Below are positions 1 through 51,787 of a stretch of DNA of 51,787 nt, in pieces. Numbering within the stretch: the first letter of the stretch is position 1; each line of letters begins with the position of its first letter. A program made the translations under genes and the position numbers. Below the pieces are notes generated by a model. It did not search any database, was not told the DNA's origin, and was given only the letters and a program-made list of their open reading frames with translations. This stretch comes from Gemmatimonadota bacterium (lineage in GTDB: Bacteria > Latescibacterota > UBA2968): assembly GCA_009838845.1 (NCBI GenBank), contig VXRD01000095.1, positions 19,207 to 70,993 on the forward strand, read 5' to 3'.

Positions 1-80
1 CCCTCCTCCCCCCCATCCCGCCCGCCTTTTTTGGGGTCGATCAAAAAAGCCCCGCGGGCCGGCGCCCCCCCCCCCGAGCG
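1..80. other. Poly-C-rich, low-complexity contig end
   Basis: The first ~80 bases are dominated by C runs, including eleven C in a row at 65-75, and by short GC blocks. This composition is unlike any other part of the window. It most likely reflects poor assembly or read-end sequence at a contig edge, so nothing in it should be interpreted as a gene without read support. Confidence 0.5.
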
Positions 81-171
81 GGAGACCGTTATGAGTGGCG
101 CAAGTGATCTCTGGTCGCAGCCGACTGAGTCCGAGCGGTTTGAAGTTGTACATCGCTTGTCCAGAGTATAA
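1..171 (+). CDS. Possible 3' end of a truncated gene (5' end outside the window)
   Basis: Frame 1 is open from the first base to a TAA at 169-171. From about base 88 the translation looks protein-like (SGASDLWSQPTESERFEVV, then HRLSRV). The part encoded by the poly-C region (PSSPPSRPP and so on) is not credible. The stop is 21 bp before the ATG of the epimerase gene, which is normal operon spacing, so this may be the tail of an upstream partner. The family cannot be recognised from ~28 residues. It could equally be chance, because the open stretch is short and the left part is probably artefactual. Confidence 0.3.
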   Translation, partial: PSSPPSRPPFLGSIKKAPRAGAPPPERETVMSGASDLWSQPTESERFEVVHRLSRV

Positions 172-192
172 GAAAATTTATCAGAGGTAACT

Positions 193-1230
193 ATGAGTAA
201 AATCCTCGTTACGGGTGCTACGGGGCGTTTGGGCGCGAATGTGGTCAAGCAGTTGGTTGAGCGTGGGGATGATGTTCGCGCGCTGATTCTTCCCGATGAT
301 CCCAAGAAATTCAAGCTCGATCCGTTTGATATTGAAAAGATCGAAGGCGATCTCAGAGATGCGGCGTTGTGTCGCAGTATTGTGGATGGTGTAGATGCGG
401 TTGTTCATACGGCAAATATTCTGGGTCCACCGCGCGGTATGGACAATCAGACGTTTTACGAGATTAATGTTACGGGTACGTACAATCTTTTTGAAGCGGC
501 AGCACCATTTGCCGATAAACTCCACAGGTTTGTCCATGTCAGCACCGACGCGGTTTATCCCATGGGCAATCAGCATATTCCGCCCTGTTATCAGCCGGTG
601 AATGAAATCCATCCCAAACGCCCGAGTGGACTTTATGGCACGCTGAAATATATCAACGAAGCGATGGCCGAAGGCTATATGAATGGACACGGTCTCCAAT
701 TGTCCATTATTCGTCCTTCTGGCATGTTTGCGGGCAAAGAAGTGCTGGGGCGTTGGAATGTTCAGTTTGTGGCAGGACGCATCCGCGATGCCGCGAATAA
801 TCCGCAAAGTGGTATTTATCATCCGGATGGCGCGGCTATTGCACGGGATATGCTCGACCACGCCGAGCGTCCCGATCAACCATGTGCTGTCACCGATCGC
901 GAGGGGCGTCCGTGGATGTGGTCGCCTTCTGATGCCCGCGATACTGCACGGGCGTGTATTTGCTCGCTAGACCATCCCGCTGCAGTGGGTGAAGCGTTTA
1001 ATGCGCCGATTTATCGGCCGCTCGCTTTTCCCGAGGTTGCAGCTTATCTCGCGGAGATAACGGGTGTTCCTCTTTTTGAGGTTGAGGTTCCCATGCAGTG
1101 GGTCTATTGGTCTGACAATAGCAAGGCGCGCACACTCATTGGATACGAACCGCAGTGTACGCTTGAAAATATCTTTGATACCGCGCTCGCCGATCAAGCC
1201 GGTGAACCCACGGATATGATTTCGGCGTGA
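193..1230 (+). CDS. NAD-dependent epimerase/dehydratase (extended SDR family)
   Basis: This 345-residue protein belongs to the extended short-chain dehydrogenase/reductase family, which oxidises, reduces or epimerises nucleotide sugars and related carbonyl substrates with NAD(P). Visible signs are the N-terminal Rossmann motif TGATGRLG (about residues 7-14), an acidic pair after the second strand (GDLRD), a catalytic serine region (HVSTDAVYP) and the YxxxK active site in LYGTLKYINE. Length is normal for the family. The start is supported by AGAGGT a few bases upstream of the ATG. The sulfatase gene follows after 15 bp, so the two are probably co-transcribed and may act on the same sugar or sulfated compound. 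Substrate is not predictable from sequence alone. Confidence 0.85.
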   Translation: MSKILVTGATGRLGANVVKQLVERGDDVRALILPDDPKKFKLDPFDIEKIEGDLRDAALCRSIVDGVDAVVHTANILGPPRGMDNQTFYEINVTGTYNLFEAAAPFADKLHRFVHVSTDAVYPMGNQHIPPCYQPVNEIHPKRPSGLYGTLKYINEAMAEGYMNGHGLQLSIIRPSGMFAGKEVLGRWNVQFVAGRIRDAANNPQSGIYHPDGAAIARDMLDHAERPDQPCAVTDREGRPWMWSPSDARDTARACICSLDHPAAVGEAFNAPIYRPLAFPEVAAYLAEITGVPLFEVEVPMQWVYWSDNSKARTLIGYEPQCTLENIFDTALADQAGEPTDMISA

Positions 1231-1245
1231 AGAACAGGAGTATTT

Positions 1246-2655
1246 ATGTCTGATAAGCCCAATATTCTGATTATTATGTCTGATGAGCACGCCCCTCAAT
1301 ACAGCAGTATTCACGGGCATTTACTGGTGCAATCGCCCAATATGGAGCGTCTGGCCGATATGGGGGTCACGTTTGATAATGCGTATTGCAATTCGCCGAT
1401 TTGCGGTCCGTCGCGAATGTCATTTATGACGGGGCGTTATATCAATCGCATTGGTACTTATGACAATGGTTTTCCCATGTCGTCGGATACGGTTACGTGG
1501 GCGCATCGCTTGCGAAATGTCGGTTACGATGTTGTGATATCGGGTAAACAGCACTTTTGTGGTCTTGATCAATTGCACGGTTTTCGCACGCAACTCGCGC
1601 GCGATTTGCATGCGGAATTGTGGACAAAGAATGGTGTTCCGCGCGGCGAGGGCAATTGGGATGCGGGGGTTGTTGAAGCTCAGAGGCCCTGGGGCGGTAT
1701 TGCCCAAGCGGGGCCAGGTACAACGACTGAGATACAGGTTGATGATCAGGTTGAAGAGGCTGCTCTCGCGTATATCAAAGATCCCGCTCGCAAAGAACAG
1801 CCCTGGTGTATCAATGTGGGGTTTATTGCACCCCATTTTCCGCTTGTGGTTCCGCGGCGGTTCTGGGACATGTATCCGCGCGATCAAATTGATATGCCCG
1901 AAATTCCCGAGGGCCATCTGGAAAATATGCACCCGGTTTACAAACGCCTGCGCCTGATGTTTGGTATGACCGATTTTCCTGAAGAACTTGTGCGGAGGGG
2001 ACGCTCGGGTTATTACGGACTTATCACGTATTTGGACGAAAAAATAGGCCGGCTTATCGATGCGCTCGAAGAAACCGGCCAGCTTGAGAATACGATTATT
2101 GTGCATACCTCAGATCACGGGGAAATGAATGGTGAACACGGCATGTGGCGCAAATCAAATATGTATGAGGCGTCCTCCCGCGTGCCTCTTCAGATTGTCT
2201 GGCCCGGGCATATTCCGGGTGGTTTGCGCGTCGCGCAAAATGTTTCACTCGTCGATCTCGTCGCTACCATAATCGAAGCTGCTGGTGCTTCGCTGGATAT
2301 TGCGCCCCTTGACGGCGATAGCCTTTTGCCGTTGATCAATGGCGAGACTGAGACCTGGAAGGACGAAGCCTTTTGTGAATACCTCGCGCACGGTGTTATC
2401 CACCCCGTGGGCATGCTCAAGAAGGGCGATTACAAACTCAATATGAGCCCGGGAGATCCGCTTGAGTTGTTCAATATTGCAGAAGATCCGAATGAGTTTA
2501 ACGATCTGTCAGAGTCGGCACAACACCAAGAAATACGCGATGCCATGCGCGACCGGCTATTGGAAATTTGGGGCGATCCAGAAGGTATTGAACAACAGGT
2601 GCTCAAAAGTCAAAGGGAGAGGCGGTTTATTACGGCGGCGAGTGGGGGGAGATGA
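1246..2655 (+). CDS. Type I sulfatase (alkaline phosphatase superfamily)
   Basis: A 469-residue sulfatase that would hydrolyse sulfate esters using a Cys-derived formylglycine. The N-terminal metal-binding stretch NILIIMSDEHAP (Asp13) and the signature CGPSRMSFMTGR are both present; Cys53 is the residue expected to be converted to formylglycine. A second metal site is visible in HTSDHGEMNGEHG near residue 290. The C-terminal DPLELFNIAEDPNEFNDL is typical of bacterial sulfatases. There is no evident signal peptide, so the enzyme may be cytoplasmic. It needs a maturase (FGE or anSME), which is not found in this window. The gene follows the epimerase by 15 bp. The sequence differs clearly from the two other sulfatases in the window (20766 and 30820), so substrate is probably different. 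Confidence 0.92.
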   Translation: MSDKPNILIIMSDEHAPQYSSIHGHLLVQSPNMERLADMGVTFDNAYCNSPICGPSRMSFMTGRYINRIGTYDNGFPMSSDTVTWAHRLRNVGYDVVISGKQHFCGLDQLHGFRTQLARDLHAELWTKNGVPRGEGNWDAGVVEAQRPWGGIAQAGPGTTTEIQVDDQVEEAALAYIKDPARKEQPWCINVGFIAPHFPLVVPRRFWDMYPRDQIDMPEIPEGHLENMHPVYKRLRLMFGMTDFPEELVRRGRSGYYGLITYLDEKIGRLIDALEETGQLENTIIVHTSDHGEMNGEHGMWRKSNMYEASSRVPLQIVWPGHIPGGLRVAQNVSLVDLVATIIEAAGASLDIAPLDGDSLLPLINGETETWKDEAFCEYLAHGVIHPVGMLKKGDYKLNMSPGDPLELFNIAEDPNEFNDLSESAQHQEIRDAMRDRLLEIWGDPEGIEQQVLKSQRERRFITAASGGR

Positions 2656-2662
2656 GAGTAGG

Positions 2663-3436
2663 TCATTTTTCGCTTTTCAACATCCCTACATTGATCAATT
2701 CCGCTTTGAGTTCTGCAATCAATTCTCGATATGTAAGACTGTTAAAATAGCGTCGCGCTTTTGGCATGGATGCTATTCCAGTCCTATCTGTATAATCCAT
2801 CTTGCCAAAATACACCCCGTCGGCTGCTTCGGCTATTTGTTCGGCGAATTGGCGCGGTTGACAATACAGTACGGGGGCAAGAGATGCGGTGACGTGAATG
2901 CCAGCCTCACGCAATTGTTTCATCGCTTTGAGACGCACGCCGATTTTCGGTGCTTTTGGCTCTGTGCGTTTGCGAACCCGGTCGTCATTCGTCGGCACGG
3001 AAAATCCCACTCGCAATCGACTACCAAATTGCGTCAATAAATCCAGGTCGTCCAAAATCAGATGACTGCGCGTATGCACGGTTAGAGCCTTCAGATTGCA
3101 ATCCACCAGCACTTTTAAACAGCGTCGGCTCAATCGATATTTCCGCTCGATGTATTGATAGGGATCGGTTGCTGATCCCATGAAAATTTTGCGCCCATAA
3201 ATTTTGGCACGCGCCTTGCCTAACAAAAAAGGCGCGTTCATTTTTGGCTGTACCCACTCACCCCATGCTTTGGGATATTCGTAGGCGAATGGAAATTTCA
3301 TCACATAGCAATAGGCACATCCCATGCCACAGCCGGAATAGGGGTTGAGTGTGTATTCAGTTATGGGTTCGCCGGGTGGATTTTGAGGCACGAGTACCGA
3401 CCTTACACTGGTCTCGTCAATGTGCAATGATGGCAT
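2663..3436 (-). CDS. Radical SAM protein, spore-photoproduct-lyase-like (Rv2578c/PA0069 type)
   Basis: A 257-residue radical SAM protein. The cluster-binding motif is CGMGCAYCYV (Cys36, Cys40, Cys43), preceded by LNPYSG as in SPL-like proteins, and followed by the family-typical GSATDPYQYIE and a THTRSHLILDDLDLL-like stretch. The family is named for similarity to DNA-repair spore photoproduct lyase, but members outside spore formers have no agreed reaction. It converges on the sulfatase with only 7 bp between stops. It is not a sulfatase maturase: the C-terminal SPASM cysteines are missing and it is too short. A good promoter (3472-3500) lies upstream and resembles that of the sigma factor gene at 38 kb. 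Confidence 0.8.
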   Translation of the reverse strand: MPSLHIDETSVRSVLVPQNPPGEPITEYTLNPYSGCGMGCAYCYVMKFPFAYEYPKAWGEWVQPKMNAPFLLGKARAKIYGRKIFMGSATDPYQYIERKYRLSRRCLKVLVDCNLKALTVHTRSHLILDDLDLLTQFGSRLRVGFSVPTNDDRVRKRTEPKAPKIGVRLKAMKQLREAGIHVTASLAPVLYCQPRQFAEQIAEAADGVYFGKMDYTDRTGIASMPKARRYFNSLTYRELIAELKAELINVGMLKSEK

Positions 3437-3471
3437 GTCTTCAGCCTCTCGTTCGCTTCAATATTCTAAAA

Positions 3472-3500
3472 AATATACTGCACATTTGTATATTATTCAA
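3472..3500 (-). promoter_or_regulatory. Sigma70-type promoter of the radical SAM gene
   Basis: Read on the minus strand: -35 TTGAAT (3495-3500), 17-bp spacer, -10 TATATT (3472-3477), about 35 bp upstream of the ATG at 3436. The spacer shares ACAAATGT with the spacer of the sigma factor promoter at 38826-38854, where that sequence is part of a LexA-like palindrome. Here only 11 of the 14 palindrome positions agree. Confidence 0.5.
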
Positions 3501-3506
3501 GAAAAA

Positions 3507-3542
3507 AGACCGTTACAGAAGGATCACCTCTCGCAACGGTCT
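3507..3542 (-). terminator. Rho-independent terminator downstream of the C45 hydrolase gene
   Basis: Inverted repeat AGACCGTT (3507-3514) / AACGGTCT (3535-3542) with a 20-nt loop. On the minus strand it is followed by a run of T. It lies about 20 bp after the stop of the gene ending at 3564 and would stop transcription before the radical SAM promoter. The long loop makes it moderate rather than strong. Confidence 0.6.
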
Positions 3543-3563
3543 CAACAGGAATGCGGATTTTTT

Positions 3564-4640
3564 TTAGTTTAGACTATATTCACCCCACTCGTTTTCACCG
3601 GTCGGTCCTCTGGTGAACCAAGCTTTTCGTCCCGGGGGATCGAGCACGATGCCGGCAATGGTCTGACCGCAGGCTTCGCCATTGTGAATTTCGTTGTGGC
3701 GGCATATTCCCACGGGGGTATTTACGCGGTCTGATAGCATATTTTTCAGGGCGTCTGCATTGCGTTTGTCGCAGGATTTTAACAACCTGGTCGCACGTCC
3801 CCAGCGCAAGATGCTCTGACCGCGTTGATCCCATTGACGCCGCTCAAAGGGTTTGAGCCGGTCGGTCAGGTAGTGATTTGAATGGGCCATGGGACCATCA
3901 AAGGGACAGATGACTTCGTATTCTTGCGCTGTGGTTTCAAGGTCGTATATTTCACCATTTTCATCGCATATTACGTAATTCATACCCGATGCTCTCGGTT
4001 TTGCTATCACTGCATCGATGGCATCTCCGATTCGCACGGATTCCAGGATACGCCGAATGATGAAGGGATAAAGCACGCCGCCCGATGCATCTGATGGCAC
4101 GAGGTTGTTGATGACGACGCCAATGCCCGCATTGTTTACTCCGGCACAGCCCAGCATCCCGGCAGATGTGTAAAAGAGCGCGTCGGGTGCGTGTTCGTTT
4201 TTGACTTTGATCAAAATTGCTGCTGCTGCATAGATTGACGAGAGGTCGTAATTTTGCGCGATTAACGCACCTTCGCCCGATGTGTCTCCCGGAACCATGA
4301 ATGATGTGCAACCCGATACCATAAATGCATCGGAATAATAATCGTGTAATTCCAAAAAGCCGTTTAATGCGAGTAGGTCTTCTACGGGTACGTCCGCTGC
4401 CTCGGCGATTCCTTCCATCTCTTCAAACAGATGGGGTGCATAGTCGCGGTTGGGTCCCGCGTAAGTTGATACAATTTCATACACGCGCTCTTTTGTCAGA
4501 TAGCCCTGTGTTCCGTGAACCATATCCTCAAAATTGACGGTGACAAGGTCCCGGATTAGTTCCTTAAATGTCTCACCCTGCGCCTGACCTCGCTCAGTTG
4601 GCGAACCACTGACTTCGAGCAATGGCAATGTCTGTGACAT
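3564..4640 (-). CDS. C45-family N-terminal-nucleophile hydrolase (acyl-CoA:6-APA acyltransferase-like)
   Basis: A 358-residue protein of the peptidase C45 / isopenicillin N acyltransferase-like family, which cleaves or transfers amide-linked acyl groups after self-processing. The likely autocleavage site is Gly110-Cys111 in VSGCTSFMV, with Cys111 as the N-terminal nucleophile of the beta subunit. The spacing from the N terminus matches the fungal acyltransferase (Cys103). GEGALIAQNYDL follows as expected for the family. No signal peptide is visible. The start has a GGAGAAAAAC ribosome site. The CBM9-like gene is 18-22 bp upstream on the same strand, so the two form an operon ending at the 3507-3542 terminator. 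The substrate in bacteria of this kind is unknown. Confidence 0.78.
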   Translation of the reverse strand: MSQTLPLLEVSGSPTERGQAQGETFKELIRDLVTVNFEDMVHGTQGYLTKERVYEIVSTYAGPNRDYAPHLFEEMEGIAEAADVPVEDLLALNGFLELHDYYSDAFMVSGCTSFMVPGDTSGEGALIAQNYDLSSIYAAAAILIKVKNEHAPDALFYTSAGMLGCAGVNNAGIGVVINNLVPSDASGGVLYPFIIRRILESVRIGDAIDAVIAKPRASGMNYVICDENGEIYDLETTAQEYEVICPFDGPMAHSNHYLTDRLKPFERRQWDQRGQSILRWGRATRLLKSCDKRNADALKNMLSDRVNTPVGICRHNEIHNGEACGQTIAGIVLDPPGRKAWFTRGPTGENEWGEYSLN

Positions 4641-4658
4641 GTTTTTCTCCTTTTGCGA

Positions 4659-5363
4659 TTATCTCCAGAATGGACTCGCCTTATCCGAGAATACTACCCG
4701 CCCAAAATCATCTGGTGAATGAAATTGCGGTTCCGGCGTGCGGCTGCCCGACCACTGGCTGAATTGCTCATTGGTTTTTCCGCCCAGGCGATTTAGATTT
4801 AGGTGCCAGATGTCACCGGTTTTTGGGGGGGTATGTACGGCGACGTGTGCAAAATTTGCAAAGGGTATGGCTGCTTCCAATATCCAGTATTTATCTTCGT
4901 CGCTGTCATCGTTCAATGTGCCGACGATTTGTGTCTTGACCTGAATACTTTCGCCGTTCCACTCGCCGGGCACGGGTGCGTCGGGACCTTGTGGATGAAA
5001 CTGGTCGAGAAAGATGCCGAGTACGTTCATTTCGATATTAAAATAAGCCTGGGGCTGATTGGGATTGGGTACGGTGAATACTTCGACGGTGTCGTCTTTC
5101 CACACGTCGGAATCGCGTGCGGTGTGTTCTGCCCAAATATGTGCATCTTCACAGATGTATGAAACGTATAAATTATTGTCGTCCCATAGTATTTTGGCTA
5201 CTGTTTGTTCTTTTTTTCCCGATTCGTACCACGGAAATACAAAGGCTCCCACGTCTGGGGCTGCCACCCATGCGGGTTCATTCAGGCGCCCGTCAATTAC
5301 AATTGGTGTGCCTGCGCGATAAATAGTGTACATTGGGCGATCGGCATGAGTTGGTTGTGCCAT
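4659..5363 (-). CDS. CBM9-like / carbohydrate-binding domain protein
   Basis: The protein is a single beta-sandwich domain of the carbohydrate-binding module 9-like group. Hallmarks are the opening IVIDGRLNEPAW, then ILWDDNNLYVSYICEDAHIWA, DDTVEVFTVP and WHLNLNRLGG. The family binds sugars or is found as a stand-alone protein of unknown role. Two starts are possible. The ATG at 5363 has a strong GGGGAG ribosome site 6 nt upstream and is chosen here (234 residues, no signal peptide). A GTG at 5420 (253 residues) with a weaker GAGG site would add a hydrophobic leader ending in THA, which would export the protein. The end at 4659 is certain. The gene is upstream of the C45 hydrolase in one operon with a clear promoter at 5469-5497. 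Confidence 0.75.
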   Translation of the reverse strand: MAQPTHADRPMYTIYRAGTPIVIDGRLNEPAWVAAPDVGAFVFPWYESGKKEQTVAKILWDDNNLYVSYICEDAHIWAEHTARDSDVWKDDTVEVFTVPNPNQPQAYFNIEMNVLGIFLDQFHPQGPDAPVPGEWNGESIQVKTQIVGTLNDDSDEDKYWILEAAIPFANFAHVAVHTPPKTGDIWHLNLNRLGGKTNEQFSQWSGSRTPEPQFHSPDDFGRVVFSDKASPFWR

Positions 5364-5468
5364 GAAAATCTCCCCAAGAAGTAAAATTAGAGAGGCTGTT
5401 TTGAGTGCAAGTAATCTCACTCGTTACCTCATCCAGTTTAGTTGATTATATTGTATCCCTGTAGTCCT

Positions 5469-5497
5469 AAAATAGATCGCCCCAAAACAAATGTCAA
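5469..5497 (-). promoter_or_regulatory. Sigma70-type promoter of the CBM9/C45 operon
   Basis: Read on the minus strand: -35 TTGACA (5492-5497), exactly 17 bp, -10 TATTTT (5469-5474). Transcription would start near 5462, upstream of both candidate start codons of the CBM9-like gene. Confidence 0.55.
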
Positions 5498-5523
5498 TGG
5501 ATAGACGAATCAGGAGATAATAC

Positions 5524-6480
5524 ATGAGACAGTATATTTCAGATGAACAAATCGCTTCGGTTATGACGACGCGGGATTTTGTCGAGAGTTGCGACGAGGC
5601 GTTTCGGCTTTATGGTCTTGGAAAAATGGTCAGTCCGCTGCGCAAAGAAGAGGTTTCGCGCGAGGGTGAGATGGATCTTTTTCGTCTGGTGATGCCGGGC
5701 TGGTGGAAGGGGAGGTTTACGGGACAAAAGGTTATCGAAGAGCGTTCGGATGTCAAGGTGGGGCGGTTGGGTTCGAGAACCGCTGTGATTGAGTTAGAGG
5801 ATATGCGGAGGGGTGACCGCATTTCGTTTGATGCAGAGCGTATTACCAATATGCGTACGGGTGCGGCGGGTGCGTTGGGCGCGAAATATTTGGCGAAGTC
5901 GCCGGTACGCACGGCGGCGATTCTGGGGACGGGGCGCATTGCACAGGCTCTGGGCAGGTGTATTGATGTGGCTCTGGCGCCAGAGACTATACGCGTAACG
6001 AGCAGGACGGCCGAGAGACGCGCGGCATATCAAGCAGAAGTTAGAGGGGATATTTCCTGTGATCTGGAGGTGGTCGCGGATATTGAGACCTGTATTGATG
6101 GGGCAGATGCCATTTTTACTTCTGTGCCAACGCCTGAGCCGATTTTATTCGATGTGAAAAGCTATGTGCATATTTCTGTGATTGGGGGGGATGGACGTTC
6201 CACGCAATTGGATCCGGGATTGTTGACGCGGCGATTTGTTGTGCCCGATCACGGTGAGCAGGTGCTGAAGTCGGGTGAGTTTCTCGCGTTGTGCCAGAGA
6301 GATGAGGCGCCCCGCTGGGTGAAAGGCGAGGAGGATGAGATATTAAATATCGGGCACGCGGCACTGGGACATTTAGAACATTTGCGCGGACAGGGCTGTA
6401 TTGCGTATTCGAGCGGTCTGGCGATTCAAGATGTCCACGCTGCAGCGATTGTTTGGGGAAAAATTCGGGAAATAAAATGA
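5524..6480 (+). CDS. Ornithine cyclodeaminase / mu-crystallin family dehydrogenase
   Basis: A 318-residue member of the ornithine cyclodeaminase/mu-crystallin family, NAD(P)-dependent enzymes that deaminate or reduce amino acids and imines. The Rossmann motif AAILGTGRIAQALGR lies near residue 135, after a catalytic-domain half with MPGWW and the conserved NMRTGAAGALGAKYLA. The second half has the usual ADAIFTSVPTPEPI and VIGGDG. Length matches the family (about 310-350). AGGAG seven bases before the ATG supports the start. It stands alone on the plus strand, divergent from the CBM9/C45 operon. The exact substrate (ornithine, alanine, a cyclic ketimine or another) cannot be decided. Confidence 0.85.
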   Translation: MRQYISDEQIASVMTTRDFVESCDEAFRLYGLGKMVSPLRKEEVSREGEMDLFRLVMPGWWKGRFTGQKVIEERSDVKVGRLGSRTAVIELEDMRRGDRISFDAERITNMRTGAAGALGAKYLAKSPVRTAAILGTGRIAQALGRCIDVALAPETIRVTSRTAERRAAYQAEVRGDISCDLEVVADIETCIDGADAIFTSVPTPEPILFDVKSYVHISVIGGDGRSTQLDPGLLTRRFVVPDHGEQVLKSGEFLALCQRDEAPRWVKGEEDEILNIGHAALGHLEHLRGQGCIAYSSGLAIQDVHAAAIVWGKIREIK

Positions 6481-6604
6481 GGGATAGCCAAATTCTGTGT
6501 CGAGTTGATCATCATCCAGATCAACAACAGGGATGTTCAATATATTTTGGATCGCGGCTAACATCATGCCGCGATGACAGATGGGACGGTGGTTGAGATG
6601 TGCG

Positions 6605-6850
6605 TTATTGGGCGCGTTGACGCCACCCTCTTATTCTACCCCTCTGTTGCCTGACAAGTGTGACGACGTCCTGCGTAGAGATGTCTGCGTCAATTGAAGG
6701 AACATCCAGTGGTGACGCGGTGGGACGTTCTGGCATCAGGGCATAAGTCCTGCCGTCTTTTCTCCGTATAAGGACCTTACCCGCTGACTCAGCTTTGTCG
6801 AGTACGCTGGAGAGTTTTTGTCTGGCTTCCGAGTATGTATATACTTCCAT
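6605..6850 (-). CDS. Phd/YefM-family antitoxin of a PIN toxin
   Basis: An 81-residue protein with the Phd/YefM (prevent-host-death) fold: an N-terminal YTYSEARQKLSSVLDKAESAGKV-like DNA-binding half, here seen as YSEARQKLSSVLDKA, then VLIRRKDGRTYALMP, followed by a variable tail that would thread into the toxin. Such antitoxins neutralise their toxin and repress the operon. The start codon lies 1 bp after the toxin stop, with a GGAGGGG ribosome site inside the toxin 3' end, so the two are translationally linked. The order toxin then antitoxin is the reverse of the usual vapBC arrangement. The tail is Arg-rich. Confidence 0.8.
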   Translation of the reverse strand: MEVYTYSEARQKLSSVLDKAESAGKVLIRRKDGRTYALMPERPTASPLDVPSIDADISTQDVVTLVRQQRGRIRGWRQRAQ

Positions 6851-6851
6851 C

Positions 6852-7250
6852 TTACCCCTCCAAATTAACGAGATTGATACCGAGTGCGTCTGCAGCCCGT
6901 CTAAGTGTTCGATCCAGCGTTAATAAGGGCGCTGCATGCCGCAAGGCGCAGTCCAATAAGTACGCGTCGTATGCGTATGCATTCACCTTGGCTGCGATGG
7001 ACAGAACATTTGCCATGTCAACGTTCACGTATTGCAGCGGGATACTATCGAGAATCTCCAGACCCCGTTGTGCATCCGCGACACCAATACGACGTTGTTT
7101 GATCATCGCGGAGAAAGCATTTCCAATTTCCCAGGGAATAGAACCGGGACCAATGAGTGTGTGACCCGATGTAGCTGCGATAATCGCGTCTCTTTCAGGC
7201 TCGGCTACAATCACCGCAATAATCGCTGACGTATCAATTACAATGTTCAT
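6852..7250 (-). CDS. PIN-domain (VapC-like) ribonuclease toxin
   Basis: A 132-residue PIN-domain protein, expected to be a Mg-dependent RNase that acts as the toxin. The first acidic residue is in IVIDTSAIIAVIV (Asp6), the second is the Glu in PWEIGNAFSAM, and the third region is YAYDAYLLDCALRHA with two Asp. TLDRTLRRAADALGINLV closes the fold as in other VapC proteins. AGGAG upstream of the ATG supports the start. This is the first gene of its operon, directly under a promoter whose -10 box lies inside a perfect palindrome (7273-7286). The antitoxin follows after 1 bp. Confidence 0.85.
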   Translation of the reverse strand: MNIVIDTSAIIAVIVAEPERDAIIAATSGHTLIGPGSIPWEIGNAFSAMIKQRRIGVADAQRGLEILDSIPLQYVNVDMANVLSIAAKVNAYAYDAYLLDCALRHAAPLLTLDRTLRRAADALGINLVNLEG

Positions 7251-7272
7251 AATGGTCTCCTAAAGACACTAT

Positions 7273-7302
7273 CAATTGTACAATTGTCTAAAGAAATGTC
7301 AA
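7273..7302 (-). promoter_or_regulatory. Toxin-antitoxin promoter with overlapping palindromic operator
   Basis: Minus strand: -35 TTGACA (7297-7302), 16-bp spacer, -10 TACAAT (7275-7280). The perfect 14-bp palindrome CAATTGTACAATTG (7273-7286) covers the whole -10 box. This is the layout expected for autorepression by an antitoxin or toxin-antitoxin complex. The start codon of the toxin is 22 bp further on. Confidence 0.65.
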
Positions 7303-7321
7303 GGGATATCGTCAGCTTATA

Positions 7322-7356
7322 AAAACACTCCAGCATTTTTGATGCTGGAGTGTTTT
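7322..7356. terminator. Perfect 15-bp hairpin with A and T flanks, terminator-like
   Basis: AAAACACTCCAGCAT (7322-7336) and ATGCTGGAGTGTTTT (7342-7356) pair perfectly around a TTTTG loop, with T-rich sequence after it. The form is that of a rho-independent terminator working in both directions, but it sits between two divergent promoters where no known transcript ends. It may insulate the promoters or end an unrecognised small RNA. Confidence 0.55.
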
Positions 7357-7432
7357 CTTTTTGTTGCGTAAAAATGTGGCTTAGATTATTATTTGATGGA
7401 CATTTTGTGGCTATTAGCCACATTTTGTTTTA

Positions 7433-7469
7433 TATATTGTGCTTTGTTTTGAGAACAATACACAATATA
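7433..7469 (+). repeat. 37-nt imperfect inverted repeat upstream of the arm-domain gene
   Basis: TATATTGTG (7433-7441) pairs with CACAATATA (7461-7469), and inside them TTGTT pairs with AACAA (7444-7448 with 7454-7458), leaving a 2x2 internal mismatch and a TTGAG loop. It covers the -35 box and spacer of the likely promoter of the 7555 gene, so an operator role is plausible. Confidence 0.5.
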
Positions 7470-7478
7470 TTGTATAGT
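7449..7478 (+). promoter_or_regulatory. Probable promoter of the 7555 gene
   Basis: -35 TTGAGA (7449-7454), 18-bp spacer and -10 TATAGT (7473-7478). It would give a leader of about 70 nt before the ATG at 7555. The palindromic element 7433-7469 overlaps it. Confidence 0.4.
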
Positions 7479-7554
7479 ATCAGTAGTAAATTGTTTTTGT
7501 CGTTTTTTGTGGCTATCTATAAGACACACTGACGTTTTGCGGTGGGAGCACACT

Positions 7555-8067
7555 ATGGCGTGGCTTTATCAGCGGGGAAAGAAATGGTGGATCGGGTATT
7601 ACGATGAAGAGGGCAAGCGCGTGCGGAAGTCAATTAGCGATTCCAAAGAGGTCGCCGAGTTGGCTCTCAAGCGGGTCGAAGCCGAATTGGAACGCAAAAA
7701 TGCAAAGTCGGTTACGGTTCCCCAGAGTACGCTTGATGTTATTGAAAAACAACTGGCTTCTGTTAAGCAAGAACTACTTTTGACGTATCCGGCTGTGCGA
7801 AATGCGACCAATGTCCGCGAGTTGTTTATTCGGGTTTACGACAAGTTGGGATTTGAGGTGCTCAAATCCCAGGAAGCTTTTCCCAATTATATTCTGTCGA
7901 GTAATGAATTGCCGGTTCGAGCGCACGCCGTGTTGCGTAGCAGTGATTTCGAGCGCGAAAATCTCGATTATATGGCATGTGATAGCATTATTTGCTGGAT
8001 TGACGATTGGGAATCGGCTCCTATTCCCGTTTTAGAGTTGTCTGCACACTACGATTTTTGGGGCTGA
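7555..8067 (+). CDS. Unknown protein with an integrase-arm-like N terminus
   Basis: A 170-residue protein, starting at the ATG with a GGTGGGAG ribosome site. Residues 1-45 (GKKWWIGYYDEEGKRVRKSI, then SKEVAELALKRVEAELE) resemble the arm-type DNA-binding domain at the N terminus of tyrosine recombinases. The core-binding and catalytic domains (R-H-R-Y) are absent. Residues 60-170 have no family that I recognise: an amphipathic helix (VIEKQLASVKQELLL) and an acidic C terminus containing DSIICWIDDWES. It could be a DNA-binding remnant of an integrase or a distinct regulator using the arm fold. Its 3' end overlaps mazG by 19 bp. The repeat-rich leader and the adjacent toxin-antitoxin pair point to a transferred island. 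Confidence 0.55.
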   Translation: MAWLYQRGKKWWIGYYDEEGKRVRKSISDSKEVAELALKRVEAELERKNAKSVTVPQSTLDVIEKQLASVKQELLLTYPAVRNATNVRELFIRVYDKLGFEVLKSQEAFPNYILSSNELPVRAHAVLRSSDFERENLDYMACDSIICWIDDWESAPIPVLELSAHYDFWG

Positions 8068-8834
8068 TTCTCTTTTTTTGCGGCTTCCCAAAGCGCGTCC
8101 ATTTCTTCAAGTGTAGCGTCATCAGGTGTTTTGCCCTGCTTGCACAGTTCGGTTTCGATGTACTGGAAGCGCGATTGAAATTTTCTGTTGGTTTGTATGA
8201 GTGCTTCATCGGGGCATATTTGGAGAAATCGAGCGAGATTGACCAGGGCAAATAGCAAGTCTCCAAATTCTTCCTGGATCTTTTCTATTGCGCCGGTTTC
8301 TCGTGCGTGCATTAATTCTTCTGTTTCTTCCCTTACTTTTTGAGCCACATCTGCAATGTGTTCCCATTCAAATCCCACCCGTGCAGCTTTTTCCTGAAGT
8401 CTGCGCGCTTTCAATAGTGCTGGCAGGTGTTGCGGTACGCCGTCGAGTAGAGAGGCTTTTTTGTCGGGTTTTTCTTCGGCTTTGATGGCTTCCCAATTTT
8501 TGATGACTTCGTCGGGTGTATCGGCTTGTGTGTCGCCAAAAACATGCGGATGGCGGCGGATGAGTTTGTCGGCGATGGCTTCGGCTACATCGTCTATGGT
8601 AAATCGGTTTTCTTCACTGGCGATTTGCGCGTGAAAGACGACTTGTAGCAAGAGGTCGCCCAGTTCTTCTTTGATTTCGCCATCGTCATTGCAGTCAATC
8701 GCCTCGAGGAGTTCATAGGCTTCTTCAATGAGATAGGGTTTCAGACTTTGGTGCGTTTGCTCTTTGTCCCACGGGCAGCCCGCAGGCCCTCTCAATTGCG
8801 CCATGATATTGATAAGTTGCTCCAAGTTGGACAT
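8049..8834 (-). CDS. mazG: Nucleoside triphosphate pyrophosphohydrolase MazG
   Basis: A 261-residue MazG, which hydrolyses NTPs and dNTPs to monophosphate and pyrophosphate and so cleans the nucleotide pool and tunes stress signalling. Both repeats are visible: the first has GCPWDKEQTHQSL, LIEEAYELLEAI and KEELGDLLLQVVFHAQIA, the second has REETEELMHA and EEFGDLLFALVNLARFL. Length agrees with E. coli MazG (263). The ATG at 8834 with AAAGGAAA before it is preferred to an upstream start that would add an unrelated 20-residue leader. The gene converges on the integrase-arm-like gene and overlaps its end by 19 bp. Confidence 0.92.
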   Translation of the reverse strand: MSNLEQLINIMAQLRGPAGCPWDKEQTHQSLKPYLIEEAYELLEAIDCNDDGEIKEELGDLLLQVVFHAQIASEENRFTIDDVAEAIADKLIRRHPHVFGDTQADTPDEVIKNWEAIKAEEKPDKKASLLDGVPQHLPALLKARRLQEKAARVGFEWEHIADVAQKVREETEELMHARETGAIEKIQEEFGDLLFALVNLARFLQICPDEALIQTNRKFQSRFQYIETELCKQGKTPDDATLEEMDALWEAAKKENQPQKS

Positions 8835-8924
8835 GTATTTCCTTTCGCAGGGTATGTATGGCTGCAATATGTATGCAAAGAGGGTCCGCGTCAACCCCGA
8901 TGTTTTAAAAGTGGGATTTACCTT

Positions 8925-8953
8925 TTGACAAGCGGGATGTGGTGCGTTATTTT
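8925..8953 (+). promoter_or_regulatory. Sigma70-type promoter of the 9003 gene
   Basis: -35 TTGACA (8925-8930), 17-bp spacer, -10 TATTTT (8948-8953). The transcript would start about 40 nt before the ATG at 9003. Confidence 0.55.
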
Positions 8954-9002
8954 TTGGTTACTCGATAGTCTTAAATTTGTCTGGCTTTGGAGGGTTTGAG
9001 AG

Positions 9003-9440
9003 ATGAGTGATTCACTGCGAGATATTATGCGAAAAGTGGGCCGCGATGATGTGCGCGAGCGGGAGCGGGAAAAGTGGTCAGAGCGGGAAGGAGATTTGCT
9101 CAGTCACAAGGAGCGAGAAGAGGACAAGGACGAGGTTGAAAAGCGGCACGATCAGTACCGCAGGCGGCAGGAATACGCGAGTCGATTGGGCCCCACCGCC
9201 GAGCGATTGCCCATTTTGAGCAAGGAAGAATCCGAGCGCAGAGCGCGCGAACGGCCCAAGCGCCGGACCTATGAGTTTGAAGGCCCAATTGAAAAATTGC
9301 TGGAAAAATACGGCGATCCCAAAGAGGTGTTTAACCACATGTCTATGGGGCAGTTGATGAAGTACGAGTTGGATGAAGAAACGGGTGCGATTTACGAAAA
9401 GGATAAAATGATTTTCGACGGTGAGAAGTTGGTTGAATGA
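9003..9440 (+). CDS. Highly charged protein of unknown function
   Basis: A 145-residue protein with no recognised family. Residues 1-60 are almost entirely Arg, Lys, Glu and Asp (for example DDVREREREKWSEREG and KEREEDKDEVEKRHDQYRRR) and probably form a long charged helix. Residues 90-145 are more globular, with FEGPIEKLLEKYGDPKEVF and a tail of short acidic segments. There is no signal peptide or membrane segment. GGAGGG upstream of the ATG, a sigma70-type promoter and a terminator right after the stop make it a real single-gene transcript. It lies between mazG and the aldolase, without an operon partner. Confidence 0.7.
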   Translation: MSDSLRDIMRKVGRDDVREREREKWSEREGDLLSHKEREEDKDEVEKRHDQYRRRQEYASRLGPTAERLPILSKEESERRARERPKRRTYEFEGPIEKLLEKYGDPKEVFNHMSMGQLMKYELDEETGAIYEKDKMIFDGEKLVE

Positions 9441-9460
9441 GAGCCCGAGAAGATAAAACA

Positions 9461-9501
9461 AAAAGCGGAGCCTTCGGCAGATCGAAAGCTCCGCTTTTTT
9501 T
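9461..9501. terminator. Bidirectional rho-independent terminator
   Basis: AAAAGCGGAGC (9461-9471) pairs with GCTCCGCTTTT (9488-9498), with T-rich sequence on both outgoing sides. It lies between the ends of the 9003 gene and the aldolase gene and can serve both. Confidence 0.85.
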
Positions 9502-9510
9502 ATACGTGAA

Positions 9511-10584
9511 TCAGGAGATGGTTACATCGGAGCAGAGATAGACGTCCTGGATGTCGTTGAGGAGTTGGATGCCTTCGTGCATGGGGCGTTGAAATGCCTT
9601 GCGCCCAGAGATGAGGCCGGTGCCTCCGGCGCGTTTGTTGATTACAGCGGTTCGCACGGCTTCGGCATAATCACTGGCGCCTGAGGATGCGCCCCCGGAA
9701 TTGATCAGTCCGGCTTTGCCCATGTAACAATTGACGACCTGATAGCGGCACAGGTCAATGGGATGATCAGATGTGAGTTCGGTATAGACTTTGTCGTGGG
9801 TGCGTCCAAAATTCAGGGCTGTGTAACCGTTGTTGTTGGTCGGCAATTTTTGTTTGATGATGTCTGCGCCAATGGTGACACCGAGGTGGTTGGCCTGTCC
9901 TGTGAGGTCCGCGGCTTCGTGGTAGTCGATGTCGTCGGTCGCAAATGCCGAGTTGCGCAAATAGCACCACAGTACGGTAAATAGCCCCAGTTCGTGTGCG
10001 CGGGCAAATGCTTCGCTGATTTCGACAATTTGTCGGTTGGATTCGGGTGAGCCAAAATAAATTGTGGCGCCTACACCCGCACACCCCATTTCCCTGGCTT
10101 GTTCGACCTGGCCAAATACGACCTGGTCGTATTGGGATGGGTACGTGAGTAATTGATTGTGGTTAAATTTGAGGATAAAGGGGATTTTATGGGCGTATTG
10201 GCGGGCGACCATTCCGAGTACGCCCAGTGTGGTTGCCACGGCATTACAACCCCCTTCTATGGCGAGTTTGACGATGTTTTCGGGGTCAAAGTAGATGGGG
10301 TTGGGGGCAAAGGACGCGCCGCCAGAGTGTTCGATGCCCTGATCGATGGGTAGAATGGAAATGTACCCGGTGCCCGAGAGCCGTCCCGCACCGTAGAGGC
10401 GTTGCAGGTTGTTGAGCACGGGAATGGTGCGGTCAGAGTCTGCAAAGACCCGGTCGATAAAGTCGGGACCGGGTAGTGTGAGAAAGTTTTTATTTACCAG
10501 TGCTTCATAATCGAGCAAGTCGTCGGCTTCATTGCCGAGGTAGTCCGCGATTTTGTCAATGCCACTTTGAACAGCAACTGCCAT
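9511..10584 (-). CDS. fbaB: Class I fructose-bisphosphate aldolase (FbaB/DhnA type)
   Basis: A 357-residue metal-independent aldolase that would split fructose-1,6-bisphosphate into glyceraldehyde-3-phosphate and dihydroxyacetone phosphate through a Schiff base. Family features are [18 protein letters not shown], the [14 protein letters not shown] strand, GATIYFGS and [13 protein letters not shown], whose lysine region is the likely Schiff-base site. The phosphate-binding loop region [10 protein letters not shown] and the closing [14 protein letters not shown] are conserved. Length equals that of E. coli FbaB (350). The start has a clear AAGGAG site. It is a single gene with its own promoter (10686-10714) and shares the terminator with the gene on the other strand. 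Confidence 0.9.
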
Positions 10585-10685
10585 GGAGAACTCCTTCTGA
10601 AAAATTAAATTGGAACTCGTATCACAAATGCGAGGTTACAGGAGAGGAATAAACGTTTTTTGCGTATTTTGAAAAATAGACCAAA

Positions 10686-10714
10686 AAGATACATGCAGGT
10701 GTGGTGCTTGTCAA
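10686..10714 (-). promoter_or_regulatory. Sigma70-type promoter of the aldolase gene
   Basis: Minus strand: -35 TTGACA (10709-10714), 17-bp spacer, -10 TATCTT (10686-10691), about 95 bp upstream of the start codon. Confidence 0.5.
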
Positions 10715-10802
10715 TAAATGAGGGAAATTTTCTTTGCGGGTCGGGGGATTATGGGGTAGATTCTATTTATATGGCATACCTACATTTTACAAGGTGGTTG
10801 TT

Positions 10803-12419
10803 ATGCAGGCGATATTGACGGGTTTTCTGACACTGTGTGCGTTGAGTACAACGCTTTGGGCGCAGGAGGGCGGTTTTGACGATCCGCTATTGGTACAGGC
10901 GGTTCAGGCGCAGTCCGTTCGGGATTATGCGAAGGCGCAGGCGCTGTTTGAAGAGTATATCAAAGACCTGTCAGAAGAAGAGCAGGCGCTCTATCGCGAT
11001 TTGGCGCAGGTGGCATTTCCCGATGATCTGGAAATTTACCGGGATGCGGATACAGAGAAACGCGCAGAGTTGATCGACCGCTTTTGGCGACGCCTGGATC
11101 CCTCGCCGTTGACAAAGGCAAATGAACGGCTCATTGAGCATTACCGGCGCGTGGCGTATGCGCGGCAATATTACGGTCAGGGACAGTTCCCGTGGGATGA
11201 TCGGGGCGAGGTTTATGTGCGGTTTGGCAAACCCGATCACACGAGCAAGTCGGGCGATATTCAAAATGAGATGGATCGTGAGATACAGGATGCGCGGCAA
11301 AATTACGTGAATCGCAGACGCATTGCTCTGAGGATCAGGCCCGGACAACCCATTTTTCCCGTGCCAGCGATGTCGTGGTGGGAATACTGGGTGTATGCGG
11401 ATTTGGAGGGGGGTACAGAGTTCGATTTTGTGCGCCGCGGCAAGGGGAACAGGTATGAATTTGCTCCGATGCCCGAGGGCTTGAGTCTGTCTTTGACAAC
11501 GGATTTGCTGGCGTATCAGAGCGAGGTGGTTTTGCGGCAAGTGGCAGCGCATCAGCCCTCTGTTTACGATGCAGATATTGCCGAGCTTCCCGTTGATTTT
11601 TATTATTTTCCCGCTGGGTTTCGCGGCGAAGATGGCGCGACGCGGCTGGAAATCTACTATGGATTGCCAGCGGAGGAAATGGCGCGGTTGCCCATTGATG
11701 AAAAAACCGATCAGGTGATGCTGGACCGGGGTCTTGCGATGTTTGATAGCCTGTGGACAGAGGTCTATCGCTTGCAGGATCAATTGACATTTCAGGCGCC
11801 GTCAGACCAGCAAGTGTTGGATGGGGCGTTTATTCCGGGTGTGCTCGCGTTTGAGATTGAAGCGGGGTTGCACTATCTCTCTTTCCAGATCCGCGATGTA
11901 GTGTCGGGAAAATCGCAGGTGTATCAGCAATCATTGGCCGTATCAGATTTTTCGCAGCGCGATGATTTGTTGATGAGCGATATTGCCCTTGCATTTTTTG
12001 TTGGGCCGAGTGAAGAGCAAGGTCCGTTTCAAAAACGCGGATTAAAAATTATTCCAATGGCGTCAAAGGCGTTTCGCCCAGATCAAAATGCATTTGTCTA
12101 TTTTGAAGTGTACAATTTGAAACGCGATGAATTTGGACGAACGAGGTATCGCGTGGACTATTCTTTTCGCGCTCAGGAAAAAGGGATTGCGCCGATTCGC
12201 GCGTTGCGCGGGTTGGGTCGCATGTTGCGCTTGCAAGAGAAGCGCCGAGAAGTGGTGATTTCCTATGAGCAATCGGGTGATACTATAGAAGATACGGCGT
12301 ATGTCGAATTGGATTTGAAAGACGCCGAGCCGGGCGGTCAAGAAGTCCGCGTCAAAGTGACGGATTTGCTGGCGGATCGCGATGTGAAGAAGGAGATTGC
12401 GTTTAAGATTGTGCCGTAG
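10803..12419 (+). CDS. GWxTD-domain protein, exported
   Basis: A 538-residue protein of the GWxTD-domain family, whose function is unknown. The ATG at 10803 gives a clear signal peptide (MQAILTGFLTLCALSTTLWA), so it is exported. After a short helical segment comes the domain core: FWRRLDPSPLTKANERLIEH, then VAYARQYYGQ and WDDRGEVYVRFGKPDHTS. Beta-rich regions follow, ending with a segment (FVYFEVYNLKRDEFGRTRYR) that is repeated nearly unchanged in the larger paralogue at 45140. It lacks the TPR array of that paralogue. selA starts 11 bp downstream, so it may share a transcript with selA-selB. A stretch further upstream is also open, but the signal peptide fixes the start. Confidence 0.8.
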   Translation: MQAILTGFLTLCALSTTLWAQEGGFDDPLLVQAVQAQSVRDYAKAQALFEEYIKDLSEEEQALYRDLAQVAFPDDLEIYRDADTEKRAELIDRFWRRLDPSPLTKANERLIEHYRRVAYARQYYGQGQFPWDDRGEVYVRFGKPDHTSKSGDIQNEMDREIQDARQNYVNRRRIALRIRPGQPIFPVPAMSWWEYWVYADLEGGTEFDFVRRGKGNRYEFAPMPEGLSLSLTTDLLAYQSEVVLRQVAAHQPSVYDADIAELPVDFYYFPAGFRGEDGATRLEIYYGLPAEEMARLPIDEKTDQVMLDRGLAMFDSLWTEVYRLQDQLTFQAPSDQQVLDGAFIPGVLAFEIEAGLHYLSFQIRDVVSGKSQVYQQSLAVSDFSQRDDLLMSDIALAFFVGPSEEQGPFQKRGLKIIPMASKAFRPDQNAFVYFEVYNLKRDEFGRTRYRVDYSFRAQEKGIAPIRALRGLGRMLRLQEKRREVVISYEQSGDTIEDTAYVELDLKDAEPGGQEVRVKVTDLLADRDVKKEIAFKIVP

Positions 12420-12430
12420 GGCGGTGGGCT

Positions 12431-13837
12431 ATGAATGGTGATTTAAAAAAGAATGTAGATTATTCAATTATTCCCGGTGTGGATAGGGTGCTCAATGAAC
12501 AGGCGATTCAGACGCTTTCAAAGCACTGTGGGACGTCTGTTTTGACCGATATGATTCGGCAGGCGATAGACCGCGTGCGGGGGATGATGCGCGATGGCGA
12601 ATCGGTGGGGAAGTCTCGTGAGGCGTTGATTAAATGGATTGTTGGGGATGTGCAGATCCAATTGGCAGACCAGCTTGCGCCAAATCTCAGGCGTGTTGTG
12701 AACGCGACCGGGGTTATCTTGCACACCAATTTGGGACGCGCGCCTCTGTCCGATGTTGCGGTGAAACATATTGCCGATATTGCTGGTTCGTATAGCAATC
12801 TGGAGTTGGATCTGGATACTGGACAACGCGGATCGCGTACGACGCTTGTGGAAAAATTGTTGTGTGAGTTGACCGGCGCCGAGGCCGCTGCGATTGCAAA
12901 TAACAATGCAGCGGCTGTTTTGTTGACGTTAAATACACTGGCTGGGGGCAAAGAGGCGATTGTGTCGCGCGGGCAACTGGTCGAAATTGGGGGATCGTTC
13001 CGCATTCCCGATATTATGTCGCGCAGTGGGGCGCAACTCGTCGAGGTGGGGACGACCAATCGCACTCATTTGAGCGATTACGAAAACGCTTTGACGGAAA
13101 ATACTGGGGTGATGCTGGCGGTGCATCCGAGCAATTACAAGGTGATGGGGTTTACCGCCGAAGTTGCACTGGAAGATATGGTGGTGTTGGGACGACAACG
13201 CGGCGTGCCTGTGGCGCACGATTTGGGCGGCGGTGTGCTGGTCAATTTGCGGGATTACGGATTGCCCTACGAGCCGCTGGTATCTGATAGTATTTCCGCC
13301 GGGGCAGATGTGGTGATGTTTAGTGGTGACAAGGTTCTCGGCGGGCCTCAGTGTGGGATTATTGTGGGGAAACAAAATGTCGTAGAACAAATTCGCAAAA
13401 ATCCCTTGATGCGCGCGTTGCGTTGTGGAAAGCTGACGTATGCCGCGCTGGAGGCGACGTTGAAGTTGTTTTTAAATCCAGAGGCATTAGCGCGCGAACA
13501 TCCCACACTTCGCATGTTGACGGAGCCTGTGGGAATGCTTGAGCGGCGTGGTCAGAAGTTGTTGCGGATGATCGGTGAACTTGAGGGTTTTTCATGTGAA
13601 TTGGTCGATTCTCAGGCTCAAACTGGCAGTGGTGCGCTGCCTTTGGAAAATATCCCGAGTGTTGCAGTCGCAATTTCCGGTGGCGATATTTTGTCCCTTT
13701 CCAATGCGTTGCGCCGCTATGATCCGCCCGTTATTTGCTATGTGCGCGGTGACCAGTTATTTCTGGATTTGCGCACGATCAGAGATGACGAGGTGAGTAT
13801 TGTGGGCGATGCGGTACAAAAAGGAGCGCGGGGTTGA
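12431..13837 (+). CDS. selA: L-seryl-tRNA(Sec) selenium transferase
   Basis: A 468-residue PLP enzyme that turns seryl-tRNA(Sec) into selenocysteinyl-tRNA(Sec) using selenophosphate. The PLP lysine is Lys301 in FSGDKVLGGPQCG, matching E. coli Lys295. Other family signatures are NATGVILHTNLGRAPLS, YSNLELDLDTGQRGSR and AHDLGGGVLV. Length is normal. The stop codon overlaps the selB start (TGATG), a typical translational coupling. The selD gene for selenophosphate synthetase and the tRNA(Sec) gene are not in this window, so they should be elsewhere in the genome. Confidence 0.95.
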   Translation: MNGDLKKNVDYSIIPGVDRVLNEQAIQTLSKHCGTSVLTDMIRQAIDRVRGMMRDGESVGKSREALIKWIVGDVQIQLADQLAPNLRRVVNATGVILHTNLGRAPLSDVAVKHIADIAGSYSNLELDLDTGQRGSRTTLVEKLLCELTGAEAAAIANNNAAAVLLTLNTLAGGKEAIVSRGQLVEIGGSFRIPDIMSRSGAQLVEVGTTNRTHLSDYENALTENTGVMLAVHPSNYKVMGFTAEVALEDMVVLGRQRGVPVAHDLGGGVLVNLRDYGLPYEPLVSDSISAGADVVMFSGDKVLGGPQCGIIVGKQNVVEQIRKNPLMRALRCGKLTYAALEATLKLFLNPEALAREHPTLRMLTEPVGMLERRGQKLLRMIGELEGFSCELVDSQAQTGSGALPLENIPSVAVAISGGDILSLSNALRRYDPPVICYVRGDQLFLDLRTIRDDEVSIVGDAVQKGARG

Positions 13838-15732
13838 TGGCGCATGTGATTATTGGAACGGCCGGGCATATTGATCACGGCAAGACGGCACTGGTTAAGG
13901 CATTGACGGGTATTGAGACCGATACTTTGCCCGAGGAGCGCGATCGCGGCGTGACCATTGATATTGGTTTTGCGTATTGGAAAGATAATGTGACCATTAT
14001 CGATGTGCCCGGGCACGAGCGGTTTGTCAAGAATATGGTGACGGGGGTGTGTACGGTTGATCTGGCACTTTTTGTGGTGGCTGCCGATGATGGGGTGATG
14101 CCGCAGACGCGCGAGCATCTGGGTATTTTGAATCTTTTGGGCGTGCCCCGCGGTATTGTGGTGTTGACTAAAGTTGATCTGGTAGAAGAAGAGTGGCTGG
14201 AGCTGGTGGAAGAGGAATTGCGGGAGGTGTTTGCAGATACATTTTTGGAGGATGCACCGATTGTGCCCGTATCGTCGATCACGGGTGAGGGGATCGATGC
14301 GTTGCGCGCGGCGGTTGAGGCGGAGGTTGCAAGGGTTGAGGTACGGCCAGACCAGGGTATTTTTCGCTTGCCCGTTGATCGCACTTTTTCCGTGCAGGGA
14401 TTTGGAACTGTGGTGACGGGTACTGTGATTTCAGGGGATGTGCGCGTGCGAGACGAATTGTCGCTGTTGCCAGCGGGCAAAGGTGTTCGAGTGCGCGGCG
14501 TGCAAACGCATGGGCGGGATGTGGATGTGGCACAGGTGGGCGCGCGCGCGGCTATTAATATAAGCGGGGTCGAAGTAGATGAAGTGTCGCGGGGTGATCT
14601 TCTGGCACAACCGGGGTATTTTGAGACGACGTATATGATCGATGCGCGCTTGCACATGCTACCCGATGCACCCGCGCATGTGACAAATCGCACGCGCGTA
14701 CATCTGCTTATGGGACCGCGAGAGGTTTTGGCTCGCGTGGTGTTGCTTGAAGGTGAGACATTGTTGCCGGGTGAGTCGCAACTGGTGCAGTTGCGACTGG
14801 AGGAACCGGGCGTTGCCGCGCGGGGAGACCGTTTTGTGATTCGGCGGTATTCACCGGTGCAAACGCTGGGCGGTGGCGTGGTGCTGGATCCGCAACCCGT
14901 GAAGCATCGGCGGTTTCGGGATGATGTCAATGATGCACTGCGGGAATTGGAGCAGGATGATCCCACACAGGTTTTGTTGACGCGCTTAAAGGCCGCGCGA
15001 TTGCAACCGCGAACTGTACTGCAACTCGCGTCTGAGATGGCGGTGTCTGCGAGTGGGATTGAGGGTCAGTTAACTGCGCTCGCCAATTCGGGTGATGTGG
15101 TTTCTTTTGTTCAGGCGGGTAAAGCGATGTATGTCCACGCGATGTGCTGGCGGGAATTGCTGGACGGGATTGGCGATGCGATGCGGGTTTTTCACGAGGC
15201 GCATCCCCTCCGGCCAGGTGCGAGACGCGAGGAGCTTCGCGCATTGGTGAAGGGGACGCCGTCTGACGATTTGTTTGCGCAGGGTGTTGAATATCTCGTT
15301 CGCGAAGGTATCTTAAGAAGCGATAACGCGCTGATCGGGTTGCGCGATTACAAAATTGCGTTGACGCCCCAACAAGAGGAAATTCGCGATGCGATTGTGC
15401 GGGTATTAAAAGATGGGGGGACGACGCCTGAGGACTTGAAGACGCTGCCCGATGCAATTCAGGTCAATGCCAGCTCTGTGCGAGATGTGGTGTCGGCGAT
15501 GCAGGCTATGGGAAATCTGGTGCGCCTGGACGATACGTTGCTCTTTCATCCGGAGGTGATGGAAGAGGTGGCGCGGCAACTGGTCGATTATCTGAAAGAA
15601 AATGGGGAGATCGATGTATCGACTTTTCGCAGTCTGATCGGCACCACGCGCAAATTTGCCGTGCCGCTGTTGAATTATTTCGATACCCAGGGCATAACCA
15701 TCCGGCAAGGGGATGTGCGGGTGTTGGGATGA
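13837..15732 (+). CDS. selB: Selenocysteine-specific elongation factor SelB
   Basis: A 631-residue GTPase that delivers Sec-tRNA(Sec) to the ribosome at UGA codons with a SECIS element. Domain 1 has G1 GTAGHIDHGKT, G3 DVPGHERF and G4 TKVD, with G2 in RGVTIDIGF. Domains 2 and 3 (about residues 175-350) are EF-Tu-like beta barrels. The C-terminal ~270 residues are winged-helix repeats that bind SECIS RNA (KLPDAIQVNASSVRDVV-like segments, ending IGTTRKFAVPLLNYFD). The ATG at 13837 overlaps the selA stop; a TTG one codon earlier is also possible. The stop is only 1 bp from that of the convergent dehydrogenase gene. Confidence 0.95.
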   Translation: MAHVIIGTAGHIDHGKTALVKALTGIETDTLPEERDRGVTIDIGFAYWKDNVTIIDVPGHERFVKNMVTGVCTVDLALFVVAADDGVMPQTREHLGILNLLGVPRGIVVLTKVDLVEEEWLELVEEELREVFADTFLEDAPIVPVSSITGEGIDALRAAVEAEVARVEVRPDQGIFRLPVDRTFSVQGFGTVVTGTVISGDVRVRDELSLLPAGKGVRVRGVQTHGRDVDVAQVGARAAINISGVEVDEVSRGDLLAQPGYFETTYMIDARLHMLPDAPAHVTNRTRVHLLMGPREVLARVVLLEGETLLPGESQLVQLRLEEPGVAARGDRFVIRRYSPVQTLGGGVVLDPQPVKHRRFRDDVNDALRELEQDDPTQVLLTRLKAARLQPRTVLQLASEMAVSASGIEGQLTALANSGDVVSFVQAGKAMYVHAMCWRELLDGIGDAMRVFHEAHPLRPGARREELRALVKGTPSDDLFAQGVEYLVREGILRSDNALIGLRDYKIALTPQQEEIRDAIVRVLKDGGTTPEDLKTLPDAIQVNASSVRDVVSAMQAMGNLVRLDDTLLFHPEVMEEVARQLVDYLKENGEIDVSTFRSLIGTTRKFAVPLLNYFDTQGITIRQGDVRVLG

Positions 15733-15733
15733 T

Positions 15734-16750
15734 CTATTTGAAATAAGCTCCTAATTTAATATTCTGCTCGGGGTTGCTGGTGATTTTGGGATATTCTGCG
15801 ACGAGGTCTGCAAAAGCGACTATGGGCGTTACAATGGGTTCGCCCGTCAGTTTGCCTTCGGTGAGCAGTCGCCAGCAAGTGGCGTAAACGCGTTTTTCGT
15901 CCCATCGGGGATATTCGCGGTTGGGGTCGCTGCAGGACCGCGAAAATATGAGATTGGGGCGGTTGTAATGCGCTTCTGCGCCAAGATCCAGCCCGGGACC
16001 ATAAGGTGCTGGCGCAGCGCCAGCTACCACATTGCCGCCAAATGCCACGCCGCGTATGGCTGCTTGCAGGGCGTGTACATTGGCGCTGTAGTCAATTGCC
16101 ACATCCACGCCCCGGTTCCCGGTTGCTTTTTTGATTTCTACGCCTGCATCACAGGTTGTGGGATCGAGGATCAGGTCGGCACCGCAGATTTGAGCCACTT
16201 TTTGGCGGTTTTCCAATGGATCGACCGCGATGATTGGATATGCCCCGGATAATTTGGCGATTTGTACGACCATCAGGCCAATGGCTCCCATCCCAAATAC
16301 GGCCACAGCGTCTCCGACTCTCACCTGTCCATCTCTGATCGCACACATGGCAAAATCCGCCGGGTCCAAACAGACCGCGGATTTCCACGAAAATCCTTCT
16401 GGTACTTTCCAGCACCGTTCGGTCGAGATGACATGGACTTCTCTAAATGGTCCGTAGCTCAGCACTACGTCGCCTTCTGCGAACCTATCTACGCCCTCGC
16501 TGATTACAGTGCCTATAAACATATTGCCCGTCCGAGACGACCGCCCTTTGCCCGTGTTTGGGAATACCTGGAGTTCCGGATCATAAGGTCCGCGTTTCGC
16601 GCTGTCACCTTTTATCCCCGATAACTCGGTTCCGTGCTTGGCCGCAGCGTACAGGCTCTGCACTTTCATCTGTCCTGTTCCTACTTTTGGTACCTCGTAT
16701 TCCCGCAGTTCCATCTTTTCGGGTGATAGGGCACATACTTCCAGTGGCAT
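15734..16750 (-). CDS. Zinc-type alcohol dehydrogenase-like protein (MDR superfamily)
   Basis: A 338-residue medium-chain dehydrogenase/reductase. The NAD(P) site is VFGMGAIGLMVVQIAKLSGA near residue 160, followed by a typical IIAVDPLENRQ acidic end. The usual N-terminal catalytic zinc Cys is replaced (YAAAKHGTELSG), and the structural-zinc loop with four Cys is absent. It therefore belongs to the group of MDR proteins without structural zinc, similar to the bacteriochlorophyllide dehydrogenase-type branch. It is the last gene of the six-gene operon running from 23139; GH29 is 17 bp upstream. A role in oxidising a sugar or polyol from the same substrate is plausible but inferred. GGAGG before the ATG supports the start. 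Confidence 0.8.
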   Translation of the reverse strand: MPLEVCALSPEKMELREYEVPKVGTGQMKVQSLYAAAKHGTELSGIKGDSAKRGPYDPELQVFPNTGKGRSSRTGNMFIGTVISEGVDRFAEGDVVLSYGPFREVHVISTERCWKVPEGFSWKSAVCLDPADFAMCAIRDGQVRVGDAVAVFGMGAIGLMVVQIAKLSGAYPIIAVDPLENRQKVAQICGADLILDPTTCDAGVEIKKATGNRGVDVAIDYSANVHALQAAIRGVAFGGNVVAGAAPAPYGPGLDLGAEAHYNRPNLIFSRSCSDPNREYPRWDEKRVYATCWRLLTEGKLTGEPIVTPIVAFADLVAEYPKITSNPEQNIKLGAYFK

Positions 16751-16767
16751 GGTATCCTCCTATTCGT

Positions 16768-18489
16768 TTATTGGCGCGTCAGAGAAATGGCTGAGACGGA
16801 TAGTCCGGCACGGGATTCTTTGTTGATGGATTCGGCGCGGACTTCGATAGTGTAAAGGCCGGGGTTGTCGAGTTGGACCTGGCCGATAATGGTTGCGGCT
16901 TCGGGGAAATACTGCGCTTTGGGGCTGTCGCTCCAGACGTCGGGTGTGATGGTTTTTCGGAATGTACTGCCCGCAATATCAACGCGTACTTCATGGCCAC
17001 CTGTCCATTCGCGGACGCGGCGGAGCGTGCTGGTGTGAACGCGTATTTCAAAGGTGCCGGGTTTGAAGACTTTGAAGTCGCAATCGATCCAGTTGGATGT
17101 GTCAAACCAGTCTTGAATTACACCAGTTTCGCCAATGCGGATCTGCGTTCCCGTCTCGGACGTGTGCAAGTTTGCCATGCTGGCGATCATGGTGATAGAG
17201 CCATCGGTTTGCTGGAGAGCGGTTTGATCGACATCGGGTGCGCCATCGAGTTCGAGGGCGATGACTGAGACATTTGGGTCGGGGCATTCGGGCAGGCGCA
17301 ATGTTAGAATATCGCAATCGCTGTCGCGGGTTTGAGAGACGTCAATGTGCGCGCTTTTATCGGCGAGCAAGGTCGCGTTTGTAACGCGGTTGCGCAGGCC
17401 CAGGAGGGTGAAATGCTCACCGGGCCATGTGGTAAAGAGCAAGTAGAGACGGTTGCCTTTTTGCGTGATGCCGCCCCAGGGAAATTCATAGGGGTATGGC
17501 GTGGCTTTGGTTCCGTAGATCGCTTCGCCGTTGGTTTTCATCCATTCGCCAATGGCGCGAAGGCGATTGACACTGGGCTGGGGCACACTGCCGTCGGCGC
17601 GCGGCCCGATGTTGAGCAGGTAGTTGACGCCTTTGCTGGTGAGTTCAACGAGAAGATGGAGCAGTGTTTTTACGCTTTTCCAGTTGTGGTCATCGGTTTT
17701 ATAGCCCCAGATATCGTTGAGGGTGGCGGGTGTCTCCCAGTAGCCTTCGAGGCGACCGGTGGGGATCTGGTTGTCGCCCAGGCTGCCATAGTCCCCTACG
17801 CCATTGCCCACGCGACCACTGACGAGGCAGTCGGGTTGCAAACCGTGGACGAGACGGGAGAGCGATTGGCTCTGTTCCAGGGAAATGGAGACGGGAGTGT
17901 CGAACCATATCAGGCCGATAGGCCCATATTGCGTGAGCAACTCGCGCACCTGGGGTTTGGCTTTGTTTTCGAGATAATAGGCGAAGTCTTTGGTCGCGGG
18001 ATCAAAATCCCAGTTGTTTCCAGAGGCGTTGGGGTCGTGCCAGTCCTGATCTTGAGAATAGTAGAAGCAGAGGCGAATGCCGTATTTTTGGCAGGCTTTG
18101 GATAGGTCTGCCATAATATCTTTGCCATAAGGCGTGGCATCGACGATGTCGTAGTCGCTGCACTGGGAGTCATACATGGCAAAGCCGTCGTGGTGTTTTG
18201 CCGTGATAACGAGGTATTTCATACCTGCATCCCGCGCGAGTTTGGCAACCGCATCGGCGTCGAATTTTACCGGATTGAATTGTGAGGCGAGTTGTTCGTA
18301 TTCCGCGGCGGGAATTTCAGCGCGGCGCATAATCCATTCTCCGATGCCCTCTATGGCTTTGCCTTTCCATTTGCCCGCGGGAATCGCATACACGCCCCAG
18401 TGAATGAACATGCCAAACCGCGCTTCTTCCCACCATGCAATGCGCTCGCGGTCACGTCTGGTCTGTCGCGTTTTTGCTGCGGTATTCAT
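16768..18489 (-). CDS. Alpha-L-fucosidase (glycoside hydrolase family 29)
   Basis: A 573-residue GH29 enzyme that would release alpha-L-fucose with retention of configuration. The N-terminal catalytic barrel opens with WWEEARFGMFIHWGVYAIPAG, a family signature, and continues with YLVITAKHHDGFAMYDS. The nucleophile Asp is in IGLIWFDTPVS near residue 195. The acid/base region is less conserved, as usual in GH29. The remaining ~150 residues form a beta-sandwich domain (TFEIRVHTSTLRRVREWTGG). No signal peptide is visible, so it may be cytoplasmic or exported another way. It lies between a dehydrogenase and a serine hydrolase in an operon with a sulfatase, which suggests sulfated fucose glycans as substrate. 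Confidence 0.93.
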   Translation of the reverse strand: MNTAAKTRQTRRDRERIAWWEEARFGMFIHWGVYAIPAGKWKGKAIEGIGEWIMRRAEIPAAEYEQLASQFNPVKFDADAVAKLARDAGMKYLVITAKHHDGFAMYDSQCSDYDIVDATPYGKDIMADLSKACQKYGIRLCFYYSQDQDWHDPNASGNNWDFDPATKDFAYYLENKAKPQVRELLTQYGPIGLIWFDTPVSISLEQSQSLSRLVHGLQPDCLVSGRVGNGVGDYGSLGDNQIPTGRLEGYWETPATLNDIWGYKTDDHNWKSVKTLLHLLVELTSKGVNYLLNIGPRADGSVPQPSVNRLRAIGEWMKTNGEAIYGTKATPYPYEFPWGGITQKGNRLYLLFTTWPGEHFTLLGLRNRVTNATLLADKSAHIDVSQTRDSDCDILTLRLPECPDPNVSVIALELDGAPDVDQTALQQTDGSITMIASMANLHTSETGTQIRIGETGVIQDWFDTSNWIDCDFKVFKPGTFEIRVHTSTLRRVREWTGGHEVRVDIAGSTFRKTITPDVWSDSPKAQYFPEAATIIGQVQLDNPGLYTIEVRAESINKESRAGLSVSAISLTRQ

Positions 18490-18516
18490 AATGTCTCCTT
18501 AGTGTATGGGTGGAAA

Positions 18517-19620
18517 CTATTCTTCCACTGCTGCTGCGACTGCATTGGAAACCCGTCGCAGGAGGCTTCCGTCGGCGACCATCTGGTTGGTGAGCACTAC
18601 GCAACTGAGTTGACGCTCGGCGTCTGCCCACGCTACTGTGCCGGTCGCTCCGGTATGTCCGAAGGTTCGCCGCGATACCAGGTCGCCCCAAAAGCCCCAC
18701 ACCCGCGCTCCGGATACGCCCCAACCGATTCCCCAGGGCGCATTGAGTGCACCGTTTTGATCTTGTGTCATTGTTGCGACTGCGGCGCAGCTGAAGATGC
18801 GCTGATCGCCATAAGTGCCGCCGTTGAGCATGGTTTGCAATAGGATCGCCAGATCGCGTCCGGTGCTGTGCATGCCGCCCCACGGCGCTCCAAAGTCGCG
18901 CCAGTAAGGGGAGTTCCAACCCCAGCTTTGTTGTTCTTCGTCCTCTTCGGCGTCCGTTCCGCACCATACCAGGTCTTCAAGTGTCCAATTACCCATGCCC
19001 AATGCGCTTTGCGCCATTCCCAGCGGTGCAAAGATCTCCTCGCGCTCGAAGTCGCGCAATCGCTGTCCACTGACTCGTTCGACAATTTCGGCTGCGAGCA
19101 AGATGCCCATGCTCTGGTAGCAAAAATCGGTTTCCGGTTTGTAGAGCAAGGGCGTCTGGAGTGCTAGTTCTACGAAGCCAGCTACGGGTGTGTGCGCCTG
19201 TCGCAAGCTGGTGTTTTCGGGTAGCATGTCGGGCATGCCGGATATGTGCGAGAGCAAATGGCGCACTTTGACGGTGGGGCGGTCGCCGCCGGTGTATTCG
19301 GGTAGATAATCAATGGCCGGGTCGTTGAGTGAGATCAGCCCCCGATCTACGAGGATCATCAGCGCGCAGGCTGTAACGGGTTTGGTGATTGAGGCGAGGA
19401 GAAATATCGAGTCCGCATCGACTGGCTGGCGTGTGCGAGGGTGCTGTTGCCCGCATCCCCGGGCGAAGACTTCCTTGCCGTGCCGTGTAACCGTCAGCGA
19501 GGCCGCGCCAATTTGTCCGGCTTCTGTGGCGGCTGTGAGCAGGTTAAAAGCTCGTTCGAGTTGGTCGGCAGACATGTCGGCGTCCTGGGGGGTAGCTACT
19601 ACGAGTGTGTTATTTGCCAT
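18517..19620 (-). CDS. Serine hydrolase of the beta-lactamase (class C / S12) family
   Basis: A 367-residue serine beta-lactamase-like protein. The SxxK motif is LLASITKPVT with Ser77 and Lys80, the second motif is YQSMGILL (Tyr-x-Ser), and the third is FGHTGATG in place of KTG. The HTG variant is common in esterases and D-amino-acid-type enzymes of this family, so esterase, deacylase or transferase activity is more likely than antibiotic hydrolysis. No signal peptide is seen. It sits between the enolase-superfamily gene (12 bp) and GH29 (27 bp), so removal of acyl groups from a glycan or its fragments is a plausible role. Confidence 0.85.
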   Translation of the reverse strand: MANNTLVVATPQDADMSADQLERAFNLLTAATEAGQIGAASLTVTRHGKEVFARGCGQQHPRTRQPVDADSIFLLASITKPVTACALMILVDRGLISLNDPAIDYLPEYTGGDRPTVKVRHLLSHISGMPDMLPENTSLRQAHTPVAGFVELALQTPLLYKPETDFCYQSMGILLAAEIVERVSGQRLRDFEREEIFAPLGMAQSALGMGNWTLEDLVWCGTDAEEDEEQQSWGWNSPYWRDFGAPWGGMHSTGRDLAILLQTMLNGGTYGDQRIFSCAAVATMTQDQNGALNAPWGIGWGVSGARVWGFWGDLVSRRTFGHTGATGTVAWADAERQLSCVVLTNQMVADGSLLRRVSNAVAAAVEE

Positions 19621-19632
19621 AGTTATCCCTTT

Positions 19633-20763
19633 TTATACAGAAATGCAAAACCCGCCTTCTTCGCGTGTTCCCCGTGCAATTGTTTCCGGTGCGAGGTCAA
19701 ATCCCGTTCCCGGCGTATCTGGCACGATGAGGTGACCGTCTCGAAATTTCCAACCGTCGAGTACTATGCCCTGCGTATTTGCTGGCGCTGCTTCTAATAG
19801 ACAAAAATTTGGAATCGAAGCGGCAAAATGTGCGTGTGCATATCGCTCGATAATACTGCCCCAGCAATGCGGGGCACATTGCGCATCCCAGGGGGCAATC
19901 ATATCCGCTGTCGCTTTCCACCAGGTCAATCCTCTGGCGCGAAAATCGTGTTGCACAATGTCAATCCAGCCGCGTTCTACCATGTCAAAAAAATTCGACG
20001 GTGGTTTTGACTCGCCATCTGCGACATAAGTGTCATAACCAGAGGCCTGGATAAATGCCTTGAATGGTTCGGTGAAACCCCGTTCCTCGTGAAAGGCTTC
20101 TTCAAACCAGTAGATCCTTGCGGATTCACACCGTTTGAGAATTTCCTGGGCAATATTTAGCGTTGTGCCATTGTTGGCATCAACGAGAATTTTGGCGTCT
20201 GGTCCCGCTGCCTCTCGAATTGTTTGAATGACGATTACATCCCGTTCCAGTCCTTCCATAATCGGCATCCATTTTGCTCCGCGCCCAATTTTTATTTTAA
20301 AATTTTTGAACCCGTGTTCCTGGCCGGTTTTTACTTCTTCCTGGAAAATTGCCACTGCTTCGTCATCTGTCGCTTCCAGATCGTCGATATAGACCGATCC
20401 GTCGTAGAGTTCCACTTGCCGAGAACCGCGCGCGCCCAGCAGTTTGTACAATGGCATATCCGAGAGTTTTGCCACCAGATCCCACAGTAGTAAGTCGATA
20501 CTTTCTCCCGCTTTCAGACAGCCGTTGGGCAATGCGAAGAGTTCATTCAATTGTTTTCCCAAGAATTGTTCGGCCTGTTTGCGGTTTATGCGCGACCAGC
20601 CAACGCCAACGGCTCCGCTATCTGTATGGATGCGAACGACGTGATCCGTAACTATATTGCCTCCTGGTCCGCCTTTGGAATTTACGCCCACAAAGCGGGG
20701 ACGCCGACTTTTTAACATTACTTTTTCAATGCGTACAATGCGTTCGGAAAGTAGATCTGCCAT
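19633..20763 (-). CDS. Enolase-superfamily enzyme (mandelate racemase/muconate lactonizing type)
   Basis: A 376-residue member of the enolase superfamily, which abstracts the alpha proton of a carboxylate such as a sugar acid. The KxK catalytic motif is FKNFKIKIGRG, and the metal ligands are in ILVDANNGTTLN (Asp), YWFEEAFHEERG (Glu) and YVADGESKPPSN (Glu). A C-terminal HCWGSIIERYAHAH supplies the remaining base region. The ATG at 20763 with GGAGGT seven bases upstream is preferred to a TTG two codons earlier. It follows the sulfatase stop by 2 bp. In this operon, sugar-acid dehydration (such as L-fuconate or another aldonate) is possible, but the exact substrate cannot be set. Confidence 0.85.
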   Translation of the reverse strand: MADLLSERIVRIEKVMLKSRRPRFVGVNSKGGPGGNIVTDHVVRIHTDSGAVGVGWSRINRKQAEQFLGKQLNELFALPNGCLKAGESIDLLLWDLVAKLSDMPLYKLLGARGSRQVELYDGSVYIDDLEATDDEAVAIFQEEVKTGQEHGFKNFKIKIGRGAKWMPIMEGLERDVIVIQTIREAAGPDAKILVDANNGTTLNIAQEILKRCESARIYWFEEAFHEERGFTEPFKAFIQASGYDTYVADGESKPPSNFFDMVERGWIDIVQHDFRARGLTWWKATADMIAPWDAQCAPHCWGSIIERYAHAHFAASIPNFCLLEAAPANTQGIVLDGWKFRDGHLIVPDTPGTGFDLAPETIARGTREEGGFCISV

Positions 20764-20765
20764 TG

Positions 20766-22229
20766 TCAAGACCTCCGTTTGTTGTCGCGTTCAAAAACGA
20801 CATCATCGCCAAACCGCTTCCGCCCCTTTGCAGCAGGTCCAACAATGTCTAACTGTCCTCTGCCCATCACGGCTTCGCGCGAGCCATCCCGCTCGGGATC
20901 GGCATAGCGCACAAACCACGTATCCAGATCGGCTTGTAGCGATTCCCGAATGGGCTGGTGTTTTTGTTCTGCGATCAGATTTTGTCGTTCATCCGGGTCG
21001 TTTACCAGATCGTAGAGTTCATGAGGTCCATAGGGATAGCGATGGACGTACTTCCATTCCGCAGTGCGGATCATTCGCGTGGGACCGTATTCGTCATATA
21101 CAACCACCTTGTCGTTGCTATCTAAAGCACGTCCTTCCAGCAATGCGGAAAAGCTGCGTCCGGGAAGGGAATCGGAGTCGGGATTTTCTACGTTGAGATA
21201 GTCCAGTAAGGTCGGCATGATGTCGTAATGGCTGTGCAGTGAGGAAATAACTTTGCCTTCGGGAACGCGACCTGGATGCGAAAAGAGCATGGGGACTTTC
21301 ACCGAGGTGTCGAACATGTTTGGCGGGAATGTTCCATTGCCTTTGCCGTAAATTCCGTGATGTCCCATGTTCATTCCATTGTCGCTTGTAAATGCGATGA
21401 GTGTATTTTCTCGCAGTCCATTGGCTTCCAGCCAATCCAGCAACCTGCCCACGTTGGCGTCCATTGCGGTCATGGCGGCAAAATATCCGCTAAGCGTTTC
21501 ACTGCGTTCTTCTTTTGTAAATCCCAAAGAACCCGATGACCCCGTCTTTGACAACTGCTGGGGGTGCATGGGCTCATCGGGGGTTGATTCAAAAGGACAG
21601 TTTTGGTAATAATCTTCGAATAATTCTGGCGGATGGTGTTCGCGCCCCCAGGGCGCGTGAGGCGCTGTGTAGTGGACATTTAAGCAGAATGGTTGATCTG
21701 CGTCCTTTTGGGTTTCCAAAAATTCCAATGCATTATCTGTAATCAGATCGCTCACGTAATCCGATGTTTGATACGCTTTGCCGTCGCGAATCATCGGGGG
21801 ATTGTAATACGGTCCCGCGCCACTTGCGTGAACATCCCAAAACGCAAAACTTTTCTGCGGTTTTTCCGAATAGCCCAGATGCCATTTGCCACTTAAACCA
21901 CACGTGTAACCCCGTTCAGATAAGATATCTGTATATGCTGTTTGTCCCGATAGATATTCGATAGCCCGATCATCTGCGCCGTAAATATTTGAATTGCCTG
22001 CCCGCAAAAAATCCTGTACGCCGTGTTGCGATGGAATGCGGCCCGTTAAAATGGAAGCCCGAGCCGGCGAGCAGACTGGCGACGCGCAAAAGAAATTCTC
22101 AAAGCGCAATCCCGTTGTGGCCAATAGATCCAGATTTAGCGTGCGAATTTCCGAATTGCCCGCACATCCCATCGCCCAATATCCCTGGTCGTCTGTTAAG
22201 ATAAAAAGCAAGTTGATTTGTTCAGACAT
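20766..22229 (-). CDS. Type I sulfatase
   Basis: A 487-residue sulfatase with the formylglycine signature CSPARASILTGR (Cys53). The N-terminal metal site is LLFILTDDQGYWAMGCAG; a further site is FTSDNGMNMGHHGIYGKGNG. The C-terminal half has GPHELYDLVNDPDERQNL. It is similar over the whole length to the sulfatase at 30820 (both have GRIPSQHGV and TSDNGM/F..HHG.WGKGNGT-like segments), so the two are paralogues. No signal peptide is visible. It is the second gene of the fucosidase operon. The stop is 2 bp before the next start, consistent with coupled expression. Confidence 0.92.
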   Translation of the reverse strand: MSEQINLLFILTDDQGYWAMGCAGNSEIRTLNLDLLATTGLRFENFFCASPVCSPARASILTGRIPSQHGVQDFLRAGNSNIYGADDRAIEYLSGQTAYTDILSERGYTCGLSGKWHLGYSEKPQKSFAFWDVHASGAGPYYNPPMIRDGKAYQTSDYVSDLITDNALEFLETQKDADQPFCLNVHYTAPHAPWGREHHPPELFEDYYQNCPFESTPDEPMHPQQLSKTGSSGSLGFTKEERSETLSGYFAAMTAMDANVGRLLDWLEANGLRENTLIAFTSDNGMNMGHHGIYGKGNGTFPPNMFDTSVKVPMLFSHPGRVPEGKVISSLHSHYDIMPTLLDYLNVENPDSDSLPGRSFSALLEGRALDSNDKVVVYDEYGPTRMIRTAEWKYVHRYPYGPHELYDLVNDPDERQNLIAEQKHQPIRESLQADLDTWFVRYADPERDGSREAVMGRGQLDIVGPAAKGRKRFGDDVVFERDNKRRS

Positions 22230-22254
22230 GGTATTTATTCCGTTTGTGAAAGGC

Positions 22255-23139
22255 CTATTCTCTCCCGAGTATTTTTAACAGGCGGTCCGGCCGGCGAGTG
22301 ATGATGCCATCTACCCCTTTTTCAATCAGCATTCGCATTTTCGATTCGTCATCCACAGTCCATATTTGCACCTGTATATTGTTTTTGCGTGCCCCTGATA
22401 AAAGGCGTGGATGGCTACCATTTATCGGTCCCATTTTTAGTGGGAACTGCAATACTTCGACATTGGGCTGGTAAACCGCGCTCAGGTGCAGCCAGCACAG
22501 GGCGTAAAAAATCATTCCTTCCGTCATGCCCGGCGATGTTGCTACTTCGGGAAACTGCTTGCGAAAACGCTTCAATGTTCCGGTGTCAAAACACGCGACC
22601 AGCACGCGGTGCTGCATCCCATGGCGGCGAATCAGGTTGCCAAATGCCTCGACAATATCCGGCTCTTTCTGTTTGATTTCAATGGTCATTCGCATGTGCG
22701 GAAAAGACGCGAAGACTTCATCCAGCGTTGGAGCTACTATTCCTTTTCCGCGAAAGGGAAAAGTCGCGCCCTTGTCAGCCGTCCATTTGTATCCCGCATC
22801 TAACTGTTTCAATTCTGCAAGTGTTAGATCATTTACACGCGCGTTGCCATTGGTCGTGCGCGTTACGGTCTCATCGTGAAAGACCACGATATGGTCGTCT
22901 TTTGTACTGCGGATATCCATTTCCAGCATATCTACGCCGAGATCTACGGCATGTTGAAAAGCATACAGTGTATTTTCGGGCCACAACCGCCAGCCTCCCC
23001 GGTGTGCGATCACTTCAACACCCGCGTTTTTTTTGATAAAAGGATGATCGGGCATCGGTTTCCTCCAGATGGATAGCGCAACAGACAACGCAATGAATAA
23101 CAATATGGAGATGAGCAAAATTTTAGCGATTCGTTTCAC
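22255..23139 (-). CDS. Glycerophosphodiester phosphodiesterase (GDPD)
   Basis: A 294-residue GDPD-family protein with a TIM-barrel fold, which hydrolyses glycerophosphodiesters to glycerol-3-phosphate and an alcohol. The catalytic signature VIAHRGGWRLWPENT and the second His in VVFHDETVTRTTNG are present, with MLEMDIRSTKDDHI as the metal-binding segment. An N-terminal membrane segment (ILLISILLFIALSVALSIW) is followed by the catalytic domain, so it is anchored in the membrane facing the periplasm. The start is a GTG with no clear Shine-Dalgarno. It is probably first in the operon that ends at 15734; sulfatase follows after 25 bp. Confidence 0.88.
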   Translation of the reverse strand: MKRIAKILLISILLFIALSVALSIWRKPMPDHPFIKKNAGVEVIAHRGGWRLWPENTLYAFQHAVDLGVDMLEMDIRSTKDDHIVVFHDETVTRTTNGNARVNDLTLAELKQLDAGYKWTADKGATFPFRGKGIVAPTLDEVFASFPHMRMTIEIKQKEPDIVEAFGNLIRRHGMQHRVLVACFDTGTLKRFRKQFPEVATSPGMTEGMIFYALCWLHLSAVYQPNVEVLQFPLKMGPINGSHPRLLSGARKNNIQVQIWTVDDESKMRMLIEKGVDGIITRRPDRLLKILGRE

Positions 23140-23273
23140 GATCGGGTCAACCGTATCAAGTTGTCTGTGTATTCTGGTAAATGCGAGAGAAGATTTTTGG
23201 GAGTTTCGCGCTTGATTTCTCGAAGGTGTGTTGTTAATTTGATCAGTTGAAAATCTAATTTATCGGAAAGTTT

Positions 23274-23696
23274 ATGTCTCGCACATTTATCAAATTTGCC
23301 CTCACGGGGTTATCGGGGGTATTCGTCAATCTCGGTTCGTTTCAATTCTTGCTCAATCTCGGTGTGCATAAGTTGCTCGCATCGCCAGTTGCAATTGAGC
23401 TGTCGATTATCTCAAATTTTCTGCTCAATAACTACTGGACCTTCCGCGATCGCGCACTGGCGGGGAGAAAGCGCGTTCGGGGTTTGAAGTACAATCTCGT
23501 TTCACTGGTGACTCTCGTGCTGAGTTATGGCACATTTGTCTTGCTTTCCTTCCTTTTTCCAGCGGTGCAATCGGTCATTTTGCAGGGGTGCGCGATTGCC
23601 CCGGCCACATTGTTTAACTATTTTATCAATTCCCTCTGGACGTTTCGCGAGGTGACAGACGAACGCCCGGAAGAACAGGAGGACGGTACGCCATGA
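23274..23696 (+). CDS. GtrA-family membrane protein
   Basis: A 140-residue GtrA-like protein with four predicted membrane helices. Family signatures are FIKFALTGLSGVFVNLG at the N terminus, FLLNNYWTFRDRA in the middle, and FNYFINSLWTFRE near the end. GtrA members move or help move polyprenyl-linked sugars across the membrane. The ATG overlaps the start of the next gene through ATGA at 23693-23696, so the two are tightly coupled. No dedicated GtrB-like polyprenol glycosyltransferase is next to it in this window. Confidence 0.85.
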   Translation: MSRTFIKFALTGLSGVFVNLGSFQFLLNLGVHKLLASPVAIELSIISNFLLNNYWTFRDRALAGRKRVRGLKYNLVSLVTLVLSYGTFVLLSFLFPAVQSVILQGCAIAPATLFNYFINSLWTFREVTDERPEEQEDGTP

Positions 23697-25777
23697 ATCG
23701 CGTGCATGCCCAGGATGGAACATTTAATCCCTTGCGCGATGGAATCGCACTGGCCGCATCGGTTATTGGCCCGCTTGTGCTTTATGTGCTTACCATGCCG
23801 CGCACTGTTGTTCTGGAAGATGACGGCTTGTTTCTCATGGCTGGAGCACACCTCGGCGTGGCCCATCCACCGGGCTATCCGCTCTATACCCTTATCGTCT
23901 ATCTGTTTACGCAATTGCCCTTTGGTAGTGTTGCTTTTCTCGGTCATTTGTCCAGCGCGGTATTGGGCGCGCTCACCTGTGGCTGCGTTTATGTGTGTGC
24001 CCGTTTGTTGGGCGCATCGCCAACCCCAGCTAGGACTGCCGCCTGGCTGTTTGCCGCTTCTGAGCATTTCTGGTCTCAGGCTATTATTGCCGAGGTTTAT
24101 ACGCTCAATACGCTGTTCTTTTTTGGTCTCTACGCGCTGCTTTTATACGGCCTCCGCCAGCCGCACCGCACCGGGATCTGGATTGCTGCGGCTGGCGTTT
24201 ATGGATTGAGCCTGACCAACCACTGGCCGCTGATGGTGCTTTCAACGCCGGGTTTGATGTTATTGGTCTTTCCCATTTGGCGCACCGTGTATCGGAAACT
24301 GCCGTTGCTTTTGGGGATTTCCCTGCCGTGTGCGGCATTGCCCTATGCATGGATGGTCTGGCGGTCGCATCAAGATCCCCTGATCAATTTTTACGGCTCT
24401 ATCGATACGTTGAAAGAATTTTGGCATTATTTCAGCCGGCAGGGCTATGCCCATATAGATGCCAGCCCCAGCGCGGGGTGGAGTGACCGCTTCGGGTTCA
24501 TGCAATGGCTTGGCAACGAATTTTTTTGGCAATTGACGCTGCCGGGATTTGCACTCGCTGTGTTCGGCCTGATCGTTCTTTTTCAGCGGCGGCAGATCGC
24601 AAAAGCAGGTTCGGGATTGCTGGTATTTTTGGGCAATAGCATCGTGCTGATCGCCTTGCTGGGCTTTGATTTTGACTTTTTCTGGGGCGCGATTTTTCGG
24701 CCATATTCTCTGCTTTGTTACGGCATAGCGGCTCTGTGGCTGGGCGTTGGATTGCAGGTTGTGATCGACTGGTTGGCAGAACGGTTGCCTTCCAAATTTA
24801 CCCAGAGGCCGAGACTCAAAATTGGTATGGCAGCGCTGGTGGGCACGGCGATGGTTGCGTGGTCGGTGCACGAACACTGGCGGCCCAATGATCGATCCGA
24901 TAGCGACTTTGCCGAGCACTATGCAGACATGCAATTGGATATTTTGCCGGAGGACGCGGTTTTATTCGTGTTTGGCGATGCAACCGGGCCGATGGGCTAT
25001 TATCAATACATCGAGAACCGCCGTCCGGATGTTGCGTTGTACAATCTTCAGGGACTCGTATATGGCAAACGCCTCTACGATCCATTTTTACCGAAAGAAA
25101 ATAAGAAGGAGGTTCTGGAAAAATTCACCGATTCGACAGAACGCGCCCTCTTCTTTCCTATGGATTTCGACATTTTTCCCAACCGCCGGGGACGGATCTA
25201 TGGTTTTCTCATGGAGGTGGTTAAAGATGGCAAGCCGGGTACCATAGAAATAAAACGCCATCCGCGTGGAGAGGAATATTTCATCTATCTGGTGCATTTG
25301 CAACCCATTGATCGCTGGGAGCGCGTGCGACGAAATGGATTGTTGTTCCAGTACGGTCGATATTTGGGTTTGATTTATTTTTCGGGCGATTCGGGGCTTC
25401 TCAATTCAATGCAGGAATTATTCCGCCTCGCAGAGGGTAGTTATGCCTGCCTCATCGGCATGGCCGGCACACTGATAGAGCATGGGAATAACTCGCACTG
25501 GGAACAAGTCTCGGCGTGGTTAGAGAGGGCGGAGACCCTCAAATACGAGGCATTGAAAAAGCAAACTCTGGCGCGGCTATACTACTTGAAGGGAAGCCTG
25601 CTGCAAAAACAGGGCAAGAGAGTAGAAGCTGTTGCGTCTTTTGCGAAATCCCGCGACATATATCCCCATCCCGGTAACAAGGCGCTCGAGGCCCTTGAAC
25701 AATACAAGGTCAATTTCAAAAGGGTCAATCCGCCACGTCGGGAAAACCCAAAACCCGTTTTGCCGTTCCCCCCATAA
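23693..25777 (+). CDS. DUF2723 protein, O-mannosyltransferase-like membrane protein
   Basis: A 694-residue multi-pass membrane protein of the DUF2723 family, whose members resemble protein O-mannosyltransferases and other GT-C enzymes that use polyprenyl-phosphate sugars. The N-terminal signature is EDDGLFLMAGAHLGVAHPPG, with an acidic pair in the first extracytoplasmic loop as in GT-C enzymes. About eleven hydrophobic segments run to residue ~400. The C-terminal ~280 residues are soluble, and the last ~90 look TPR-like (KGSLLQKQGKRVEAVASFAK). The start overlaps the gtrA stop. The 3' end overlaps the convergent amidohydrolase gene by 53 bp. Sugar donor and acceptor are unknown. Confidence 0.8.
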   Translation: MNRVHAQDGTFNPLRDGIALAASVIGPLVLYVLTMPRTVVLEDDGLFLMAGAHLGVAHPPGYPLYTLIVYLFTQLPFGSVAFLGHLSSAVLGALTCGCVYVCARLLGASPTPARTAAWLFAASEHFWSQAIIAEVYTLNTLFFFGLYALLLYGLRQPHRTGIWIAAAGVYGLSLTNHWPLMVLSTPGLMLLVFPIWRTVYRKLPLLLGISLPCAALPYAWMVWRSHQDPLINFYGSIDTLKEFWHYFSRQGYAHIDASPSAGWSDRFGFMQWLGNEFFWQLTLPGFALAVFGLIVLFQRRQIAKAGSGLLVFLGNSIVLIALLGFDFDFFWGAIFRPYSLLCYGIAALWLGVGLQVVIDWLAERLPSKFTQRPRLKIGMAALVGTAMVAWSVHEHWRPNDRSDSDFAEHYADMQLDILPEDAVLFVFGDATGPMGYYQYIENRRPDVALYNLQGLVYGKRLYDPFLPKENKKEVLEKFTDSTERALFFPMDFDIFPNRRGRIYGFLMEVVKDGKPGTIEIKRHPRGEEYFIYLVHLQPIDRWERVRRNGLLFQYGRYLGLIYFSGDSGLLNSMQELFRLAEGSYACLIGMAGTLIEHGNNSHWEQVSAWLERAETLKYEALKKQTLARLYYLKGSLLQKQGKRVEAVASFAKSRDIYPHPGNKALEALEQYKVNFKRVNPPRRENPKPVLPFPP

Positions 25778-26627
25778 TCTCTGCTTTTTGCTGCGCGTTT
25801 AAATCCGGCAATAATTCATCGATTACCTGCACCAACTTATCATACCCCGGATCTTCCAAAATCCAGGGGAAATCCGTCGCCCACATCAATTTGTCTGCGC
25901 CGAACTTGGAAAGCAATGTTTTGTGCCAGCTCTCCAGGTCGCGATAGGGCCATGTCTCCTGGCTAAATGCATATTGTCCCGATAGATGTACGCAGATATT
26001 GGGGTATTCGTGCAAGCCCAGCATCGAGTAGCGCGTCATCGGCGGTATGGGGGTATTGATGTGCGGGCGGCCTTCGGCATCCCACGAAAACATTCCTTCG
26101 CCTGGACAGATCATCAGGTGGTTAAACACGGCGCGAATTTCAGGAAATGCCTGAATCATAAAGGCGACTTGATGTGCGTCTTTCGCCCGGATATACAGCC
26201 ACATCACGTAGTTTTTTTCAGCCGCGTGTTTCCAGATGCGATACGAAGTAAATGTTCGTACATCCACTTGGGATAGGGGATCGGCAGGTCCGCCAATTTC
26301 GTTAATCCTGAATCCGATAATATCCCCATTTTCAGCCAACCGATCCATGTGGTCTTCCGGTGCGTCCCATTTGTCTCGAGGAATCAACCCAATTCCTCGG
26401 AAGCGATTGGGATAAGTCTTTAAACAATGCTGTAAGTACCGATGGTGCGCCAATTGCGCACCGCCAATCTGCGTCAGCACGGCCTGATCGACCCCATTGG
26501 CCGCCATGACCTCCAATAATTTTTCTGCTGTCTCTGCCCTATCTGAGGGACACTGATCATCCACCTCTCGGGGAAATTCGTCCGACAGTTTTTCAAATAC
26601 ATGCAGGTGCGAGTCAATAATTGGCAT
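25725..26627 (-). CDS. Amidohydrolase-family protein (amidohydro_2)
   Basis: A 300-residue metal-dependent hydrolase of the amidohydrolase_2 group, which includes decarboxylases and lactonases of aromatic acids and sugar lactones. The opening PIIDSHLHVFEKL carries the HxH metal motif. The C-terminal signature LMWATDFPWILEDPGYDKL with Asp is typical. Start ATG at 26627 is preceded by GAGAGATGATAGC. It is 4 bp from the stop of the upstream PhyH gene and so in the same transcript. Its 3' end overlaps the DUF2723 gene on the other strand by 53 bp. A wider frame adds a spurious 37-residue N terminus. Confidence 0.82.
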   Translation of the reverse strand: MPIIDSHLHVFEKLSDEFPREVDDQCPSDRAETAEKLLEVMAANGVDQAVLTQIGGAQLAHHRYLQHCLKTYPNRFRGIGLIPRDKWDAPEDHMDRLAENGDIIGFRINEIGGPADPLSQVDVRTFTSYRIWKHAAEKNYVMWLYIRAKDAHQVAFMIQAFPEIRAVFNHLMICPGEGMFSWDAEGRPHINTPIPPMTRYSMLGLHEYPNICVHLSGQYAFSQETWPYRDLESWHKTLLSKFGADKLMWATDFPWILEDPGYDKLVQVIDELLPDLNAQQKAEIMGGTAKRVLGFPDVAD

Positions 26628-26631
26628 GCTA

Positions 26632-27351
26632 TCATCTCTCATCCAGGCTGAACAACCGCCTGCGGTCTGGCGTTGTGCATTTATCCGCAATGGCTGCAAA
26701 ATGTTTGGTCGATATGCGGTCCTTACTCCACTTTTCATAGATGAGGATAATCGACTTGCGCGGCTTTAACGTGCGGTTGACCATTGCGGTATGCCATCCA
26801 TAAGAATTGAATAATACCGCATCGCCAGCTTTGCCCGGATACACTTTGTGCCCCGGCATCGAATCCAATGGACGAACCAGAGGACACGGCCCGACATCGG
26901 GTTTATGACTGCCCGGTACATACCCAAATGCTCCGCCATCGGCCGGAACATCTTCAATATAAATCTGTACCTTCATATGGAGTGGTGTCGTATGCGGCAC
27001 ATCCGGATGCCAGCCCACATAACTGATGGGTGAGACCGGCAGAGTTCTTATTTGCGGCGCGAGCAAGATCAGATCTTCATCGGCAAAATCCATCAAAAAC
27101 CCGTACCAGCCCGGATAATCAATCAGGTCAATAAATACGTCGTCCTTTTCCAATGGCTTTGGAATATCAAAATGGGCCGCGGGACGCGTGCCTTTTGCAA
27201 TTCCCTCCAACCATTCGCGCCTGGCCTCGGCGGCACATCGGTCAAATGTCGTCTGTAACCGCGCGAGGTCTTCTCCTAAAATTGCTTTTTCTAAAAACAA
27301 CACGCCGTTATCTTCCCATTCCTGCCGTTCAGCATCTGTTGGCCGTCTCAT
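26632..27351 (-). CDS. Phytanoyl-CoA dioxygenase family (PhyH) protein
   Basis: A 239-residue non-haem Fe(II)/2-oxoglutarate dioxygenase of the PhyH family. The first iron ligands are in YVGWHPDVPHTTPLH (His-x-Asp, about residues 114-116), and the distal His is in SYGWHTAMVNRT. Such enzymes hydroxylate unactivated carbons of lipids, amino acids or natural products. The ATG at 27351 with AGGAG 6 nt upstream is preferred to several upstream starts. It is first in a two-gene unit with the amidohydrolase, preceded by the terminator at 27434-27460. The substrate is unknown. Confidence 0.83.
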   Translation of the reverse strand: MRRPTDAERQEWEDNGVLFLEKAILGEDLARLQTTFDRCAAEARREWLEGIAKGTRPAAHFDIPKPLEKDDVFIDLIDYPGWYGFLMDFADEDLILLAPQIRTLPVSPISYVGWHPDVPHTTPLHMKVQIYIEDVPADGGAFGYVPGSHKPDVGPCPLVRPLDSMPGHKVYPGKAGDAVLFNSYGWHTAMVNRTLKPRKSIILIYEKWSKDRISTKHFAAIADKCTTPDRRRLFSLDER

Positions 27352-27433
27352 ACACATCTCCTGACAAGTGGTTCGCAATACCATATACCCGCCGCGAACA
27401 ATTAATTGGACAAAAGCGGCGAAGTCAAACAAA

Positions 27434-27460
27434 AAAGTCTCAGATAAAATCTGAGACTTT
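27434..27460 (-). terminator. Rho-independent terminator after the PD40 lipoprotein gene
   Basis: AAAGTCTCAGAT (27434-27445) pairs perfectly with ATCTGAGACTTT (27449-27460) around an AAA loop. On the minus strand a T-run follows. It lies about 30 bp after the stop of the gene ending at 27492 and separates it from the PhyH/amidohydrolase unit. Confidence 0.85.
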
Positions 27461-27491
27461 CAGGTGGTTGATTCACGACATAGATGTGTGT

Positions 27492-28526
27492 TTACGGCAC
27501 GGGCGACCAGCGCGGGAAGATCGCACCAGGGGGAAGACCGGGAATGGAGTACGTGTTGGACCCATCTATATTCATGACTTTAATGGTCGAAAATCCCGGG
27601 AGTAGATCTGTTGCATAAGTGTGAAATTCAAATGCAATTTGCTTCCCATCCGGCGACCAGGTTGGCTTGCGTAATGCTTCGAGAGGTTGGGAAGACGTGA
27701 GACGGCGCATATTTGAACCGTCCCGGTTCATCACGTAAATCTCGTACTGTGCAAGAGGCGTTCTCGTGTCTGTTGACGGGGGTTGATGGCGATTGGATTC
27801 GAACGCAATCTGCGTTCCATCGGGCGACCAGGCAGGTGCCGCGTGCAAGGTGCCATTTCCATCTGTCAAACGCATTGCGCCTGTACCATCGGCATTGGCG
27901 ATATAGATATCGGTTCCCCGACCGCGATGTCCAGCCTGATAGGCAAATTTGGTGCCATCGGGCGACCAGACGGGCAGTTGCTCTTCCATATCCGTATTGA
28001 TCAGTACCCTTTCGTCAGAGCCGTTGATGTTGACGACATAAATATCCCAGGTTGTCTCATCGCTACGCCATGCTTGAAAGAGAATTTTTTGCCCATCGGG
28101 CGACCAGGACGATGCAAAATCGCCTCCCGAATCTTCAACCACACTGCGGATATTGCTGCCGTCTGTATTCATGACAAAAATGTTGAAATTGGCATTGCCA
28201 CTGCGGTTCGAGGCAAAGGCGAGTTGTTTGCCATCGGACGACCACGATTGCCCGGTATATTCAGCCAGGTCGTCTATGGGATTGAGATTGATGGGGTTTT
28301 TACCATCGGGATCTACGATATGAAGATGAAAACTGCCCGTTTGCAGGTTTTGCTTCAGATATGCGATCTGTCCAGGACCTCCCGGTATTGCCTCTGCACC
28401 GGGTTCTCCCGGCGCTGGCCCCGTGATGTCCGGCGGTGTATTTCCACAAGCAGAAAGAGCTAAAATACAGAGCACACTTGCAAAAATACGTCTGGTGTAA
28501 TACCACTGTGTACGAGACTGATGCAT
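27492..28526 (-). CDS. TolB-like PD40 beta-propeller lipoprotein
   Basis: A 344-residue lipoprotein. The signal sequence ends in the lipobox LSACGN, where the Cys (about residue 26) would be acylated, so the protein is membrane-anchored. Then come at least five PD40 blades with a repeating W-S-P/S-D-G motif (WSSDGKQLAFASNRS, WSPDGQKILFQAW, WSPDGTKFAYQA, WSPDGTQIAFESN, WSPDGKQIAFEF). Such propellers often mediate protein contacts as in TolB. The ATG at 28526 has GGAG before it; a longer frame would add an improbable basic leader. It follows the DegT aminotransferase by 17 bp. Confidence 0.85.
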   Translation of the reverse strand: MHQSRTQWYYTRRIFASVLCILALSACGNTPPDITGPAPGEPGAEAIPGGPGQIAYLKQNLQTGSFHLHIVDPDGKNPINLNPIDDLAEYTGQSWSSDGKQLAFASNRSGNANFNIFVMNTDGSNIRSVVEDSGGDFASSWSPDGQKILFQAWRSDETTWDIYVVNINGSDERVLINTDMEEQLPVWSPDGTKFAYQAGHRGRGTDIYIANADGTGAMRLTDGNGTLHAAPAWSPDGTQIAFESNRHQPPSTDTRTPLAQYEIYVMNRDGSNMRRLTSSQPLEALRKPTWSPDGKQIAFEFHTYATDLLPGFSTIKVMNIDGSNTYSIPGLPPGAIFPRWSPVP

Positions 28527-28543
28527 TTGGCTCCTTTTATCGT

Positions 28544-29770
28544 CTATCTGCCCAGGCCGTTTGCGACTTTGTTGATTGCGGCGGCGGTGTCGCGGATGTC
28601 GTTTTCGTCGAGGTGCTCGTGCAAACCCCATACGACAACTGTATTCAATGCCTGTACTGCGCCTGGAACGAGTTCCGGACCGTAGTTATATTCGCGGCTT
28701 GTTACGCCGTGGTGAAAGGGGAATCCGCTATTTCCATAGGTGCGTTTTTCGGTCAGATAATTCCCGCGCATAAATATCGGGTCTTTGATATAATGCGCCC
28801 CCATAGATACGCCTTCGGCACGCACGGCTTTGCAAAATTCATCGGGATCGTGGCCCGTGACGTGAAAAACAAAATTCCACCACGAAACCTCGCGGTCTCC
28901 CTCGAGAGGAACGGGCGTTATTCCCGGCGCATCGGCAATGAGTTCACACAGCAACGCGCCCAATTCGTGGCGTCTTTCGACCACGCCGCGCACCTTTTCC
29001 AACTGCGCGAGGCCAACCGCGCCCTGCATCTCGGTCATGCGATAGTTGGGTGCGACAAAAGCGTGATCGCGATCGGCCATATATTGATAATCCCATCCTT
29101 TATCGGAGAACAGCTTGAGGCGAATATAGGTTTCTCGGTCATGTGTGACAGTCATTCCGCCATCGCCCGTGGTCATGTGTTTGGACTGCTGCAAGCTAAA
29201 ACAACCCATGTGCCCAAAAGTTCCCACATAGCGACCTTTGTATTTGGTGGCGTGACACTGGCTGCAATCTTCGATTAGCGTAATATGGTATTTTTCCGCA
29301 ATTTTTACCACTTCTTCGACATTGCAGGGGCGCCCAAACAAGTGTACGAGGATGATTGCGCGCGTTCGGTCTGTAATATTTGCTTCAATTGATTCGGGTG
29401 TCATGTTCATTGTCAGGGGATCGACGTCGGCAAATACGGGCACGGCATTTTGAATCAAAATGGGCATTACGCTGCCCGGATCGGTAATGGGCGCGGTGAT
29501 GATTTCGTCCCCCGGTTCGGGATCGACAACGCCCACTGCCAGGTGAATGGCCGCCGTGCCGCTCGTCGAACTTTGTGCATGTTCCATTCCGTAAAATTCG
29601 GCAAATTGCTTTTCAAAATCTTTGACATAGGTGCCGCTCTTGCCAAACAAATTTTGACTGCGCACGGCGTCCAATAACAATTCTTCTTCTTTTTTTCCAA
29701 ATGGCGTGCGCGAGGGAAAGGGATCTGTGCGCGTTTTTTCCCCGCCGTAGAGAGCTAATTTGTCATTCAT
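28544..29770 (-). CDS. DegT/DnrJ/EryC1/StrS-family PLP aminotransferase
   Basis: A 408-residue aminotransferase of the family that makes amino sugars from keto sugars. The PLP-binding lysine is Lys197 in SLQQSKHMTTGDGG. Other signatures are SSTSGTAAIHLAVG, EPGDEIITAPITDPG, VHLFGRPC and LIEDCSQCHATK (Asp). In an anabolic setting such enzymes build amino-deoxysugars, while in sulfatase-rich catabolic clusters their role is less clear. The ATG at 29770 has GGAGG upstream. A longer frame (start 29887) is not supported. It lies between the TIM-barrel isomerase and the PD40 lipoprotein. Confidence 0.9.
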   Translation of the reverse strand: MNDKLALYGGEKTRTDPFPSRTPFGKKEEELLLDAVRSQNLFGKSGTYVKDFEKQFAEFYGMEHAQSSTSGTAAIHLAVGVVDPEPGDEIITAPITDPGSVMPILIQNAVPVFADVDPLTMNMTPESIEANITDRTRAIILVHLFGRPCNVEEVVKIAEKYHITLIEDCSQCHATKYKGRYVGTFGHMGCFSLQQSKHMTTGDGGMTVTHDRETYIRLKLFSDKGWDYQYMADRDHAFVAPNYRMTEMQGAVGLAQLEKVRGVVERRHELGALLCELIADAPGITPVPLEGDREVSWWNFVFHVTGHDPDEFCKAVRAEGVSMGAHYIKDPIFMRGNYLTEKRTYGNSGFPFHHGVTSREYNYGPELVPGAVQALNTVVVWGLHEHLDENDIRDTAAAINKVANGLGR

Positions 29771-29787
29771 ATCCGTCCTCCAATGTC

Positions 29788-29883
29788 TTATGCCGCTTGT
29801 AAGGGGGCCAATTCTTGAGGGTCCAGTAAGGGTAAATTCAATTGCTTGAGAATACTGTTGATCTGATCCAATGTGGCTTCCAT
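29788..29883 (-). CDS. Possible 31-residue small protein
   Basis: An ORF of 31 codons fills most of the 132-bp gap between the isomerase and aminotransferase genes. The predicted peptide is leucine-rich and amphipathic (MEATLDQINSILKQLN, then LPLLDPQELAPLQAA). AGGA lies about 6 nt upstream of the ATG. It has no known homologue that I recognise. It could also be a remnant of a once longer gene, because the frame stays open a little further upstream. Confidence 0.28.
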   Translation of the reverse strand: MEATLDQINSILKQLNLPLLDPQELAPLQAA

Positions 29884-29902
29884 CCACTTCCTGGCTCTGG
29901 CA

Positions 29903-30787
29903 TTACAACTGCTCCACCTCCGAGATGATACGCTTCAAATTGGCCGCTCCTTTGGCGACACTGCCCCGGATGTCCGCTGGATCTGAGACCTCGAGGCAGA
30001 TAGTGCCCTTGTAGCCCACATCTTTGAGGATGCGAAAGATCTCGGCCCAACCCGAGTTCCCTTCGCCGCCGACCGCGCGCTTGACGTATTCGCCCGAGGG
30101 GATTTCGCGCCACTCCTCCCCAGGTTGGGAATCCTGCCGAATGTGGAAGTCCTTGGCGTGAATGTGGACGACATGTCTGGCGAGAAGCCGTGTCGCCTCA
30201 ACGTGGTCTTCTCCGAAGACCGTGCGGAAATTGGTGAAATCGAGGTTCACGCCGAAGTTGGGGCGATCGACCCGCTCGACGATGCGCGCGGTCTGCGACG
30301 TGCGTCCGAGCAGCAGCCCGTGGTTTTCAACGCCGACTTTCAAGCCTTTTTCGATAGCGATGTCGGCGACGGTTTGCATGCTTTGGGCAACGCGGGCGAG
30401 GGCGTCTTCGGGATCGATATCGTCGCGGGATCTGCCGGGAGGTGGGGCGGTGCGGGGATCGACTCGGACCGTATCGGCTCCGAGGATCACGGCGACCTGG
30501 AGCATCTTCTCACACCAGTCCAGGCAGGCGCGATTTTTGCCTTCGTCATAGACGGCGAAATCGGTCGCCAGGGCATGGCACGAGGCCTGTAGGCCCACCC
30601 GGTCCATCAGTTTCCGGGCCTCGCGCGCCTGTTCTTGCACGTCTCGATCAGGACGCCAGTATGGGGAGTAGGGCTCGATGCAGTCGGCCTCTGTCTCCTT
30701 TCCTACGAATTCGATCGCCTCCATCAAAGAGATCTTACCCTCGGTCAGCATCGAATTGAAACAGTAACTGCACACACCCGTTTTCAC
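29903..30787 (-). CDS. Sugar phosphate isomerase/epimerase-like TIM-barrel protein
   Basis: A 294-residue protein of the xylose-isomerase-like TIM-barrel superfamily (sugar phosphate isomerases/epimerases). Metal-ligand strands are visible as LKVGVENHGLLL (Glu), FGVNLDFTNFRT (Asp), VVHIHAKDFHIRQ (His and Asp) and GTICLEVSDPADI (Glu). The start is a GTG with GGAGGT just upstream (VKTGVCSYCFNSML); the longer frame adds an unlikely 21-residue leader. It follows the sulfatase by 32 bp. Similar proteins often epimerise or isomerise a keto sugar that is released by a neighbouring hydrolase. Confidence 0.84.
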   Translation of the reverse strand: MKTGVCSYCFNSMLTEGKISLMEAIEFVGKETEADCIEPYSPYWRPDRDVQEQAREARKLMDRVGLQASCHALATDFAVYDEGKNRACLDWCEKMLQVAVILGADTVRVDPRTAPPPGRSRDDIDPEDALARVAQSMQTVADIAIEKGLKVGVENHGLLLGRTSQTARIVERVDRPNFGVNLDFTNFRTVFGEDHVEATRLLARHVVHIHAKDFHIRQDSQPGEEWREIPSGEYVKRAVGGEGNSGWAEIFRILKDVGYKGTICLEVSDPADIRGSVAKGAANLKRIISEVEQL

Positions 30788-30819
30788 CAGTACCTCCTTG
30801 ATAGAAAACTGACTGCTCT

Positions 30820-32193
30820 TTACGCAAAGGGTTTGCGGTCGTCTTCCCATTTCTGGCCTACGGGACGGAGTTGTCCGGCGCCGCTGACATTGTAATCACG
30901 TCCGTCCTTGTCGGGAACGCTATAGGTTGCAAACCACGTTTCCATCTGCGTTTTCATCGCTCTGATGCGGCTGGCCTGTGCATTGTCGTCAACGAGGTTA
31001 TCGCGCTCGTCGGGATCGTTTTGCAGGTCGTAGAGTTCGTTGGGGCCATCGGGATAGCGATGTACGTATTTCCACTCGACCGTGCGAATCATGCGCGTCG
31101 TGCCGTATTCGTCGTAGATAACGACATTGTCGCGTCCGGGATCTTCTTCGTCTTTGAGGGCGGCGAGGAAGGATCGACCGGGGTAGTTGCGATCTTCGGG
31201 TAAGGGCAAGTTGAGATAGTCGAGGAGGGTGGGCATAAAATCGTATCCCGAAGCCATTGCGGGCTGTACACTGCCTTCGGGGATGACGCCGGGATGACTG
31301 GCCAAGAAGGGCACTTTGATGGAGTTTTCATACATATTTAAGGGGCGCGTGCCATTGCCTTTGCCCCAAAAACCGTGATGACCACAGGAAAAACCATTGT
31401 CAGAGGTGAAGACAACAAGGGTGTTGTCGCGAATCCCTTTGTCCTCAATTTTATCGAGGATGCGTCCCACGTCATAATCCATTGCGGTGACAGCGGCAAA
31501 ATAACCTTTGAGACTCTCGCGGTTGCCCAAATTATTGCTCAAGCCTCCCGCCCAGGGGTGTGGATCTTCTTGTGGGCAGGATTCGAATGGGCAGTCGTCG
31601 TAGGAATCGACAATATCCTGGGGATGTCCAGTCCAGGGGCTGTGGGGCGCTGTGTAGTGAACGCTGAGATAAAAGGGATTGTCGTCATTGGCGTGGTTGT
31701 CGATGAATGCGAGGGCGTCGTCTGTGATGGCGGTGGTCACATAACCCGGTACGGTGATGAGTTCGCCGTTGCGTACCAGTGTGGCGTCGTTGTAGGGACC
31801 ACCGCCTTTTTCATGGGCAAACCAGTGCGAGAAGCCGTGCTGCGGCAAGGTGCTATTGCCCAGGTGCCATTTGCCCGATAATCCACATGTCCAGCCGTGT
31901 TCGGATAGGATATCGGTATAGCAGATTTCGTCCCGGAGATAAGAAGCCGCATCGGGACCCGTGTTGCCTTCGCGGATCCAGTCGTGTACGCCGTGTTGTG
32001 ATGGTATGCGACCGGTGAGAAAAGAGGCGCGGCTGGGCGAACACACGGGGATGGTGACAAAGAAATTGTCGAAGCGAATACCCGTGGCGGCAATGCGGTC
32101 GAGATTGGGGGTGCGAATTTCTGGATTGCCATAACATCCGGCAGCCCAGGGTCCTTGATCATCGGTGAGGATAAAGATGATGTTGGGAGCCAT
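30820..32193 (-). CDS. Type I sulfatase
   Basis: A 457-residue sulfatase with CSPSRASFLTGRIPSQHG; Cys51 is the expected formylglycine. The N-terminal metal site is IIFILTDDQGPWAAGCYG and another is FTSDNGFSCGHHGFWGKGNG. It is close to the sulfatase at 20766 and clearly more distant from the one at 1246. No signal peptide is visible. It is the first gene of the 32193-27492 unit, with a good promoter 55 bp upstream. It fits a second sulfated-glycan module, using an isomerase and an aminotransferase in place of a fucosidase. Confidence 0.92.
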   Translation of the reverse strand: MAPNIIFILTDDQGPWAAGCYGNPEIRTPNLDRIAATGIRFDNFFVTIPVCSPSRASFLTGRIPSQHGVHDWIREGNTGPDAASYLRDEICYTDILSEHGWTCGLSGKWHLGNSTLPQHGFSHWFAHEKGGGPYNDATLVRNGELITVPGYVTTAITDDALAFIDNHANDDNPFYLSVHYTAPHSPWTGHPQDIVDSYDDCPFESCPQEDPHPWAGGLSNNLGNRESLKGYFAAVTAMDYDVGRILDKIEDKGIRDNTLVVFTSDNGFSCGHHGFWGKGNGTRPLNMYENSIKVPFLASHPGVIPEGSVQPAMASGYDFMPTLLDYLNLPLPEDRNYPGRSFLAALKDEEDPGRDNVVIYDEYGTTRMIRTVEWKYVHRYPDGPNELYDLQNDPDERDNLVDDNAQASRIRAMKTQMETWFATYSVPDKDGRDYNVSGAGQLRPVGQKWEDDRKPFA

Positions 32194-32247
32194 TGGTTAT
32201 CCTTTCAGTTTTGAGACATGCTGGCGTGCGTTATAAGTCGTGAGCGC

Positions 32248-32276
32248 AATGTACACGCATCGACAAAGCTTGTCAA
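32248..32276 (-). promoter_or_regulatory. Sigma70-type promoter of the 30820 sulfatase operon
   Basis: Minus strand: -35 TTGACA (32271-32276), 17-bp spacer, -10 TACATT (32248-32253), about 55 bp upstream of the sulfatase ATG at 32193. Confidence 0.55.
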
Positions 32277-32287
32277 TAGCGAGCAAA

Positions 32288-32317
32288 AAAGGCCGGTTGC
32301 AAAAGCAATCGGCCTTT
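32288..32317 (-). terminator. Rho-independent terminator of the RND operon
   Basis: AAAGGCCGGTTGC (32288-32300) pairs with GCAATCGGCCTTT (32305-32317) with one G-T wobble and an AAAA loop. On the minus strand six T follow. It is 25 bp downstream of the RND permease stop and just before the promoter of the sulfatase operon. Confidence 0.88.
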
Positions 32318-32342
32318 GTAATTGCGAGAAAACCACGTGCGA

Positions 32343-35300
32343 TTAATCTGCTGCGCGATTCAGTTCTGATCGGAATGCGCCGCGTTCGCGCCCAATGAGG
32401 TGGTAGAAGGCGTTGATGATGTCTTCGAGAATATTGTAGCTGATGGGGACGAGCAAGAGGGTGATGACGGTTGCAAAGAGAACGCCAAAACCGAGGGATA
32501 TAGCCATGGGAACCAGGAATTGCGCCTGAAGGCTTTTTTCTAATAGCAGGGGGGTGAGGCCGAGAAATGTCGTGACCGAGGTCAAGAGTATGGGGCGGAA
32601 ACGCACAGCACCGGCTTCGCGGAGGGCATCGGAAAGTGGGTGGCCTTTTTCGCGTTGTTTGTTGATAAAATCGACCATGACCAGACTGTCATTGACGACG
32701 ATACCTGTAAGTGCAACGATGCCAAATACAGAGAGAATCGAGAGATTAAATCCAAGAGCGACATGCCCCCAGACTGCGCCGACGATTCCAAATGGGATGG
32801 CCCCCATCACAATGAGGGGTTGGACATAGGATTTGAAGGGAATGGCGAGCAAAATATAAATGATGAGTAAGGCGATAACAAAGCTTTGGGCCAGTCCCTG
32901 TAGCATTTCATCCTGTTCTCTTTGCTGGCCTTCAAAATCGTAGCGCACGCGGGGGTGGTCTGCCAGTATTTGAGGCAAGACAGTGCGGGTGCATTCGGCG
33001 ATGATTTCGTTTGCATTTGCGATGCTGATATCGACATCGGACGTGACGTTGATAACTCTCTGGCGGTCGGCGCGGCGGATGGATGCGTAGCCCCGACCAG
33101 GTTCTGCTCTGGCGGCAATTGAGAAGGGCACTTCGCCACCGCCGGGCGTGCGAATGCGCATGTCTTCGAGGTTACCCAGGGAGCGTCGCTCTGATTCGGG
33201 ATAACGCACCATCACGCGGATGTCGTCGCGCCCGCGCTGAATGCGTTGCGCTTCTTCACCGTAAAATGCCTGTCTGACCTGGCGCGCGAGGTCGGCCAAT
33301 GTGATGCCCAGGGTTTCAGCTTGTCGGGTGAGGGAGAGTTTCACTTCCTCTTTCCCCGGGCGGAAGGAATCCGCGATGTCAAAGACACCGGGATAGTCAT
33401 TCAACGCGCTTTTGAATTTTTCGGCGACTTCGCGCAATTCGCCGTAGTCGGGGCCTGAGAACTGGATATTGATAGCTTCTCCAGATGAAAATAGCGAGGA
33501 TGAGTAGGTCAGTTCGACCGCGTCGGGAATAGCGCCGGTGAGTTCGCGCCAGCGGTTGGCAATTTCCTCACTGCTGATGTCGCGATTTTCCGAAGGCATG
33601 AGTTCAATATAGACTTCGCCCAGATGTGCCGATGAAAATGAGGCGGTACTCCCGGTGGGCGGACCTTGTGCTGCGCGATAGGGTTGTTCGCCCACAGATG
33701 CGAAAACATGGCGAAATACCGAACCCGAATTCTCGCCTTCGATTTCCCGTTGGAGTTGCTGCGCTGACGCCTCCAGGCGGCGCACTGCTTTTTCAGTGAC
33801 CTCGGCAGGTGTGCCCTGGGGCATGGTGAGCATAGCTACGATATTATCGGATTCGACGTTGGGAAAAAAGACGAACTTGATCCATCCGCCGCCAACGAGA
33901 CCCACGGTGAGAAAGAGCGTGGCAACACCCCCTGCGAGGGTTAGATACCGCCATTGGAGTGCCCATTCGAGAAAGGGACGATAATAGCGGTCAACAGCGA
34001 TGAGCAAACCATCGGCCACGCCATTTTGAACGCGTTGCCACAGAGTGACAATGGCGCGTTTGCGCGGGGGATCGCTGTCTTTTTTTAAATCTATTTTGGC
34101 GTGCGCGAGGTGTGCTGGTAAAATAAAGAGCGATTCGATGAGGGAAAATATGAGGGTAAGGATAACAATCATGGGAATGAGTCTCATGATTTTTCCCATG
34201 CTGCCTTCAACGGTGAGCAAGGGAGAGAAGGCCGCAATAGATGTGAGGATAGCAAAAATGACGGGAACATATACTTCTTGCGCGCCATCAATGGCGGCGC
34301 GCAAACCGCGTTTGCCCATTTGGTAATGGCGATAGATGTTTTCTCCTACGATGACCGCGTCATCTACGACAATGCCGAGCACCACGATAAATGCAAAAAG
34401 GGAGATCATGTTGATGGAGATGTCGAAGAAGGGCATCAGGCCGATTGCGCCGAGAAATGAAATGGGAATGCCCAGAGCAACCCAGAAGGCGAGGCGCAAA
34501 CGGAGAAACATCGTCAGCGCGATAAAGACGAGGATAAAACCCAGTTGACCATTGTGCAGCATGAGTTCCAGGCGGTCATTTAAGATGCGAGAAAAGTCTG
34601 CCCAGACGGTGAGTTTGATGCCATCGGGCATGCGCTGTTGTGTATTATTGATATAGGCTTTGACTTTTTTGGTAATATCCAGAGCATTTTGATCGCCTAC
34701 GCGATAAACCTTGACCGTCACGGTGGGTTCTGCATCAAATTGAGCAGATTGATCTGTTTCCGCAAACCCGTCGATGACTGTGGCGACATCGCCCAGGCGA
34801 AGGTACGTGCCATCGGGCCGAGAGCGCAAGACGAGCGATTCAAATTCTTTGCCTCGATATGCCTGCCCTTTGGTGCGCAACAGGATTTCGCCGCCCTGTG
34901 TTCGAATGGCGCCGCCGGGCAGATCGAGCGAGAAAAGCCTCACGGCCATGGCAATTTCGCTAAAGGTGAGGTCGTAACGCCTCAGGTCATTTTCCGAGAC
35001 TTCGATAGCGATTTCGTAAGGGCGTGTGCTGACGAGATCGACCTGTGTGATGCCGGGAATGGTTGCAATGTCGTCTCTGACTTGCTCACCGATTGTTTTG
35101 AGGGTTTTTTCATCTGTCGGTCCCGAGATAGCAACGTTGATGACCTGGCGGCGGTTGGTGATTTCTCGAATGACGGGTTTTTCCGTTTCCACCGGAAAAG
35201 TGGTGATGGCATCTACGCGGGCTTTGACATCGTCGAGCAGTTTGCGCATATCAGCACCCGACTCGAGTTCGATGTTGACGACACCGCTGTTCTCCGATGC

Positions 35301-35552
35301 CGTGGAGGTGATGCGCTCGATGCCGTCGAGACCTACTACGGCTTCTTCGATGCGTATGCAGACGGCTTCTTCGACTTCTTCGGGAGCAGCGCCTCGATAG
35401 ATCATGGAGATATTGATCATGTCCTGTGAAAATTCTGGGAAGACTTCCATGCGAATACTGGATGTGAGAAAAATGCCACCTCCCAGGATCAACACCATCA
35501 ACAGATTGGCCGCCACGCTGTTTCGGGCAAACCATTCAATGGCATTTTTCAT
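32343..35552 (-). CDS. RND-family efflux permease (AcrB/AcrD/AcrF type)
   Basis: A 1069-residue inner-membrane proton-driven pump with two six-helix halves and two large periplasmic loops. The fourth helix carries the paired Asp (VLGIVVDDAVIVGENIYRH, near residues 407-408) of the proton relay. In the second half the place of the conserved Lys of AcrB is occupied by Asn-Asp-Ser in LTGIVVNDSLVMVDFINK. The start overlaps the stop of the adaptor gene by 4 bp (ATGA, 35549-35552). Substrates cannot be read from sequence. An outer-membrane TolC-like channel is not encoded in this window, so it must be elsewhere. Confidence 0.92.
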   Translation of the reverse strand: MKNAIEWFARNSVAANLLMVLILGGGIFLTSSIRMEVFPEFSQDMINISMIYRGAAPEEVEEAVCIRIEEAVVGLDGIERITSTASENSGVVNIELESGADMRKLLDDVKARVDAITTFPVETEKPVIREITNRRQVINVAISGPTDEKTLKTIGEQVRDDIATIPGITQVDLVSTRPYEIAIEVSENDLRRYDLTFSEIAMAVRLFSLDLPGGAIRTQGGEILLRTKGQAYRGKEFESLVLRSRPDGTYLRLGDVATVIDGFAETDQSAQFDAEPTVTVKVYRVGDQNALDITKKVKAYINNTQQRMPDGIKLTVWADFSRILNDRLELMLHNGQLGFILVFIALTMFLRLRLAFWVALGIPISFLGAIGLMPFFDISINMISLFAFIVVLGIVVDDAVIVGENIYRHYQMGKRGLRAAIDGAQEVYVPVIFAILTSIAAFSPLLTVEGSMGKIMRLIPMIVILTLIFSLIESLFILPAHLAHAKIDLKKDSDPPRKRAIVTLWQRVQNGVADGLLIAVDRYYRPFLEWALQWRYLTLAGGVATLFLTVGLVGGGWIKFVFFPNVESDNIVAMLTMPQGTPAEVTEKAVRRLEASAQQLQREIEGENSGSVFRHVFASVGEQPYRAAQGPPTGSTASFSSAHLGEVYIELMPSENRDISSEEIANRWRELTGAIPDAVELTYSSSLFSSGEAINIQFSGPDYGELREVAEKFKSALNDYPGVFDIADSFRPGKEEVKLSLTRQAETLGITLADLARQVRQAFYGEEAQRIQRGRDDIRVMVRYPESERRSLGNLEDMRIRTPGGGEVPFSIAARAEPGRGYASIRRADRQRVINVTSDVDISIANANEIIAECTRTVLPQILADHPRVRYDFEGQQREQDEMLQGLAQSFVIALLIIYILLAIPFKSYVQPLIVMGAIPFGIVGAVWGHVALGFNLSILSVFGIVALTGIVVNDSLVMVDFINKQREKGHPLSDALREAGAVRFRPILLTSVTTFLGLTPLLLEKSLQAQFLVPMAISLGFGVLFATVITLLLVPISYNILEDIINAFYHLIGRERGAFRSELNRAAD

Positions 35553-36712
35553 TGCGTGCCTCCAGTGCGCACGGTGCGTACGCGCATGCCATCGACGACG
35601 GTATCGATTGGCGATAGGCAGAGTTGATCACCTGATTTTAGACCGCTTTTAACAACGACTTTTTCTGCGTCGGCGCGCAAGATGTCGATGGTTCGATAAT
35701 AGAGGCGATTGCCCGTGACCACGAGGACGCGACTTTTGCCGCGCAGTGCAGCACGCGGGATGACCACGACGTTTTCCGCGCGCTGGCCCAGGATTTCTGC
35801 AGTGACAAACAGACCCACAGCTAATGGCGGCGTGTTGCTATCGCGCTGGCGGTATGGATTATCTACGCGCCCGACGAGCGCGATCATGCCAGAGCGCGTG
35901 TCAATTTCGCCTTCAACGCGCACAATGCGTCCCATATAGGTGTGTTTCTGTCCGGCAAATGTGGCGTGGAAGCGCACATCGGGGCCTGAATTATGATGGG
36001 GATTATTGCGAAAGGAGAACGGCAGGTCTAGGTAAGCGAGTTGCTCATCGGGCACGGGCAGGCGCACTTCGGCATAGTCAATCGCGTAAATGTGGCCGAG
36101 CGGTGAACCCGGGTTGACGTATTGTCCGACATCGGCATTTTTGGTGCGAACGCGTCCGGGATATGGTGCTCTGATTTGCGTGCGTTCGAGGTTGAGGTTG
36201 GCGCGCATCAATGCGCCTTCGGCTGCGGCAATGGTCGCACGGGCTTCGTCAATTTGTGGCTTGCGCAAGACGAGATCGGTTGGATCTCCATTGCCCAGGC
36301 GTTTCCATTCGTCACGGGCAATTGCGGCTTCTTCTTCTTCGCGTGCCAATCGCAATTTGGCCTGTGCAACCTGAACCTGTGCCTGTGCGACAGCGACTGC
36401 GTAATCGCGCGGATCAATGGTGAGCAGGACATCGCCTTTTTCGAAAAATCCCCCGTTGGCAAATGCGGGCGATACATCAATGATCTGGCCTGCCACTTGT
36501 GAAACGAGTGTGGTTTGCGTGCGCGGGGCAACCGTGCCTTGCGCTGGAATAATGAGTTGGAAGTCTGTGGGATGAAGGGATTTAACTCGCACAAGCGGTG
36601 GGGGTACTTCTGTTGGTTTGGGCTGGACGACTTCCCGGTTTTTGACAAGTGCAAAAGCTCCCAGCATACCGATAATCAGGACAATGATGGGAAGGAGGAT
36701 TTTGAGTTTCAC
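35549..36712 (-). CDS. RND efflux periplasmic adaptor (membrane fusion protein)
   Basis: A 387-residue membrane fusion protein linking the RND pump to the outer-membrane channel. An N-terminal anchor (ILLPIIVLIIGMLGAFALV) is followed by the barrel start VIPAQGTVAPRTQT-like segment (PAQGTVAPRTQTTLV), lipoyl half-motifs (GQIIDVSPAFANGGFFEKGD), a coiled hairpin (AVAQAQVQVAQAKLRLAREE), and the second lipoyl half (IRAPYPGRVRTKNADVGQYV). It is between the coiled-coil protein gene (18 bp upstream) and the permease gene (4-bp overlap). Confidence 0.9.
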   Translation of the reverse strand: MKLKILLPIIVLIIGMLGAFALVKNREVVQPKPTEVPPPLVRVKSLHPTDFQLIIPAQGTVAPRTQTTLVSQVAGQIIDVSPAFANGGFFEKGDVLLTIDPRDYAVAVAQAQVQVAQAKLRLAREEEEAAIARDEWKRLGNGDPTDLVLRKPQIDEARATIAAAEGALMRANLNLERTQIRAPYPGRVRTKNADVGQYVNPGSPLGHIYAIDYAEVRLPVPDEQLAYLDLPFSFRNNPHHNSGPDVRFHATFAGQKHTYMGRIVRVEGEIDTRSGMIALVGRVDNPYRQRDSNTPPLAVGLFVTAEILGQRAENVVVIPRAALRGKSRVLVVTGNRLYYRTIDILRADAEKVVVKSGLKSGDQLCLSPIDTVVDGMRVRTVRTGGTQ

Positions 36713-36730
36713 GATGTATTTTCTCCTCGT

Positions 36731-37543
36731 CTATTTTTCTGAAGGAACTCGGGGGCGTTTAAATTCTTTTAGAAAGAGAGAATCGACGGTGGCTTGAAGG
36801 ATCAGGAGTGCCCGCTGATGGTCACCGGATTGTTGTAAGAGGCGACTGGCTATCTGGCGTGCGTTGTCGGCGTTGTCCTGTGCGCGTTTGAGATCGCTTC
36901 TCAGTGCTTTAATCTGGCGATTTTGTACGTTTAGTCGCTCGTTGGCGCGGTCGAGTTTTTGTTGGGTGTTTCGCAATGTCTCGCGGTTTTTGGTGTGTTG
37001 TGCTTCCTCGCGCTTAAGCCGATTTTGGGTTGATGCGTGAAGTGATCTTTCGGTGTTGAGGCTGTCGAGATAGGCGCGGTGTGCGCGGGTTTCCCGATCT
37101 AAGTCGCTTTGTGTGAGGCGCAATTGTTCGCGTGCAGAGGCAAGTTCTTTGCGGGTGCGTTGGTGATGGTCGATTTCGTTGGATAGCTTGCCGCGCACCT
37201 CGACTTCAGATCCGGTGAGTTCCGCTTTTTCATTGATTTGGGACATGAGGCGGTCGGTTTGGTCGCCGAGTCGCTCGCGAAAAGCCGTGAGTTCTTGCTG
37301 AAACCGCGCCTGGGTATTTTCAAGGGTTTGCCCTTGGCGCGTGAGCGAGGTTTGCAAAATCAGGATCAGAAAAGTGATAACTATGACAGATGCGTAGCCC
37401 AAAAATCCGTAGAGCCAGCGATTTTCAAGGCGGAAGAAGGATTTGCCTTCAATTTTGTCGCGCTCTGAAATATAAAAAACAATGTACACACCCACGCCGA
37501 GCAGAATGAGCGCGCCGAGTGTAGAGAGGATGAGGATTTTCAT
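36731..37543 (-). CDS. Membrane-anchored coiled-coil protein of unknown function
   Basis: A 270-residue protein with two N-terminal membrane helices (ILSTLGALILLGVGVYIVFY, and GYASVIVITFLILILQ) and a long coiled coil from residue 75 to 250, with many E, R, Q and L heptads. The last ~20 residues are LQATVDSLFLKEFKRPRVPS. I do not recognise the family. It precedes the RND adaptor by 18 bp in one operon, so a structural or assembly role at the envelope near the pump is possible. It may alternatively have an unrelated role and only share the transcript. Confidence 0.65.
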   Translation of the reverse strand: MKILILSTLGALILLGVGVYIVFYISERDKIEGKSFFRLENRWLYGFLGYASVIVITFLILILQTSLTRQGQTLENTQARFQQELTAFRERLGDQTDRLMSQINEKAELTGSEVEVRGKLSNEIDHHQRTRKELASAREQLRLTQSDLDRETRAHRAYLDSLNTERSLHASTQNRLKREEAQHTKNRETLRNTQQKLDRANERLNVQNRQIKALRSDLKRAQDNADNARQIASRLLQQSGDHQRALLILQATVDSLFLKEFKRPRVPSEK

Positions 37544-37664
37544 AGTTGATTCTCATTGTGAGCTAATAAGCGGTGTGCAACTTTCCAAGAAGATCGTTTG
37601 AATATTGTAAATAGCAAGGTTTCGGCTTTAAACGCAAGTAGAAATACAAGGGTGTAGAAGCACA

Positions 37665-37694
37665 AAGAGCGCCGGCAAATCGCGCCGACGCTCT
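37665..37694 (-). terminator. Weak hairpin terminator after the sigma factor gene
   Basis: AGAGCGCCGGC pairs with GCCGACGCTCT with one mismatch (37665-37694). On the minus strand only a short T stretch follows, so it is a weak rho-independent terminator candidate for the sigma factor transcript ending at 37747. Confidence 0.4.
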
Positions 37695-37746
37695 GGTTTT
37701 GTTAGGGCTGTGTTTTAAGGGAACACGCGGTGTACAATTTTTCACT

Positions 37747-38736
37747 TTAACTACAATAGGTGGCAAGTCTTTTACTGTGGGTGGGATGCCTCAGCCGATT
37801 GAGTGCCTCCTCTTTGAGTTGGCGCACCCGTTCTCTACTTACCCCCAGTTTGTTACCTATTTGTTGATAGGTCGCGGGTTTTGAACTGCTGACTTCGGTG
37901 TTTTCCGCCGGGTCGCTGAAACCGTAATAGAGATGTAGAATTTGCCGGTCGCGGTCGGGCAAGGCACTGAGCGCGTTGTGTATATCATTGTGCATAGTGT
38001 CTTGAATATAGGCGTCTTCCGGAGACAATGTTTGGGAATCCGGTAGAGTTTCTTGCAGGGTGACAGCGCGTGGTGCGGAGTTTGTGGCCTCATCGTACAT
38101 TGGGGTATCCAGAGATACGGTATTGTAAGCCGATTCGAGGGTGTGCGTAACCTTTTTGAGAGGCAGATCGGTTTCTCGGGCGAGTTCATCGGCATCGGGT
38201 TGTCGGTCGAGGTGCTGAGTCAGATCAGCTTCGACTTTGCGCAATTTGTTGAGGTCGTTGACAACATTTCCGGGAATCCGGATGGATCGGGTTTGAACTT
38301 CGAGGGCTTTGAGGATGTTCTGCCGTATCCACCAGACTGCATAAGTAATGAACTTGTAACCTTTTTCGGGTTTGAATTTGCGGGCAGCAGTCATCAAGCC
38401 CATGTTGCCTTCATTGATGAGATCGGCCATGGGAAGCCCTTGATTCTTAAAATTTTTGGCAACGTGGATGACAAAGCGCAGGTTGCTGGTGATGAGCTTT
38501 TCGCGGGCGTGCTCTCCTGCCCGCTGGGCACTCGCACTCGCACTTGGCAGGTTGCCCAGAGCAATTTGCTCTGTCAGTGCTCTTTCTTCGTCTGGTGTGA
38601 GCAGTGGATGTCGTTCAATCTCCTTGTAGTAATAGGCCAGAGAGGGTTCATCGCCCACATAGGGCGAAGCGCAAACTGGGGCTTTGCGAAGAGCCTGCTG
38701 GACGGGGGGGCGATGCTGTTTCATTTCGGAAATCAC
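37747..38736 (-). CDS. Sigma-70 family RNA polymerase sigma factor, primary-type (group 1/2)
   Basis: A 329-residue sigma70 factor. Region 1.2 is LAYYYKEIERHPLLT, region 2.2-2.4 runs through GNMGLMTAARKFKPEKGYKF and FITYAVWWIRQNILKALEVQ, region 3 follows with SIRIPGNVVNDLNKLRKVEA, and region 4.2 is YQQIGNKLGVSRERVRQLKE. Its 2.4 and 4.2 look like those of primary sigma factors, so it should read TTGACA/TATAAT sites; absence of region 1.1 and the short length point to a group 2 (stress-type) paralogue or a reduced primary factor. The start is GTG with GGAGG close upstream; an ATG four codons later is also possible. The promoter upstream contains a LexA-like palindrome. Confidence 0.9.
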   Translation of the reverse strand: MISEMKQHRPPVQQALRKAPVCASPYVGDEPSLAYYYKEIERHPLLTPDEERALTEQIALGNLPSASASAQRAGEHAREKLITSNLRFVIHVAKNFKNQGLPMADLINEGNMGLMTAARKFKPEKGYKFITYAVWWIRQNILKALEVQTRSIRIPGNVVNDLNKLRKVEADLTQHLDRQPDADELARETDLPLKKVTHTLESAYNTVSLDTPMYDEATNSAPRAVTLQETLPDSQTLSPEDAYIQDTMHNDIHNALSALPDRDRQILHLYYGFSDPAENTEVSSSKPATYQQIGNKLGVSRERVRQLKEEALNRLRHPTHSKRLATYCS

Positions 38737-38825
38737 GTTTCCTCCTTATGGTGTTCTGAGGTCCTATATCGTGTGTGGAACATCTGTCTATTTCTGTGAA
38801 ATGGCCTCAGTTATGGTTGAGCAAA

Positions 38826-38854
38826 AATATAGTGAACATTTGTTCATAAGTCAA
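38826..38854 (-). promoter_or_regulatory. Sigma factor promoter with embedded LexA-like palindrome
   Basis: Minus strand: -35 TTGACT (38849-38854), exactly 17-bp spacer, -10 TATATT (38826-38831). The spacer contains TGAACAAATGTTCA at 38833-38846, an inverted repeat that fits GAAC-N4-GTTC, the SOS-box form known from Bacillus-type LexA. A repressor bound there would block both boxes. The start codon of the sigma gene is about 85 bp downstream. Confidence 0.6.
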
Positions 38855-38861
38855 GAAAAAA

Positions 38862-38904
38862 ATAACACAATAAATAATTGTTTATAGGTAATTTATTGTG
38901 TTAT
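38862..38904 (-). terminator. AT-rich rho-independent terminator of the 47.5-39.0 kb operon
   Basis: ATAACACAATAAAT (38862-38875) and ATTTATTGTGTTAT (38891-38904) are perfect 14-bp complements around a 15-nt loop. On the minus strand a long T-run follows. It lies about 60 bp beyond the stop of the QueD-like gene and ends the long minus-strand operon just upstream of the sigma factor promoter. Confidence 0.7.
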
Positions 38905-38965
38905 AAGAAAAAATATGTGCAGTATTTTGTGCAGTAGGGCAAAAAACGCCATTCAGGTGTATAGA

Positions 38966-39418
38966 TCAGCCATCCACGAGTTCGTATATGCCCGAGTTTT
39001 TCATGTTTTCGCGGGTTTCAACTTTATAGACCCAGCATCGGTTGTGGGTCATGTTGCGCACGAGTTTGTCGGCGTAATCAAAGACAAATTTTGATGACGC
39101 TTCCATGCCAACGTTGGGCATAATTCGCAGATCGATTATACCCCGGCGGTGCATTTCTTCAAAAAATTCGCGTTCGGGATCATTTTCGTTGATGAGCATC
39201 GTGTGGTCAAACATGTGCTCTAACCATGCTTTGAGCTTCTTGAGCTTGCTAAAATCGACGACAAAGTGATTTTCGTCGAGTTCGTTGCAGGTAAAATAAA
39301 GCGTAATCTCGCGGTTATATCCGTGAATAAAGCGACAGTGACCGTCGTGATATCCCTGACGATGTGCACAGGGCAGATCGTGATAGGTTTTTGTCGATGA
39401 AAATTTTCCCTTTCCCAT
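38966..39418 (-). CDS. QueD-like 6-pyruvoyl-tetrahydropterin / 6-carboxytetrahydropterin synthase homologue
   Basis: A 150-residue protein of the 6-pyruvoyl-tetrahydropterin synthase / QueD family, which acts on dihydroneopterin triphosphate in pterin or queuosine synthesis. The first zinc His is in DLPCAHRQG, the catalytic Cys in DGHCRFIHGYN, the Asp-His pair in EHMFDHTMLIN, and the Glu in VGMEASSKFVF. The canonical HGH zinc pair reads HGY here. This DLPCAHR...HCRFIHGYN pattern occurs in a QueD-like subgroup, so the protein is probably a relative rather than standard QueD. The ATG at 39418 has AAAGG 6 nt upstream; the ATG two codons earlier is too close. It is last in the long operon, followed by the 38862-38904 terminator. 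Confidence 0.78.
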   Translation of the reverse strand: MGKGKFSSTKTYHDLPCAHRQGYHDGHCRFIHGYNREITLYFTCNELDENHFVVDFSKLKKLKAWLEHMFDHTMLINENDPEREFFEEMHRRGIIDLRIMPNVGMEASSKFVFDYADKLVRNMTHNRCWVYKVETRENMKNSGIYELVDG

Positions 39419-39433
39419 GGGCATCCTTTCTGT

Positions 39434-40153
39434 TTACGGCCTTTTCGCTGTGCCGTCTTGCGGGGTGTAGCCCAATACTTCCCTGGTGGCATCAATTCCG
39501 AGATAGGATTTTTTGTGATCAGATACGCCATGTACAATGGCAAAGTCGGTATCTGCTTCCACGCATTTTTGAAAAAGTTGTGCGGTATCCCGCGGGCTGA
39601 TGAGTATGCTGGGTTTGTCTGGATCGTAAATTTCATCGGCATTCCATCTCGGGCCGCCCAGGCGCACACAGATGCAGGATAGTCCGTGGGTTTCGGAATA
39701 TACCCGCGCAAGGGCTTCGCCCCAGCATTTGGTGGCGCCATAGACATTGGTGGGAAATATGGGCACATCCCATTCGATGGAGGAATCGCCCGGGTAGCCT
39801 AACACAGCATTGACCGAACTGGCAAAAACAATGCGCTTGCAACCGCACAGGTGTGCAGCGTGAAAGGCGTTGTATGCGCCAATGATATTGAGGTCGAGCA
39901 AGGTTTCGTAAAAGTCGGCACGTGGACTGCGATCGGCTGCGAGGTGTATTACGGTATGAATGCCTCGACAAGCAGCGTGAAATTCGTCGAGATTGGTAAT
40001 ATCCATCCGGACAAATTCTTCGTGATCTGCAAGATTTTCAACCGGGTTCACATCTGCAAGCCGAAGGCGATAGGTCGCGCCCCAGTGCTGGCGCAACATG
40101 CCGGCGACAAAGCCTGCACCACCTGTGATGAGAATGTGTTTTTGTTCGGACAT
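39434..40153 (-). CDS. NAD-dependent epimerase/dehydratase
   Basis: A 239-residue short form of the extended SDR family, often annotated as a sugar-nucleotide epimerase or uronate dehydrogenase-like. The cofactor motif is ILITGGAGFVAGMLRQH, followed by VIHLAADRSPRADF, the catalytic Ser region FASSVNAVLG and YGATKCWGEAL (YxxxK). It lacks the C-terminal ~80 residues of typical 320-residue epimerases and resembles uronate-dehydrogenase-type proteins in length. The ATG at 40153 is preferred because the frame upstream contains only an improbable Cys-rich leader that overlaps the DUF6785-type gene. It is 15 bp from the QueD-like gene. Confidence 0.83.
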   Translation of the reverse strand: MSEQKHILITGGAGFVAGMLRQHWGATYRLRLADVNPVENLADHEEFVRMDITNLDEFHAACRGIHTVIHLAADRSPRADFYETLLDLNIIGAYNAFHAAHLCGCKRIVFASSVNAVLGYPGDSSIEWDVPIFPTNVYGATKCWGEALARVYSETHGLSCICVRLGGPRWNADEIYDPDKPSILISPRDTAQLFQKCVEADTDFAIVHGVSDHKKSYLGIDATREVLGYTPQDGTAKRP

Positions 40154-40181
40154 GAGAAACCTTTCTGTAGTAGCCCCAGGC

Positions 40182-42176
40182 CTACCATCCATGTGTCCAG
40201 TGCCCACCTGTTGGGAACCAGATGAGATCGACAATAGACGAAACGATGACGCCTGTGACATAGCCCACTGGCAGGCCAATAAAATAAGGTGCTGCGCGGC
40301 GGTACAGGGCAATGCCACCGATACGCAGGAAAAGTGATTTGGCCGCCCAGGTGAGAAAAATGGAGAAGCTGTAGATTCTTGGACCAGAGGTATTTTGAAA
40401 GGCGAGGCCAATCGGGTGCAGGGGCCACCAGGGCAGGCGGCTTCGCAAGCCAATGAGCACGAGCGCTTCAAAGATGCCAATGAACCATACGGCCATTTTA
40501 TATGGATCAAAAACGGTTTTTTGTTCGTTGAGAATGTGGTTGGTCATGTTGCTGTAGAGGCGGACCGAGGCCGAGTTTGAGCGGCCGGAAAATGGGGCTG
40601 TGTGCAGATTTTGCCCCCCGTGGGCGTATGCCAGATAGATAATAAAGATGAAGGATGCGAGTAAGCCCGCGGTGAAGGCGAGCGCGGCGATACGCGCAAT
40701 GCGGGCGTTTGGCGTTGCGCCGTGCAATTTCAGGTGGTGGGGTAGCGCGGGCCATGCGGGAATGCGCGTGTTGCCAAAGAAGGCGCTGGAGTTGACAAAT
40801 TCAGTACCCACAAAGTCCGAGGGGGTCAAGTTGGCAGTACCTGTAAAGGTATAGACCATGCCACCGCCTTTACCATATATGGGTAGAAGATGGGGAAAAC
40901 CACTGGCGGCCGTGAATTTGGCGACGGTGAAATATGCCGTGTAGAGTAGCGCGGTTTGCAAGAGTGCAATGGGGATAGACATGCCCATTGCACTCATCCA
41001 GCCGATGATGAAGGCAGTTGTCAGAATAAAGCCGATAAATGCCATGCGGTAGGATATAATGCTGTCGTTATGAACAGACTGTCTGCCTTCTACAACAGCT
41101 TGCCAGACGCGAGACAGGTGTCCCCGAGCGGCCCAAATAGACCAGAGCGCCAGCAAAACAAGGGCGCCGTGGCTTTCGAGATTGATGATTTCGGATGATT
41201 TTGCCTGCTGGTTAGCCAGGCCCAGGGTGAAACCCGTGCGGTCCATAATGCCGAGTTTGACTATGGCGATGAGGCGCAGAACCCAAAAACTGAAGAGGAT
41301 GTCGAGATTGCAGAAGTAGGTGAGGCCGACTACCGGGGGCAAGATGCGAAGGTAAATGGGTGGAAAGTCGCGGGCGAGGTCGATTTGTTTGCTCAGGTAC
41401 CCGGCATAGATGGTGATGCGTGGCAAGCCCGTGGCGAAATAACCGAGGATATTCCACGCGAAGACGCCAAAAACAGTGAAAAAACCCGCCCAGAAAATTT
41501 TGTTGCGAAAAATATCGGGGATGCGCCCGGGTTGATCAAAGCCAGATGTGAGTTCTACGGCAAATTGCGCGAGCGGAAAGGCGAGCCGCTCGTGGTCTTC
41601 CCACTGGCGTTGGAAGAGAATACACAAGCACAATCCCGCTGCAAAAACGGCTAATGAGATGGCGGTCCACCAGAATAGGGGTTGCAACCAGCCCGCCCAG
41701 GGTATGGAACTATATGGAGGCAATCCATCGTAGAAAGGGCGAATAACCGCAGGCGATATGTCTGGCAGGGTCCACCAGGGCAAGATGTCAAAGATAATTT
41801 CGGTCCAGCGATTTTCAGGTGACGCATAATAGGTGGGCACGGCCATTGTGCTCGTCCAATAAGCTGCCCAACCTTCGAGGGGAATAACGCCCGCGATCCA
41901 GGACATGCTGTAGATGACCAGCAGTTCGGTGCCCGAAAGAGCCGCTTTGGGCCAGAAGGTTTTGAGACCGATATTGGCAAATAACCAGAGTACAAAGGGC
42001 AGCAACATGGCCATGGGGTATTGCGATTTGACCAGGGATGACGACCCCATCACCAACCCGGCGTGGTCGGTGTACACATTGAGGGCAATGGCGGTGAGTG
42101 CGCCAAAGAGCACGGAGCGCCCTGTGATGCGCGAGGGAATAGCTTGAGATTCTTGTTGGGGAGATGTTGCAGCCAT
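40182..42176 (-). CDS. DUF6785/DUF6784-type polytopic membrane protein
   Basis: A 664-residue protein with about 14 hydrophobic segments, with sequence features of the DUF6785/DUF6784 pair. The N-terminal half has NVYTDHAGLVMGSSSL, SWIAGVIPLEGWAAYW and WLQPLFWWTAISLAVFAAG. The central charged part is WEDHERLAFPLAQF. The C terminus has HPIGLAFQNTSGPRIYSFS and FWPTGGHW-like elements (FPTGGHWTHGW). Its function is unknown; the fold is similar in style to oligopeptide-type transporters, which is inference. It lies 2 bp downstream of TauD in the operon, so transport of the substrate of the two dioxygenases is a reasonable guess. Confidence 0.72.
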   Translation of the reverse strand: MAATSPQQESQAIPSRITGRSVLFGALTAIALNVYTDHAGLVMGSSSLVKSQYPMAMLLPFVLWLFANIGLKTFWPKAALSGTELLVIYSMSWIAGVIPLEGWAAYWTSTMAVPTYYASPENRWTEIIFDILPWWTLPDISPAVIRPFYDGLPPYSSIPWAGWLQPLFWWTAISLAVFAAGLCLCILFQRQWEDHERLAFPLAQFAVELTSGFDQPGRIPDIFRNKIFWAGFFTVFGVFAWNILGYFATGLPRITIYAGYLSKQIDLARDFPPIYLRILPPVVGLTYFCNLDILFSFWVLRLIAIVKLGIMDRTGFTLGLANQQAKSSEIINLESHGALVLLALWSIWAARGHLSRVWQAVVEGRQSVHNDSIISYRMAFIGFILTTAFIIGWMSAMGMSIPIALLQTALLYTAYFTVAKFTAASGFPHLLPIYGKGGGMVYTFTGTANLTPSDFVGTEFVNSSAFFGNTRIPAWPALPHHLKLHGATPNARIARIAALAFTAGLLASFIFIIYLAYAHGGQNLHTAPFSGRSNSASVRLYSNMTNHILNEQKTVFDPYKMAVWFIGIFEALVLIGLRSRLPWWPLHPIGLAFQNTSGPRIYSFSIFLTWAAKSLFLRIGGIALYRRAAPYFIGLPVGYVTGVIVSSIVDLIWFPTGGHWTHGW

Positions 42177-42178
42177 GG

Positions 42179-42991
42179 TCAGTCGGGAATGGCGAAGCGG
42201 TCGTGGGAAAGAAAGACGCGCGTGATTTTCAGGAAGCGGGGACCTTTATACGCGTCGCGTTTGTGCAGGAGTTGTGCGTTGTCGTAAATGAGCATGTCGC
42301 CCATGCGATAGTTGTGCTGGTATATGTGCTGTGGGCGGAGTTGATAGGTGAGCAGTTCGTTTTTGAGTGCCTGGCTTTCGGCTTCGTCCAGCCCGTCAAT
42401 TCCACGCGTGTGGGGAGCCAGATAGAGAGTTTTTCGACCTGTGCTCGGGCTGGTGAGTACCAGAGGATGGGTGACTACAAGGGGTTCGACTTCGTGAATT
42501 TTGCCGGGCAGATATTTGACGCGCATGTTCTCGATGTGCTTCTTGAGTGTTTTCGGAAGGGCTTCATAGCCCATGTGTGTACTACAAAAGCTGGTGCCGC
42601 CCCCTTGTTCCGGGGCGATGATACAGAAAAGCGTGGATAGTGTGGCGGGATTTTTGCGAAAGGCCTGATCTGTATGCCAGCTACTGTCATTGTCTGTGAT
42701 GGGAGCACCGATAAATGTTCCTTCATCATTGTTCAAATTCGAGAGGTAATTGACTTCTTTGAAACGGGGACTGTGATTGACTCTGGCTGCGGGTTCTGCG
42801 ACGGGTCCGAGCGCAGCACTGAGGGTGTAGATGTCTTCGTCGTGGAGCGATTGCCTCCGAAAGAGAAGCAGGGCGTGTTCGTTGACTGCATCGAGAAGGG
42901 CTTCGGCCATTTCGCCATTGATTTGGGTGAGGTCAATGTCGTGAACTTCAACGCCGTAGTTGGGCGTGAGAGGTGTTGTTCGGAAGGTCAT
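42179..42991 (-). CDS. TauD/TfdA-family Fe(II)/2-oxoglutarate dioxygenase
   Basis: A 270-residue dioxygenase of the TauD/TfdA family, which oxidises a C-H bond next to a heteroatom (taurine, alkyl sulfates, aryloxyacetates and similar). The iron motif is SSWHTDQAFRKNP (His-x-Asp near residue 104), and the distal His and the 2-oxoglutarate Arg are in LIYDNAQLLHKRDAYKGPR. The ATG at 42991 overlaps the stop of the PhyH gene by 4 bp (ATGA), which fixes the start. A longer frame into PhyH is spurious. A TauD-like oxidation of a sulfated or sulfonated compound would suit the sulfatase-rich context, but this is inference. Confidence 0.88.
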   Translation of the reverse strand: MTFRTTPLTPNYGVEVHDIDLTQINGEMAEALLDAVNEHALLLFRRQSLHDEDIYTLSAALGPVAEPAARVNHSPRFKEVNYLSNLNNDEGTFIGAPITDNDSSWHTDQAFRKNPATLSTLFCIIAPEQGGGTSFCSTHMGYEALPKTLKKHIENMRVKYLPGKIHEVEPLVVTHPLVLTSPSTGRKTLYLAPHTRGIDGLDEAESQALKNELLTYQLRPQHIYQHNYRMGDMLIYDNAQLLHKRDAYKGPRFLKITRVFLSHDRFAIPD

Positions 42992-43761
42992 GGCTGGATT
43001 CCAAATGCTTTGTTGTAAATATTGGAGACTTCGTTGAGGTTGCCGTAAAAGGCGCGCACTTCGGGGTCTTTGTGGTCGCGCCAGAAGATGGGAGGGATGA
43101 TGGAGTCGTTGGCCAAGTATTTGTGGTCGCGGTGTCCGTAGTATATTTGCAGGGTTTTGCGGTCGCATTTCGTAGGTCGCGTGGTAGCCGTGTGTAGTGC
43201 CGCGACATTGAAGAGACAGACCGTGCCTGCGGGACCGTGAATATCGGCGATGCCTCCGCGTTTGAGTTGTGCTTCGTTATCTTCGAGCGTGGGTTCGTAA
43301 ACCGATTCGGGCGAGAGTGAAAAACAGTGGGTGTCTGCGCCCACATCCGTGAGATAGAGCATGAGCTGGATATAGTCCATTCGAAATGGATGCTCGTCCC
43401 AGTGGGGGCGATCGCGGTGCCAACTGCGGTGCTGTTCGCCGTCGTAAGGGAGCATGTAACGCGCGCCAATTTCGCCAAAGCAAACCGGTCCCCCCATGAG
43501 TTGTTCGATTGCAGCGAGGATTTTCGGATGACGGATCACGCGGTCAAATTCGGGCGTGGTGACGAGTGCGTCGTAATTAGCTTGCTGATGGTAGCCATAG
43601 GGATGCCAGCGAAACACAAATTGCTCGCGGTCGCGGTCAAATAGGGCGATAAATTCGTCGCGTTCATCAACGGTGAGTAAATCGGTGCGCATGATATACC
43701 CGTGACGCCGGAAATAATCGACTTCGACTTCGTTGAGGATGGGTTCGGTTAAATTGGACAT
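42988..43761 (-). CDS. Phytanoyl-CoA dioxygenase family (PhyH) protein
   Basis: A 257-residue PhyH-family Fe(II)/2-oxoglutarate dioxygenase. The first ligands are in HRSWHRDRPHWDEHPF (His-x-Asp, about residue 114), with the distal His in NVAALHTATTRPT; the basic 2-oxoglutarate site is near DRKTLQIYYGHRDHKY. It is only distantly similar to the PhyH at 26632. It overlaps TauD by 4 bp and follows glycerate kinase by 18 bp, so it is in the 47.5-39.0 kb operon. The start has GGGAA about 11 nt upstream, which is somewhat weak. Confidence 0.83.
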   Translation of the reverse strand: MSNLTEPILNEVEVDYFRRHGYIMRTDLLTVDERDEFIALFDRDREQFVFRWHPYGYHQQANYDALVTTPEFDRVIRHPKILAAIEQLMGGPVCFGEIGARYMLPYDGEQHRSWHRDRPHWDEHPFRMDYIQLMLYLTDVGADTHCFSLSPESVYEPTLEDNEAQLKRGGIADIHGPAGTVCLFNVAALHTATTRPTKCDRKTLQIYYGHRDHKYLANDSIIPPIFWRDHKDPEVRAFYGNLNEVSNIYNKAFGIQP

Positions 43762-43779
43762 GAGACATATTTCCCGAAG

Positions 43780-45123
43780 TTATGCATTCCCGACCATTAC
43801 CAGCGCGACATCTGCCACATTGGTTCCTGTTGCTCCGGTGATGATCAGGTCGTCCAGTGGTTTAAAAAAGTGGTAGGCGTCATTGTTTTTTAGATGCGCG
43901 ATCGCGGATAGTCCCAGTGCCTCTGCGCGCGCTATGGTTTGTCCATCGGCTACGGCGCCCGCGGCATCGGTTGGCCCATCGGTGCCATCGGTACCTCCGC
44001 TAAATAGTACGACATTGTCCCATCCGGCCAACTGAATTGCGCCCGATAGCGGAATTTCTTGATTGCGCCCGCCCTTGCCCTCTCCGCTCACCAGCACGGT
44101 TGTTTCTCCGCCGGCAATCACGCAGGCCGGTGCTGTAAGGGGCTGTCCAGATGTCACAATTTCTTTGGCAATACCCGCATATACATAAGCGACTTCTCTC
44201 GCCTCGCCCTCGATGCGCGTAGATAATACCAGGGCATTATACCCCAATTCCATCGCTTTGTTATTTGCCGCAGCTACGGCCAAACCATTGCTGCCGACCA
44301 CGAGATTCTGAACTTTGGAGAGCGCCGCATCACCGGGCTTGGGCGTATCTTCAATATCTCCAGCCAAACCGGCTTTTAGTCGCAGCCGAACACTTTCGGG
44401 TATTTTATCGACCAATTCGTATTTGTCCAGAATATCCATACACGTTTTAAATGTCGCGGTATCCGGCACTGTGGGGCCAGATGCGATGACATCCATGGGA
44501 TCGCCAATTACATCTGACAACATCAGTGCGACAACTGTCGCGGGAAACGCCGCCCGCGCCAGGCCGCCTCCTTTTAAGCGCGATAGATGTTTGCGGATGG
44601 CATTGAGTTCCACAATATTTGCACCGCAGGCTAACAATAGGCTCGTGGTCTCTTGTTTGTCCGCAAGCGTCAATCCATCAGCAGGTGCGGGCGCGAGTGC
44701 CGAGCCACCACCGGAGATCAAACAAATCACCAGCGTGTTTTCATCCGCTTCTTCCAGCAAATGAACCATGCGTCCGACGCCGTCAACTCCCGATTCGTCG
44801 GGTACAGGATGGCCGCATTCCACTATGTCGATATGTTTTAAGGGCAATGCATGGTCGTATTTTGTATTCATTGATCCACCGGAGATGCGATTACCCAATA
44901 TATCTTCCAGAGCTACGCCCATTTGCGGTGAGGCTTTGCCCGTGCCCACGACCAGGATGCGGTGGTAAACACTTAAATCATAATTTCGATCGCCTATGTG
45001 CAAAATATTGTCATCCAGCGATACAAATTGCCGCACGCACTGTTCGGCATCAACTGCTTTGACTGCTGTATCAAAAATCTCACGCGCGTGTGCGCGCATG
45101 GTTTCAACATCAAAAATACGCAT
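43780..45123 (-). CDS. Glycerate 2-kinase (MOFRL/GckA type)
   Basis: A 447-residue type II glycerate kinase, which makes 2-phosphoglycerate from D-glycerate and ATP. The N-terminal DUF4147 domain has VGTGKASPQMGVALED and SGGGSALAPAPADGLTL. The C-terminal MOFRL domain ends with GRNQEIPLSGAIQL and FSGGTDGTDGPTDAAG. Start ATG at 45123 has AGGAG; a longer frame adds an unrelated leader. It lies 16 bp after the TPR-GWxTD gene. Glycerate is an end product of several sugar-acid and glyoxylate routes, so the operon could feed carbon into glycolysis. Confidence 0.9.
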   Translation of the reverse strand: MRIFDVETMRAHAREIFDTAVKAVDAEQCVRQFVSLDDNILHIGDRNYDLSVYHRILVVGTGKASPQMGVALEDILGNRISGGSMNTKYDHALPLKHIDIVECGHPVPDESGVDGVGRMVHLLEEADENTLVICLISGGGSALAPAPADGLTLADKQETTSLLLACGANIVELNAIRKHLSRLKGGGLARAAFPATVVALMLSDVIGDPMDVIASGPTVPDTATFKTCMDILDKYELVDKIPESVRLRLKAGLAGDIEDTPKPGDAALSKVQNLVVGSNGLAVAAANNKAMELGYNALVLSTRIEGEAREVAYVYAGIAKEIVTSGQPLTAPACVIAGGETTVLVSGEGKGGRNQEIPLSGAIQLAGWDNVVLFSGGTDGTDGPTDAAGAVADGQTIARAEALGLSAIAHLKNNDAYHFFKPLDDLIITGATGTNVADVALVMVGNA

Positions 45124-45139
45124 TGAATTTGCTCCTGTC

Positions 45140-47488
45140 CTATTGAGTGACAAATGTCGCTGTCGCGGTTGCTGTCTGGCCTGTTGTTTCATCCACAATC
45201 GCGATTTCTACGGTCTTTTCGCCCGGTTCAGAGCGCGACATGTCCAATTCGAGATATCCCGGTTCTTGTGTCTCTGTTCCCACTTGTTCGTATTCGATTG
45301 AGACAACGCCCTGCTCGCTCTTTTGTCCGAGCATTTTGCCCACGCCACCCAAAATTCGTGCGCCGATGGTCTTTTGATCGCGCGATCGCACCACATAAGA
45401 TACGCGGTATTTGGTCTGGCCGAAGGCATTGCGTTTTAAGTTGTAAATTTCGAAATATATAAATACGGGTTGCGCGGGCAAATAGGCTTTTGAGGCTATG
45501 GGGATCACTTCAATATCGCCCTTTTGGAACCGACTCTTGTCGGCCATATTGATGGTGGCGGCGAGTTCCACATCGCTGATCTTTAACTCGTCGTCTATAT
45601 CATATTCGGGCACGACGCGGTTGATGTGATACACCTGTGATTTTCTCGAACGGCGATCCAAAACCTGCACGGAAATGCGATAATTGCCCGGTGTTAAAAA
45701 CAAACGGTCCATCTCCGGCATATACGCGCCAGGTGACTGATCGGCTTCACCCGCTGCGCCCAGCACCATTTCCTGGCTCGTGCGATAGACGGGATCGCCC
45801 GCTTGATTGTAAACCACAATGCCGCGGTCTAATTGTGCGATTTTCGCGCCATCTTGCCCGGCTGCAAAATGTAACTGCGCGGTTGGAATACCGTAATAAA
45901 TTTCGAGTGCAGTTAGACCTTCTTGTCCCCGAAAAGCGGATGAGGCGAGATAAAAATCCAATGCGCCCGTCGCAAAATCGGGGCGATATGTCATCGGTGT
46001 AAGAACTGCGACCTGTTTCAAGACAATTTCGGGATGCATGTCCTGCCAGATCCGCGCAATCCGCCCTCTGCCGAGGGGTATGTCGGCATAATCCCAGGCT
46101 CCCTGGTTTGAGCGCTGTTCAAATACGACTTCTATACCATTGCCAACATCGGCATAGATCCAGTATTCCCATATCCCGTCCACCGGATATACCGGCCATC
46201 CCAAAATGGTTCCGCTGGTTACTTGTTGTCGTCCGCCGGGGTCACGTCGCTCAGCGCGGCGCAATTGCCCTTGCATACCCCTCATGCTCGATGCGACCGC
46301 ATCGGACCGCGCCCTGAGCAACCGGTCCACCGCTGGTCCGGCTTTTTGAATGAGCCGCTCTTTTACGTCAACCAATTTTTTTGTTCGCTCCAGTTGAATA
46401 TTGCCCGAATTGCTCACATGGTCAGGCCCGCCATAGCGGATATAGGCTTCGCCGCGCGCGTCCCAGGGAAATCGAAGTGTCCCAAAAAATTCACGCGCAT
46501 ACGCGACGCGGCGATAGTGTTCCAATAACCGTTCATTGGCTTCGGTGACGGGAGCCGGATCTAAGCGCGACCAGAATGTTCTAAAAACGCGTTTTTTTTC
46601 TGGAAGTGTCTCGGCATCGTTATATTCTTTGAGAATGGGACCCGATGCGAGGAGATTTAGATCGCAATACGTTTCTTGTTCTTTTTCGGATAACTGTCTG
46701 ATATATGATTCAAATAATCGCGCAGACTGGTCAAATGCCTTTGCCCTTTGAAATACCTGCGCCAATTCCAATACGGCGCGACGTTGAAAATCGCTGGCAA
46801 CGGTTGCAACTTTGAGCAGGTGCTGAAGTGCCTCTCGCAATTGCCCGAGCAATTTCAGATCAATGCCCAGATTCAAGCGTGCCCCGCGGTGATCCGGTTT
46901 TGCTTCTAATTGATCGCGATATGCTTGCACGGCTTTTTCGCGTTCTCCATCTTCATCGAGCAATATCCCTATGCGATAGTTTGCATTGGGGTGTTTGGGA
47001 TCGATTTTTAAGACATTGCGATAGGCTTTGAGGGTCTCACTGCTGCCGTAATTTTCCAGGGTTTGCGCCAGGTTATATTGCGCTTCTGAGTACGTTTTAT
47101 CTGCCCGATTTGCATCCCGAAAATACGCAATTGCCCGACGCAATTCGTTCTTTTTGCGGCTATAGACCAGGCCCAGTCCATTGTAAGCTGGCGCGTATTT
47201 TTTCTTTTTTGAAACTGCGGTCTTAAACGCCTTTTCCGCTTCGGCCAAATCGCCCTGTTTCAAATAGACATGGCCTATGCCCACATAGGCGGGTGCGTAC
47301 TTTTCGTTCTGGGCAATCGCCGATTGAAACGATACAAGTGCCGCGTCCAGATTTTCTGCCTCAAAGTGTTTCATCCCTTCACGGTATGCTCTCTCTGCCG
47401 CGGCAATGGCCTCTGGCGAAGCGTCTTTTGCCAGACCATCTGTTGCAGTTAGCGCAATGCACAAAATTCCCAGTATTATCGATTTCAT
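45140..47488 (-). CDS. TPR-repeat GWxTD-domain protein, exported
   Basis: A 782-residue protein with a signal peptide (MKSIILGILCIALTATDGLA), then at least five TPRs to about residue 270 (for example YREGMKHFEAENLDAALVSF and KAFKTAVSKKKKYAPAYN), then a GWxTD domain with FWSRLDPAPVTEANERLLEH, VAYAREFFGTLRFPWDARGE and YIRYGGPDHVS. The last ~250 residues are beta-rich. It is a larger paralogue of the protein at 10803: the domain core and the segment FIYFEIYNLKRNAFGQTKYR match. The ATG at 47488 (AAAGG 9 nt upstream) is chosen; an ATG two codons earlier and a GTG at 47572 are possible. Function is unknown. It heads the operon to 38966. Confidence 0.8.
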   Translation of the reverse strand: MKSIILGILCIALTATDGLAKDASPEAIAAAERAYREGMKHFEAENLDAALVSFQSAIAQNEKYAPAYVGIGHVYLKQGDLAEAEKAFKTAVSKKKKYAPAYNGLGLVYSRKKNELRRAIAYFRDANRADKTYSEAQYNLAQTLENYGSSETLKAYRNVLKIDPKHPNANYRIGILLDEDGEREKAVQAYRDQLEAKPDHRGARLNLGIDLKLLGQLREALQHLLKVATVASDFQRRAVLELAQVFQRAKAFDQSARLFESYIRQLSEKEQETYCDLNLLASGPILKEYNDAETLPEKKRVFRTFWSRLDPAPVTEANERLLEHYRRVAYAREFFGTLRFPWDARGEAYIRYGGPDHVSNSGNIQLERTKKLVDVKERLIQKAGPAVDRLLRARSDAVASSMRGMQGQLRRAERRDPGGRQQVTSGTILGWPVYPVDGIWEYWIYADVGNGIEVVFEQRSNQGAWDYADIPLGRGRIARIWQDMHPEIVLKQVAVLTPMTYRPDFATGALDFYLASSAFRGQEGLTALEIYYGIPTAQLHFAAGQDGAKIAQLDRGIVVYNQAGDPVYRTSQEMVLGAAGEADQSPGAYMPEMDRLFLTPGNYRISVQVLDRRSRKSQVYHINRVVPEYDIDDELKISDVELAATINMADKSRFQKGDIEVIPIASKAYLPAQPVFIYFEIYNLKRNAFGQTKYRVSYVVRSRDQKTIGARILGGVGKMLGQKSEQGVVSIEYEQVGTETQEPGYLELDMSRSEPGEKTVEIAIVDETTGQTATATATFVTQ

Positions 47489-47589
47489 AACCATACGCCT
47501 TTCATCGCATTTTTGATCGTTTGCACATTTGCTCCATGATACACAAAAGGAAACGAAAGCACAAGAGGGCACTATTCGCCGTAGAAAAC

Positions 47590-47625
47590 AAAAAAGCGGG
47601 GCTCTTATAGAGCTCCCGCTTTTTT
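47590..47625. terminator. Rho-independent terminator after the annealing-protein gene
   Basis: AAAAAAGCGGGGCTC pairs with GAGCTCCCGCTTTTTT with one bulged base, with T-runs in both directions (47590-47625). It is about 75 bp downstream of the stop at 47700 on the minus strand, so it terminates that transcript and isolates the GWxTD operon. Confidence 0.85.
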
Positions 47626-47699
47626 ATTAAGTGCCGGTTGTACGCTAAATCCTTCCCCTCTCCCCTGACGAAAGAATGCGCGCTACAACCGGCTCAAAA

Positions 47700-48428
47700 T
47701 CAAGCTGCAATAGGTTGTGCATCGGCTTTGCGCCGAGCGTCTAACCTCGCTTTTATTTTTTGGATCAATTCGGATGCTTGACGCTTGTCCAATCCACCTT
47801 CAATCTGGGTTTTCAATCGCTCGCGTTCTCGCTCGGTTAGCCGTGGACTGCGCCCCAGATTTTTAATCAGATCAATCTGACTTTGCGTGGCAGATGAACT
47901 GTTGTACTCCTCTCCAACATCGCTGGCGGCATCTGTGGCTACCTGTAGCTCATCGACAGAACACATCCCTGTCGCGGTAGCCAGACGCATCGCCCGATTG
48001 GTGGCGCGTCGCGTCGCCATTTCGAGTGGGTAATCTGAAAATCGCACAAATCCTTTGAGATTATTAGGCGTTGTGGTGCCGTAATCGACAAAAGGACGCG
48101 CAAGTCCCTCGACCCACACCTCACCGCGCATTACCACCAGCGGTTCCTCATCTTTTAATCCCATCATCCGCCGCAACAGAGCGTATTCTTCTTTGGAAGG
48201 CATTACAGCCTGTACTGCGAATTTGCCAGCCTTATAGGTTTGCAACATTTTGTACTGCAACCCCGCAGACGTGATGTAGGGATCGTTCTGGATGAATACC
48301 ACAAACTCATCGATTTTCTCGGTGGGAAAACCTTCGGATTCTGCAATCTGCTTCTTGATATGGTCGATGGTTTGGGCTGCTGTCGCCTTCATATTTGAGT
48401 TATTTGTTTTCATATCTCGCTGGGACAT
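47700..48428 (-). CDS. Protein resembling single-strand-annealing recombinases
   Basis: A 242-residue protein. The middle part (GKFAVQAVMPSKEEYALLRR, then FVRFSDYPLEMATRRATNRA and MRLATATGMCSVDEL) has the layout of RecT/Erf/Rad52-like single-strand annealing proteins encoded by phages, in which an E/M-x-x-x-R-A-x-x-R-A helix precedes an Ile/Met-Gly turn. The C terminus (ATQSQIDLIKNLGRSPRLTE, then KRQASELIQKIKARL) resembles the tail of such proteins that contacts SSB or the exonuclease. The exact family is not certain. AAGGAG before the ATG is clear. The neighbour at 48515 is on the same strand. No other phage genes are visible. Confidence 0.5.
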   Translation of the reverse strand: MSQRDMKTNNSNMKATAAQTIDHIKKQIAESEGFPTEKIDEFVVFIQNDPYITSAGLQYKMLQTYKAGKFAVQAVMPSKEEYALLRRMMGLKDEEPLVVMRGEVWVEGLARPFVDYGTTTPNNLKGFVRFSDYPLEMATRRATNRAMRLATATGMCSVDELQVATDAASDVGEEYNSSSATQSQIDLIKNLGRSPRLTERERERLKTQIEGGLDKRQASELIQKIKARLDARRKADAQPIAA

Positions 48429-48514
48429 TGCTATCTCTCCTTTGCTTTCGTGGAAATCGGCAACACAACGGGTTATTTATTGCCGAAAATAAACGTGAAT
48501 ATATGGGTTGCGAT

Positions 48515-48811
48515 TTAATTATTGCGAACGCCTAAAGACTCAATAACCTGAAACCAGGCCGATTCGTAATCTGTCAGGGCACCGTGCCACTCAGTGAGTT
48601 CTCCCTTCCCCTGGGTCAAATCTCGTGCCAGAGTATCGACAGCTTGCTCAGCGGCTTCGACGCGCGCCATGGCTTCGGGGCGAATGGCATCAAAAGGTAC
48701 ATGTGGCATCTCGGCCTGGATGCGACCGGCAACTTTGAGCAAATCTCGACTCAAATCGGCCAATAGAATTTCCTCAATTCCCTGTTCGGCCTGAACCTCA
48801 ATGCTTGCCAT
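48515..48811 (-). CDS. Small acidic protein of unknown function
   Basis: A 98-residue, mostly helical protein (GIEEILLADLSRDLLKVAGR, then EAAEQAVDTLARDLTQGKGE) with a closing ALTDYESAWFQVIESLG. There is no signal peptide or membrane helix. AGGAGG in front of the ATG and a sigma70-type promoter at 48854-48882 show that it is expressed. The annealing-type gene lies 86 bp downstream on the same strand, so both may be on one transcript and work together. I do not recognise its family. Confidence 0.7.
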   Translation of the reverse strand: MASIEVQAEQGIEEILLADLSRDLLKVAGRIQAEMPHVPFDAIRPEAMARVEAAEQAVDTLARDLTQGKGELTEWHGALTDYESAWFQVIESLGVRNN

Positions 48812-48853
48812 GATTGCCTCCTGTCAAAAAATTATGTATCAACGTTCTATGCA

Positions 48854-48882
48854 AAAATACTAAACAAAAGAACAGGTGTCAA
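48854..48882 (-). promoter_or_regulatory. Sigma70-type promoter of the 48515-47700 genes
   Basis: Minus strand: -35 TTGACA (48877-48882), exactly 17 bp, -10 TATTTT (48854-48859), about 40 bp upstream of the ATG at 48811. Confidence 0.6.
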
Positions 48883-49010
48883 GGGAAATTTTACAGTTTA
48901 ATGGAAAACAATTAAACTTTTTTAAAAAAATAAAATCAATGGTTTATGGTCAGTTCTTTCACGACACCTTATTTACCCTCATTTCCCAACGAGAACCCAA
49001 TAATTTGATC

Positions 49011-51545
49011 TCACTCATATCGCAGGGCGTGGACGGGATTGCGCTGTGCGGCTTTGAGGGCTTGAATGCCAATGGTGAGCAGGGCTGTTAAAAAGACGAG
49101 TAATCCGCCGAGCAGAAAGAGGCCCATACCTGCATCAATGCGGTAGGCAAAATCTCGCAACCAGTGCTCGACGCCGTAATGGGCGATGGGCCAGGCGATC
49201 AGATTGGCGATGAGAATAAGTATCACAAACTCTCGGGACAATAGGGCGACGATGTGATGGTTCGATGCGCCGAGTACTTTGCGGATGCCGATTTCTTTGG
49301 TGCGTCGGGTAATGGCGAGGGATGTGAGACCCAGAACCCCGAGGCATGCGACAAAGAGCGCGAAGAAAGAGGCGTATTGGACAATGGTGCCCCAGCGTTC
49401 TTCCTCGCGGTAGAGGCGATCAAAATTTTCGTCGAGGAAGACGTAATCAAATGGTGCATCGCCCGCAATAGACTGCCATTTTTCAGCCATAAAGGCGAGC
49501 GTTTCGGACAGGCGTTCTGGACGAATGCGTACAAGGAAATCGTCGGCCCTGCTGGCTGCATCTAAAAATATCACTACAGGAGGCAGGGCATAATGTAGCG
49601 ACTGTAAGTGAAAATCATCTACGACACCGATAATTTTGGGGTCTTTTATTGCCAGGACTTTTGGTATGCTATCTCCCAGCGTAAAATAGGCCATCATCTG
49701 GCTAATGGGCAAGGTCGTGTCCAAGGGTTGTTCCAGTTGTGAGCGTTCGACAAATGTTTTATTGACCAGAACAGCCTGTTTTGCATCTGTACCAAAATCT
49801 GGCGAAAAGTTGCGTCCTGCCAACAATACAATGCCCAGTGTGTCGAAAAAGTCATAATCCACGTAAACATCTGATTTTTTTACCACTTCCCCATTAGGAA
49901 ATGTAATATTGTCTTGGTGGTAGTCTGAGTCTGCTTTCAAGTTGGAAAACAAATCTGATTGTGTCACGTTTACGATCTGGGTGTGCCGTTTGAGTTCTCT
50001 CTTGAAGATTTGTAGTTGGTGAGGTATCAGATGGCGTTGCTGCGGAAGAGCTGACGTGTAAAGATTCTGTGTTTTTATCAATACGACCTGCGACTCATTC
50101 AAGCCCAGATTCTTTTCTTTTAAGAATGTCAGTTGCCGAGACATTACAAGGGTGGCAATGAGAAACAAAATCGCAACGACGAACTGACCAACGATCAGGA
50201 CGCGACCAGACCAGGATCTGCCGCCGATATTGAATCGGTTCTTCAAAACGGCAATGGGATCAAAGCCCGATAGCACGAGTGCCGGATAGATACCCGAGAC
50301 TAGACTAATAATCAATAAGAACGACGCGCCAAAGAGCACGTCGGATAGGGAAGGCCGATAATCCAGTGTTAAATTCACCTGTGTCAATGTGTTGAAGGTC
50401 GAGAGAAAAAACTCTGTTAGTGCAAGTCCCAACAGCATTCCCACACCCGTGAGCAGCAAAGACTCGCCCCAAAACTGTTTCATCAGTTGGAAACGTACCG
50501 CACCCACTACTTTGCGTATTCCCACCTCTCGCGCTCGGGTCGCAGATCGCGCAATGGCGAGGTTCGTAAAATTGATGCACGCCACCAGCAATACGGATAG
50601 GGCAATGCCCGCGAGGATATAGGAATATGCGGGGTTGCTCGGTGTTGAAAGTCCCTCTGTTAAAGACCCCTCTATTATCTCGCGATCAAAATGGATATCT
50701 GCAATGGGCTGCAAGTGCAAGGCCACGTCCTGTGAAGAATTTTTGTTTGCTTCAACAAATGCATTCAGGACAGGGGATATGTCTGCCAATTGTACGTTGT
50801 CAATTAGCTGTATATAGGTAACATCTCTTCCCCACGAGAAAACGGATGGAGTAATTTCTTTACTTTCGAATTTGCCGTCTGCTGTCAGGGTAAATGCCTT
50901 CATTTTCTTTTCAGGGGGAGGAAGGCTTGCCTGAGAAAAAATCAGATCGAATTGAATGCTGGAATTTTCAGGAGGATCTTGTGCGATACCCGCTACGACA
51001 AAAGTTTTCTCTTCCTCGTTCCAGATTTTGTCGCTGATGCTGATTTCTCGTCCTACAACATCGTTTTGTCCGAAATATTTTCGCGCTGCACTTTGGGTCA
51101 AGACTATACTGTTTGGGTTTGCGAGCACGGTTTTGGGATCGCCGTGTGTGATCGGAAACGTGAATAGTTGAAAAAAGTTTTCGTCGGTGAACAGGGATTT
51201 TACTTCAAAGGTATTATTGCCGTGAGATACAGTGCCTGGACCCTCATGTATCCGCACTACATGGGCGAATTGCGGGATGTTATCTCGCATGAGTGGTCCA
51301 ATTTGACCCGATAATCGGACACGCATGGCATTGTCTTTTTTGCCAAACATTCCGCCAGATGCCCCCAGTCGGAAAATGCGGTCGGCTTTTTCGTGAAATT
51401 GGTCATAAGTCCATTCGTGCCGCACATAGAGAAATGTGAGCAGGCAAAATGCAATGCCCGTTGCCAGGCCGAGGGCATTGATCGCGGTGTATATTTTGTA
51501 GCGTACCAGATTTCGCAGGGCAATGGTCAGGTAATTTTTGAGCAT
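49011..51545 (-). CDS. MacB/FtsX-family ABC-type permease
   Basis: An 844-residue membrane protein with two copies of the MacB-periplasmic-core plus FtsX permease unit. The N-terminal unit begins LKNYLTIALRNLVRYKIYTA, followed by a long periplasmic core and three helices (LLVACINFTNLAIARSATRA). The second periplasmic core ends in another FtsX triple helix (LFVACLGVLGLTSLAITRRT). No ATPase domain is present, so a separate MacB-type ATP-binding protein is needed and must lie outside the window. Such permeases export lipopeptides, toxins or cell-wall signals. AGGAGG upstream of the ATG fixes the start. The 199 bp to the 48515 gene contain only its promoter. Confidence 0.88.
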   Translation of the reverse strand: MLKNYLTIALRNLVRYKIYTAINALGLATGIAFCLLTFLYVRHEWTYDQFHEKADRIFRLGASGGMFGKKDNAMRVRLSGQIGPLMRDNIPQFAHVVRIHEGPGTVSHGNNTFEVKSLFTDENFFQLFTFPITHGDPKTVLANPNSIVLTQSAARKYFGQNDVVGREISISDKIWNEEEKTFVVAGIAQDPPENSSIQFDLIFSQASLPPPEKKMKAFTLTADGKFESKEITPSVFSWGRDVTYIQLIDNVQLADISPVLNAFVEANKNSSQDVALHLQPIADIHFDREIIEGSLTEGLSTPSNPAYSYILAGIALSVLLVACINFTNLAIARSATRAREVGIRKVVGAVRFQLMKQFWGESLLLTGVGMLLGLALTEFFLSTFNTLTQVNLTLDYRPSLSDVLFGASFLLIISLVSGIYPALVLSGFDPIAVLKNRFNIGGRSWSGRVLIVGQFVVAILFLIATLVMSRQLTFLKEKNLGLNESQVVLIKTQNLYTSALPQQRHLIPHQLQIFKRELKRHTQIVNVTQSDLFSNLKADSDYHQDNITFPNGEVVKKSDVYVDYDFFDTLGIVLLAGRNFSPDFGTDAKQAVLVNKTFVERSQLEQPLDTTLPISQMMAYFTLGDSIPKVLAIKDPKIIGVVDDFHLQSLHYALPPVVIFLDAASRADDFLVRIRPERLSETLAFMAEKWQSIAGDAPFDYVFLDENFDRLYREEERWGTIVQYASFFALFVACLGVLGLTSLAITRRTKEIGIRKVLGASNHHIVALLSREFVILILIANLIAWPIAHYGVEHWLRDFAYRIDAGMGLFLLGGLLVFLTALLTIGIQALKAAQRNPVHALRYE

Positions 51546-51787
51546 GAGAACCTCCTCTGAAAATTGGAAAGATTGTTGACATTTTATTTAGCGAAAATCG
51601 TGCCAAACTTTTTTGGGATCAATGACTCGAGCACTTTTTTTATGGCTGGACCTCTTTTATTTTAATAACATGTTGTAAATGAGTCGTTTAATTTTTGAAA
51701 AAATTTTAGATACTGGCGTAAATAAAAAAATCACTGGCCTTATCAAAATTTAATTACGTGGGCAAGTGTCCGATTTTGATACAGTGG
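51546..51787. other. AT-rich upstream region at the right edge
   Basis: No ORF with a coding look is visible in these 242 bases. They precede the permease start and should hold its promoter, but I see no box pair that is clearly good enough to report. Confidence 0.4.

Follow-up and report, generated by a model that had tools for sequence, protein, structure and literature searches.

The window analysed here is a stretch of 51,787 nucleotides from a Latescibacterota MAG. Six intact open reading frames lie head-to-tail on its minus strand between positions 15734 and 23139, with a spacing of 2–27 bp (Table 1). Pfam profiles back all six gene names, so the one-strand operon of the original prediction stands together with every name given in it. 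For the enolase-type gene, the ATG at 20763 is likely a better start than the TTG at 20769, because the TTG is not kept in all relatives, and with the ATG start the intergenic gaps from the MDR side to the GDPD side are 17, 27, 12, 2, and 25 bp. The dN/dS values of the six genes were between 0.04 and 0.17 in all 32 comparisons, drawn from six of the ten genus relatives, which means that the genes are under purifying selection; the values left out as apparent frame artefacts (amidohydrolase in G006 and G007, PhyH in G007) belonged to flanking genes outside the six. Promoter and terminator scans of 15600–23400 were uninformative (10 hits where shuffled sequence gave 7.2 on average, and 11 where it gave 9.8).

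Table 1 Genes of the six-gene operon, listed from the last gene to the first
Gene product	Position	Strand	Length (aa)	Best-supporting Pfam profile (E-value)	Remark
MDR-type dehydrogenase	15734..16750	-	338	ADH_zinc_N (7e-20)	Final operon gene
GH29 alpha-L-fucosidase-type hydrolase (predicted)	16768..18489	-	573	Alpha_L_fucos (3e-85)	
S12 serine hydrolase, beta-lactamase fold	18517..19620	-	367	Beta-lactamase (8e-66)	
Enolase-superfamily (mandelate racemase subgroup) dehydratase-type protein	19633..20769	-		MR_MLE_C (6e-37)	
S1-type sulfatase	20766..22229	-	487	Sulfatase (2e-48)	
Glycerophosphodiester phosphodiesterase (GDPD)	22255..23139	-	294	GDPD (3e-44)	First operon gene

Judged from hydropathy, all but one of the six proteins lack a signal peptide or hydrophobic N-terminus; the exception is the GDPD, whose N-terminus (hydropathy 3.4 over residues 7–18) could be a membrane anchor or a signal. 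A small substrate that is taken into the cell is therefore likelier than a polymer, and the original prediction is corrected on this point. Neither a sugar importer nor a SusC/SusD pair was recognised among the 36 window ORFs scanned, out of 84 mechanical ORFs of at least 120 aa. This agrees with the earlier observation that no importer is present, and it sets the operon apart from a SusCD-type polysaccharide utilisation locus.

The GH29 gene product is predicted to be of the alpha-L-fucosidase type. Its PF01120 domain scored 287 bits against a cut-off of 25, the top Z-score of its structural model (mean pLDDT 82) was 38.9, to the GH29 fucosidases 9eu4 and 6gn6, and D197 in the WFD motif, which we take to be the catalytic nucleophile Asp, did not vary across the 17 aligned rows. 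In the sulfatase, the formylglycine motif C-x-P-x-R reads PVCSPARASILTG, starting at residue 51, and the best PDB sequence match was 5g2v, an N-acetylglucosamine-6-sulfatase. Possible sulfatase maturase genes were found in the genome as nine PF03781 matches over the cut-off (best 288 bits); there were also five TIGR03942 matches, none over the cut-off. The reported number of sulfatase matches in this genome is 151, with 150 of 205 first-look candidates scored, and the list used for the distance analysis held 150 of the 151. Of the eight GH29 matches, six had a listed sulfatase no more than 5 kb away, a zone that makes up 0.206 of the genome (binomial p = 0.0015), and the p values at 1, 3, and 10 kb were 0.11, 0.019, and 0.019; two of the eight matches are on one contig (C139), one of them weak (33 bits), and some linkage is expected because sulfatases are so common. 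A paralogous pair of GH29 (44%) and sulfatase (51%) was found elsewhere in the same genome, accompanied by GH5, esterase, and MocA dehydrogenase genes.

The enolase-type protein matched the fold of D-galacturonate dehydratase with Z-scores of 45.0–45.4 over six entries, at 2.1–2.2 Å over 371–374 residues and 32% identity, and the next entry scored 32.7. Its likeness to the Geobacillus D-galacturonate dehydratase (3vcc, 3qpe, 3p3b, 3v5c, 3n4f, 3ops) covers the whole length of the fold and the catalytic-type residues: K158 and K160, presumably the KxK motif, D197, E223, and E253, presumably the acidic metal ligands, and D275 and H301, presumably the His-Asp dyad, were present in 29 of 29 rows. 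The two differ in the 20s loop, where the motif N-x-R/K-x-x-x-H-G reads N-S-K-G-G-P-x-G in the window-type enolase. The histidine of this motif, which we infer to bind substrate, was absent in all four window-type rows but kept in all 25 class relatives and in 3n4f, so the protein was not filed as a D-galacturonate dehydratase. The window-type branch was seen here in one Latescibacterota genus only. Comparison with characterised members thus placed the protein closest to D-galacturonate dehydratase and not beside any fuconate dehydratase of established function. The name fuconate dehydratase did not occur among the 60 of 114 sequence matches or the 50 fold-match rows listed, which excludes nothing. 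L-fuconate, however, is 6-deoxy-L-galactonate. Since L-galactonate is D-galacturonate reduced at C1, according to an excerpt of PMC6353982, both substrates share the same configuration at the reacting carbons. In a speculative and, as a specific scenario, unlikely history, the window-type enolase would have split off within the D-galacturonate-dehydratase family by neofunctionalisation and would dehydrate L-fuconate, with the switch mainly in the 20s loop and eased by the shared configuration.

The S12 protein has the signature residues S77-x-x-K, Y168 (YxS), and H322-T-G and is a possible esterase or lactonase. In the tree, its gene was nested in the f4 g13 clade, and it was acquired horizontally from another family; the MDR tree follows the family, and full-length MDR matches within the genus had 81–98% identity. 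Among 34 enolase-paralogue loci, S12 was present in 11 and MDR in 16, always on the strand of the enolase, which means that enolase, S12, and MDR form a separate recurring module. One paralogue of the enolase-type protein, C101, shares 67% with it. The serine hydrolase, at first regarded as an unusual partner, is thus a repeated neighbour of this enolase family.

Taken with a probability somewhat short of even, our preferred reading is that the operon is a genus-restricted catabolic set, mostly cytoplasmic, whose target is a small sulfated saccharide that contains fucose and is taken up from outside; the substrates and the order of the steps are those that we infer. The sulfatase would strip sulfate from the saccharide and GH29 would free L-fucose. 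Oxidation at C1 by the MDR enzyme would turn the sugar into a lactone, which the S12 hydrolase would open (unless its task is to take off an acyl group), and the enolase-type enzyme would dehydrate the sugar acid to a 2-keto-3-deoxy acid. That the dehydrogenase and the enolase-type enzyme handle the released sugar had been part of the original prediction, and it fits both the enolase-S12-MDR module and published non-phosphorylating L-fucose pathways. In the part of PMC11199699 that describes such a pathway, L-fucose is converted to 2-keto-3-deoxyfuconate via dehydrogenase, lactonase, and dehydratase, and an excerpt of PMC10444878 describes SAR202 bacteria with L-fucose use, expanded enolase-superfamily and dehydrogenase genes, and 18 arylsulfatase-type genes. 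The likeness to such a pathway lies in an operon that combines dehydrogenase, hydrolase, and dehydratase-type genes, but here the dehydrogenase is an MDR enzyme, the hydrolase is S12 instead of an amidohydrolase, the dehydratase belongs to the galacturonate-dehydratase branch, and later steps are absent: the six-gene operon has neither an aldolase, a KDF dehydrogenase, nor any other enzyme for these steps, and it also lacks an amidohydrolase lactonase like those already known. The upstream amidohydrolase at 25725–26738 was set aside as a lactonase, for it matched 4dlf/4dlm/4dnm/4do7 only at E 4e-4. Several points count against the proposed pathway, among them these missing enzymes, the lack of an importer, the frequency of sulfatases in the genome, and the loss, displacement, or splitting of operon genes in some genomes described below. 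In addition, D-galacturonate and not a fuconate is the substrate of the closest enolase relative that has been characterised, and other Latescibacteria are predicted, in an excerpt of PMC4454575, to use fucose via a bacterial microcompartment route. With this prediction and the one Fucose_iso_C match in the genome over the cut-off of 29 (partial, 38 bits), fucose may instead be used by a phosphorylating route.

A single contig carries the complete six-gene order in G000, G002, G004, and G007, and the two contigs that hold the genes in G003 agree with it. In G009, two genes, enolase and sulfatase, each have a frame that is split in two. GH29 and sulfatase were linked in six of the seven genus genomes that could be judged on one contig. 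The exception was G008, which had only GH29-MDR at this locus; its sulfatase and GDPD genes are at other places, and neither a close S12 nor an enolase of the window type was found. The predicted GH29-sulfatase linkage thus holds for most of the genus and recurs in the paralogous pair, but it is absent in G008, the outcome that had been named beforehand as refuting the prediction. In three species, G001, G005, and G006, the enolase gene was deleted while the other genes were retained, so it is dispensable; the scar keeps its start and about nine codons, and a later arrival of this gene at an older junction was therefore rejected. A single loss in its simplest form was also rejected, because the concatenated locus speaks against monophyly of the three genomes (rejected, AU p 0.001; 4461 alignment columns, of which G009 fills 1843 and G010 only 1094) despite the nearly identical scar, and allele exchange or repeated loss is therefore needed. 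Outside the genus, the six proteins had 187 listed match positions across 35 class genomes (matches selected by E-value or length), and no two positions of different proteins were less than 15 kb apart, so the gene order was found to recur within the genus but, among these matches, not beyond it. Some more distant genes were seen near single members of the set, namely sulfatase-like (26%) and enolase-like (26%) genes near MDR in G012, an enolase-like gene (27%) near GH29 in G032, and a sulfatase-like gene (27%) beside a GH29 in G025; they were not counted as support because enolase-type and sulfatase genes are abundant.

The operon is thus a genus-restricted patchwork that seems to have been assembled recently within one genus. 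Such a history could also mean that there is no single pathway, and that a hot spot for insertions next to selAB has lately collected catabolic genes, their order being kept only through the close kinship of the genomes. The reduced G008 locus, the derivation of the S12 gene from another family, and the missing pairs outside the genus fit this explanation, as does the MDR-SelB interval, which holds different unrelated genes in G002 and G008. However, the tight packing, the purifying selection on all six genes, and the finding of both sub-modules again elsewhere with other subfamilies argue against it, and we consider it rather unlikely.

The sulfated sugar could be one other than fucose, with GH29 being an alpha-L-galactosidase or the enolase type acting on a uronic acid released alongside. 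The GH29 model also matched the exo-alpha-L-galactosidases of GH29 (7lnp, Z 29.7), and the closest enolase relative points in the same direction, but the fucosidase structures matched clearly better and the loop histidine of the uronate-type enzyme has been lost. A search of the genome for KduI gave no match at E 0.001, and it is therefore not apparent how the galacturonate product would be processed in the usual way. Overall, a non-fucose substrate appears improbable to us. That the GDPD is a working part of an attack on a lipid- or phosphoglycerol-linked glycan, as its presence was first taken to suggest, is very improbable: it adjoins the sulfatase in 9 of 10 genus genomes with close copies of both, but it is separate from all five other genes in G008, relatives of it (38–56% identity) occur at a distance from the other genes in 23 of the 35 class genomes beyond the genus, and it is the sole product with a hydrophobic N-terminus. 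The GDPD is probably a passenger or has an unrelated job in the envelope.

Fucosidase-sulfatase sets of related kinds have been described. In an excerpt of PMC8857213, marine Verrucomicrobiota have GH29 beside S1 sulfatases in PUL-like clusters with fucose-containing sulfated polysaccharides as predicted targets, and some of these clusters carry other transporters as a possible SusCD replacement. Two Latescibacteria single-cell genomes had GH29 and GH95 with 14 and 3 sulfatases (PMC4454575, in part), and GH29 and GH95 were enriched in sponge-associated lineages, where the glycosidase enrichment was largely limited to groups including the Latescibacteria class UBA2968 (PMC8163846, in part). The operon resembles the Verrucomicrobiota and Latescibacteria sets in having GH29 and an S1 sulfatase together, but it has no other glycosidase, its enzymes, by the hydropathy result above, lack signal peptides, and it incorporates S12, enolase-type, and MDR genes. 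Thus, the kind of system is known, and the combination of six genes looks unusual.

So far, the use of the very large sulfatase sets in this genome and its close relatives has been guessed from gene names. The operon gives a compact set of proteins that possibly links desulfation, fucose release, and sugar-acid dehydration, and a case of a catabolic operon gaining and shedding genes within one genus. The one loop histidine that its enolase-type protein lacks also provides a clean sequence contrast for a substrate change in an enolase-superfamily dehydratase.

The six consecutive open frames on the minus strand, from a GDPD (glycerophosphodiester phosphodiesterase) gene through sulfatase, enolase-type, S12 (beta-lactamase-fold serine hydrolase) and GH29 (alpha-L-fucosidase-type) genes to a gene for an MDR-type dehydrogenase, are a real, conserved operon, at genus level only. 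The family names proposed in the original prediction were borne out by Pfam and NCBIfam, with no match for the GH29 protein in the NCBIfam profile search. The intergenic gaps were 2-27 bp with the enolase gene started at the ATG in the table below. The window is on contig C95 of a 5.75-Mb assembly (completeness 97.8%), and the search with the enolase protein gave four named relatives, all MAGs (three 'Candidatus Latescibacterota' and one 'uncultured Latescibacteria'). A tRNA search of the window found none, so there is no selC in the window.

Features of the window and of related loci
Feature	Positions	Strand	Remark
SelA and SelB genes	12431-15732	+	convergent with operon, ending 1 bp from its last gene
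MDR dehydrogenase	15734-16750	-	one end of operon
Enolase start used	ATG 20763	-	
Alternative enolase start	TTG 20769	-	conservation incomplete among relatives
GDPD	22255-23139	-	other end of operon
Amidohydrolase and PhyH	25725-27432	-	frames overlap as listed; amidohydrolase matches 4dlf/4dnm weakly (E 4e-4), an entry group we take to include a fuconolactonase
Second sulfatase	30820-32193	-	57% identical to operon sulfatase; neighbours PhyH, amidohydrolase, DegT and xylose-isomerase-like genes
DUF6785/6784 protein, TauD and PhyH dioxygenases, MOFRL-type protein	40182-45198	-	one run; MOFRL-type protein presumably of glycerate kinase type
Split enolase and sulfatase frames, G009	L044 1-2448		each frame in two parts
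MDR-SelB variable stretch, relative	L155 4300-8348		
MDR-SelB variable stretch, relative	L039 14449-17400		

Eleven genomes of the genus (G000-G010) were surveyed, and the complete order was found on a single contig each in G000, G002, G004 and G007 (4/11), while G003 was consistent with the same order across a contig break inside the enolase gene. Five ordered genes without the enolase gene were present in G001 and G006, and the same five, over two contigs, in G005. G009 had GDPD-sulfatase-enolase up to the contig end and an MDR fragment elsewhere; the split frames of this MAG may be sequencing error or real decay, and close GH29 and S12 genes were looked for there and not found. G010 had S12-GH29-MDR and GDPD fragments, and a search for its close sulfatase found none. 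The most divergent member, the one-contig genome G008, had only GH29-MDR at the operon site, next to selAB; its sulfatase (83%) and GDPD (81%) lay elsewhere, and neither a close S12 gene nor a window-type enolase gene was found in it. GH29-sulfatase linkage was thus seen in six of the seven genomes judgeable on one contig (G000, G001, G002, G004, G006 and G007, not G008). Outside the genus, 35 class genomes gave 187 listed match positions, and in none of these genomes did two different operon proteins match less than 15 kb apart. Many other class genomes have matches to the operon sulfatase at 55-57% identity.

The genes appear intact. The sulfatase has its formylglycine motif, the S12 protein carries the SxxK, YxS and HTG motifs, GH29 keeps D197 in 17/17 rows, and the enolase type keeps K158, K160, D197, E223, E253, D275 and H301 in 29/29 aligned rows, the roles of these residues being assumed from the family. 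dN/dS was 0.04-0.17 in all 32 comparisons of operon genes with six of the ten genus relatives. By a hydropathy test rather than SignalP, GDPD alone was strongly hydrophobic at its N-terminus (12-residue mean 3.4); in the other five the maximum over the first 45 residues was 1.36, which suggests that these enzymes would act on a small imported substrate. Upstream extension in this genome could reach at most 15 residues for the sulfatase and 3 for GH29, but in G001, G002 and G003 GH29 has an open frame of 737 codons, so its start may lie further upstream there.

In the proposed pathway, a sulfated fucosyl saccharide would be imported and desulfated, GH29 would release L-fucose, MDR would oxidise it, S12 would open the lactone or deacylate, and the enolase type would dehydrate the sugar acid; GDPD has no evident part in it. 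Non-phosphorylating L-fucose pathways run from dehydrogenase to lactonase to dehydratase in a passage of PMC11199699, and part of PMC10444878 describes L-fucose use by SAR202 bacteria, rich in enolase-superfamily and dehydrogenase genes. Against this pathway, a microcompartment route for fucose is predicted for other Latescibacteria in a section of PMC4454575, and this genome has one Fucose_iso_C match.

Two parts of the operon recur elsewhere. Contig C83 of the same genome carries a second pair (GH29 44% and sulfatase 51% identical to the operon's) with GH5, esterase, xylose-isomerase-like and MocA-type dehydrogenase proteins, and in G007 two sulfatases (50-51%) accompany a GH29 (44%). Six of the genome's eight GH29 matches had a listed sulfatase at most 5 kb away, where such intervals make up 0.206 of the genome (p 0.0015; 0.11 at 1 kb, 0.019 at 3 kb and at 10 kb), and because the genome has 151 sulfatase matches, this is enrichment, not proof. 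Around 34 loci of the class-wide enolase paralogue, same-strand partners were S12-type (11), MDR (16), M20-like (16) and isocitrate/isopropylmalate-type dehydrogenase (8) genes, counts that are not independent, given the common descent of the loci and the shortness of some contigs. The identity of their S12 and MDR proteins to the window's is just 26% and 28%, yet by analogy the loci suggest that the enolase, S12 and MDR activities belong together. In L048, L051 (both paralogue loci) and L058, the paralogue is in a same-strand set beside an SMC gene, with S12 or isocitrate-dehydrogenase-type, M20-like and MDR genes, a putative sugar-acid pathway.

The structure model of the enolase type (29 sequences, mean pLDDT 89.5) matched a single Geobacillus enzyme, represented by six entries of which four carry the title D-galacturonate or galacturonate dehydratase; the six aligned with Z 45.0-45.4 at 2.1-2.2 A over 371-374 residues (32% identity), and the next match had Z 32.7. 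However, the 20s-loop histidine of the Geobacillus enzyme, present in 25/25 class relatives, is absent from the window-type enolase (4/4 rows), and a KduI search of the genome found no match. L-Fuconate is 6-deoxy-L-galactonate. Since L-galactonate is D-galacturonate reduced at C1 (a passage of PMC6353982), the reacting carbons share configuration, and with a D-arabinonate dehydratase both L-fuconate and L-galactonate were turned into their keto-deoxy acids (PMC11199699, in part), so a shift from uronate to fuconate would be chemically easy.

The operon parts have different histories. The MDR tree follows the family, but in the S12 tree (30 sequences) the genus is nested in g13, a genus of another family (supports 99-100), and S12 identity to four g13 genomes is 83-84% vs 54-55% for their MDR proteins, so S12 is best read as horizontally transferred. 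The enolase tree puts the window type on a long branch, as a family paralogue (clade support 100; nearest relative G013, support 62). In G001, G005 and G006 the sulfatase-S12 junction retains the start of the enolase gene with roughly nine codons (8/9 residues in G001), and the gene was thus deleted there; the class-wide paralogue is present in all three and could cover the loss. Monophyly of the three was rejected (AU p 0.001), which requires that the deletion allele either moved or arose repeatedly. The MDR-SelB stretch, with unrelated genes in G002 and in G008, is an apparent insertion hot spot; by eye, G008 has ATPase-like and other genes there and G002 has Uma2-like and pentapeptide-repeat-like genes.

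Earlier work, in passages of each source, describes marine Verrucomicrobiota with clusters of GH29 and sulfatase genes (PMC8857213), Latescibacteria with fucosidases and sulfatases (PMC4454575) and an enrichment of GH29 in sponge-associated lineages (PMC8163846), and reports that PAUC34f and Poribacteria are richer in sulfatases than Latescibacteria (PMC7081726). No description of the six-gene combination was found in the open-licence literature searched. The operon is a known kind of system in a new combination; its general reading is unsurprising in a sulfatase-rich lineage, and what is new is the diverged enolase-type enzyme and the way operon parts were gained and lost.
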